A DNA stretch of 64,000 nt from Cliona cf. orientalis (taxonomy: Eukaryota > Porifera > Demospongiae > Clionaida > Clionaidae): contig OZ005707.1 in the NCBI GenBank assembly GCA_963930775.1, positions 4,774,001 to 4,838,000 on the forward strand, in the 5' to 3' direction. The notes under the pieces were generated by a model that worked only from the letters and a program-made list of their open reading frames with translations, ran no database searches and was not told the DNA's origin. The first letter of the stretch is position 1, and each line of letters begins with the position of its first letter. Both the position numbers and the translations under genes were made by a program. Below are positions 1-64,000 of this stretch, one piece after another.

Positions 1-569
1 GCTGCACTTATAGAGTCGACTAATTATTATCAACATTAGTCTTTGAATTTATGTTTGTGGTCGTCTTTTTTAAAATCAGGTAATCATCTGATTCAGTCAA
101 CATAGCGTATTATTATTATTATTAATACATAATAGCACCCACGTACTGTTACTAGCTATACCAACCAAATTGCATGGGTGTGCTTTTACTATTTCAAATT
201 CAGAAAGCACTGGCAGCAATTGCAAGCTTAAGCTGGAAGATTACATGTAATTATAGTCTTAGCCTTTGAGCTACTTTCGTAGAGTATAAGAGGTGGGAAA
301 ATTACCTGATTACTAGGCTAGATGTTTAAGTATGCATGCAGCCAATAAATTTCTGGTACAGTTAACAAGTTTTCGCTGGACTTTGAGCTAAATTGTGGAG
401 AAAGCGGTCGACTGAATTCAGCATTTTGCATGCTGCCAGTGATTATCTGATCCAATGAAAATGCTTACGCATACTGGGTAATGAAGACATATTATGGGGA
501 ATAAGCTTAATAAGCTTTGGTGCAGAATATTAGATTCTCAAAATATCCCTAATAATGCTTAAGAAGTGT
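1..569. other. Non-coding stretch, nothing recognised
   Basis: AT-rich sequence with short ATT runs. No ORF of credible composition, splice-site pattern or repeat arms were seen. Confidence 0.4.
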
Positions 570-1170
570 ACCTATAATTCCCGATACAGGGCCGGAGGAA
601 GCAATTTTCATGTGGTCAGGCCAAATCTAGTCAGTGTATTGTGCTGGGTAGTGGCGTGCGTAAGCACGCTAAAACTAGGGGGGTCCGGGGGCATGCTCCC
701 CCAGGAAAATTTTGAAATTTACAGTCTCAGAGATGGCTTCTGGTAGCTTCTGAGTCCAATTTTAACAGACACACTTTAGCTTCACAAGATATCCAATATT
801 CAGAAATTTACAGCTAATACCTTGTTTTCTGTAGGCAATTAGATGAGCTGTACATTCCACCACAGATACTTGGGGTAGCTATATACTAGTGGCAAATAAC
901 TGTAATCCCATGCATGGCCTATGTGGCTCACTTTAATACCAGTGTACCGGGGTATGAGTTAAAATACTTTTGCACTAGAGCCAGAAGATACTGATACCTT
1001 AGTGAAGTCCGGACAAGCTAGCTCTGGTTCAAGCATATGCGAGTTCTTTGACGACCTTTACTACACAATCGATATTGTTAGCGACCATTACCTATTCAAA
1101 CGATGAAAAAGTGGTCCGGTTTTGGCCTGACCAACCGGACCGGCTCCGCCGGCCCTGCGATACGTTGCCC
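570..1170. repeat. Inverted-repeat element (MITE-like)
   Basis: The left arm (about 575-640, GGGCCGGAGGAAGC then GTGGTCAGGCCAAA) returns in reverse complement at about 1105-1165 (TTGGCCTGACCAACCGG then GCCGGCCCTGCGATAC). The arms are roughly 55 bp and imperfect. Between them, at about 640-765, is a copy of a second dispersed repeat with GGGGGCATGCTCCCCC, seen in opposite orientation at 24165-24262 and 24800-24925. No convincing coding sequence is present. I could not settle the exact ends or a target duplication. Confidence 0.5.
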
Positions 1171-1620
1171 ATTATGTTCAAGTTAAGCCGACTATGTTAA
1201 CAAACCAGATATGAGACATAATGAGACTCAGTTACACTATCGTCGAGTGTGGCCATTTCTGTTTTATCATATTATTATTATTCTTGGGTTCAAAAGTGGG
1301 TACCAGCTGATTGATCAACACTTTATCAGTCCATAATAATGTAGTTCAGGCATTGTGACAAATGTCGATTTACTCGTGTTGAACAGCTACTTGCAATTGT
1401 GTACCCTAAATTAAGCCAGCTAATTAAGGTTACGGGATAGTGTTCCGCCCACGCATGGTCGAAGTTCACATGAATAATAAATGAGACAGTTATATTCCAG
1501 TTTTTGTCCACGTTCTTTGCACAGGTAAGTAGCTCTCCTGATGCCTGCCCCATGGTCCACAAAAACGAAAAGCAAACCTGCCACTGTCTGTCTGCAAGCG
1601 CGGGTAAGTTTTGCAATTTT

Positions 1621-3589
1621 ATGCGACAACCACGGTGTACCACAATGCGATGCAGTTAACAACACTTGAAGAGTGCATCCTGGAGAGAGTTTTATAGTCT
1701 TAGCTGTTACAGTGGGTTGGGATTATCCAAATACTACCACTGGTGTAATCCACACGGGTATTCTTCGCACAGGTGGTTCTATAATCCCAACACTTGATTC
1801 CACATCTCAAAGAGGTCATGTGATCAGCAGTAGTAAGCAGTGCACTAACATCACTTTCACTCTTTATTCAAAGCCTTCACCAGAAAATGTAACGATGCAT
1901 AATATTACTACTTCATACATGGACACTCGTACAGCAGAAAATTTTGTACAACGGGAGTGTAATTACCCTGGAAATGCAAATAAAGCTTATTGCGAGTATA
2001 AAGATCACCTCACACCTATTTTTTTCAATATTACACTTCTTGAATGTCCAGCAGGGTTTAAGTTATTACCCGATGACCAGAGCTGTGACTGCTACCTGCA
2101 TAACATATTATTTGACAGCTGTAGCATTAAGAACGGAGCTGGATACTTCCTATGGACCAAAACAATATGGGTAAACATAGAAAAGAATGGATTATTGCTC
2201 TATGACACACACTGCCCGTTTGACTATTGCAACGTAACTGGTAAAGATATTAACTTGCGGGACGACTCTGACTCCCAGTGTGCCTTCAACCGAGCTGGTA
2301 GACTGTGTGGTGGCTGCAAGGCCAACTACAGCCTGGCTATTGGATCTACTCACTGCATTCACTGCCATAACAACAATAACCTGGCACTACTCATTTTCTT
2401 TGCAGCTGCAGGATTCCTGCTGGTGTTCTTCATCAGTGCTTTCAACCTCACTGTCACTCAGGGAATGATCAATGGACTCATCTTCTATGCTAACATCGTC
2501 TGGACCTATCAAAGCATCTTCTTTCCTCAAGAATTGATATCAAACCCTATGCTCACTTTCCTGAAGACATTCATAGCCTGGATCAACCTTGACTTTGGAA
2601 TTGAGACCTGCTTTATGGATGGACTTAATGCTCTTTGGAAGGCTGTCTGTTTGTCTTCCCTATCTACATGTGGGTCATCGCTGGACTGATCATTATGGCT
2701 GCAAAATACTCAACTAGACTCACAAATCTCCTTGGCAACAGAGGTGTTCCAGTCTTAGGAACCCTCTTCCTTCTCTCGTATATTAAGCTGCTGCAAACTT
2801 CCTTTTCCATAATGGAGTTTTCTATTCTTACTTGGGAAGACAACTCAACAGTTTTAGTGTGGTCAATAGATGGAAACATTAACTACACTGATCTTTATCA
2901 CATTCTTCTATTAATAGCTGGACTAGCCACACTGCTGTTCTTCTTATTGCCTTATACCATACTACTATTCTTAATACAGTGTTTTCGAAAGATTTCACAC
3001 TTCTGGCTGCATGCTAAATTGGATCATGAAATTTCACCCTGTTTTTGATGCTTACTTTGCTCCTCTGAAACACAAGCACCACTATTGGTTCGGAGTACTA
3101 TTACTAGCCCGGGTACTACTATTGACTGTAGTTATATCAACATTCAACATTTCACAAAGCATAAATATCTTGATTCTCTTTACGGTTGGAACTATATTAC
3201 TTCTATACATGGCTCTTGTGAGGCCCTACAATAACATTGCCATTTTAGTCCTCCAGAGTTCTTTTCTTGCCAATCTCGTCTTCCTTAGTGGCTGGATTAG
3301 CTTTACATATCACACCGATGTGAGCAACACGTCTAGGCCATGGATCAAGACAGCTACCATCATGGTATCAACCGGAGTTGCCTTTTTTCAATTTTGCGGC
3401 ATTGTGCTTTATCCAATACTTGCTCCTAGGTGTTCATACGTCATGAAAAAACTAGGTGCTGTCCAAAGGCAGAGGTTGAACTGGATGATGATAATAGTGA
3501 TCTCATTGCTGACCGTGACACTGGCTATCATGATCCGGATACCGGATCCTGTTCTCAATGAGTCACAACCTCTTTTACCAACATACTAG
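1621..3589 (+). pseudogene. Copy 1 of beta-helix/multi-membrane receptor-like gene, 5'-truncated and frameshifted
   Basis: From 1621 the sequence aligns almost base for base with 55321-57270 of the longer copy 2. The N-terminal signal peptide and beta-helix are missing, and sequence before 1620 is unrelated. What remains is the cysteine-rich juxtamembrane part (motif NRAGRLCGGC near 2290) and the hydrophobic helices. Lesions against copy 2: a stop codon just after the breakpoint (about 1669); a 4-base loss near 2645; a 4-base gain (CATG) near 3010; 5 extra bases near 3448; and 7 extra bases near 3540 that bring back the normal ending LNESQPLLPTY. No promoter or start is evident. A truncated gene with an unseen new 5' exon is possible, but the reading frame argues for a decayed segmental duplicate. 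Confidence 0.85.
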
Positions 3590-4390
3590 GAACTGGCATG
3601 CAGTGATTCAGAAGTGTATTATGACTGTACAAACTTCAATACCCTTTACTGTATATTATATTATTATTATTATAGATCCTACTATCTTAAGTTAAATTTA
3701 TTTATATCAATATTATAGCAGCTACAGTTATACCCGGAGCCAATAATAATTATTATTGAAGTGCTTCATAATGCATATAATATTATGGCTATAATTATAT
3801 TATATGCATGGGTGGGGACCATGCACTGAACTTGATGGTATTATAGCTACTAAAATTATAATTATGATCCAGATTTAAGAGTTTTCAACATTAAATTTTA
3901 ATTTCTCATCACTTACTGCATGTCAACCACTCCCTCTCACTTATTATTCTAGTCCATATGCGGTAGCTATTATTCATGCACTACAAGAAGAAATCGCAGT
4001 CAGTGTAGGGTGCATGGTGGCAGTCCAAGACAGCAGCTAAGATACCACTCCACCTATGAGAAGTCTTACTGCTACAGAACTCCATTCCGCGATTTGTAAT
4101 GCATGTAACTGAGGAGTAGGAAATCATTCAATGTGAAGGGCCAAGAACCGGCATAGTCGTGTCACCCCAAATTACATGTGAGGAATTGTCTAAAAAAAGC
4201 TCAAAATGGTCTCCAAATCGTTGGATAATGTGAAAGATAGCCTTGTGGTGCTATGCTCTACTCAATATTAAATTTGTTCCCATACTAGCTCCTAGGTTTC
4301 ATCTGTCGTAAAACCGGGTGCTGGCCCGACAGTGAAAAGAAGGCGGAGGTTCAATTAGACGATCATGATTACTGATAGGCCATCAAAATT
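3590..4390 (+). repeat. Duplicated 3' flank of copy 1
   Basis: Non-coding sequence that matches the 3' flank of copy 2 (57271-58325) in blocks: the GCATGGGTGGGGACCATGCA segment, the CCACTCCCTCTCACTTATTA segment, and the AAGTCTTACTGCTA segment. The duplication therefore took in about 800 bp past the stop codon. Copy 2 has about 340 extra bases inside this flank. Confidence 0.75.
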
Positions 4391-5339
4391 AATTATGCCC
4401 AATGATTTTATACTATGTGATGTACATGAATGCATAGCTACGTATACAATTACCACTTATTAGAGGTGATCACCTACCATAGGTCCACTGGAGAGGATGG
4501 TAGGGTTTATGTTTGTTTGGACACTTTCTACCACAGAGAAATGGGCAAGCTAGTGTAGCAGATATAATGCAGATGGTATAAAAATTAATGATATCAAGAT
4601 ATTGGATTGCTATGAAGTTTGGACTGGACAATTATCTCTTTCTGGCATGAACACTTTTTGATAGCCTTCAGCACCTAGAGATTTATACTACTGGATCTCA
4701 TTCAGCCAATGTGGATGTTCCACTACTTATGACAACTGAAGACCTTTATTTGGATCACTGTATGTATGAGAGCAAGATTGCACCTTAGAAGCAGATCGAT
4801 TCTTGCACCACAGCTCACCCCTTTTTGCTCCAACGATCTTTACCTATACTACTCTTTGGGTGGTGGGTGTGGTCTGCGGCTAGCCGCCTAGCGCCCGCGC
4901 CTAGCATATGGACAATACCTTTCACCCACGACGACCTTTACCTATAGTGCACACCAGTGCATATTGCATATTGTCAGTGCATCCAAGACGGATGTCCAAT
5001 AGAGCCAATTAATGGTAAGCCGAAGAGAACTGAAGTCTGAAGCATATATGGCAAACTAAAACCTTGCATCTTATAGTACCACAAAGAATGTACATTTAAT
5101 ACAAGAACCTGTGACTGATGGTCACCACACATAGCACTGACAGCGGAAGTGAATTTCATTCATCATAATACGGTCAGCTCGCACCTAATTAGGTCTGTTG
5201 ATTGCAGTTCATGATTGAAAGTGTATAAATGTACACCAAAATCATATTTCAGGACTAATAAAAGTGGAGGCAGCTAGTACATCATAATAATTGTCATGCT
5301 CTGTACATCATAATAATTGTCTATATTAAACTATCAAGT
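4391..5339. other. Intergenic, no gene seen
   Basis: This lies between the copy 1 flank and the 3' end of the minus-strand beta-helix gene. It has only short ORFs of random composition. The right part (about 5200-5339) would hold the 3' UTR of the minus-strand gene. Confidence 0.4.
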
Positions 5340-8300
5340 TCACCTAATCATTGCAGTGCAGGCTGCCATTGTGAACAAGCTGAGGGCAACAACAACAAGG
5401 CTAGTAGTGCATGGCTTTCTTCCTCTAGATCCATTGCTTTCTGATGTAGTTATGATGGTGGGTGTGTCACTCAGAGTTGTAGCTGTACCTTCTGAAGTTG
5501 TTAGGGCACTCGGAGAGGTAGTACCAACTGTTGCACTACTACCGGTGGAAGTTACAATGTCCCTCAGTTCAGTTGTAGTATGAATAGGAATGGCTGTGGT
5601 GGTGCTTTCATCTAGAGGGGCTGATTCTTGATAGTACAAGCAATCTTGAAATGGCCATTTACTTGGAATGATGAAGAGTTCGGTGTCAAACAGAGAGACA
5701 TTGGAGTAGCAAGCACTTATGGCCTCTCCTACAAGGGCTGTGTTATTGTAAACACTCGATTCATTAATTTTCAGTGTGCTGTATTTGATGGCAATGACAC
5801 CTCCACTATTGTTTGCATGGTTATTGATGAATGCGCTTTCTTTGATTGTAATGTCCCTAAAGTTAACCCCTCCTCCGAATAAACCCGAAGTGTAGAGCAC
5901 TCCTCCATTGCCCCCAGCTCGGTTGTTGGTGAAGGAACTAAGAGCAATAGTGTATTCGGATGGCAGAGAGGAATCAGATAAGACTCCACCATCATCTGCA
6001 GCGGTGTTGTTGTTGAAGTTCGATTCTAGAATTGTTACAGTACCTCCGTATCCAGAAAATACTCCACCTCTTTCTGCTGAATTGTGACTAAAGTTTGATA
6101 GCATGATATTAGTATCCTTGCCACACACCGCTCCACCACGTGAGTCTGCTCTGTTGTAGACAAACATGCTTGCAATGAGGTGTGTGCTACCAGCAGACCC
6201 AGCATACAAAACAGCACAGTCACCAGCTGAATTGTGGCTGAAGACACTATCATCTATTGATATTGAGTTGTTAAGATTTTTAAAGCTTCCAGAAAAGTGA
6301 ATAGCTCCACCAGTATTATTGATAAAAGAGCTATTGTGGATTCGTGTCGTATTACCCCAACGAATGAACACAGCTCTGATGTTTGTGTTGCTGATGAATT
6401 TGCTCTGGTTTAGGAATAATGAACCATGTGTACCAACATACAGTGCCCCCGCTGGATTAAACAACATCCGGTTATTTTTAGTGAATATGCTTTGGTGCAC
6501 CAACACTGTGTTGTACCTTCCATCCACATACACACCACCTCCTCTATTGCTAACAAAACTGCTCCGATTTATCAACACTGATGCCTCTGTGCCAATGACA
6601 TGCACTGCCCCTCCATAGAGGGATGCTGAATTGTTGATAAAGTTGCTCTCTGTGATCTCCACTGATCCATTGGTGCTGGTGACATTAATGAACACAGCCC
6701 CTCCATTACCTCCCTTGTTCATTTCAAAGTTGCTGCCGTGTATCCTGATTGATCCTTTGACATCAATGGCTCCACCATTGCGAGAGAAAGTTACAAACTT
6801 TAATGGTGCTGAATTGTCACTGAAATTACTGTTGAGAATTGTTAGTGTCTCCCCATCCTTGTTGATTGCACGTATCGCTCCACCACCTCCAGTCGAATTG
6901 TTGCGTACAAATATGCTTTGATCGACGGTGACAGTTGAGAGTCTACTGTGCAAATCTCTCTCTCGACTGCGGTGCAAATCAGATTCTCTCTCTCGACTGC
7001 TGGAAAATACACTCTGCTTTATCAGAATGGATGATTTGTAGACACTCACAGTTGCATAATGGCAGCACCGTTTGGATAAAGAGGAGAATGTGCTTGCAAC
7101 AATACTTGCATTTGGTGTGAAGCTTATGTACAAGGGTTCATTATTGCTCTGAAAGTTGCAGTTTTTGAGGATAAAGTTATCCACTGAATCAACCACTACT
7201 TCTCCGCAGTCAATGAAGGTCAGACCACTGACATGAACTTCATGAAGCTTGTAAAATCTTAATAAGCTGAACCTCTACAAGTGATTGTTGTATTATCACC
7301 TTTCATTGTGAATGAGTGGTGTTTTAGAGCAAATATCCTCTCAAACAAAGCGTGGTTACCAGACTCGAATTCCAAGACTACATTGGAGAAGGATCGACTA
7401 GGATTGAAAGTGTACTGTCGTAAGGTAAGGCAAAATTCTGCAGTAAAATTTTCGGGACAGTGGCGGCCATGGAGTGATATGTAATAGTGACTGCTGCTTG
7501 TAGTGTCAGAAGTGTTCACCATCAAGGGTAGATTTGTACAATCGTCACTGAGAAGACTTGAGTTTGACATGACATTGCTATCATGTGGAGGGTTGGTAAC
7601 ATTACTGCGCCCATCATAATACTTGCATCCAGTAAACACGTCAGTAAGAGAGTATTCATCACCGGAAACTTTGACGTCAGTACTGCATGTTCTAAGGTCA
7701 TTTCCCACATCTGCTGTATTGTTATAGGTGTTTGTTTTGTTAATTTCAAGACTACCTCGTACGATAGAAATGACTCCTCCCCTGTCATCTGCATGATTAT
7801 CACCAAAGACACTTTCGTAGACTGATACTTTGCTGTGACAGCGTGAGGTTAAATACATTACTCCACCATCACCTATCACTTGATTAGCAATGAATGAACT
7901 CTGGTTGACATTGACACGATTTCCACAGGACATTGCATAATGGAGGACCCCACCATTGCCTCCTGCTCTGTTTCCTTCAAAGTGGGATCCTTGAATAGTC
8001 ACATCGCTGAAACTGGAGTTCACGTACAGGACCCCTGCATCTCCTATTGCTGAGTTGTGGCTAAAGAAGCTGTCTAAAATTGAGACAATATCGCTTCCTA
8101 CACATATGACACCGCCAGATTCTCCCTTTGCTCTATTGCAAGTGAATCTGCTTTTCGTCACAGTCACGCTGTCGTACAAGTTTCTGACAGCATACAGAGC
8201 TCCACAGTATAAAGCTGTGTTGTGGCTGAATGTATTTTCAGCCAGTTGTAGTGAATTCTTGTGTGCAAAAAGTCCTTCAGATTCACAGAATACGGCTCCA

Positions 8301-9550
8301 CCACCAATACCTGCTTTATTGTTGATAAAGGAGTTTGCCGTGAGTGAAATGTTTGACTCATCTACATTAAACAAAAAGAGTGTGAACAGTGCTCCTCCGT
8401 ACTCTGCTGCAGTGTTGTTAATGAACTTGTTGTCACTGATCATGACTGTTTCCACAAAATCTTCCCTACTGAACACGTACAGTGCACCTCCACTTGAGTG
8501 TGCTGTGTTGTTAGTGAAGTTGTTCTGCAAGATTGAAACCGATTTGTTGGTGCCTCTTATGTACACAGCTCCGGCACTGTAGCCTCTGTTGCTTATGAAA
8601 TTGCTGCCAATGATCCTGAGATGACCGTCAATGTGTACAGCTCCTCCACCATTAGGGAAGGAGCTACCTCTAGCAGTGTTGTCTGTGAAGTTACTGTTTT
8701 TGATTGTCAAGACTGATGTTTCTTTGCCACTGCCACTGTCAATAAATATGGCTCCTGCCAAGGATGCAGAATTATTCCTGAAGGTGCTACTGACAACAGC
8801 GATTGTTGAGCTGGAAGCATAAATAGCTCCTCCCCTATGGTTGCCCTGGCTGTTAGAGTTGTCCTCAAAGGTGCTCTGATTGAAAGTCACTGTTGAGCGA
8901 GAAATTGAAATGGCTCCACTTCCCATGTTGTTAGAAAACACGCAGTGTTGCACTAATGCAGAACATTTGAAGAGGGACAGAAAAAACATGTCATTGTGTA
9001 TTGGTATAATAATATTGTCTGCATTGAGAAATGAAGTCATTATAATTGTTACATTTGTTGAGTGAGATAAGCTCAGTTGGGTGCCAGTGCTCGTCATAGT
9101 CAGAAAGGAAGAATTCATCATCACGAAATTGCTTGACCCATTGAATCTGTTTTGCCTACATCCAACAAACGTGATTCCACTTATCTGCACTTCTCGAACC
9201 GACTCAAAGTGCAGTCCAGCATAAAATTGATCTCCGCAATTAATGGTGGTGGCCGCTGTGTCGTCACCTGTCATTACAAACGACTCGATGTTTGACATTG
9301 TAAGCTCAGAATCCAGGCTGTGGTTTCCAGGCTGCAGCTCGAGGACCACCATGTTTAGTGAGCTATATAGGCTGTGGTTTGTGGCGTATTGCTGTACGGT
9401 AAGACAGAGCTCTCCCCCATTCGCGGCTCCGGGGGCCGGGGCCGGGCAGGGACTGTCTGGTGACGTCACAATGTAGAACTTTGTATGATCGCTTGCTCCG
9501 ACATACGTGCAGAGAAACATTAGAAGAAATGAAGCGATGTACAACTTCAT
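5340..9550 (-). CDS. Secreted, surface-anchored right-handed beta-helix repeat protein (one frameshift)
   Basis: Two minus-strand open frames (9550-7259 and about 7257-5340) make one protein of about 1,400 residues broken by a single frameshift near 7240-7260. I chose the ATG at 9550 because it opens a signal peptide (MKLYIASFLLMFLCTYVGAS); an upstream in-frame ATG at 9604 would bury it. The body is dozens of short beta-helix coils with recurring NNSA and GGA(V/I/L) motifs, rich in N-glycosylation sites, resembling the Pmp/polymorphic-membrane-protein and pectate-lyase-like solenoid type. The layout is duplicated: a lead-in with CLT(V/L)(R/Q)QY...SGNHxL and T(M/V)xGDxTxxxxC opens each half (about residues 30-140 and again at about 700-780). 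The end is Thr/Ser-rich, then a short hydrophobic tail (SLVVVALSLFTMAAC), suggesting a GPI signal or single membrane helix. There are no introns. The frameshift may be a real lesion or an assembly error. Ligand and role are unknown; surface recognition or adhesion is an inference. Confidence 0.75.
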
Positions 9551-10500
9551 CTTTACTTGCTGTGACTTACTAGAGTAGCTGTGATAATGATGAGAGTGCG
9601 GCATGTCGTGCCTCTTGTACTAAGCCTATGACTCATGATACTATGACCGTTTCCGCGTAGGCGGGCGCATCCTGTGACCCCGGGCACGGCCTCAATCGTA
9701 ACGCTGAAAACATTGCTTCCGGTTCCTGACCTGAAGCCAAAAATTAAAAAGGGTGAAGCCAATTAATCTTGGATGTATCACCATCACATGGTGCGTAGCA
9801 GTGCACATCCTCTCTATCTATATTAATAGTTAGACACTGTTTAGGACTCGGAGGTTTCTACGTGATTTAGAAGACCGAAGGGCTCTACGTAGAATCCCGA
9901 GCACAGCTGTTATAGCTGGCTGATACTTATCACTTACCCCTTTCAAGGACATATTTCTTCCCCCTTGTTCTCTTTGAGTATGCTGACAATATTATGGCTA
10001 TGTTTTACTTAGTATTAATAATATTAGTAGACCAGCAATTTTAGATATGTCTGTACTAATAACTCATTCCTATTGCCTCATTTAATTTTATGTCCACACA
10101 TACCACCTCCTGTGCCTTGCTGTACATATGCATGAACTATATGTCACATCAGTGTGCATGGCTAGAGCATGAAGATAGCAGGTATAATGTACCCTTACAA
10201 TCTATACAAGAATTTATAGTGTCATGTGTATGTTGAGCACAAGAGCTGTATAAACTGAACACCATTGGTGCTAAACCCTCGGCGCTGTGAGATTTATGTT
10301 ATTGATAATACTAGGTATGTAGCTGCAAAGTTTCATTAATAGTGGCACAGTGATATTGAATAAGATGAAAAACAGTTGGCCAAGTTCAGACACGTGCTCT
10401 TTATAGAGTAGTACAGTACGCATGCATATATGCGCACGCAGTACAATGTATACGGTAGCATGATTTTCGTGTAAATAGAAACGAGTGCATTGGGTGCGGC
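9551..10500. other. Intergenic with a duplicated exon fragment at 9908-9982
   Basis: Presumed upstream region of the minus-strand beta-helix gene. At 9908-9982 a 75-bp block (GTTATAGCTGGCTGATACTT... to CTTGTTCTCTTTGAG) repeats the cytoplasmic end of the EGF gene's membrane exon plus its splice donor, found again at 11155-11226. The rest shows no gene. Confidence 0.55.
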
Positions 10501-10860
10501 TTGCAGGCCAGGAAAGTCAAGAAGCTTGGCAGTTACACTAAATACTTCGAGACGGTAGCTTTGCAGGAGTTATTATCACTTTGTATCTTGAAAGAAGTTC
10601 AGTATTGTTCATTTTGTCCATCGAAAAGCTGCAACGGTGCGTGGAAGGATGCATCTATGATGAAAGGTAGCGGTCCTGAACAAATGTCGCCAGAACTGGA
10701 GAACAAAGCGTTTTCAGCGAAATCTACACAATACATGGCTTTGAAACGCCATAAAGAATCATATAACACTGAACTTGAGACTCGCAAACGAAGTATGAAG
10801 CAGTTAGAGAGTTAACAGACAGACAGACAGACAGACAGATGGACAGACAGACAGACACAC
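10501..10860 (+). repeat. Dispersed repeat ending in an (AGAC)n microsatellite
   Basis: The block 10640-10815 (GGATGCATCTATGATGAAAGG to GAAGCAGTTAGAGAGTTAACAG) recurs at about 53030-53220 with 85-90% similarity by eye, both times followed by AGAC-type sequence (here 10815-10860). The local reading frame is open but not shared with the second copy, which has indels, so I read it as a dispersed repeat, possibly a retroelement or SINE 3' part ending in a microsatellite, rather than a gene. Confidence 0.6.
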
Positions 10861-11186
10861 AGAACGACTACCGTAACCCTACGGCGCATGCGCCGAGGGT
10901 TAATAAGGTTAATTGGCAAAGGTACTGGTAGTCATTTCTACTGCCTGAGACACTTTGGCGCTTGACTTCCATAGTTCTCATCCACGTTCCTAGACCTACT
11001 TCAGCACTGGAATTATGGATTGTCATTGATCCTCCAGCTGTGTGTGTGAGTGATGCTGGTACATATGCTGACAATGTTATGGCTACAGAAACATCATACA
11101 AACAAGCTGGCATGCATTACCATATGCTCATAATAATTACACTGATACTTCTATCTGTTATAGCTGGCTGATACTTATCACTTACC

Positions 11187-13540
11187 CCTTTCGAGGACAT
11201 ATTTCTTCCCCCTTGTTCTCTTTGAGAGGCAGCAGCAACACAGAATGAGAACGCAAACGGTCAAGGTCATAATCACTTCTGCTCCGACACCTATTATCAG
11301 CCAGAATACAACAGGGCCAAGCGGCAACTCATTTGGTGGTTCTGTTGTTGTACCTGCACATATACATGTATAGATCAGGCATGTGAAACCAAGAGTATAC
11401 TCATGTTGAAACTGTAAGTGATTACATACATGTATTTGGTATAGAACTAAGTACCTTCAGTCACTGTTAAGGTAATTATAGTGGAACTTTGAAAGTCCTC
11501 TCGAGGATTGATTCCAGCTTCTTCTCTGGTCTTCACAGTAACACTTATCAGAGTCTGGTACTCACCAGGTAGTGCTTCCTTCACATAGAGAATACTCCTG
11601 GATATCTTAAGTTGATCGCCAACATGATCTGAGTTGAAAATACTGAAGAGTGTGGTTTCTATTCCATTTCTACTGCTGAAGTCAAAGTACGATGTAAACT
11701 GGTTGTTTTTTCCCAGCTGCAGAGTTACGGATGCTGGTGTTTCAACTTTGGTAGTAGGTGTTGTTGAGGTAGACAGTGAATTCAAGTACAGCGCTGTTGA
11801 GTTGAGTAGTGGAGGAAATGCTTGCATAGTAGACAGTGGAATTCAGTCTCAGCTTGTATCCTTCTTCAACTGATGGATATTATAAAGTGATATTAGTTAA
11901 TGTTGTAAACAGATGCATTCAATATTGCAGTGTGAACATGATCAGACATTATTGTAGCTGTATAATTGTTTTTAGACCTTTAATCTGTTACACTCATGCA
12001 ACCTGTCTGTGTCTTTGTGCTCCCCTTTAAGTAAACTGTATGTGTACATTCACTAGACAGATCTAAAATATCTCCATGAGACTCACCACTACTGTGAACA
12101 AATCAATGATGTACACTGACCGACACATTACAGTACTACATGTAAGCACACAGACACACTATAATAGGCTCTATACACCTCATAAGCCTCATAATTAGAG
12201 TGACTGCCTATATAGCTAGGGGTTCCACCTAAATTAGTACTCTCCAGCTATGTATGGCTAATTCACATTCTTTACACTGCCAGGCTTTGAAGCACCATCT
12301 CCATAGAAACCATCAGGGCACTCACCCTCACATTTACCGTTGAAGATGAACTTGCCCCTGTCACATGACTCCAAGAGCATGCTACAGTCTTGTCCAGTGA
12401 ATCCTGGCACACAGTTACAGAAAGTAATCACTCCAGTTCCTTCAACACAAGTACCACCATTTTGACACGGAGTAAGGTTACAGTTTCACATGTGGTTCCA
12501 CTGAATCCCTCCTGGCAGCTGCAGCTAATTGTGGGTCCAAACTCTTCCAAACATGTTCCTCCATTCTCACAGGAATCCAATCCACATGCTAGATAATTAG
12601 GATCATCTCATCACATCCCAATCCAGCAAAACCTGAAGTGCAATTGCATCCGATTGCCACACCAGGTGTACTTGTCTGTTCAAAGCACATTCCTCCATTT
12701 TGACAGATATCTTGTGAACAAGTGGTTACTTTTATCTCACAAAGTTGACCAGTGTATGAGAATGGGCATTCACAACGAAAGTCTCCAATTAGGTCAACAC
12801 AGGTTCCTCCAAACATACAAGTGACATTGTCACAGTTATCTATTGGAGTCTCACAGTTGGTACCAGTGTAGTCCACACTACAGTTGCAGGTGTACTCTGT
12901 CGCTGAGATACGGATACAAGTTCCATTCTGGCATGGATCTGGTGTAGTCGGAGAACAAGAGGGAATTTCTGTTTCACACTCAGAGCCAGAAAAACCATCC
13001 AGACAGGTACAACTATTAAAAGGGCCAAATTCCTCTACACTGGCACGTCCCTCCATTTTGACACACGTTTTGATTGCACGCAATGAAGGTGAAGTCATCT
13101 TCTTCACAAGCCATTCCAGCATACCCCCCAACACAGTCACATCTGAGCACTGTGCCGGCTTCAGCTACCTCCTCAACACACGTTCCACCATTTTGACAGA
13201 TGTCTTGAGAACAGGTGGTAATTTCAGTCTCGCAAAACTGTCCAGTGTAGGAGATGGGACAGTTACAGCGAAACTTATCCTCCCGGGATCTCAACACATC
13301 TCCCACCAGACATGCAGGTCACACCGTTACAGAAGTCTCTCACTTCACCACATCGGCTACCAGTAAAATTGACTGTACAGTTGCAAGTTGTTGTGGTACC
13401 ATTACCTTCAATTCAAGAACCTCCATTGAGACAAGGCTCCAGATGACATAAGGGAAGATCTATGTCACAACGGTCTCCATCAAAACCTTCTGTGCAGTTG
13501 CAGCGTGTTAGTGTTCCTAACTCAGCTTTGTAAATTACCT
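11187..13540 (-). pseudogene. EGF-repeat single-pass membrane protein, decayed
   Basis: Read right to left, 13530-12290 encodes a run of about eight EGF-like units with typical CxNGGTC, CxCxxGFSGxxCE and SYTGQFCE motifs, Notch/fibropellin-like. Next come a cadherin- or immunoglobulin-like beta segment (about 11860-11450) and a membrane exon (about 11355-11187) with VVFWLIIGVGAEVIMTLTV, four cysteines, a basic stop-transfer KRTRGKK and a good GTAAGT donor at 11186. Lesions are frequent: a TGA where cysteine is expected (13413-13415), and frame changes near 13280, 13030, 12590, 12480 and 11770. No single frame spans the domains. A working gene hidden by poor assembly is the alternative; the intact membrane exon and donor keep that open. 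The first exons and signal peptide were not found. Confidence 0.7.
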
Positions 13541-13689
13541 ATGCACTAGCTCACATGAAGGGAAAGACAGACAACTGAGACTGAAGAGCAGAGCGAGACA
13601 TGACTGTGAGGAGGATGCTGGTCACTCATAGTCAGAGAATGCTGGGCCGGCGTTGGAGGCGTGAGTGACTCTTGTCACAGATCCCCCCT

Positions 13690-13750
13690 CCCCCCGGTCC
13701 AAATATTTTGAAATATTTGGACCCTCAGTCCAAATATTTCAAAAATATAG
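13690..13750. repeat. Short inverted repeat of CCAAATATTT
   Basis: CCAAATATTTTGAAATATTTGG is followed nine bases later by CCAAATATTTC, giving overlapping self-complementary arms, next to the longer palindrome at 13831. Probably part of the same MITE remnant. Confidence 0.4.
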
Positions 13751-13830
13751 GGACCCCTCTTAAAATATTTGAACCACCCTTAAAGTCCAAGTTGAATTGG
13801 TTTGGATCACTTCCATGAAATTCATGGACA

Positions 13831-13889
13831 TTACCTGAGGTAGCTTTGGTCAGCAACATTATGTTGCTGACCAAAGCTACCTCAGGTAA
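13831..13889. repeat. Perfect 29-bp palindrome with one-base centre
   Basis: The 29 bases at 13831-13859 (starting TTACCTGAGGTAGC) are the exact reverse complement of 13861-13889, with a single T between. Such perfect arms predict a stable hairpin in DNA or RNA. No flanking gene needs it; a recent MITE end or a cloning/assembly fold-back are both possible. Confidence 0.75.
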
Positions 13890-14366
13890 CGTTGACTGCT
13901 GCATCTTCACAGGTTCAGTTGTTGAAATGTTCATGTAGCTGTGGCGTTATTTGGGATGTGAGCTCACAGAGTTATATAATTATGTAACTTGCATGCTCAT
14001 GGGAAATTTGATTTCTTATGCATCCAGTACTGAGATGAAACACCAACAACATCAGCCGTCAGCACAGTACCACTGGGTGTCACATCATAATCCCGTCAGA
14101 CGTAACAACTTCAAGACAGACAGCAGCATTGCCGCTAGCTTTGCACGCCAGACGACCTAGCTAAGGTTACGAAGGTGGGTGTGGTCTTGTGTGTAAGTCC
14201 AGCACATGTAGCGGCAGTACAGAAGCTACACATGTGCGAATAGCACGAGTACTGAGTACATGGTATAAACCAGTGGCAGATCCGTACTTGCGTGGCTGTA
14301 GCAAGCTGTTCCGTTAATTGATTTAAGTGGGTGTGGTCTGACAATTTCATGTGCAATCCTTACTAC

Positions 14367-14755
14367 TGGGAACTATATTACTTCTGTACATGGCTCTTGT
14401 GAGGCCCTACAATAACATTGCCATTTTAGTCCTCCAGAGTTCTTTTCTTGCCAATCTTGTCTTCCTTAGTGGCTGGATTAGCTTTACGTATCACACCGAT
14501 GTGAACAACACATCTAGGCCATGGATCAAGACAGCTACCATCATGGTATCAACCGGAGTTGCCTTTTTTCAATTTTGCTTTATCCAATACTTGCTTCTAG
14601 GTGTTCGCTCATACGTCATGAAAAGGTGCTGTCCAAAGGCAGAGGTTGAACTGGACGATGATAATAGTGATCTCATTGCTGACCGTGACACTGGCTATCA
14701 TGATCCGGATCCTGTTCTCAATGAGTCACAACCTCTTTTACCAACATACTAGGAA
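14367..14755 (+). pseudogene. Copy 3: C-terminal tail of the beta-helix/multi-membrane gene
   Basis: From about 14367 the sequence matches 56890-57270 of copy 2, covering the last membrane helices and the cytoplasmic tail to LNESQPLLPTY and its stop at 14750-14752. The frame runs cleanly through the point where copy 2 has two extra bases, so this fragment preserves the ancestral reading there. The next upstream helices are absent, and a short 3' flank (to about 14828) is also shared. No promoter or start is visible, so it is a gene fragment. Confidence 0.8.
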
Positions 14756-14829
14756 CTGGCATGCAGTGAAGTAAAATTAATATGACATTGTATGAACTTC
14801 CGTCAATATCTTTTACTGTATATATCATA

Positions 14830-15436
14830 GAGTCGGTAGACTCTATAAGTAGGGATGGCCCGGATATGCCATATATGTAATACATTACAAATACCCAAAT
14901 ATCTCAAAATAGGTAAGTTTGTGAAATTTCTAAGTGTGAAAATCGGAATCTCCAGTAAATTATCTATCTAACAAGACCAAGATCATCCATCAATTCAATT
15001 GTATATGCCAGAACCGGATGTTCAAAAAAATGGCCATTTCTCATTCTTTCTAGTTTCCAGGGCTAGCTCGAGATTGCCTTGACCTCTCATCTTAGTTTAA
15101 GTATAAATCCATTCCATTTATTAGCGCGCATTGCAGTGGCACGCTAATATTGCGTTATCTTGACAGTTACGTAATAGTGGGTGTGTACGGTGCAATAATT
15201 GCAACAGTTGTAACCAACAGGTAGATAATACCATCCGCAAATGCGGAACAAAGTTAGCAATATTCAAAATTTAATGTGTCTCTTTCACAACACAATAATA
15301 ATAGAATAATATCAACAATTTGGAGTGTTTCTGTCAAAATTCATGATCATCATACATCAGAAACAAGTAAGCTACTGCATAAGGCACATCAATACCTACC
15401 TACTCTATCTACTATGACTTATACTTAAACTTTAGA
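14830..15436. other. Intergenic; small palindromes only
   Basis: There is a short palindrome at 14829-14846 (ATAGAGTC then GACTCTAT) and another near 15119-15150 (TTAGCGCG...CACGCTAA). No gene was found. The right part may hold the promoter of the following large gene. Confidence 0.35.
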
Positions 15437-18400
15437 ATGCCCAAAATTTCCAGAAAAGACCAGCTTCATCAAGGACAGGAACATGGTCCATGTTCTTTAT
15501 GTAAACAGGAAAAATTCTCGTACACTCACATCAGGGACCTAGGGAGAGAGCACAAAGACAGGTTATTACAATTTTGTACAGGATCTGATGTAGTATATAT
15601 TATGCAAACCCTGCGTGGACGACATTAAGAGAAACTTGGGCAAGTGCAATTATGTTCCAAGATGGGTAAAGGTCACTTCCACGAATACACCAAAATGTGC
15701 AGTACCAGCATGCAAGAATAAAAGTAGGATTGTGCAGTGTTTGTTAACCACAAAAGAAACAATCATCAAAACACTTAAATTACCACCCTCATCTAATGAA
15801 TCAGAGCAAATCTATTTGTGCATTGAACACTATAAAGTAATACATAGGTCATTACCAGAAAACAAAGAACAATACGATCATTCTAAGCATAGGTGTACTG
15901 CATGCAGAAAGAGCATACACGAATTCCGTCACTGCCCAAATCCTGATATTATTAATAATCACCTTAAAAAGCACACAGATTTTGAAGGACACTTAGATGA
16001 TAAAAGTATAATATGTCGTACGTGCTACAACTGTCATCATATGATTCTAAAGGGCATGGAAGAAGAAAGCACCGATGCTGAGCTAGTTCATTTACTCGAG
16101 GAAATCACGAATGAGATGGACACATCGACTATTACAGGATTAGATAGTATTGTTGAGTATTCACTTTTGTCATCCGTAAATAGCGTAGCTCAAAATCTGC
16201 TGAAGCAACAGCCAATGCTGTTACCACAGGTGTACAAAAACTACTGTACAACCTTTCATGATGCTGCTAGTAGTCGTACAATGTCACAAAGTTTGGTAGT
16301 AGCACCAGAGAGTGTGGTGAGCACAAGGTACCTACTAAGTTACCTGGTCACACGAGTAGGCAAGCACCTACAGTACACAGTGAAGCAGAGGTCAGCAGGC
16401 ACACTCTTATACAGGAGAGGTAGTGACCCACTATTGATGCTGACAAAAGTTCTCCATAGAGTGCACTCAGGGTTTTACCACCACCAGGCCCCAAAGGATG
16501 AAATAGAGACGAATCAAGCCACAACCACATGCACTACTGCCACTGACAAGAATAGCAAGATTTGGGAGGAAATGAACACAAAAATTCATGATCAGATAGC
16601 CAAAAATTTAATTAATCAACAAGGTGTGCCTTTTGATGTAAGTGAATTTGACATTGACAAGTGGGTGGAGCTAATGGACAAGGACATTATGAAGATGCTA
16701 GCTGTATTAATTAAGCCAAAAAGAGAAAAAAGAATCCACTGTGACAATGTCTATGAAGACATGCTCAAATCACACACAAAAAAGCTGAGATGCTTCAATC
16801 TTGCTTGCATCATAATGTTCTGTGCTAATAGTGAGTGTAACTTTCCCCTGCACATTCTACTGGCTGATGCAATTGAATGCTTTGGAGGATCTACTGAGTT
16901 GATCCGAATATTTAATCGCTTAGGTGTAGTTTCATCTAAGGACACACATGCAAGGTATGTGGAACATGTAGTAACTCAGTATGAGGAGGGGAATCATCTA
17001 AAAGATCTGACAAAAGGGAAATTCACAGTAGCTTCACTAGACAATCTCGATTTCATTCAGAGTCACGCTGCTGTGTATTGTGGAGACCAGCACCGTAGTA
17101 CACACGTAACAACTATACAAGTGGTGCAACCAAAACCATCATCACTATCAGCTACAGATCGTGACCTTTCATCTAGCCGAAATGATACACCTCCCTGTGA
17201 CCATCAACTCCCATCCTCACAAACTAGTGTACCACAGAGCTCCCCTTCTGATCATGACACTCGGCCAATGGAAATACAACCATCTAAGCACCAACTCTTG
17301 CTCTCGTCCACTCAGCTAGTTGAAATACGGCCATCCAATCAGCCTATACTCTCACATTCCTATCACCAACTCTCACTTTCAACCACCACGCACAAGGAAG
17401 GGCATCATCAGCTTTCACTCTCAGAACCCAAACCTCCTGACAGCTCACTCAATCTCTCACAGCCTCACTTTCCTGTCAGCCAGTTCTCACTCTCACTGAC
17501 CTCACCTATGGAGACAAGTAGCTATACCAATGGAGTGTTAACTGCAGACTTGTCTTTGCCAGGCATTGAATCTAGGAATACTTGCCTTCCACTAGAACAA
17601 GGACAAACAGGCTATAATTCATCTCACTTTCAAACTCCAGGAGACATAGGTCCACCTGCAGGCACTTCTTCGTCACTATTTTTAACCCCAGGAGACGTAG
17701 GTCGACCTGCTGGTATTCCTTCACAATTAGGACTCAAACGCCTCAATACAGATACTACCGACACAGTTCCAAGAAAACTCAAACATCGGGCAAGGACAGC
17801 AAAGGAGAAGGGAATTCCCCCACCCATAAATGATCTACCTTTACTAAAGGAAATAGAGCATTCCCCAATCGCATCCCCAACAACTGTCACTCCTTCAAAC
17901 CTGACTCTATCAAATTTTGAATCAAATGAACAGGACTACCATGCTGTATCCTCAGCAAAGAGCAAGTATTTTGAATACATTGCATTAAAAGCAGCAGCAG
18001 CATCCTCATCCTTACATATGTGTGACTTGCAAACATACCTTCAACGCCAATCAAAGGAGGAGAAGGTAGAGAAGTCAGCTTACACTTATCTCTCGGTCAT
18101 TAATAAGAATGCAGACTGCAAAGAAACTATATTGGAAGCACTATGTACACTACACAAGGAGCTGGATGTCTCCAATACAATGCAGTACTTGGTAGTGGCA
18201 GGAGACTACAAAACATACAACCACATTCAAGAAGTCAAACGAACATACCCAGAGCAACTCCAATGGGTAATACCTTTTCCAGGTGACTTTCATACACTAC
18301 AAAACTACCAAGAGGCATTAATGAAAATTTATTGGGATGTTGGTCTAAAAGACATAGCAAGCAAGTGTGGATATCGAGGAGAAACTCTCACTCATCTGGG

Positions 18401-19661
18401 GAAATGCTCTAATTTTAGTATCACCACCAATTTTTTCTTTCAAGTGTGGGAATCTCTCTACTCACACATGTACATTACCTTCACTGAGGCCAACAGAGGA
18501 GATTGTCCAACATCAGAGGAAGCATTCTTAGCTTACCTAGAAATAAAGAAGACAGAGGATGACAACTGGAAGTTTTGGACAAGCTTTGTACTGGAAGATT
18601 GCCTAGCTTTCATAAATCTCTATTTAGCAGTACGTGGTGAGGAGTGGGATCTACGCATTGCTAGTCTCAAACAAATGGCAGCTGTATTTACAGCATGCGA
18701 CCGACAACACTATTCTAAACTGATCCCACAACACCTGGCTGACTGTGCAAAAATGCCAGATACCATTATTAGAAATTTTTCAAAGGGAGGGTTTGCTGTT
18801 AGCATTACTGGACGAAACTGGCACAGTGTATCATTTGATGAGGGACATGAAATGCTAATTAATAAGGACCTAAAAACTGCAATTGTTCGTCCAAATGCTG
18901 AATACATGTCTCGCTTATCGCTGTACTTTATACACAGAACGAAGGCACTGAAAAATTTACGCCAGATAGTAGACGATCAAAAGTCACATGAATACATGAA
19001 TACAGAGGAAGAAAGGGAGTCTAAATCTCTTGTTGATAATAGCACTACTGCTAAAAAACGAAATGAAAATGTAAATAAAATGAGAGAGGTAATCAAATCA
19101 TCACTCCTATTGCAAAAAGACACTCCAGACAACAAAACATTACGGAATAGCTTTACGGGAGAAACTGCTACCCCAGAGCAAAGGGAGGATCTTCTAGATT
19201 TCCGCAACATAGGTCAACATGAGTTCTTAAAGTTTGTCATGACTTGCATATTGCATCTATCTAGTGCTAAGAACACAAAAAGAAAGAAACACAAGCTACA
19301 TACATTTGCCAAACAGAAGGTGACAAAACAACAGCTAACAAATGTAGAGAGACAAAAGAAAATTGTCTCTCTCTGTCTACGAAAGCGATTATTAGCACAG
19401 CATGGATTGAACCAGCTTCCAACCCAGGACCAGTATTTAGAGCTACCCCGAGCAATAGCTGATGCAAACGGAATGCCCCACAAATCAGAAAAAAGAAATG
19501 CTCGAGAATTTCTTCATGAAAGATATGAAATATTATCACCTCATTTCCCTACCCACTGGTTTCCTGAAGCTGTGATTCTAGAGGGAATGTTCATGATCCA
19601 AAGCATACCCTTCCCGGGGTGCACCATGAAGCAATACTCCGCATTTCTTTTGGATCAGTAC
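15437..19661 (+). pseudogene. Zinc-finger / DUF6589-like N-terminal part of a multicopy PIN-CXC gene (interrupted)
   Basis: The main open frame starts at 15615. A short frame at 15437-15614 with CSLC is probably the true beginning, now one base out of register. Domains by residue of the 15615 frame: cysteine/histidine pairs resembling zinc knuckles (about 20-140); a Ser/Pro/Gln-rich stretch with repeated HQLSLS (about 500-680); a basic segment RKLKHRARTAKEK (about 720); and a conserved core with VVAGDYKTYN, PFPGDFHTLQNY (about 855-900) and TGRNWHSVSFDEGHEM (about 1060-1080). Proteins with this core (like DUF6589) are, from memory, numerous in cnidarian, mollusc and sponge genomes and probably mobile. 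The frame runs into foreign DNA at 19662, so the last 26 residues before its stop (19739) are not native. Function unknown; no transposase catalytic triad recognised in this half. Confidence 0.7.
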
Positions 19662-20287
19662 GTACGTATAGGTTACACACCGAGGTGTAGGTGGCTATGG
19701 GATTTATCATACCGAGGGCCCGCAGGGCACGAGGTATGATAAATCACCATAGCTACCGTAACCGAGGTGTATAACCGACTTCTACCATGGTAAACTATGC
19801 TCAATAGTATTTAATACTGTAGCTAGAGTACCTACGCTGCCGTTCGCGTCGCCATTCAGGGCCTTCTGTATCGATGAAGAGCACTAGAGCCGCTCGAACG
19901 CAGCCATGATCGAGCGACCGCGATAGTCGTCGACAATTAAAGCGGTTTCCTTCCTTCAAGGCTCCCAGAATCTGACCTGCGATACAGTGAGCATGGTCTT
20001 CGTCATCTACTGCAGCGATATCTCGCTGATCAAGCATAAAAACGACGGTTCTTCTTGCAGCATCAAAGCAGCCACGCAGCAGTTAGAAAAATTGCTGACC
20101 TTGCATCCAATTACTCCACCCACTTAATTACCTTTCAAGCGCGCGCGCCCCACACGCAGGTTGATAAATAACTTGTAGGTTGATAAATAACTTGTTAGGT
20201 TGATAAATCTCTTGTAGGTTTGATAAGTGATTTATCAACCTCTATTTGAGCAATCTGATTGGTCAGAATGTTACAACCATGGTAGAA
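19662..20287. mobile_element. 626-bp insertion splitting the PIN-CXC gene
   Basis: The flanking AGTAC occurs at 19657-19661 and again at 20288-20292. Removing the insertion and one AGTAC joins the two coding parts in frame (…DQY then YIHKNV…). The left part folds as an imperfect hairpin of about 44-bp arms (GGTTACACACCGAGG... and ...GAGGTGTATAACC) around 19670-19775. The right part holds four tandem copies of a TTGATAAAT-type motif (20160-20240). A minus-strand frame at 20037-19801 lies inside and is of unknown meaning. The ends are not clear inverted repeats, so the superfamily is unassigned, and 5 bp is weak evidence on its own. Confidence 0.65.
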
Positions 20288-21893
20288 AGTACTATATACA
20301 CAAGAACGTTGCAGAGATACACATCGTGTTTGATCATGCTAACAGACATCAGCATCACCCTAAACAGATAGAAAGAGCACGCCAAAATGCAACATGCATT
20401 CACAATCACACCCTATTTCAAGATGAGCTTAAAGCCCCATCCAAATGGAGAGATCATCTTGGTTGTTCAGTATGCAAAAGAAGAATAGTTAACTATGTCG
20501 GTGATTGCCTTTTACGACTAGCACCTAGCCTACTTTCAGGAACTCAGAAAGTTGTTGTATCTGGGTTTACTGAGGGAGAGGATGAAGATAAGGCCTTCTA
20601 TTCAACCTGCACCAAAGTGAAGATGTGTGACCCCAACCTTCAATGTAACGCTGAAGAGGCAGATACTCGTCTTTGGCTACATGCCATCAAATCTGAGGGA
20701 CGCAAAAAGCTAGTGTTCTCACCAGACACAGACACACTATTCATTGGCTTAGGGATGGTAAATGTAATATCAATGGATGTAGTCATTCAGGTAAACAAGG
20801 GAGCGTCTGATAAAAAGTTTGTTCACCTGAACGCTGTAGTGCAAGCTCTCAGCAATGATGTGGATCTCAACCCAATACCAACAGAGGATAGGCCTAAAGT
20901 TTTACAATCTCTATTTGTCCTTAGTGGATGTGATTTCACATCATCCTTCGTTGGTTTTGGTAAGGTAGCATTCTTCAAAGCTTTTTATGCTTATTCAAAT
21001 CTTGTAAGTGGTGAATCTGGTGCTCTTTCCCACTTACTTAATGAGGAAAGCTACTTGGCATTTTTGCGTATGATTGGAGTCATGTATTTCCAAAGGCACA
21101 GATCTACGTTTTCAAGCTACCATTCCCCCATGGCTCATTTTCACTCCCACAAGTCTGACAAAACCTCCATCAAACAACAGCATCTTAACTGGATCGATTC
21201 TTTACGACAAGGCATGTGGGATCAAGTAACATTTGAAGATCAACTGATTCCCTCTAATGAAGCACTCTACAGGCACTATCGTAGGTCAAGTTGGGTCATC
21301 GATTATTGGCGCAAAGCCTCCAACAACAACATGCAATTATTGCCTGTCACTAGCTTTGGGTGGAAGCTGGATAGAGACGAAGCACTTCAAATCGAATGGG
21401 ATTCGGATGAAAACATCCAGATTATTAACGAGCGTGTCACCTTTTTACTGAGGGGCTGTAAATGCACCAAATCAAAATGCTCTACTCGAGTATGCTCCTG
21501 CAGAAAAGCTGGAAGGCCATGCGGTCCAGGCTGTAGCTGTACTGGCTGCACCAACAAACCACGTCAAGGTACTGTATAATTAATACTATTCGCATGCTCA
21601 CAAACCACTCACAAAATGTATAGACACCGTCCTCACATACATCAACATGCATTGGTCCAACTCCCCCTTCCCACCACACACATAAAATATATTTGCCTAT
21701 CACAATTTATTATTGGATACTTATCTTGACAACAGATCAATCCATCTCAATTAATCAATCCAGTGCTGAGACCATAGATGGTGACAACTCTGATGAACAG
21801 TCAACTGGAGAAATGGATGAAGAAAGAATAGAGACTGAAGTAATCACCTTTGACAGTGATCTACTTGAACTAGTGAACAACCTGTTCACATAG
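20288..21893 (+). pseudogene. PIN/XPG-like nuclease domain and CXC-domain C-terminal part of the same gene
   Basis: Native sequence resumes at about YYIHKNVAEIHIVFDHANR. It then carries acidic signatures in the order of XPG/FEN1-type PIN folds: VFD near 20330, EEADTRLW near 20655, SPDTDTLFIGLG near 20719 and SGCDFTSSFVGFGK near 20925. The last resembles the GCDY...GIG turn of FEN1. The C-terminus has a Tesmin/TSO1-like CXC cluster (CKCTKSKCSTRVCSC...CSCTGC, 21450-21550), a DNA-binding type. I place a donor after 21568 (CGTCAAG/GTACTG) and a final exon at 21736-21893 after AACAG, giving an acidic tail ending LLELVNNLFT; without that splice the protein stops at 21579. The upstream in-frame ATG at 20227 lies in the insertion. 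Nuclease activity and DNA binding are inferred from motifs only. Confidence 0.7.
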
Positions 21894-22304
21894 ATGCAGT
21901 GCATACGGTTTCTAAATAATGCCCATTTTGACGGATGCATACGTATAGGGCAGAGTCAACGATTATACATACTTTGAAACTAACCTTCATCTATAGCTGC
22001 ATCCATTCGCTGAGTTGCTGGAGGTTGGCGGAACAAAGTTAGCAGCTTTGCCGAACACTAATTCATAGGAAGTACCGCCAAACATTGATAGATACTCCAC
22101 CGTATAAAGTACGCAAACTTCGCCGTGCACCAGTTCTTTTTCACAGCTGACACCAGAAAGCCTTGTATTTTCTTCGTATGACCTACATTCCCTCTCTGGA
22201 TAGGCGCCTAGCAAGGTTGGGACTGATGAAGCCAGCAACAAAATCGGCGAATTTTTTTCAGTACCCACGTGTTGTAAGCATGTGTGCGCAAGCGCGCAAT
22301 AGCG
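21894..22304. other. Intergenic between PIN-CXC gene and MULE
   Basis: No gene recognised. It contains the 3' end of the preceding gene and the left flank of the transposon insertion. Confidence 0.4.
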
Positions 22305-22313
22305 CTATATCTA

Positions 22314-22412
22314 GGGTTAGTGTAAAAGCTGGACTGTGGACCGTGGACTGGACCATGGACTGGACCGTGGACTGGACCGTGGACTGGACTGTGGACTGGA
22401 CTATGGACTGCT
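22314..22412 (+). repeat. Left MULE terminal inverted repeat with 12-bp subrepeats
   Basis: After GGGTTAGTGTAAAAGC, units of CTGGACTGTGGA, CCGTGGACTGGA and CATGGACTGGAC type run to the CTATGGACTG unit. This end has one more 12-bp unit than the right end. In other MULEs, subterminal repeats are transposase-binding sites; that role here is inferred. Confidence 0.85.
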
Positions 22413-22502
22413 CAATAGACTAGGGCTACTTGCGCATGCGCATAAAGCATACACTGGCGAACATAATAGCACCCTCGTGTTTCTCTCCGAGTCGTTCTCG
22501 TT

Positions 22503-25500
22503 ATGGCTGCTGGTGGTGAATCTGATGTGATCGTGATCTCTTCTGACTCAGAGGACTCTGACAGTACTGAAATATCTACGGACTGTGATAACATTTTAAC
22601 TTTCACCCCTACCAAGAGGTACTCAACAGCATGCCATCGCGATCGTTCACTGATAACTAATTTATCTTTTTTTACAGACCACCGAGTGAAGTGGATTCGG
22701 ACGAGGATGATCATGATGGAGAGCTGGGCGACTCGCACCAAACACGGTAAGCCAAAATACGTGCCCCCCTCCCCACAAAAACAAACAAACAAACAAATAC
22801 GAGAGTGGCATACAGCTAGTTGTGCACGCATTATGCCACGAAAGCTATTCAGTTAATAATGATCCATGATACTTGTTGAGGAACAATAATTGTATCTTGA
22901 GATGGTAGGTTGGCCTGATGAAGTCTTGTGGTGTGTTAGGCTATTTAAGTGATGTTCTGGTGGTAAAATGGTACGTTTTAACGATGTCTTGGGGGTCATA
23001 ATCACTGCCTCTATTTCAATTACCGTATTTGTTCTAAAAATTCGGCCCTTCTAATTATTCAGCACCCTTTACTGAATGATCGAAAATAGTCTATAATTTT
23101 CGGCAAAGGTCGTCACACATATATGCTATAAACGGGAATAGAATGTACACACAGACAGAATGTTGAATATTAACCTCTAAAAATTCGGCGAAGCTAAAGC
23201 AATCTTATTATTTTCATGCCGAATTTTTAGAAGAAATACGGTATGTCTTCTGGGGAAATTTACCTATTACTTTCCTTCAGGGGAACCGGAAAAGTGTTCC
23301 TCAACAGTGCTTATTAACTCTACTGGCCAAATATTGTTACCACAAAATTGACCGCATTGTACTGTGGTTTATTTTCTCATTTCTATTTCATGTAGGAGAG
23401 AAGATGATCCTGGACCCAGTTGTCGCAAAAAGTGAGTAGCCAGAGATGATACCATGAACTGCTCCTTTCTACTACTTAATACTTTGTACAGTAGTGTGTT
23501 AATAATTATGTGGCTTCTCTGACAACCACTATGTAGCTGTGGTTGACCTTGCATGAGAGTAGTTTGCACAGCTGTGCTAGGGTAAATTTTAGTGGCAGGT
23601 GTTGAGCTCTTGTGCATCATAAGCTAGCTTAATGCTGTTATTCAGCCTATTCTTAATCTGAATACTTTGCAGGATTAAATTTGAGTCTCCAGAGGTAGAT
23701 TATTACCATGGTGACAAAGAGTTGCCAGTGTATTCACGAGTTCAATGTGGATATCCTGTCGGAGATCTAGTGAACATATTGTTGAAGTCTGACCTTGATC
23801 TGAATAGAGTTTGCACTGTTCAACCTCTGAGTGTAACAGAAAACTCGTGCTTTGTTGTAGACATTGACTCTGTCGATTTTCAAGACCTAAAGGCTGATGA
23901 TCTTGGAGCTTGGAGTACTACAGGGACCAAGAAATGCTTCTTTCGTTTTGCACAGTCGGGCACTCTCCGAGTTACAGACAAGAAACCCTCGAACAGCAAG
24001 TTCAACTATTTCACCCTGACCCGTCGATATTACATTCATAAATCGTATGACAAATTCCATCGCCAGTTGGTGGATATCAAAGGTATGCTAAAATGATTCA
24101 ACACCTTATAATTATTTGGCACCCTTCATTGAATTAGTCTGTACTTGATAATACTTCAAACAGCCTCAGAGGTCATAAATATCCTGGGAAAGCATGCCCC
24201 CCAGATTCCATAGTTTGGGCACACTACCAAACACCAGAATTTCCCCCTCAATGAAAAATGTATATTAATCTCTACCAAGAAATGAAGAGGAATGGCCTTG
24301 ACTGCTATATACTTTGGATTCTTGGGATTACTCTGTGCATTAGATACTTTATCAATAATTATTACTTTTGAGAAAAATGAGTTCAAAGGTCAACCATAGT
24401 TTTAGCATGATGTAATGCTTAAAATATTATGCAACCCATGCATTGTGAGAAGTCAATTTTGACATATTATGTGTTATTAATAGTCCACTTCTATATTATA
24501 TACTCTCGGCGCCCACATTTGCTCTATGGGGGCACACGTAGTCAAACTGACGCACTAGCCCAAGTATTATAACTTTTATCACCACCAGGGTTTATTTGCT
24601 TGAGGGGGCAAACACATTGCAGCAAACATCGAGGGGGAACCCTATAATATATTAAGTATAGGCAGGAATTAATACAGGGGGGGCACCCCGGGATCCCCCC
24701 CCCCCCTCCCGACTGGCATGTCCTTTTGAAAATTGCTGAGTATTTTACTAATGCATGTTGTAGAGTGTGATAAAAATTATTAATATGCAACTTTTTACTT
24801 GTGTATATGGTCTCAGAAGCCACCAGAAAGTCTCAGAGGTCGTAAATTTCCTTTCCTGGGGGAGCATGCCCCCATGCAGGCCCCCTATTTTGGGTACACT
24901 ACTGTACACTAGAATTTCCCCCCTCTACGAATAACTCGTGTATTCTATAATATTATGTCTATAATATCCCTGCCTATAATATTGTATATAAGTATTACCT
25001 TTCATCCTGTACAGATATGCAAGGATGCCACAACCGCTATGCTATAGTGCAATATTGGTTTGATGGGCCACAGATCGAGATCAAAATTAAACCACATGGC
25101 AATTCAAAATCTTCCCATCCATACTTCAGGACAGCAGCGTCTGCTAAAGCCCAACACAAGGCAATAGCATCTAGTCATACGCCCAAATCGGCTGTACAAG
25201 TTGCTGTAAGACAGCAAGGAGGGGAACTTGATGCCCGAGGTTTGAACAAATTACCAAGGAACATTGATCAGATGAAGAACTATCGTCGGTCGGAAGCAAA
25301 AAAGGAGAGTGATGTACTCTACTCGGTCATGTTGCAGTGCAAGTTATCGGAGGGTAAATCAGATGCGTTTGTGCGTGATGTCAAAGCTGCACCTGAACCA
25401 CAGTGTATATTATTCACTGATTGGCAGTTGGCTGACCTGGTTCGTTTTTCTACCAAGCCTTCAGAGTTTTGTGTGTTCACCGCTGACACTACTTACAATT

Positions 25501-27551
25501 TGGGTGATTTTTATGTGACCCCTACTACGTACCAGCACCTCATGCTTGAGGATACTGCTTCACGGAAGCATCCTTTCTTCTTGGGTCCCATCCTAATTCA
25601 TCAACGTAAAAATTTCTCGGCATTTAACTACCTTGCAAGTACACTGATAGGATTCAACAAAAAGCTTCAAGATGTGCAATTCTTTGGAACCGATGGTGAT
25701 CCAGCCCTAATTGAAGCGCTGTCTCACAATTTTCATTCTGCTAAACAGTTGCGATGCTTCATTCATCTCAAGAAAAACATAACAGAAAAACTCCGGGATC
25801 GAGGAATTCCTAGCTACGAAACACAAGAATTTCTTGCTGATGTGTTTGGAAAGAGAAGTGGGAACACATATGAAGAAGGGCTGGTGGATTCGACAGATGG
25901 TGATGACTTTGATGCTCGATTAGACAATTGTGAGGCAATATGGTTATCAAGAGAAGCACTGTATGCTCGTCAAGGTCAAAACACTTTTTTTGACTATTTC
26001 AAATCACACTACTCGAGTGTGATCCGAAACAACATGCTGAAGGATTTGAGGACATCTGCTGGACTTGGATCACCTCCCAAAATCTTCACTACTAATGGTT
26101 GTGAAAGCCTGAATGCAGTCATCAAACGCAAAGTGAATTACAAGGCAACGGAGTGGCCAGACTTTAACAATCAGTTAAAGGAGATAGTTGAAGGTCAGAG
26201 AGATGAAGCAATTCGTTCCTTGTCTGGTCGTGGGCAATTTCAGCTCTGTGAACAGTATCGGTATTTGCAGGTTCACCCCCAAGAATGGGTGAAGATGACA
26301 TCTGATCAGAGGCGTAATGCAGTGAAGAAATTCGATGATGCTCCTTTGCGCAAGTCAAAAAGTGCTGGCCAAGGAATTTTGCGAGCTGCCATGTCCAGTG
26401 ATAGTGCTAGTGACACTGTCACAGTATCCAGTGATGTTGACACTAAAGGTGGCATGAGCATAGAATCTGAGGATTGTGGTATCACTACTCTACCACAAGC
26501 AACTCTGGATTCAATCTGGTCAAAAGCACTCGAGTATGTGTTATCGTCATCTGATGTTGTAGCTGCTCCTGGCGGTGATCCAAAAGCCAAGATGGTTTCT
26601 TCTCGATCCAATACTTCTCCCCATTATGTACAAGTCCTTAGTTCTGGACAGTATGTGTGTGACAATAGTTGCTTGCAGTGGAAATCCTCGCAAATATGTG
26701 CACACACTGTAGCTGTGTCGGAGAAGAATGGTGATTTGCAGTCCTTTTTAGATTGGTATGTTGCTACGAAGCAGAAACCCAACTATACGTCACTTGCTAT
26801 ACATGGTCTTCCTGCTGGTCGTGGACGAAAGGGAGGAGTTCCCAAAAGGCAACGGAGTAAAGCTCAACCTCGTGCAGAAATTAGTATTCTTCGTCCAGCC
26901 ACTTGTTCCAGTGAGTCAGACAAAGTTGGTGCCTCTCCTACTGTACAGTCCTCTCAAGATCGCTCATCACATCCAGATATAGCCTCATACAGCAACACTC
27001 GGTCTGAATCGCTTCCTACTGGCATTGGTTCTTACTTACCACAGTCACCTCTCTCAATATCGCAGCCAAGTGCAGTACCCTATGGCAGTGTTCAATCTGC
27101 ATCATGTCTCACTAGTGTTGGTTCTTCAGCTCCAGTGGTAACACAAAACCAGACTATCAATATCCATCCTTCTTTTCCAGGACCATCCAGCTCCAGATCC
27201 GCACAAACATACTCTGAAAATCCATTCTTTTTGCGGTTTATACAAGGAAACATAAGAATGTGCCAGGGTTGCCGTATGTCATTGCGTACAGTGGATGGTA
27301 GTGTTCCCAAACCACCGTTTGATCTTGCAATAGCACGGTTTGAGCGCAGAACCTTCCGTGATAAGAATGGAGAATTGCATACACCATTGCGTGAACAAGC
27401 AGTCCATTATCATTTGAAGCCTTGCTGTATTCAAGTTGTAGCCCCTGATTTTGATTCATCAAATGTGTCAATTCCTGCAGATGTGCAGCCACTGCTTACT
27501 CCGGTCCACAAAGAATATTTACGTTTAATTTTTTTCATGCAAGTGGTATAG
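22503..27551 (+). CDS. MULE transposase, five exons, 1,055 residues
   Basis: Exons read from splice sites and frame: 22503-22618, 22678-22746, 23396-23431, 23673-24082, 25015-27551; all introns are GT-AG and the spliced frame is 1,056 codons including the stop. The N-terminus (MAAGGESDVIVISSDSEDSD) is acidic with a SUMO-interaction-like VIVIS. Exon 5 holds the MULE RNase-H core: D368 in FTADTTYNLGDF, D437 in FFGTDGDPALIEAL followed by LRCFIHLKKNI, and E574 in TNGCESLNAVIKRK. A SWIM-like cysteine/histidine motif follows (YVCDNSC...QICAHTVAVS, about residue 750), then a Ser/Pro-rich linker and a C-terminal CQGCRMSLR cysteine pair. It would bind the terminal repeats, excise and reinsert the element in the nucleus. 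The catalytic assignments rest on family pattern, not alignment. No stop or frameshift is seen, so it may be active. Confidence 0.85.
23021..23243. mobile_element. MITE in intron 2 of the MULE transposase
   Basis: TACCGTATTTGTTCTAAAAA at 23021 matches the reverse complement of the right end (TACCGTATTTCTTCTAAAAA at 23243). Inverted ends are about 26 bp and total length about 223 bp. The outer TA on both sides suggests a Tc1/mariner-type TA target. It is a nested insertion within the MULE. Confidence 0.75.
24165..24262 (-). repeat. Dispersed repeat with GCATGCCCCCC core, copy in intron 4
   Basis: Shares CTCAGAGGTC, TAAAT, GGGAAAGCATGCCCCCCAG and ACCAGAATTTCCCCCT with 24800-24925 and, in opposite orientation, with 640-765. 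Non-coding; family unknown. Confidence 0.55.
24800..24925 (-). repeat. Second intron-4 copy of the GCATGCCCCC repeat
   Basis: Runs from GGTCTCAGAAGCCACCAGAA to AGAATTTCCCCCC. It matches 24165-24262 in the same direction and 640-765 inverted. The preceding 24660-24720 holds a C-rich run. Confidence 0.55.
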
Positions 27552-27710
27552 TTAGGTCTTTATTGTTGCTTATTTAGGGCCACAATAATATTGTCATAAT
27601 TATGTTGTAACAGTATAATAGTTATTACTGTTACTTCTATGTATCTCCACATTATGAATGATTTGTGACACTGATTCCAATTTTCTAGCTAATGGTCGTC
27701 ATATCACCAT

Positions 27711-27799
27711 GCTCGAGTCCATAGTCGAGTCCACAGTCCAGTCCACGGTCCAGTCCATGGTCCAGTCCACGGTCCACAGTCCAGCTTTTACACTTACCC
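27711..27799 (-). repeat. Right MULE terminal inverted repeat
   Basis: Reverse complement of the left end, with one 12-bp unit fewer and a few substitutions (GACTCGAC for GACTGGAC in the innermost units). Confidence 0.85.
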
Positions 27800-27888
27800 C
27801 TATATCTATACGTATACGTTAAACTTAACTTATGCAATATTGATGACGTCATCAGTTGTTGGCGTAACGACTGGGTACAAGGTCAAGG

Positions 27889-28682
27889 CATAGATATTAT
27901 AGACTACGTAAACGGGATTGGAAACTGCTCACGTGAGCAATAGAACGTGTACACGCACTCCGTATTATGGTTTGCATTCTTGGATAGACCCGTTGCTATG
28001 ACAATTTGAGCAAAAATGGCCGAAAATGGCGACCGCAGTGCACTTATCGACTAATAACAGCGAAATGACAGTAGTTTTGAACTTCAACGAAGCTTATCCC
28101 AGTGAAGGAGTCCCTACTCTAAACGTGGCCAGCAAGTTTGAGTTTCCGAAGTCTCTCTGGTCTACGCTACAGTCCCACAAAGTCCAAGAAGCAAAAATGG
28201 CCGGTTTTTGGGCCTTTTCACGGCCTGCTCACTCACAGAAGACAGCGCATCAAGTGTCAAAACGGTCACAAGTAAGACAGCGCATCCCAAGATGGTGGAA
28301 AGGGCAAAGCCACTGCACCGATACACTGAAATAAACAGTTTTCAACAGTTCTTGATCAGCCATTTTTGCTTCTTGGACTTTGTGGGACTGTAGCGTAGAC
28401 CAGAGAGACTTCGGAAACTCGAACTTGCTGGCCACGTTTAGAGTAGGGACTCCTTCACTGGGATAAGCTTCGTTGAAGTTCAAGACTACTGTCATTTCGC
28501 TGCTATTAGTCGATAAGTGCACTGCGGTCGCCATTTTCGGCCATTTTTTGCTCAAATTGTCATAGCAACGGGTCTATCCAAGAATGCAAACCATAACACG
28601 GAGTGCGCATACGCGTATACGTACGTTCTATTGCTCACGTGAGCAGTTTCCAATCCCGTTTACGTAGTCTATAATATCTATG
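27889..28682. mobile_element. P-type fold-back element
   Basis: The arm at 27889-28201 is repeated in reverse complement at 28359-28682 with about 97% identity by eye, around a 157-bp loop. The outer ends are CATAGATATTATAG and CTATAATATCTATG, and GTCAAGG flanks both sides (27882-27888 and 28683-28689), a 7-bp target duplication. The end motif CATAGATATTA, the nearby GGATTGGAAAC and the 7-bp duplication match the P element at 36088-41052. Each arm carries the same open stretch starting MATAVHLSTNNSEMTVVL, about 60 codons, as if the first exon of a full element had been inverted and duplicated. It has no transposase, so is non-autonomous. Confidence 0.8.
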
Positions 28683-28771
28683 GTCAAGGTCTACCTTATA
28701 TATTAGCACAGAGCGCACTTTCATGTTTATCGACCCTCTCGCTTTCCGAGACGCAGACGTTTCCATCGAAA

Positions 28772-30049
28772 ATGTACGCTCAAGCTTTTCGCACATTTGT
28801 TCGTCGTATTCCAGTACTGTCTTTGATTGAGCGGTACCCGAAAACATCGCTGGGTTTGGGACTGATGTTGTGTTCGCCAATTGCTGACCGATACCTACAG
28901 CGAAGGGCAAAGCGTGTATTGAGTCAGCCGATTCTAGACAAGCTGGAAAGGGGATCGGGATCAGACATTGCTCTACCTGATTTGCCCATACGTCTAGAAC
29001 GTGAAAAGGAATTTAGTAACTTGAAACTCGTCATCGACAACTCCAAGAAGGGCTACGATGTATCCAAGATCGGGGGCAAAACTTTCAAAGTGGTACTTGG
29101 ACCGAGCGGAACTGGCAAGACGTACTTAACGAGGAAGCTGTGCAAAGAGTACCCCTTCGGCGTTCTTTATCACGAAGTCTTCGATCCGTGTGTGGCTGCA
29201 CAAGAACTGGCACACAGCTCGGGTATGTTACTGGAACCTATAGGGGTATTTGATTTAGCTTTGAGTTTTGTTCCTCGGGGGCGGTATAGACACTATCACG
29301 TGTTGCCCAAGAATCCTACCTCAGCATTGGCATACGTACTCGCCAAAGTTGGAGAGCAAGCGGCCCGCTTCAAAAACAAACATGGATACCCCCCCACTTT
29401 TGTCATTGACGGGGCAGATCTGATCGCAAAGCATGATCCTAAAGCCTTTATAGCGTTAGTTGATCGAGCCAAGTTTCTGGCAAATGTCGGGATATTACAG
29501 ATCGTCTTCGTGAGTAGCGAGGGGATTGTCATACCACTGCTACTGAGAACGTCGTCATCCACTAGGGAAGCACCAGTGGTGGAAGTGTTGGATATATCTG
29601 AAGAAGATGCGGTTGACTTTTTGAAGAAGGAAATGCCTGCAGATTTAGCAAAATTTGTTTTCAGCATGACTGGTGGCAGGCTCGTTCACATGATTCAGGC
29701 CTTCGAGTTCTACCAAATGAAATGTAGGCCCTACTCGTTGGAATCATCTCGTACGAAGAATTTAATAGAAAGTTTCCTTGTAATAAAGTACGGCGAAAAT
29801 GCCCGCCTTCAAGCCTTGAAACAAGGCGACTCTCGGTTACAAGACGAGGTTATCAGGCTAGTGTTTCTTCGAAGAAATGTTACTCCTAACGATATTGTAA
29901 AAGTGTTGCACACGGAAAAAAAGGCAGAAGTCTTGAAGGCTGTTGACGACCTCTTGGCAAGTAGCTTGTTTAGGTACAATGCAGCTGGATTAGTAACTTT
30001 TCACAGCAAAATTGTTGAAGATTTCTTAAAGAAGGATTTATCCATGTAA
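28772..30049 (+). CDS. Intronless P-loop (AAA+/STAND-like) ATPase, 425 residues
   Basis: Single open frame from MYAQAFRTFVRR to stop. Walker A is GPSGTGKT (about residue 110) and Walker B FVIDGAD (about 213); a sensor-like IVFVSSEG follows at about 245. The C-terminal part has LDISEEDAVDFLKKEM and MTGGRLVHMIQAFEFYQ, the lid-type helices seen in AAA+/STAND ATPases. The N-terminus has a short basic stretch and a weakly hydrophobic LGLGLMLCSPIADR. From memory, similar single-exon proteins with an F/YVSSEG motif occur patchily in fungi, oomycetes and some animals, sometimes near Crinkler-type proteins; this is a resemblance, not a search result. Base use is more GC-rich than its surroundings. It starts 83 bp after the fold-back's target duplication, so the element forms its upstream region. 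Substrate unknown. Confidence 0.8.
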   Translation: MYAQAFRTFVRRIPVLSLIERYPKTSLGLGLMLCSPIADRYLQRRAKRVLSQPILDKLERGSGSDIALPDLPIRLEREKEFSNLKLVIDNSKKGYDVSKIGGKTFKVVLGPSGTGKTYLTRKLCKEYPFGVLYHEVFDPCVAAQELAHSSGMLLEPIGVFDLALSFVPRGRYRHYHVLPKNPTSALAYVLAKVGEQAARFKNKHGYPPTFVIDGADLIAKHDPKAFIALVDRAKFLANVGILQIVFVSSEGIVIPLLLRTSSSTREAPVVEVLDISEEDAVDFLKKEMPADLAKFVFSMTGGRLVHMIQAFEFYQMKCRPYSLESSRTKNLIESFLVIKYGENARLQALKQGDSRLQDEVIRLVFLRRNVTPNDIVKVLHTEKKAEVLKAVDDLLASSLFRYNAAGLVTFHSKIVEDFLKKDLSM

Positions 30050-32212
30050 ACAGTTTGCAAACTAGACATAATAATATTATTATTGTGTACATACACATAA
30101 ATTTAATTTTTAGTGAGTATACCATGCTTGTAATACACATAAAAAAATTTTTTAATTTGTATAAGTTCATGAGTACAGTGCTACACAGCAAAAGAGTAAA
30201 TTTTTTTCTAACTTTGCATGCACACTTATTATTACCTATAATGAATAGAAATATCACTTTTAGCAGCAGTATTAGTGTGCAAAGCGTCAAACAAAGACCG
30301 CTCCTGTAACCGAAGCTATGACGAATAATGACGATGGTCTGGTATCACGTGCACAATACATAGCAATACAAACGATCAAAAATCGCAAGATCGAAGGCTA
30401 TAGACAAGATGAGGTAAGTTTCTGAAGGTAGAGAATCGTTCTGGTATGTCTACTTCTACATAATATTACCGTACATAGCTAATACGAGCGACAATCGGAC
30501 CGCCTAGTGAGGCTGTGATTGTCAACCCTACAAAAAAACTTTGGAGCATTAAAAAGGCTTTTGGGCTGCCTATCGTTACTATCTTACCTCACTTCGACGC
30601 CTTAGAAGTGAAGCGCTCCACGCGTTCAACGCTAACAACTCTGTTCTCGCTGCCTTCTCGTTCTTAGATCGCCAGTGGGCGTGGTCAATAAAAACGTCAC
30701 TATTGTACACGTGCGTTGGGTAATACGTCATCAAGGCGGAGTCCGACCCGTCTTGAGCACTCGGCGGAAACGTTTGCTTCCGGATTGGGCGTTTCCTGCA
30801 AAACATTCGCAGTTCCACATATACACCAGAATTATTAATGCACAAGGATGCATTGAGCACAATCTTGACTCTTAACTAACACTTTCATGCAAGATTTGTG
30901 CCTAACATAAATAGACCATATTTTAGGCTATTTTGGTCAATATCTCCGTCACCCTTTGTAGTTAAGACTTCTTATTTGGCACAAAGATGCATCTAGTTGG
31001 TATCTATCTTCATCTCAAATCTGGATTCTTAACTATAATCCAATCTCGTGAAATGTGCCTAACATAAAAATTGGAAATTTTTGGCTATTTTTGCATGCTG
31101 AAGCCATATAGAAGGTGCTCAGTGTACTTAAGGCCAGATTCTGAACGCTTAGCGCGCGCCCGACTAACGGCCTCTTATCGCGTACATCGCTCGTGGTTGC
31201 GGTTAATTAGCGCTCGTACTGTGACGTCATATCGTATCGAGCACGTACAAGCCATATGAAGAAGATTGAGGACATTCCACACTGTCTGACACACATTCAC
31301 ACCATAGCAGGTATAGGGAAAATGCACTAGAAATGCCATTTTTATATAATAATTCCATTATGATCAATATTTAAGCTTTGTACAACTTACAGTGATCTTC
31401 TATGGATTATTTGCTTTGGATTGATACCAAACAAAGAATTCCATGATACACAAGTTGCGCCATTACAATTCAAAGGATATTCTGGATTTGTATTACAAAG
31501 TATAGGGAATACCAGAGAGTGCAAAGTTCAAATGCGTTTCTTTCCAAATACGCAAATTTTGAAATTTTGTACAACTCAGACTGTGCTATAATAGGTGGTA
31601 TTGATTCTTTCTGACAAGGTTACGATATGTAAAAGAGTTCTGTGTTTGCGCCATTTTCGTTCAAAGATAAAGCTTAGTTTTGAAGGTAAGTCTATGTGGC
31701 CAAGGGCTACTTGGATACGTTTTGGTGTCTAGGCTACTGTTGTCGGTATTTAACACACCAGTGCTACAAAGGAAAGTGTTAATGACACTCTTCAGCAGAA
31801 ATGTCCCGTTTTGCCCTAAACTTCTTCATATGCACGGCGTTGGGGCCGCATAGCTGCAGATTGGAGCTCAATATCTCGAGCAAAAGCCGTCCAGGGTTGT
31901 TCTACCCAACATTTCGCAGGTCTGACAGCAAGATGGTGATCGTTGGGATGGATTTCGAGGATCTGTCGGAGGGATTACGAATAAGTTAGTTCGTTTTGAA
32001 CTTACATGCGGAAGATTAGGCCGTCAGCACTCCAAAAACAGTGTCTATGTGGAATAAAACTCGACCAGAACGCTATTTTCACAATCCCTCCGATGAAAGT
32101 TTAGATCACTGTCTTAGGCTTCTTTCTTCATAGTTAAGGTCAGCTAAAAGTTGCTGCTTTAAGATCTGTAAAGTTTGGAGTTGACACCACAGAGGATAGC
32201 CCTACAGCACAT
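30050..32212. other. Long non-coding stretch; one possible orphan exon
   Basis: At 30317-30413 an ATG opens about 32 codons (MTNNDDGLVSRAQYIAIQT then KNRKIEGYRQDE) ending in a good GTAAGT donor, but I found no convincing next exon. The rest (30.4-32.2 kb) holds short ORFs without recognisable motifs and AT-rich sequence. Confidence 0.35.
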
Positions 32213-32290
32213 CCATGGACAAGGGGTGGTCACATAATACCTGCTGTACTGACACCCGCGACCGGGATCAAAGTGAGATCAAGCGATCAA
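32213..32290 (+). repeat. Repeat with CCCGCGACCGGGATCAA core (left of array)
   Basis: The segment with GGACAAGGGGTGGTCACATA, CTGCTGTACTGACACCCGCG and GACCGGGATCAA returns inverted at 50797-50886. The two copies sit just outside the two ends of the 18-kb repeat array, each beside a LINE fragment. Confidence 0.65.
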
Positions 32291-32409
32291 GACGTCCGTT
32301 TGCGCTGCTCAAATCAAGGTCAAGATGGGTCTCGTCCTTTGACTCCACCCACACCCCACCCATCCCCGGTTGGCAATCAAGGGTCAAGGCTCTTTTAGCG
32401 GTGTGATCA

Positions 32410-32739
32410 AGCGTAACTGCACAGTGGGACAGTAGTTATGATGAGCTGTTAGAACTTGCTAACTTGAAACCCCTTGAAGAGAGACGTACAGAGCTCAGAC
32501 TTGGATTACTATTCAAAATTCTACACAACTTGTGTTTCTTTCCAGAAGGCTCAGTGGAATACCGCAGTTTCTCCAGTAGTAGGAGTTCTCACTCCCAGCA
32601 GCTCTATATCCCTTTGGCTCATACTAATTCTTACTTTTACTCTTTCTTTCCACATACCTCCTCCACCTGGAACATGCTGGACGAAAATTGTGTTTTAAAT
32701 CAATCATACTCATCATTTATGCGTAACTTAAGACATTAA
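32410..32739 (+). mobile_element. LINE 3' fragment: C-terminus of reverse transcriptase ORF
   Basis: The frame reads WDSSYDELLELANLKPLEER, then GLLFKILHNLCF, FFPHTSSTWNML and a stop. This matches the usual tail of a non-LTR (CR1/L2/RTE-type) ORF2, where 'L..RR...RL.L.YKI' and 'FFP.T...WN.L' recur. Reverse transcriptase and endonuclease domains are missing, so it is a 5'-truncated copy. Confidence 0.7.
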
Positions 32740-34666
32740 GTTTATGTACCTCTTTCTTGTAATCCATCTTAACTCTTGTACATCTGTTTAATTAGTTACT
32801 GTAATATAATTTATCTGGGTGCACACTTGTTTAGTACTTTGTGCTACTGTGTATCCTGCTTATATTGCATAAAGTATTATAGACAAATTAAACACTAAGT
32901 AGTTATACACTAAGTAGAAAAAAAAAAAGCAAATTTAAATAAATAATCTAATTTATGGGGGGTTTGGAAGCACTTGGGGGGATAATTTTTACATGGGCAC
33001 GCAGAATGGGTCGAAACTAGAGATTTGACTGGACAGATTTTTGATTCACACCTTACAATTAAAGTTACGGCCCTTTGAAGTTTTCCCATATGTTTGTATA
33101 GGAAGCCATTCACTTGCAATGTTTTCCGCCCACGCGCTACGTGAGGGGCGGGGCCAAGCGCGCACATCAACGTGACGACCATTGGACAAAATTGATGTAT
33201 AGGCTGCCTGCTTGCATTGTATGACTATAGTATGCATTCCAGCTCAACTATGTGGTGATTTTCGGACATTTTTTTTTCTGCTTAGTGTGTGGTCTCCTTG
33301 TTATACACTAAGTAGAAAAAAACAAACTATTAAATAAATAATCTAATTCATGGGGGGTTTGGGAACACTTGGGGGGATAATTTTTACATGGGCACGCAGA
33401 ATGGGTCGAAACTAGAGATTTGACCTGAAAGAATTTTGATTCACGCCTTAGAATGAAAGTTACGGCCATTTGAAGTATCCCCATATGTTTGTATAGGAAG
33501 CCATGTGTTTGCAATGTTTTCCGCCCACGCGCTACGTGAGGGGCGTGGCCACGCGCGCACAGTAACGTAACGACCTTTACCCGCTTTCGTCAAAATTGAA
33601 GTTTAGGGCATCTGCTTGCATTGCATGGGTCTATTATGCATCCAGCTCAACTATGTGGTGGTCAGGACTGTTTTTTTCTGCTTAGTGTGTCCGCTTCTTG
33701 AAAAAAAAAAAAGATTTAAATAATTAAATAAATAATCTAATTCATGGGGGGTTTGGGAGTACTTGGGGACATAATTTTTACATGGGCACGCAGAATGGAT
33801 CGAAACTAGAGATTTGACCTGAAAGAATTTTGATTCACGCCTTTGAATCGAAGTTACGGCCCTTTGAAATTTTCCCATATGTTTGTATAGGAAGCCATGC
33901 GTTTGAAATGTTTTCCGCCCACGCGCTACGTGAAAAACGGGGAATACCCGCGCACACAAACGTGACGACCTTTACCTACTTTGGTCAAAATTGGGGTATA
34001 GACTGCCTGCTTGCATTGTATGGCTCTACTAAGCATCCAGCTCAACTATGTGGTGGTTTTGCACATTTTTTTTCTGCTTAGTGTTCAGGTCGCCTTGTTA
34101 AACACTAAGTAGAAATTACACACTAAGTAGAAAAAAAAATAAAATAAAAATTCATGGGGGGTTTGGGAGCACTTGGGGAGATAATTTTTACATGGGCACG
34201 CAGAATGGGTCAAAACTGGAGATTTGACCCTGGGGAATTTTGATTTATGTCTTAGAATTAAAGTTACGGCCCTTTAAAGTTTACCCATACGTTTGTACAG
34301 GGAAGCCATGTGTTTGCAATGTTTTGAGTCCCGGTGTGCGTTATTTAGAAAATCGCTAGTCCAGTACATGCATAGGCTTACCATGGAGCTAGTATTGTAT
34401 CCAGAGACTTGCTGAATGGATGAGGAAACAGTCACAACAGTAACTTTCCCGTTTTTGCTGAGAGGTAGGTGGAGTAATACAGCTATAGTTTTACATTATG
34501 TATGTGTGGATGTGTGGGAAAGTACATCTAGTTGAGAAACATAACTAAACTTGTTTTGTGCTTTTCCCCTAGCCTTGTGTGTGTGCTGTGGTGATCTTGA
34601 GTACTAGTACAAAGTAACGTGTTGCAGTGGCCACAGGTACTGAACCTCTTCCCCTAGCCTTGTATG

Positions 34667-34796
34667 CAGTGTTGCCAGGTTGGTTCCCCAGAAAAAGTGT
34701 GCATTTCTTCTTATCTCCCATAGTGAACTATAGCTACCTCATCTGTTGATCAAAAATCCGTAGATTCTGGATAAATCCGTAGACCTGGCAACACTG
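34667..34796. mobile_element. 130-bp MITE with CAGTGTTGCCAGGT ends
   Basis: Ends are perfect 14-bp inverted repeats (CAGTGTTGCCAGGT / ACCTGGCAACACTG). TGTATG flanks both sides. The paralogous unit near 47766 lacks the insertion, giving an empty-site comparison. CAGTG ends suggest the hAT superfamily, but the duplication I can see is 6 bp, not the usual 8. Confidence 0.75.
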
Positions 34797-35099
34797 TGTA
34801 TGTGTGCTGTGGTGATCTTGAGTACTAGTAGGAAGTAACATATTGCAGTGGCCACTGGTACTGAACCTCTCAACACTGATCATATACTCTGAGTTTTCTA
34901 GGCTCTATTATGAGCATAGACGGCCTTGTTTCCGATTATATGGGCATCCAGCTCAACTATGTGGTGGTTTCTGAACAATTTTTTTACAGTAATACTCGGG
35001 ATGACTATAATAATATTATTATACTGTAGCGTATGAATATTATATACATGCATGTTTCTAATTATGTGGAACATTTTGTGCTTAGTGTGCATGGTAGCT

Positions 35100-35169
35100 C
35101 CTTAGATGATTTCCAGCAAGCTCTAACTGCGCCTGCGGCGCAGTTAGAGCGGGTGGAAATCATCTAAGG
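35100..35169. repeat. 70-bp hairpin, first copy
   Basis: Outer arms CCTTAGATGATTTCC / GGAAATCATCTAAGG and inner arms GCTCTAACTGCGCC / GGCGCAGTTAGAGC form a two-tier hairpin right after a unit end. A near copy is at 48066-48134. Confidence 0.75.
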
Positions 35170-36689
35170 TACTTGGTATTGTTACTATGGTATACCAATG
35201 CTAAATCGTACAGGCACTGTACACTGATTCAATTATTGTGGGCTAGGGTAGCTGTTTTGAACATGACTTGACTGTGGATGCTCTACTCTACTGAAGAATG
35301 GTTTTAGTGATATTAGATGTTGTTACCATAGTAGTATTGCAGTGTATGTATGTATCTGCATGGTAAACAATCAAAACAATCAATGTATGTATCTGCATGC
35401 TAAACAATCAATGTTCTCTATCCACTAATTTCACTTCTCTCTTGCCTGTTATAACAACACTAGCCTTTACCGGGCTTAATGGTAATAAGTCCCAATTATC
35501 AATCTGATTCAATATAAAGTAAGCCTAAGTGCATATGAATTTGTGTGAATCTATACAATGCAGGTACGTACACTTATGTGCCGCAGTTTTTTTTTTCTGC
35601 TTAGTGTGCACGGTAGCTTGAAAAAAGCAAATTTAAATAAATAATCTAATTCATGGGGGGTTTGGGAGCACTTGGGGGGACAATTTTTACATGGGCACGC
35701 AGAGTGGGTCGAAACTAGAGATTTGACCGGACAGATTTTTGATTCACGCCTTACAATTAAAGTTACGGCCCTTTGAAGTTACCCCATATGTTTGTATAGG
35801 AAGCCATGCATTTGCAATGTTTTCTACGTGAGGGGCGGGGCCACGCGCGCACATCAACGTGACGACCATTACCCACTTTGGTCAAAACTGATGTACAGGC
35901 TGTCTGCTTGCATTGTATGGCTCTACTATGCATCCGGCTCAACTATGTGTTTTTTTTTTCCTGCTTAGTGTTCTGGTCTCCTTGAAATTAAACACTAAGT
36001 TACACACTAAGATAAAAGAATTTCCGTATGAGTAATGTAATGTAATGTAATGTAATATAAATAAATAATTCTTGGGGCCTGTGGAACCATAGATATTAGA
36101 GCGCGGGGAAATGGATTGGAAACGGTCACATGACCCGCATAGTCCGCTGTAGTGACGTATTACTTCCCGTTCGCGCATGCTCGACTCGGTCGGTACACGC
36201 CCACTCCAAGCACTATGCTACTGTTTCTTTGTTTTGGTTGCGCTAGCTCCTTCGGTTTACCGCATCCGACCAAAGCAACGTGACGAGGAAGCAGGACCCC
36301 CGCGTTTTTCTAGTTTGGCCTAAGTCGGAGCTGTGGACTGAAGGTGAGCCATATTTGGCTGCTTGTGGAGTTATTGTGGAATTTCTGTGATAGTTTGCAA
36401 TGCAAGAGAGCCTTTGCCTGCTTGTTCATATTGATATGTGTTGACTTGAACCGTTTCTATTTAGTGCTCATGCAGTTTTATACATGATTGAGATTATGTT
36501 ATGGTGTAGCCCGTATAACCTTTTGTGGAGTTTTATAAACATTAGTAATGAATTTGAGATTTCATGCAGGCCTTATTGGTACTACTGTGCTATAACTGAA
36601 TTGATTTGTGCAATAAATTGTTGTATTTTGTGCAATTAAAGGTGTATAATACAGTATTTTATTCTCGTCTATATTATATAGAGCTAACA

Positions 36690-39600
36690 ATGGGGTATAG
36701 AAAGTTTCGTCTGCACCAACGAAAGAATGCTGAACGTAAGCGGTTGGTGTCTCGCCAACTTAAGAGTGTGCAAGGAAGACCCAAGAGACGACAAAGGGGG
36801 GTGCGCCCTCAGACGCAGGTAATTCCTTATGTGTACTATGGTACCGGAAATTAAGTAATGTTATTGCTTTAGGTACCAGCTCATTCTCAAGAGCTGACTC
36901 TACAGGGAATTCATAATGGTCTTTGTCTTCCATCTAGTAAATGGTCTAATCAGACAACTAACAGCTCAAATGAGCTAAAGCTTTGTAAGCTAGGGGAACA
37001 TGAGCGTCAGATGGCCATTGATTTGTCCTTGGTAGTCAAAGAAGATTTTACTTGGTCCCTTACTGTTCATGGTGTGGACGTAGATGGTAAACGGTGTCCT
37101 TCCATTAGCAAATTTTCCAATCCTTTGTTGCCTGTTAATGTGAATCAGTTTATTGAGTGTCTAGACAAGCTAGCTATATGTCCCGGTCATCCTGATTCAC
37201 ATTTTGTTGAGTTCGCCATGGCAAAAAGGAAATTTACTTCTGCTAATGGCAAGGTGACTGCTGTTCTTGATTCAACTTCTGATGTTACCTTAAATGGCGA
37301 TACTTTCTCGAATACCGTGAGAGTTGCCAATTGTCAGATGCTTGTGCCATCAGGAAAGTGCTGTGCTTGTGTTTCTTACCGCCCTTCCCTACGTACTATG
37401 TACAACAGGTGGCTTAAAAATAAGAAACTTACCCCCACAAGACGCACTAACTCTAGCAGCCGAGTGAATATTAGATGGCTTAACACCCCTGAAAAACGCA
37501 AGCGCATACAATCCATTCAGCGTCGATTGGTGGCTGCAGAACGTCAAGTTGAGCAACTGAAGGAAAAGATACGAAATTCAGTTAAATCCCATGGAGTAAT
37601 TGTTGATAATCAATTGAGCGACGATCTGTCACAAATCGTAAGTGACCACACCCCTACAATAATTGCCGATTTTCCTGAAAATTCGTTCCAGAGGCTGTTT
37701 TGGGAGCAGCAAAAGGAAGCAATGATCAAAAACCCAAAACAAATGCGATGGCATCCCACAATGATTAAGTGGTGCCTGAGCATAAGGCTCAAATCATCAA
37801 GGGCATATGAAACGATGCGCGAGTTTCTTACATTGCCCTCGTCACGCACACTGCGTGACTATACCCACTATATCAAGGCCTCCACTGGATTTCAACCAGA
37901 AGTTACAGAGCAATTAATGAATGAAGCTAAGTTAGACACGCGTGAAGATTTTGAAAAGGCTATTGTATTGGTGTTCGATGAGGTTAAATTAAAAGATAGC
38001 CTTGTGTATGATAAGCATGGAGTACGTATAATTGGGTTTGTTGATGTAGGGAATGTAAACAATGACTTACTGTCGTTCGAGCAATCATGCCAAGACTCCA
38101 GTTCTGTTGAGCCTCAGGTTGCCAAACATATGCTGGTATTTATGGTGCGTGGTTTATTCATTCCCCTAAATTTCCCTTATGCACAATTTGCAACACGAAA
38201 TCTATCAGCTGATTTGATTTTTCCATTGGTATGGGAAACAGTACAGAAATTGGAAGCAGGTGGTTTCAAAGTTGTAGCCATTAACAGTGATGGAGCATCA
38301 TCCAATCGAAAATTTTACCACATGCATCTGTCTCCTACCGCAGTAACAACCGAGGATTCAACGGTTGTTTACAAAACCAAAAACCCGTATGCTGATGAGG
38401 ATCGTGATATATACTTCTTTTCAGATGTGCCACATTTGATTAAAACCATTCGAAATTGTTGGTCTAATTCCTTTGCACACAGCAACAGCCGTGCACTTTG
38501 GGTAAGTATTTTACAAGGTGTAACATGACAATATTATTTTAAATTATTTTTAATTTAGATCAATGGAAAGCATATTAGTTGGCTTCACCTCTCTGCCCTC
38601 TACAACAAATGTACTGCGACCTCAGGCTTGAGCCTTCTCCCAAAATTGAAGCAAGAGCATATAAAGTTAAATTCATATTCTCGAATGAGGGTGTACCTAG
38701 CAGTCCAGGTTTGTAGCTATATTATACAGTCATGTTTTGTATGCTTTGAAGTACTGTTCATTAAAATTAGGTTATCAGTGCGAGTGTATCACATGCCCTG
38801 GCATACTACAATGATCCTGCTACAAGTGAAACTCGGCGATTTTGCAGCATGTTCGATCGTTTTTTTGATTGTTTGAATGTCCGAGCCTATTCGGAAGGAA
38901 AAAAGAAGCGAAAACCAAACCTACTGCCATATAGAACAGCCAGTGATACACGTTTTAAGGTAACATCTATATACTGGTGAGTGCTATAGCTGCAGTTTAC
39001 TTTGTATATTTCAAAACATAATAGTGGCTTAAAGAAGACCTACTTGGGTATCTGACCGAGTGGAAGAGAAGTGTCATGGCCAGAAAAGAATTTAAAGCCG
39101 GAGAGAGGGCACAGATGATGCTGAGTAAGGAAACAATAAGTGGAATAATCATGACAGGTGGGCATTATTTAATTTTCAATAGTCTCATTCCTAGACCCCA
39201 CCCTCAAGATCGTTTTCATAAACTTATGTACTGGAGCACATGTGATCATGTGATGGTGCACAAAAAAATGCCTCAATGTCCCCATACCCTTTGCGTACCC
39301 TATTGAGGGTGTGGTCTGTGAATGAGACTAAATTTATATTACATTTGTTATCGTTTCAAATTTAATGCACACACACACACACTGTGCATGCATACACAAT
39401 ACATGTGGTGTGTAGTTAACTCATTCGTTGAGTTGGGGAAGAAGCTGCTCAATACACCAGGTGTAAAGGCTGTATTTAGCGAGAGATTCAACCAAGACCC
39501 TTTAGAGAGTTTTTTTGGGAAGCAACGCCAAAGAGGGGGTTACCGTGACAACCCTACTGTCAAAGATTTCATTTACGGAACCCAATCACTACGTATACAA

Positions 39601-39723
39601 GGCTCACTAGCACGGGATCCAAAGAGAGGAAACTGCCGCAAACGCCATCAAGATAAGCCAAGTGATTTCATTGATAATACACCACTTCCAAAGAGAAAAA
39701 GGTACTCAGGTTCAAGAAAATAG
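36690..39723 (+). CDS. P-element-like transposase, six exons, 845 residues
   Basis: Exons by eye: 36690-36818, 36873-38501, 38559-38708, 38771-38959, 39025-39157, 39416-39723; a probable non-coding first exon ends at the GTGAGC donor near 36342. The spliced frame is 846 codons. P-transposase hallmarks in order: WHPTMIKWCLSIRLKSSRAY; D412 in VFDEVKLKDSLVYDKHG; D516 in INSDGASSNRKF; FFSDVPHLIKTIRNCW; MRVYLAVQ-VISASVSHAL; and E774 in FNQDPLESFFGKQRQRGG. No THAP zinc finger is visible; the N-terminus is instead strongly basic (about residues 10-40), and a cysteine group CQM...GKCCAC lies at about residues 145-165. A coiled-coil-like RRLVAAERQVEQLKEKI follows. It should act in the nucleus on the CATAGATATTA ends. 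Catalytic residues are inferred from family pattern. Confidence 0.88.
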
Positions 39724-39841
39724 TTCAACGTTGAATAGCCAGTAAACGACAAAATATAGTATGATAGTAACTATCATAATAATTATTAATATTCACAATA
39801 ATATTATTGTAATGTAATTATTGTAGCAGTTAATTATTAAC

Positions 39842-40882
39842 TTATTTGAGTTCATCTTTAGTACTCTTTCGCTTTAATCCTTTTCGTAGTGCCGTTTTAC
39901 TTGTCTCTTTTGACACCCTTTTGTATTGCTCCATCCAGCATCCTGCAATAGAACCTCCTCTTATGGTTACCCACAAGGAAAGAATTTCTCTCAGTAGCTC
40001 TGTTGAACCGTCGCAATCAACGGACAATAAAGACCAATGGAAACGTATGTCTTCATTCTCCAACAATTCTTTTAGGAGAGTAGTTTTCTGGTCTTCTGTT
40101 GCTTGGCTGGATTGTAGCTGTAGAAGTTTCGTGAGGCTCGAGCGAATGTTCATTTCAACACACAAAAAGAAACTGAATGCACAGTCATTGACCTCGAAAG
40201 CACCACCACGATTAACCTCTTCAAACCACTTACGACAGTAATCATAGAAACTGTCTTCAAATGCACCCACTGCCATATTTAGCAGACACTCAACATATGA
40301 TTCATATTTGTGCTCCTTTCTCTTTCGGTATCTCCTAATCAACACGACAGGTACGTAACCACATGCATACATCAGGGTATTTTTTTCATCATCAGAAATA
40401 TCTGGCAAGGGTTCCTGAGAAAGCCATCTTTGGCTGTTTGAGCCTGAAGGAAAGTACTCTTTCAGCTTGGACTCGAATAATTCTTGCACGATAGTCTGAA
40501 TTAGCAGAGAGTTAGTATCTTCAATTCCCAGCTGATCTCTCAGGAATTCATCCCATAGCTCAGGTATGGTTGTACAGCGAAGTGCATGATACTTTGACCA
40601 AGCCTTTTCCCTTTGAGAAGAAAATGATGTTTCAGCTGCTGCTTCACTTAACGCAGTATCATACAACAGATTAAGTTTTTGTATGAAAGTCTCCAAGATA
40701 CTGGAGTTCGCTGGGTTTGACAGGCAGGCCAACAAACGCTTGCCGAATTCCTGGAGTTGGGCACACCTTTCGGAACGTAAATTGAAGTCTTTCTTGGAAA
40801 GAACCGATGTGAGCACACTCTTAAAGGCTTCTGCTTCAGATGAAATGGAAGCGGCCGGTCCTGCGTGAGAAACAGACGCCAT
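39842..40882 (-). CDS. Second ORF of the P-like element, 346 residues, function unknown
   Basis: Single-exon minus-strand frame, convergent with the transposase (stop codons about 120 bp apart), wholly inside the terminal repeats, starting about 170 bp from the right end. It begins MASVSHAGPAASISSEAEAF and is mostly alpha-helical in appearance. Recognisable stretches are YACGYVPVVLIRRYRKRKEH (about residue 180), CLLNMAVGAF, WFEEVNRGGAFEVND and FFLCVEMNIRSSL. The C-terminus is lysine-rich (ALRKGLKRKSTKDELK), a likely nuclear signal. I do not recognise a catalytic motif. It may be an accessory factor for transposition or host interaction, or a captured host gene; the intact frame suggests selection or recent capture. 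Confidence 0.75.
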   Translation of the reverse strand: MASVSHAGPAASISSEAEAFKSVLTSVLSKKDFNLRSERCAQLQEFGKRLLACLSNPANSSILETFIQKLNLLYDTALSEAAAETSFSSQREKAWSKYHALRCTTIPELWDEFLRDQLGIEDTNSLLIQTIVQELFESKLKEYFPSGSNSQRWLSQEPLPDISDDEKNTLMYACGYVPVVLIRRYRKRKEHKYESYVECLLNMAVGAFEDSFYDYCRKWFEEVNRGGAFEVNDCAFSFFLCVEMNIRSSLTKLLQLQSSQATEDQKTTLLKELLENEDIRFHWSLLSVDCDGSTELLREILSLWVTIRGGSIAGCWMEQYKRVSKETSKTALRKGLKRKSTKDELK

Positions 40883-41736
40883 TCATAACGCGATAGCTCT
40901 ATGGTGTATGGTAAACGCAGTATACTTGTACAACTATGCATGTGCGCATGCTGCAAAACAGGAAGTCACATGACCGAGACAAGCATCAAACACGACATTT
41001 CTATGAATATCATTACGTTTCCAATCCATTTCCCCGCGCTCTAATATCTATGGTGGAACGATAGTGTGCAATAATTTTTATATGCAGGTGAAGAATGGAA
41101 GAAATAAAGAAAATGAAATGTATCAAAACTTTAAATTTCACTTTCATACCTCAGAAAACGCCGTGTTTGTTGTGTCAGAGCCATGGGGAAAGTCCCTGTT
41201 TATACGTACGTGCATAGCTCCAGTACATTATCGATCGCATGCTGTGACGTTCCGCGTACGGTAACGCCCACCTAAATTGAAAAATGCAATGAACGAGCTC
41301 TGTGGTGGCACCTAGGAGAATGAGGTCAAGTTCGTTGGCATGTTCCGTTGCTCATAGCGGTGAAAGGAGGAGAGAACGAAGCCTATGGAAAGGCTTGGAA
41401 GCAACATTGGGCAAGAAGAACGGTACCAATGATCGTCAACTGAAGCGATCCGCTAGTTTGTAATGAGAAAAGCCAATGGAAGGTAAGCTAGTTTGATCAT
41501 AAATCGAGAATGCATGGTATGAATTCTTGTGATGTAGCTAACTAGACTAGTAATAACGTGGCTAAGTAGCTATGATAGTTCCTATGAGTGTGATAGGCCT
41601 CAAACCCAGGTAGAGGGAGGGCTTGGTGTAGCCTCGTACCCAGGCCCTTCAAAAGGAGGAGGAGAAAGGGCCTGGTACACATTGCATGTGCATGTGCCAA
41701 GGGACCTTAGAAAAAAATGTGGGTTAATCGGATACT

Positions 41737-42427
41737 CGGGACGGTTAAGGCAGAAACAGCCAGCTTAGTCTTATCAACTTGTATCAGCCAATTACAACCA
41801 ATTACATGGCTATGAATCTCATTGACCTCGAGCGACCTCCCATACTTTGCATAGAAGCTGCCGTGGGCAATGGAGTGCAGACGCTATGATTGATCTTCCG
41901 GGTACAAAATTGGCACTAGACCAGGACCTTTCTTAGACATCTAAGCTCTACCATGGATAGAGAACGCGGTGGAAAGTGGAAATGGTGTCCTTTATCAACC
42001 ATGCGCCAACAGTATGTTCATGAATACGTAATTAGCTCGTTTTTGTAGCCTCACAGTGCGCATTTCTTTGCCTAGTTCCAACGCGCTTTATTCTGTGCAG
42101 CGTTTCCAGGCAGTATTGAATTCTTTACACAGCTAGGACATAGCTGATCCCACTTTCGATGCCATATTCGAGCATTTTTGTACCCGGAAAACAAGAAAAT
42201 GTATTTTAAGGAGCCGAACTTTGACCCCCACCTATTTAGTTAATTAAACACCATTGCCATGGTAACGAATGTTTTTAATAAACTTTGTTCTTCATGTAAA
42301 CTTGTAGATGTGTGTTTGTGTTGCTGTAACTTTGTACTTCTCTTCAGTTTTAACTTTTGTACCACCATGTTTGGCCATTTTGGTGGTGTAGACACCATCT
42401 GATCCTGCTTTAACTGACCTGAGTACT
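41737..42427. mobile_element. About 690-bp insertion in unit A
   Basis: Unit B reads straight through GGATACTATTGTATACTG, whereas unit A has about 690 bp between GGATACT and AGTACTATTG, flanked by TACT. Its minus strand (42427-42292) has a short open segment with KAGSDGVYTTKMAKHGGTKV that I do not recognise. The superfamily is not assigned. Confidence 0.5.
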
Positions 42428-43706
42428 ATTGTATACTGTACGTCATGCAGAACCTGTGAATGATCACTATGGTAATGCAACCGGTCACTATAGAGACCCC
42501 AGCGCATGCGCATGCAGTATGTACCAGGCACTTTCTCTTCCTTCTTTTGAAGGGTCTGGGAACGAGGCTAGGCTTGGTGCTGCAGGTAGCACAATGGTAC
42601 TACAGCAGTGGCGTGCCATCACTTTATCTCCTGGTGTTCTATCACTGCATACACAACAGTCAGTCCATTTCTGCCCCTCCTCGATAGCAACCCTTCTATA
42701 ACAATTCCAAGACGGTGGTGGACCTCGGTAAGCTATTGATATCAGAGCCTGATGGAATTTTTCATTGATCGCTGCCCTTGCAATGCTGACATCTTAAGTG
42801 ATATAGAAAGTTGATGCAACCTGGAGCATCTTCCTCCACCACTTCACATGCACTCGTGTATAACAATCTATGTCTGCCAAACTGATCCAGTTTACTGACA
42901 AACAGCATCATCACCCAGGGGTGTTCCATTGATTCTATTGGCTACAACTTCATCTGGCTGGATCTATTGTAAGTGGACATGTGAGTGGTGTATGTACATG
43001 TATGTGGTAGAATAATATTATTGTGCATGAGCATGTAACATGTAAACTAATTTTTATGAAAGGCATCACTTGTGTACATGTATGTACTTCACCTACACAT
43101 GGTGTACGTACATGTCCATGTATATTCTTCAGTTTCACAATCTATTGCTTATCCAGGTGACCATGAGGATGTCAACACCGCTTTTATCAGACCAGCAGGC
43201 ATGGACACTCCCAACTGGCTGCCTCTTCACTGCTGTAGGAACCCCCTTTCGATTTGTGCCTGTGACTGTCATTCCTACTACTTTCTGAAACTGGTAAGTA
43301 TGGGACTAGTATAATACACACACAATGTACCTGTCCACTTAAAGATCGTGCATGTAGCTTTTATTGTGGAATTCTTTCACAAGTGCGAGGACTACACGAG
43401 GGGTCTGACCGAGATCTTCTCGCTCTGTGTATCACACACATATGCACACACATTGTAGGAGGTACCCAGAAGTACGTGTACTCTCAGAGCATAGTATGTG
43501 CCTTGGTACCCCAACAATGGGCTTTCCCTTCACATGTCAGCAAAAGGAAACATGGCTCGTAAACAATGTACAATTAAAGCTGATACATCTATATGGCTGT
43601 CACGTTTACTATTAGGGTAGTGTAAGTACCTGACATTTGAACATGTAATTTATTTAAGTACAGCTTATTACAATTCTTTTATCTTGGTGTGTGGTTAGCT
43701 TGTTAC

Positions 43707-46700
43707 ACACTAAGATAAAAGAATTTCCGTATGAGTAATGTAATGTAATGTAATGTAATATAAATAAATAATTCTTGGGGCCTATGGAACGATATTATGC
43801 AATAATTTTTATATGCAGGTGAAGAATGGAAGAAATAAAGAAAATGATATGTATCAAAACTTTAAATTTCACTTTCATATCTCAGAAAACGCCGTGTTTG
43901 TTGTGTCAGAGCCATGGGGAAAGTCCCTGTTTATACGTACGTGCATAGCGCCAGTACATTATCGATCGCATGCTGTGACGTTCCGCGTACGGTAACGCCC
44001 ACCTAAATTGAAAAATGCAATGAACGAGCTCTGTGGTGGCACCTAGGAGAATGAGGTCAAGTTCGTTGGCGTGGTAGACGTGTTCCGTTGCTCATAGCGG
44101 TGAAAGGAGGAGAGAACGAAGCCTGTGGAAAGGCTTGGAAGCAACATTGGGCAAGAAGAACGGTACCAATGGTCGTCAACTGAAGCGAGTCTCTAGTTTG
44201 TAATGAGAAAAGCCAATGGAAGGTAAGCTAGTTTGATCATAAATCGAGAATGCATGGTATGAATTCTTGTGATGTAGCTAGCTAGACTAGTAATAACGTG
44301 GCTAAGTAGCTATGACAGTTCCTATGAGTGTGATAGGCCTCAAACCCTGGTAGAGGGAGGGCTTGGTGTAGCCTCATACCCTTCAAAAGGAGGAGGAGAA
44401 AGGGCCTGGTACACATTGCATGTGCATGCGCCAAGGGACACTAGAAAAATGTGGGTTAATCGGATACTATTGTATACTGTACGTCATGCAGAACCCGCGA
44501 ATGATCACTATGGTAATGCGACCGGTCACTATAGAGACCCCAGCGCATGCGCGTGCAGTATGTACCAGGCACTTTCTCCTACTTCTCTTGAAGGGTCTGG
44601 GAACGAGGCTAGCTGTATGGAATTCCAAAGCGGACAAAATTTGATGATACACAAAATAATTATCAAACAGACTTACACATAAAACAATTGTCAAACTTGT
44701 CTAGAAGAATTGTCAAGCTCACAGCTACACACAAAATATTGTGCACACTTTGCCTAAAACATTTGTCAGTCCTTGTACAAAACTATTGTCAAAGATTCTG
44801 TAACACATTTGCTATGGTCAAAACCACACAAGTTTGTAATGCGCAAACGTCGTTATGCTCAACCCACGCACCAATTAAGGATGGAATTAATCAGATACGG
44901 AATCCAAGATACGCAATTACGTCATTACGTGCTGCGGGTGTGATCTAAATAAAGCGCATCCTGCAGAGCTAGAGAGCAAGACTCAGTCGAGCTGTCGCAC
45001 GAAGAAGTGAGGCTATAATTACGTGCTATTGGGATGGACGTGGAGTGTGGGTGTGTCTCTTCTTAACAGGTAGCTGTAATGTCAGAGTTTGGCACAAAAT
45101 CACGTGGCTTCGCTAGACTATAGTGTCTGAGCTTGCTTTTAATATTAATATATCCAGACTCCTCCAATAATTCTCTAAATTCAACTTATGCACGAAGATA
45201 CATGTATATATGCATAGTCTTTTGCAGACATTAGGCGGGGATCAAGCTGCTTGGCAAAACTACCTGGATATCGAGATACATCAACACACATCTAGTCTCA
45301 CAATCGCGCAAAGCCACACTGGCTCCGTGACTGATTTTGCGCCGAACTCTGATATTACCGCTACCTATTGAGAAGAGAGACACTCACACTCCATGTCCAT
45401 CTCAATAGCATGTCATTTTAGCCTCATTTCTTCGTGCGACAGCTCGACTGAGTCTCGCTCTCTGCAGGGTGCGCTTTATTTAGATCACACCCGCAGCCCG
45501 TAATGACGTAATTGCGTATCTTGGATTCCATATCCGATTCCAAACCTTAATTGGTGCGTGGGTTGAGCATAACGATTTTGTACGTTTTAGGCAAAGTGTG
45601 CACAATATATTTTGTGTGTAGCTGTTTGATAATTATTTTGGACGAGCTTGACAATTGTTTTATGTGTAAGTCTGTTTGACAATTATTTTGTGTATCATCC
45701 AATTTTGTCTGCTTTGGAATTCCATATAGCTGCAAGTATCACAATGGTACTACAGCAGTGGCGTGCCATCACTTTATCTCCTGGTATTCTATCACTGCAT
45801 ACACAACAGTCAGTCCATTTCCGCCCCCCCTCCATAGCAACCCTTCTATAGCAATTCCAAGACAGTGGTGGACCTCGGTAAGCTATTGATATCAGAGCCT
45901 GATGGGATTTTTCATTGATCGCTGCCCTTGCAATGCTGACATCTTATAACTGATATAAAAGGTTGATGCAACCTGGAGCATCACTTCACATGCACTCGTG
46001 TATAACAATCTATAGCTGCCAAACTGATCCAGTTTATTGACAAACAGCATCATCACCCAGGGGTGTTCCATTGATTCTATTGGCTACAACTTCATCTGGC
46101 TGGATCTATTGTAAGTGGACATGTGAGTGGTGTATGTACATGTATGTGGCATGTATATGGTAGAATAATATTATTGTGCATGTGCATGTGATGTAACATG
46201 TAAACTAATTTTTATGAAAGGTGTACTTCCCCTACACATGGTATACGTACATGTCCATGTATATATTCTTCAGCTTCACAATCTTTTGCTTATCCAGGTG
46301 ACCATGAGGATGTCACACCGCTTTCATCAGACCAATAGGCATGGACACTCCCAACTGGCTGCCTCTTCACTGCTGTAGGAACTCCCTTTTGATTTATGTC
46401 TGTAACTAACTGTCATTCCTACTACTTTCTGAAGCTGGTAAGTATGGGACTAGTATAATACACACACAATGTACCTGTCCACTTAAAGATCGTGCATGTA
46501 GCTTTTATTGTGGAATTCTTTCACAAGTGCGAGGACTACACAAGGGGTCTGACCGAGATCTTCTCGCTCAATCAGTGTATCACAAACAAATGCACACACA
46601 TTGTAGGTACCCAGATGTACGTGTACTCTCAGAGAATAATATGTGCCTTGGTACCCCAACAATGGGCTTTCCCTTCACATGTCAACAAAAGGAAACATGG

Positions 46701-46831
46701 CTCGTAAACAATGTACAATTAAAGCTGATACATCTATATGGCTGTATTACCATTAGGGTAGTGTAAGTACCTGACATTTGAACATGTAATTTATTTAAGT
46801 ACAGCTTGTTACAATTCTTTTATCTTAGTGT
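43707..46831 (+). repeat. Large array unit B (about 2 kb core plus fold-back)
   Basis: Bounded by ACACTAAGATAAAAGAATT and AATTCTTTTATCTTAGTGT. Sixteen bases separate it from unit A. It lacks the P element and the 690-bp insertion but carries its own 1.1-kb fold-back at 44616-45726. A (TGTAA)n run sits near its left end (about 43737-43760), as in unit A (36036-36058). Confidence 0.75.
44616..45726. mobile_element. 1,111-bp fold-back MITE in unit B
   Basis: Opens TATGGAATTCCAAAGCGGAC and closes with its near-perfect complement. The arms extend about 400-490 bp each (through the GGTAGC...TCAGAGTT segments near 45070 and 45350) around a loop of roughly 220 bp. TAGCTG flanks both sides (44610-44615 and 45727-45732). 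Unit A lacks it at about 42575-42590. Confidence 0.75.
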
Positions 46832-48065
46832 GTGGTTAGCTTGTAGAAAAAAAAAAGATTTCTGCAATAAATAATGTTTGGGGGAACTGGGAGCACTTGG
46901 GGAGATAATTTTTATACGGGCACGCAGAATGGATCGAAATACAAGATTTGATGACAGATTTTTTTTATTCACACCTTAGAATTAAAGTTATGGCCCTTTG
47001 AAGTTTCCCCATATGTTTGTATAGGGAAGCCATGCGTTTGCAATGTTTTCCGCCCACGCGCTACGTGAAAAACGGGGAATACCCGTGGTGTGCGTTATTT
47101 AGAAACTTTCTCAAAATTGCAGTGTAGGTTGTTTGCTGGCTCTACTGTGCATCCTAGGTGTATTATGTGGTTTTCTGGATAATTTTTTTCTGCTTAGTGT
47201 TCTGGTCGCCTTGAAATTATACACTAAGTAGTTACACACTAAGTAGAAAAAAAAAGACTTAATCAATTCGTGGAGGAACTGGGAACACATGGGGATGTAA
47301 TTCTTACATGGGCATGCAGAATGGGTCGAAAAACGAGATTTGATATGAGAAAATTTTGATTCACGCCTTAGAATTAAAGTTACAGCCCTTTAAAGTTTAC
47401 CCATATGTTTGTATAGGGAAACCATGTGTTTGCAATGTTTTGAGTCCCGGTGTGCGTTATTTAGAAAATCGCTAGTCCAGTACATGCATAGGCTACCATG
47501 GAGCTGGTATTGCATCCAGAGACTTGCTGAATGGATGAGGAATCAGCCACAACAGTAACTCTCCCGTTTTTGCTGAGAGGTAGGTGGGGTAATACAGCTA
47601 TAGTTTTACATTATGGATGTGTGGGAAAGTACATCTAGTTGAGAAACATAACTATAATTGTTTTGTGCTTTTCCCCTAGCCTTGTGTGTGCTGTGGTGAT
47701 CTTGAGTACTAGTACGAAGTAATGTGTTGCAGGGGCCACAGGTACTGAACCTCTTCCCCTAGACTTGTGTGTGTGCTGTGGTGATCTTGAGTACTAGTAG
47801 GAAGTAACATATTGCAGCGGCCACTGGTACGGTACTGAACCTCAACACTGATCATATACTCTGAGTTTCTAGGCTCTATTAGGAGCATAGACGGCCTTGC
47901 TTCCGATTGTATGGGCATCCAGCTCAACTATGTGGTGGTTTCTGGACAATTTTTTTACAGTAATACACGGGATGACTTTTATATTATACTGTAGCGTGTG
48001 AATATTATATACATGCATGTTTCTAATTATGTGGCACTTTTATCTGCTTAGTGTGCATGGTAGCT

Positions 48066-48134
48066 CCTTAGATGATTTCCAACAAACTCTAACTGCGCTG
48101 CAGGCGCAGTTAGAGCGGGTGGAAATCATCTAAG
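48066..48134. repeat. 70-bp hairpin, second copy
   Basis: Same two-tier hairpin as 35100-35169 with a few changes in the loop (GCGCTGCAGGCGC). It also follows a unit end directly, so it travelled with the larger duplicated block (34.1-35.6 kb versus 47.2-48.4 kb). Confidence 0.7.
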
Positions 48135-49601
48135 ATACTAGGTATTGTTATTATGGTATACCAATGCTAAATCGTACAGGCACTGTACACTGATTAAATT
48201 ATTGTGGGCTAGGGTAGCTGTTTTGAACATGACTTGACTGGTTTTAGTGACATTAGATGTTGTTACCATAGTAATATATACCAAATGTACATCAAATATT
48301 GCAGTGTATGTATCTACATGGTAAACGATCAATATAAAGTAAGCCTAAGTGCATATTAATTTGTGCGAACCTATACAATGCAGGTGCATATACTTATGTG
48401 CCGCAATTTTTTTTTTTTTTTGCTTAGTGTGCACGGTAGCTTGTTATACACTAAGTAGAAAAAAATATAGAAAAATAATTCACAGGGGGTTTGGGAGCAT
48501 CTGGGGCCATAATTTTTACATGGGCACGCAGAATGGGTCTAAACTAGAGATTTGACCTTGGGGAATTTTGATTCACGCCTTAGAATTAAAGTTACAGCCC
48601 TTTTAAGTATCCCCATATGTTTGTATAGGAAGCCACGCAGTTGCAATGTTTTGAGTCCCGGTGTGCGTTATTTAGAAAATCGCTAGGCCAGTACATGCAT
48701 AGGCTACCATGCAGCTGATACTGTATCCAGAGGCTTGCTGAATGGATGAAGAATCAGCCACAACAGTAGCTCTCCCATTTTTACTGAGAGGTAGGTGGCA
48801 TAATACAGCTATAGTTTTACATTATGTATGCATGGATGTGTGGGAAAGTACTTGGAGTTGAGAAACATAACTAAAGTTGTTTTGTGCTTTTCCCCTAGCC
48901 TTGTGTGTGTGCATGTAACGTGTTGCAGGGGCCACTGGTACTGAACCTCAATTATGGCATTCCACCAGTACTTTGTGGTGTTTTATTTTTTTTCTGCTTA
49001 GTGTATCGGCTTGCTTGTTATACACTAAGTAGAAAAAAATATAGAAAAATAATTCACAGGGGGGTTGAGAGCACTTGGGGAGATAATTTTTATATGGGCA
49101 CACAGAATGGGTTGAAATTAGAAATTTGACCTTGGGAAATTTTGATTCACGCCTTAGAAATAAAGTTATGGCCCTTTGAAGTTATCCCATATGTTTGTAT
49201 AGGAAGCCATGCGTTTGCAATGTTTTGAGTCCTGGTGTGCGTTATTTAGAAAATCGCTAGGCCAGTACATGTATAGGCTACCATGGCAGCTGGTAGCATA
49301 TGCAGAGGCTTGCTGAATGGATGAAGAATCAACCACAACAGTAGAGATCTCTTTTTTACTGAGAGGTAGGTGGTATAATACAGCTGTACTGAGTTTTACA
49401 TTGTGCATGTATGAATGTGTGGGAAAGCTGAGAAACTTAGTATAACTAAAATTATCATAAGTTTGTCCTTTTCCCCTAGCCTTGTGTGTGTGCTGTGGTG
49501 ATCTTAGTACTAATAGGAAGTAATGTACGTGTTGCTGGGGCCACTGCTGCTGAACCTCAATTATGAATAATGCTGATCATGATCATATACTCTGGGCTCT
49601 A

Positions 49602-49911
49602 TTTGTCTCATGCCCAGCCCCCTTTCACGCATGCGGAGAGAAGGGGTCTGGCCAAACGTATATAGGGCCCGTGTCGCCCGTGCAACATACAGTGCGCGCC
49701 AATCAGACGCACGGATCAAATCACATGATTGCACGGGCATGAACAGAATGCGCATTAATGATCATTGTGCGCTTGCGCATTCGTATGAAACAACCATCGG
49801 TATCCAAAGGAATGTTAATTTATTATTCACGCACACCCGATACGGGCCCTATACACGTTTGGCCAGATCCCTTCTCTGCGCATGCGTGAAAGGGGGCTGG
49901 ATGCGAGACTA
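49602..49911. mobile_element. 310-bp MITE with 8-bp target duplication
   Basis: Inverted ends of about 80 bp share CCAGCCCCCTTTCACGCATG, CTGGCCAAACG and TAGGGCCCG. GGGCTCTA occurs at 49594-49601 and 49912-49919. Paralogous units near 34900 and 47870 carry the uninterrupted (A)GGCTCTATTA site. The 8-bp duplication suggests hAT. Confidence 0.8.
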
Positions 49912-50796
49912 GGGCTCTACTAGTTTTCTTCTATTTTATTCCACTAGTACTTTGTGGTGTTTTGTGGACAATTATTTTTTTCTGCTTAGTGTGCACGGTA
50001 GCTTGTTACACACTAAAAAAAAAGAATTTATATAATTAATTAATGTTTGGGGGGTTGGGGAGTACTTGGGGAGATAATTTTTACATGGGCACGCAGAATG
50101 GGTCAAAACTAGAGATTTGACCTTGGGGAATTTTGATTCACGCCTTAGAATCAAAGTTACGGCCCTTTGAAGTTTCCCCATATGTTTGTACAGGGAAGCC
50201 ATGCGTTTGCAATGTTTCCGCCCACGCGCTACGTGAGGGGCGGGGCCACGCGCGCACATAAACGTGACGACCTTTACCAACTTTTTGACAAAATTGAAAT
50301 TTAGCCTGCCTGCTTGCATTGTATGGTTCCACTATGCACCCAGCTCGATTTTATGGTGGTTTCTGGACAATTTTTTTTTTTCTGCTTAGTGTTCAGGTCG
50401 CCTTGAAAAAAAAAAAGAATTTATATAATTAATTAATGTTTGGGGGGTTTGGGAGCACTTGGGGAGATAATTTTTACATGGGCACGCAGAATGGGTCGAA
50501 ACTAGAGATTTGACCTTGGGGAATTTTGATTCACACCTTAGAATTAAAGTTACGGCCCTTTGAAGTTTTCCCATATGTTTGTATAGGAAGCCATGCAGTT
50601 GCAATGTTTTCCACCCACGCGCACATAAACGTGACGACCTTTACCAACTATCGACAAAATTGAAGTATAGGCTGCCTGCTTACATTGTATGGTTCTACTA
50701 TGCATCCAGCTCAATTATATGGTAGTTTTCGGACAATTTTTTTTCTGCTTAGTGTATAGGCTTACTTGAAAAAAAAAAAAAGAAAAAAAAAAAAAA

Positions 50797-50886
50797 GCGA
50801 TCAAGGTCCAAAAATGGCCCCGATCAAATTTTGATCCCGGTCGCGGGTGTCAGTACAGCAGGTATATATGTGACCACCCCTTGATG
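50797..50886 (-). repeat. Repeat with GATCCCGGTCGCGGGTGTCA core (right of array)
   Basis: Inverted copy of 32213-32290, directly after the A-rich end of the last array unit. It is followed by short GATCAACT repeats at about 50905-51005. Confidence 0.65.
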
Positions 50887-51009
50887 GACGAGTTTTGTCA
50901 TGGAGTTAGTGGGGTCCCACGAGATCAACTCTCATCATGAAATTAACTCCCAAAGATCAACTTCCCACGAGATCAACTCCTCAACTTCCCATTAGATCAA
51001 CTGTGCTTT

Positions 51010-51393
51010 AATAGGGTATTGTTCGAACTCAGTGACATCTGTTTCTTTGTGAGATCATTTAAACTCTGTGAGTCACCCGACCAATCCTTCAATATCCTCA
51101 ACCACGTCTCCTTCAGCCAGAATAACACCAGGTCTGGTACCTTCAACAAACTAGTCCAGCCGCCTATCAAGCTCAATAGGGATAAACAATTTTATTTCAA
51201 CAGACTTCCTCATCTCTGGAATTCACTACCACCTATTGATCTGAACTTATCTTTCACAACAATCAGAAAGCAACTAATAGACATTTTTTGGAAATCCTTC
51301 CTCGCCAAATTTAATTCTGATAATAGCTGCTCCTATTACTTTGTATGTCCTTGCCCGAGGTGTTTCTCCCAGCCAAAGTCTTCCTTCATCTGA
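51010..51393 (+). mobile_element. LINE 3' fragment: C-terminus of a CR1/L2-like ORF2
   Basis: The frame FELSDICFFVRSFKLC, then YFNRLPHLWNSLPPIDLNLS and a stop matches the conserved end of non-LTR reverse transcriptase ORFs ('ELSD..F...', 'R.Y.FNR.P.LWNSLP'). It is a different LINE from the one at 32410. 5'-truncated, not functional. Confidence 0.75.
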
Positions 51394-53740
51394 TGTATAT
51401 ACACAACTAACAATCACCAAACTAATTTTTATCATTGTACTTATTATATTATTATTCTGTACGTGTCAGGCTGTTACAACCCTGTAACAGACCCTCAGCT
51501 ATGGAAGCTGTAAAGCATTATGGGTACAAGGGTGCAAACTTGAGTTATTTCCTGTCACTGCTCAAGTGGTGTCAAAGGGAATAAGGTTGTAGCTGTCAAG
51601 TTAGAGGCTATAAAAATGGGAGAATTTCTTGGATGCCTTACCCGTGTTCGTTCGTATACGTAGCCGATTACAGAAATTAGATCATAGCTACCTAGACTCT
51701 TAGACAGATTCTGACTACATGGCCTTGTTGCTATAGAAACTTTTCTTATATACTAATGCCTTACCTTTGCATATTTTCTGGCTGTCTACTCGAGCTGGAT
51801 GTGAGCGAACACGTGGATGATGTATCACTACATACATACATACATACATACATACATACATACATAAGTACAGCGATTTTTTGTGGTACTGATTAGTGTG
51901 GGGCTCACTCAGGCTCGCCCCAATTATAGCTAGTCATAGGTGGCTGCAGGCCAGGGCATACCAGGGCTAAGCCTGGGTAGAGATTGGGGCATGCTTATTA
52001 AATATGGCCTAAAAAGTCAAAATAAGCAGTAAAAATGTAGGCTATTGTATTAATGACTTGCCATGCCCAGGTTCCTTTTGTGCTTACAGCTGCCAGTGTA
52101 GCTAGTGCAATGCATGACATTACATTTCAAATGCTATATGGGGACTAGTCTCGTCCCCCAAACCAAGAGTAGCTATACCAAGGTATAAGAGGAGTGCCCA
52201 TTGCTGTGTGCAAACACCCTTTGCCAAGTACAGTGTTACACGCAAACTTACCACAAAAACATCTGGCATATAGCTATATTATAGCTACTGAGCTTTGCAG
52301 GTCAGTCATCTGGAAAAGTTAGGGAATGGCACCTGTCTCTATCACTATATAAACTGAAATTAGCCTTTGTGACTTATAGTATAACTGAATTAAGCACTTG
52401 AGAGCCACTGCCAATTTACATGTACTGGACAACTGACTTACAAAGCATAGTAGCTAACCACGTACGTTTTAAAAGTGGTCAAAATACTATAGAATCAAGT
52501 GTGCAGAAAAGTTGCTTTCACTGATCCTATGGGCTATTGATATGCGGCTATGGTCCAGATCGCTAGTTGGTTCAATTAGCTACTAGCCAGGATCCTAGAC
52601 TCTTGAGGTCAACATTTAACTTAACTGTTTGCAGACCAAATATAGCTGCATGGACATCATTATGATAGTGAATTAGGCTCATATGGTAGGCCCCTGAGTT
52701 GCACTGCTCTGTGGATAGCTACCTACCATGCACACAGTGCCTGTGATTACAGTCTCCATGGTATAGCTATTAAAAACTGTTTTGGTAGCTATTCAGCTTA
52801 TTCTGAGCTAGCCTTCTCTGGTCAACCCATGATCATCATATATTTAAACTAGGCATAGCTATATTATTACTTTCTACTCTGTGGCTGTAATCATTACTAC
52901 TTCAATGTAGCTACTTCAATCCTGTGAAGTTAGCTAATCAGCAAACTTGCTGTAGCTAGGCTAGCAAAACAACCAGGTATATAAGTTGTAGTCACTAGGC
53001 AAAACCACCAAGCTACCAGGGTGCGTGGAAGGATGGATCTATGGTGGAAGGTAGAGGTCCCGAGCAAATTTAATGTCGCCAGATCAAACTGGAGAACAAA
53101 GCGTTTTCAGCGAAACCCACACAATGCTGCATTGCATGCGTATGAAACGCCATAAAGAATCTTACAACACTGAGTTTGAGGCTCGCAAACGAGGTATGTA
53201 GCAGTTAGCGAGTTAACAGACAGAACAGACACATGTACACACAGAACGACTACAAAACGTTATTATTATTGAAATTTGCACAATAGCTACCACACTGAAG
53301 ATGGGGAATTGTTCTTGAATAATTTGATTAAAGCATCAATCCTCGTCATCTCATGTCTTGCTTATAGCTATATTATATATACTGCACTGTCTTAAAATTA
53401 GTTACATCTGGTTATAAAGTAGCTACCAAATACTATTGAAGAAAGTAGAAGCAGCTGATCATAAATTCCATCATTGGTAGTAGATTTCACTAGCTATAGC
53501 ATCAATGTCCTCTGACTTTTAGCTCAGTTTCACCTGGTCTATGAATAAGGTTGTATAAACAACAATTGTTACATGTGACCTTTGTGGTTGCATGGAAGTA
53601 GTATTCACAGTTCCACAAAGGTCATAGTGCACACCAATAACTGTGCTAAGGTGAAGCTTAGCCTAGTATTTGCAGTCTTGCTCTAATTTGTGATGAATTG
53701 AGAAAAGATTGATTGTATCACATCTCACTGCTTCGTATAA
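51394..53740. other. Intergenic; (CATA)n at 51831-51866; repeat copy at 53030-53220
   Basis: A tetranucleotide run CATACATACATA lies at 51831-51866. The block 53030-53220 is the second copy of the dispersed repeat at 10640-10815. No gene was recognised. The last 200 bp are presumably the promoter and 5' UTR of copy 2. Confidence 0.5.
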
Positions 53741-56700
53741 ATGAAGTTACTTTTCTTCCTTCTCCTAAGCCTTGGGGAGATCCTCCCAATCTCATCTGAT
53801 CAAGGAGTGACCTTCTGTGTCAGGCCAAACTCAACCGCCACATGTAGCACCGAGGATCACTGTCAACACTGTGAATCTCTACAGTATTACTTTGATAATG
53901 TGGATACAACCATCAACCAGGAAAAGAATGTCGCTATGATCTTTATGGATGGTAGTCACACAGTTAACTTCAGTAGTACGGTTGTTTTTTCAGCACAAAC
54001 TGTAAATATAACTGTGAAAAGCCTAAGTACAACAGTGACACTAATGAGTGTCTGCTGGAAAGATATTTGCAAAGGTGGAGATCTAATATTCAATAGCACA
54101 TACTTCAGCATGAAGAGTTTCAACATGACTGTCCTAGTAAATGAAGACCGGAGATATGTTCAACAGATGGACTCCTATACAATAACGATTACTGCGATGA
54201 AGGTTACACTACAAGAATGCACATTTCGATCTCGTTTTCCTGATACCCCTCAGGTGTCAATCACTATTGGATATGCAACAGACGTACTGCTAAAAGATTG
54301 CGTTTTCTATGATCTTGATATTCTAAGCATTAATGAAGATACAATGTCAAATGAGCACACACTTGAAAGCAGCAATCTAAATGTAACGCTAGAATCCTGT
54401 GCATTCAATCGTTCTAGATCTGACACTGCAGTACTCACATTGATTTTGATCATGGATGCAATGTATGCAGTGCTAAAAGGCTGTACATTTGCATATGCCA
54501 ACACCAGAATTTTTTATGCAGACAACACAATGATGGAAGGCTGCACGCTTACAAGATCCCCACTAATCATTACAGACGCAGAGTATGCCATACTAGAGGA
54601 CTGCACATTTGAAGATACTTATCCTCATAAAATTCTCATTGCTGAATCTAGAACAGTCATTCTTAGCAAATTGAGAATTTTTGGACAGGAGGATAACTGG
54701 GAGCTTACTGATGATACAAATATCCTATTAAAAGATTGCCAAGTTCAGTCCACAACTGTCAGCATCGCTAGGTGCAACACTACTATAGCAGGGGAATCCG
54801 TGTTCACTACCACTGCCATACTGGGCCAATTCAGCTCCATTACAATATCGGGTAACACCACAATCAAGAATTACCACAATTTCAACGGAGCCATGTTGTT
54901 AGATTCGTCTAATTTAACTATAGCAGCTGGAGCAGAAATGACCTTCTTTAACAATTCTGCACTGAACAGTGGAGGCGCACTCTTGATTATGTTGTCTTAT
55001 TTCTACATGGAAGCAGGGGCAAGCGTAAAGTTCATCAATAATTCAGCTAATGACAAAGGAGGAGCAATCTATGTCAAGCCAGGTGTGGGTTCGTTTGTGT
55101 CTGAAATTTCTATCGATATCAATTCCAAGTGCTTGTTTCAGCTCAGTGGTGAAACTCGCGTATTATTTGCCAATAATTCAGCTATAAATGGAGCTGGAGA
55201 TGATGTATACGGAGCTACACTGGAAAACTGCCAGTTTCATCACACTGGTTCAGTAGTAATTGACAGATCTGGTCCACCAAGCCTTTCCTCAGTCTCCTCT
55301 GACCCACAGCGTGTCTGTCTATGTGACAACCACGGTGTACCACAATGCGATGCAGTTAACAACATTCGAAGAGTGCATCCTGGAGAGAGTTTTATAGTCT
55401 CGGCTGTTACAGTGGGTTGGGATTATCCAAATACTACCACAGGTGTAATCCACACTGGTATTCTTCGCACAGGTGGTTCTATAATCCCAACACTTGATTC
55501 CACATCTCAAAGAGGTCATGTGATCAGCAGTAGTAAGCAGTGCACTAGTATCACTTTCACTCTTTATTCAAAGCCTTCACCAGAAAATGTAACGATGTAT
55601 ATTACTACGTCATATATGGACACTCGTACTGCAGAAAATTTTGTACAAAAGGAGTGTAATTACCCTAGAAATATAAATAAAGCTTATTGCGAGTATAAAG
55701 ATCACCTCACACCTATCTTTTTCAATATTACACTTCTTGAATGTCCAGCAGGGTTTAAGCTATTACCCTATGACCAGAGCTGTGACTGCTACCTGCATAA
55801 CATATTGTTTGACAGCTGTAGCATTAAGAATGGAGCTGGATACTTCCTATGGACCAAAACAATATGGGTAAGCATAGAAAAGAATGGATTATTGCTCTAT
55901 AACACACACTGCCCGTTTGACTATTGCAACATAACTGGTAAAGATATTAACTTGCGGGACGACTCTGACTCCCAGTGTGCCTTCAACCGAGCTGGTAGAC
56001 TATGTGGTGGCTGCAAGGCCAACTACAGCCTGGCTATTGGATCTTCCCACTGCATTCACTGCCACAACAATAACAACCTGGCACTACTCATTTTCTTTGC
56101 AGCTGCAGGATTCCTGCTGGTGTTCTTCATCAGTGCCTTCAACCTCACTGTCACTCAGGGAATGATCAATGGACTCATCTTCTATGCCAACATTGTATGG
56201 ACCTATCAAAGCATCTTCTTTCCTCAAGAATTGATATCAAACCCTGTGCTCACTTTCCTGAAGACATTCATAGCCTGGATCAACCTTGACTTTGGAATTG
56301 AGACCTGCTTTGTGGATGGACTTAATGCTCTTTGGAAGGCAGGACTGCAGTTTGTCTTCCCTATCTACATATGGGTCATCACTGGACTGATCATTATGGC
56401 TGCAAAATACTCAACTAGACTCACAAATCTCCTTGGCAACAGAGGTGTTCCAGTCTTAGGAACCCTCTTCCTTCTCTCGTATATTAAGCTGCTGCAAACT
56501 TCCTTTTCCATAATGGAGTTTTCTATTCTTACTTGGGAAGACAACTCAACAGTTTTGGTGTGGTCAATAGATGGAAACATTAACTACACTGATCTTTATC
56601 ACATTCTTCTGTTAATAGCTGGACTAGCCTCACTGCTGTTCTTCTTATTGCCCTATACGATACTACTATTCCTAATACAGTGTTTTCGAAAGATTTCACA

Positions 56701-57270
56701 CTTCTGGCTGCTAAATTGGATCATGAAATTTCACCCTGTTTTTGATGCTTACTTTGCTCCTCTGAAACACAAGCACCACTATTGGTTTGGAGTACTATTA
56801 CTAGCCCGGGTACTACTATTGACTGTGGTTATATCAACATTCAACATTTCGCAAAGCATAAATATCTTGATTCTCTTTACGGTTGGAACTATATTACTTC
56901 TGTACATGGCTCTTGTGAGGCCCTACAATAACATTGCCATTTTAGTCCTCCAGACGGTTCTTTTCTTGCCAATCTCGTCTTCCTTAGTGGCTGGATTAGC
57001 TTTGCGTATCACACCGATGTGAGCAACACATCTAGGCCATGGATCAAGACAGCTACCATCATGGTATCAACCGGAGTTGCTTTTTTTCAATTTTGCGGCA
57101 TTGTGCTTTATCCAATACTTGCTCCTAGGTGTTCACATGTCACGAAAAGGTGCTGTCCAAAGGCAGAGGTTGAACTTGACGATGATAATAGTGATCTCAT
57201 TGCTGACCGTGACACTGGCTATCACGATCCTGTTCTTAATGAGTCACAACCTCTTTTACCAACGTACTAG
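53741..57270 (+). CDS. Copy 2: secreted-domain beta-helix / multi-membrane receptor-like protein (frameshifted near the end)
   Basis: Single-exon frame from 53741 to a premature stop at 57022, with the normal tail continuing in another frame to 57270. Layout by residue: signal peptide 1-20 (MKLLFFLLLSLGEILPIS); right-handed beta-helix coils about 60-500, N-glycosylation-rich, with LK(D/G)C(T/V)F and NNSA.NxGGA motifs; cysteine-rich juxtamembrane module about 640-775 (CPAGFKLLP, CDCYLHNILFDSC, NRAGRLCGGC, CIHC); then about seven to eight hydrophobic helices from about 785 (LALLIFFAAAGFLLVFF) to the end. Copies 1 and 3 read CTCCAGAGTTC where copy 2 has CTCCAGACGGTTC near 56955; the two extra bases cause the shift. 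The shared tail ends LNESQPLLPTY, with a dileucine-type sorting motif. Large families of this layout exist, to my knowledge, in sponges; ligand and signalling are unknown. A sequencing error at the two bases would make this an intact gene. Confidence 0.75.
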
Positions 57271-58677
57271 GAACTGGCATGCAGTGAAGTAAATAATTAT
57301 ATGTATGCATGAACTTCAATGTCTTTTACTGTATATAATTATTATAGATCCTAAGTTAAATGCTGCAGCTGATATTTTATATCAACATTATAGTGGCTAT
57401 AGTTACCTGGACCAAATAATTATTGAAGTGCTTCATGATGTATGGCTATGCATGGGTGGGGACCATGCACTGAGCTTGAAGTATATAATTTTGGGCAGAA
57501 TCCTTGGGCCTGCATGTGCTGAGGAATATATATCCATGCGCCAATGAGATCGCAGCTCTGCTCAGTCACATGATAAGCTTACTGCAGGAATGCAACATCG
57601 CTGTATAAGCTATTCAATTTCGCTGATCAATCAGGTTCAAGGTTTGCTTTATTGCCGGTTACGATCACATGCAAATACAGCCATATCAACCAATCAGAAC
57701 CAAGCTTTGCATGGCCTTGTCTTGTTGGAGCGTGCCATAGAGCGAGAACTGACGATTCAGTCCAAGTTCACCAGACCCTTTTACCTCCACGAGTTGGGAT
57801 CTGGGGATGAGACTAAGCCTATAGCTACTAAAATAATATGATCCAGATTTAATTTTCTCATCACTCACTGTTAACCACTCCCTCTCACTTATTACTCTAG
57901 TCCACATGCAGTATTGCATGTTCATGCACTGCAAGAAGAAAATTAATCACAGTTCCAGCATAGGGTGCATGGTGCATGGCAGTACAAGACAGCCAATTAA
58001 GTCACTACTCCACCAGTGAAAAGTCTTACTGCTATATATATATGTACAGAACTCCATTCTAAGATTTGTAATTGAGGAATAGGAAGTCATCCAATGTGAA
58101 GGGCCAAGAACCATAGTCGTGTAACCACACGTGGGGAATTATCTAAAAAAGCTCAAAAATGGACTGGCGTGCGTTCAAAGTGCTCCACATTGTCGGATAA
58201 CAGCCTTGTGGTACTACTCAATATTTGTCCTCATACTATCTCCTAGGTGTTCATCTGCCATGAAAAGGTGCTGGCCTGACAGAAAAAAGGCGGAGGTTCA
58301 ATCAGACGATGATTACTGATAGGCCATCAAAATTAATAATGCCCAGTGATTTTATATTGTGTGATGTATGTGAATGCATACGTACAGTTAGCACTTAACG
58401 ATTATGCATGGGTGGGGACCACAAATTTTGTGTGATATGAAATGGCAACACCACTACAACACACTATAGCAATTCATACACTTAGAGTTAGAGCTACATG
58501 TAACTACTCAATATATTCTAGCTACCAGTTCACTGTTCATTACAACTCCAGTTCAAAAATAAAACACTCAAGGCCTTCAGAAATTCAAATGTTTTCTCAC
58601 CACTTATTGTTAACCACTCCCCTCCCTCTGACTTAGCCCACATGCAGTATTGTCTGTACTATGTGGTGAGAGGCAAC
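57271..58677. other. 3' flank of copy 2, with an insertion at about 57475-57825
   Basis: Matches the 3' flank of copy 1 in blocks. Relative to copy 1, about 340 extra bases lie between GAACTTGA-type sequence (about 57475) and ATAGCTACTAAAATA (about 57825). The region also contains the 3' UTR of UPF1 (minus strand) at its right edge. No further gene seen. Confidence 0.5.

Positions 58678-64000
<5,323 letters not shown>

What the first reader, a model, noticed from the sequence alone, without database searches (positions are those of the whole stretch)
39842..40882. Convergent second ORF of unknown function inside the P-like transposon
A 346-codon intact frame on the opposite strand lies wholly within the inverted ends and has no recognisable domain. 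Known P elements carry a single gene. An accessory protein, perhaps a regulator, silencing suppressor or captured host gene, would make this a two-gene P system not described to my knowledge.
Basis: inference. Interest (0 to 1): 0.7.

Follow-up and report, generated by a model that had tools for sequence, protein, structure and literature searches.

The report
Transposase tail encoded as separate gene
A jumping gene related to the fruit-fly P element carries a second, oppositely facing gene whose product has the predicted shape of the tail that fly P transposase normally has built in, so here the cutting enzyme seems to be made as two separate proteins.

Summary
In detail: an intact 346-codon ORF lies on the minus strand inside perfect inverted repeats, convergent with an intact six-exon P-type transposase. 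It is not a captured host gene. In the same 217-Mb genome, relatives occur at 91 merged loci; 66 lie within 8 kb of a P-type transposase and 64 of those are convergent. In a deeper clade, three of three families read have a divergent homologous partner gene in the same place. Four of four elements with both ends read have perfect 7-bp target duplications. ORF2 is under purifying selection (12 synonymous, 5 non-synonymous changes).

The parts
36081..36087 (.). left 7-bp target site duplication GTGGAAC
   Evidence: canonical P elements make 8 bp (PMC7776569, passages seen)
36088..36124 (+). left terminal inverted repeat, 37 nt, begins CATAGATATTAGAG
36690..36818 (+). transposase exon 1 (ATG; basic N-terminus, no THAP domain found)
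36873..38501 (+). transposase exon 2 (HTH-like part below cut-off, RNase H N-terminal part; D412, D516, D561)
38559..38708 (+). transposase exon 3 (GTP-binding insertion domain)
38771..38959 (+). transposase exon 4 (GTP-binding insertion domain in its first part)
39025..39157 (+). transposase exon 5
39416..39723 (+). transposase exon 6 (RNase H C-terminal part, catalytic E774; protein ends 71 residues later with a basic tail, no CTD)
39842..40882 (-). ORF2, 346 aa, single exon, convergent with the transposase; proposed separately encoded CTD-like subunit
39845..40408 (-). ORF2 residues 159-346: CTD-like region with conserved YAxGYV, NRGG, IRGFSIA and LRK motifs and a basic tail
40409..40882 (-). 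ORF2 residues 1-158: all-helical N-terminal half with a W..FH.LR motif; proposed docking part (inference)
41016..41052 (-). right terminal inverted repeat, 37 nt
41053..41059 (.). right 7-bp target site duplication GTGGAAC

Best explanation
The element is a cut-and-paste transposon of the P superfamily whose transposase is split into two convergent genes. The plus-strand gene makes the catalytic subunit (HTH-like part, DDE RNase H with GTP-binding insertion), which stops about 70 residues after the catalytic Glu. The minus-strand ORF2 makes the missing C-terminal domain, enlarged by a helical N-terminal half. [quoted passage not shown] I propose that ORF2 protein docks on the catalytic subunit through its N-terminal half and does the same job in trans, so that both proteins are needed to transpose. 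Shown: architecture, recurrence, selection, truncated transposases without CTD. Supported by one model comparison: CTD fold. Inferred: docking, need for transposition, DNA contacts.
Confidence: 0.74

Rival explanations
1. ORF2 is a CTD-like regulator. It binds the transposase or transposon ends and represses or tunes transposition, like the truncated P repressor, without being part of the active complex.
For: A gene of its own on the opposite strand allows independent control; Drosophila P makes a truncated 66-kDa repressor (PMC7776569, passages seen). ORF2 stays intact in L032 although its transposase frame is broken, as expected if it acts without that copy's own transposase.
Against: The transposases of this clade have no CTD in cis, so a CTD-like partner is more likely to fill the gap than to inhibit. 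The partner is kept across very diverged families.
Confidence: 0.16
2. ORF2 is a general accessory factor (DNA binding, nuclear import or replication help), as the second genes of PIF/Harbinger or Kolobok elements, whose resemblance to the P CTD is only a common helical arrangement.
For: Accessory proteins are known in other superfamilies (PMC9587614 passages; PMC5543537, start of abstract in a search listing). No sequence similarity to the CTD is detected.
Confidence: 0.08
3. ORF2 is a captured host gene or silencing suppressor carried as cargo.
Confidence: 0.02

Closest known systems
Drosophila P element and its transposase (PDB 6p5a)
   Same: DDE RNase H core with GTP-binding insertion, D(2)H motif, and a CTD fold matched by ORF2; element ends beginning with CA (P end recalled)
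   Different: One gene with CTD in cis, an N-terminal THAP domain and 8-bp TSD in P (PMC7776569 passages); here two convergent genes, CTD in trans, no THAP found, 7-bp TSD
THAP9 and zebrafish Pdre2 elements
   Same: Same catalytic architecture (PMC10983969 and PMC8230255, passages seen)
   Different: Single THAP-bearing protein with CTD in cis; 8-bp TSD
Kolobok (Kol0 lineage) with KolX
   Same: Cut-and-paste animal transposon with transposase plus a second protein (PMC9587614, passages seen)
   Different: Other superfamily, TTAA target; no relation of KolX to ORF2 was tested
PIF/Harbinger two-gene elements
   Same: Transposase plus a second ORF (PMC5543537, start of abstract)
   Different: Other superfamily; the accessory protein there is Myb-like (recalled)

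Membership tests
[quoted passage not shown]
   Pfam PF21787, PF21788, PF21789 over cut-off; PDB 6p5a E 3e-21
P superfamily of DNA transposons | signature string D, D, [C/D](2)H, E | tested here: met
   D412, D516, D561-x-x-H, E774 in the window transposase by motif; signature as given in PMC8230255 (passages)
P superfamily of DNA transposons | terminal inverted repeats with target duplications | tested here: met
   37-nt TIRs in the window; duplications in 4 of 4 elements with both ends read
canonical P/THAP9-type element | N-terminal THAP domain | tested here: not met
   none in the window transposase; THAP match within 8 kb at 2 of 111 transposase loci
canonical P/THAP9-type element | 8-bp target site duplication | tested here: not met
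   7 bp in 4 of 4
canonical P/THAP9-type element | CTD in cis after the RNase H domain | tested here: not met
   window protein ends 71 residues after E774 and only 118 nt lie between the two stop codons; tails of 68-78 residues in 21 of 23 loci, two shorter, none longer
P transposase CTD (ORF2) | CTD fold | tested here: met
P transposase CTD (ORF2) | sequence similarity to the CTD | tested here: inconclusive
   PF12596 finds nothing in the genome but its control did not ring either; PDB profile without relevant hit
P transposase CTD (ORF2) | place in the transpososome, contacts to transferred strand and target DNA | not testable with these tools
   needs a structure of the complex

The most novel reading that the evidence does not exclude
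P-superfamily transposase exists as an obligate two-subunit enzyme: a catalytic protein and a separately transcribed CTD protein on the opposite strand. This state is old, older than the split between the two deep clades seen here, and the one-gene P/THAP9 form arose by fusion, or this one by a single early fission.
Probability: 0.55. Interest if true: 0.85.

Novelty: new variant of a known kind. Interest (0 to 1): 0.76.

Why it matters
P elements are textbook one-gene transposons. A natural split of the transposase at the disordered RNase H-CTD linker would show that the CTD is a separable subunit, give a way to ask what it does by adding or withholding it, and raise the question whether the one-gene or the two-gene state is ancestral. 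It would also give a family and a role to multicopy ORFs that Pfam does not recognise. P transposases without THAP and with 7-bp target duplications would widen the picture of the superfamily.

Tried and rejected
Captured host gene: rejected, since relatives form a multicopy family mostly beside P transposases. Chance ORF: rejected. Full-length ORF2 model against PDB: weak helical rows (cullins, mitoribosome, importins), not interpreted; 6p5a not among the rows shown. Relatives in viral contigs, species genomes and phages: none found. Pfam PF12596 in the own genome: no match, but the control did not ring. Loci read without an ORF2: L043 (C13), transposase apparently cut off, no ORF2-like frame seen; L045 (C12, near a THAP match), degraded, no second gene seen. 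A genome search with the divergent ORF2 of L044 was asked 21 times and never answered, so the deeper clade rests on 5 loci of 3 families. The only lines of the PDB profile searches (TASOR E 0.095; a repeat protein E 0.008) were dismissed as chance. My first count of transposase tails left out frames with a tail of about 155 residues or more, which would have hidden a CTD in the same frame; I repeated it without that limit on checking this report and no longer tail appeared. Repbase and subscription journals were not available. The host was not identified; it looked sponge-like to me, which rests on no call.

Full report
What is there. The window lies in a 216.8-Mb genome of 149 contigs. Between a perfect 39-nt inverted repeat pair (37-nt element ends 36088-36124 and 41016-41052), flanked by the 7-bp duplication GTGGAAC, lie two genes. 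The plus-strand gene, with five GT-AG introns removed by eye, encodes 845 residues without a stop. Pfam finds the three TNP-like domains of P transposase over cut-off, and the P HTH domain just below it; phmmer finds Drosophila P transposase, PDB 6p5a, at 3e-21. Catalytic residues by motif are D412, D516, D561 (D-x-x-H) and E774. The minus-strand gene is the 346-codon ORF of the finding. None of 1000 Markov copies of the element had so long a frame.

Is it part of the element? A protein search of the own genome gave 105 matches. By my count of that table, 35 of 105 cover at least 280 of 346 residues, and 26 of those 35 have no stop inside. A second query from a distant member gave 111 matches. 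The tool calls such counts lower bounds. Merged, the two searches give 91 loci; 66 lie within 8 kb of a match to the P RNase H domain (118 matches, 111 merged loci), and 64 of the 66 are convergent. By chance about 0.8% of loci would lie so close. Seen from the transposase, 53 of 63 loci with a merged score of at least 45 bits and 12 of 48 weaker ones have an ORF2 relative within 8 kb. The closest copy, L032, is 97% identical, keeps ORF2 intact and has a broken transposase frame. A sister family on four contigs has closely similar ends and ORF2 at 51-58% identity. In the four elements for which I had both ends (window, L032, L041, L042), ORF2 is inside the repeats and the 7-bp flanks match 7 of 7. 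Canonical P elements and Pdre2 make 8 bp (PMC7776569 and PMC10983969, passages).

Selection. Between the window copy and L032, ORF2 has 12 synonymous and 5 non-synonymous differences at about 238 and 800 sites, ratio 0.12, binomial P 4e-5. Five pairs of young copies (four in the sister family, and L014/L016) differ by 3-4 non-synonymous changes and no synonymous one; with so few changes this neither supports nor refutes selection, but it points the other way. Between families synonymous sites are near saturation (0.70-0.80 per site), with non-synonymous differences of 0.34-0.46 per site.

How deep is it? Many of the weaker RNase H matches looked at first as if they had no partner. Of a deeper clade I read five loci (L044, L046, L047, L048, L049), which by eye belong to three families. 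All three families have a second gene in the same convergent place; in L049 only part of it is left, and I did not find the inverted ends of these elements. A profile of four of these proteins against the profile of 20 ORF2 proteins scores 34.3 over 182 columns, E 9e-4, hhalign probability 22%; 100 column shuffles reach at most 20.4 and the reversed profile 15.5. Single-sequence comparisons were weak (E 0.12 and 0.008). Another weak locus, L045, is degraded and shows no second gene. Distances of ORF2 and of the transposase tail correlate over 9 loci (Mantel r 0.64; 40 of 9999 permutations as high; near-duplicates and short rows were dropped first).

How it may work. The review PMC7776569 (passages) describes the CTD as acidic, entirely alpha-helical, joined to RNase H by a disordered linker, lying between RNase H and the GTP-binding domain of another subunit, contacting transposon and target DNA, with a basic helix and 17 unmodelled residues, many basic, at the end. 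ORF2 has an acidic body (net -11 for residues 1-292) and a basic end (+7 for 293-346), with a long last helix. The ends of 2 of 20 family rows are acidic rather than basic (L019, L025; both odd or partial frames). I infer that ORF2 protein docks on the catalytic subunit and supplies these contacts in trans. The N-terminal half, which lies outside the matched CTD, may be the dock. Convergent genes with stops 118 nt apart may also make overlapping transcripts; that is speculation.

Membership. Core features of the P superfamily are met. Three features of the canonical P/THAP9 form are not: THAP domain (2 of 111 transposase loci have a THAP match within 8 kb), 8-bp duplication, and CTD in cis. 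I therefore file it as a two-gene variant of the P superfamily without THAP, not as a canonical P element.

Literature. Ten searches of the held open-access library showed no two-gene P element in titles and abstract starts; I saw passages of five papers only (PMC7776569; PMC10027918; PMC10983969; PMC9587614; PMC8230255). Repbase and most subscription papers were out of reach, so such elements may be catalogued there. I recall from memory that hypothetical proteins with similar motifs are common in coral and sponge annotation; this comes from no call.

Weak points. The CTD relation rests on one structural comparison of a predicted model. Profile searches by sequence do not find it. 25 of 91 ORF2 loci lack a transposase match and 10 of 63 strong transposase loci lack an ORF2 match. 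Both counts may understate linkage: L029, one of the 25, has a transposase tail exon beside it, and L044 and L047, two of the ten, have the divergent partner; but L043, also of the ten, shows none. Function in trans is untested.

Noticed in passing
window 25017-30049: A MULE/Mutator-type transposase ORF (25017-27551) followed on the same strand by an ORF with an AAA_22 ATPase domain (28772-30049): possibly another two-gene transposon.
   Followed up: no
window 16041-21579: A 1,232-aa ORF with DUF6589 followed by a 318-aa ORF with a Tesmin/TSO1-like CXC domain on the same strand; may be a further mobile element.
   Followed up: no
window 5340-9604 and 53741-57022: Three long ORFs with Chlamydia-PMP-like repeats, two of them (5340-6722 and 53741-57022) also with beta-helix matches.
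   Followed up: no
window 40959-41052: The last 94 bp on the ORF2 side are 89-96% identical to ends elsewhere in the genome, sister copies included, although ORF2 itself is only 51-58% identical in protein there: a conserved subterminal region, perhaps a binding site.
   Followed up: partly
G000:C6:10561114-10570962 (L008, L009): Two copies of the sister element lie head to tail only 5 bp apart.
   Followed up: no
G000:C1:6213221-6219650: Two ORF2 copies, each 97% identical to that of L030, face each other 4.5 kb apart with no P RNase H match nearby.
   Followed up: no
L032 6483-7682: Beside the 97% copy, outside the element, lies an unrelated 399-aa ORF that looks by eye like part of another transposon.
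   Followed up: no
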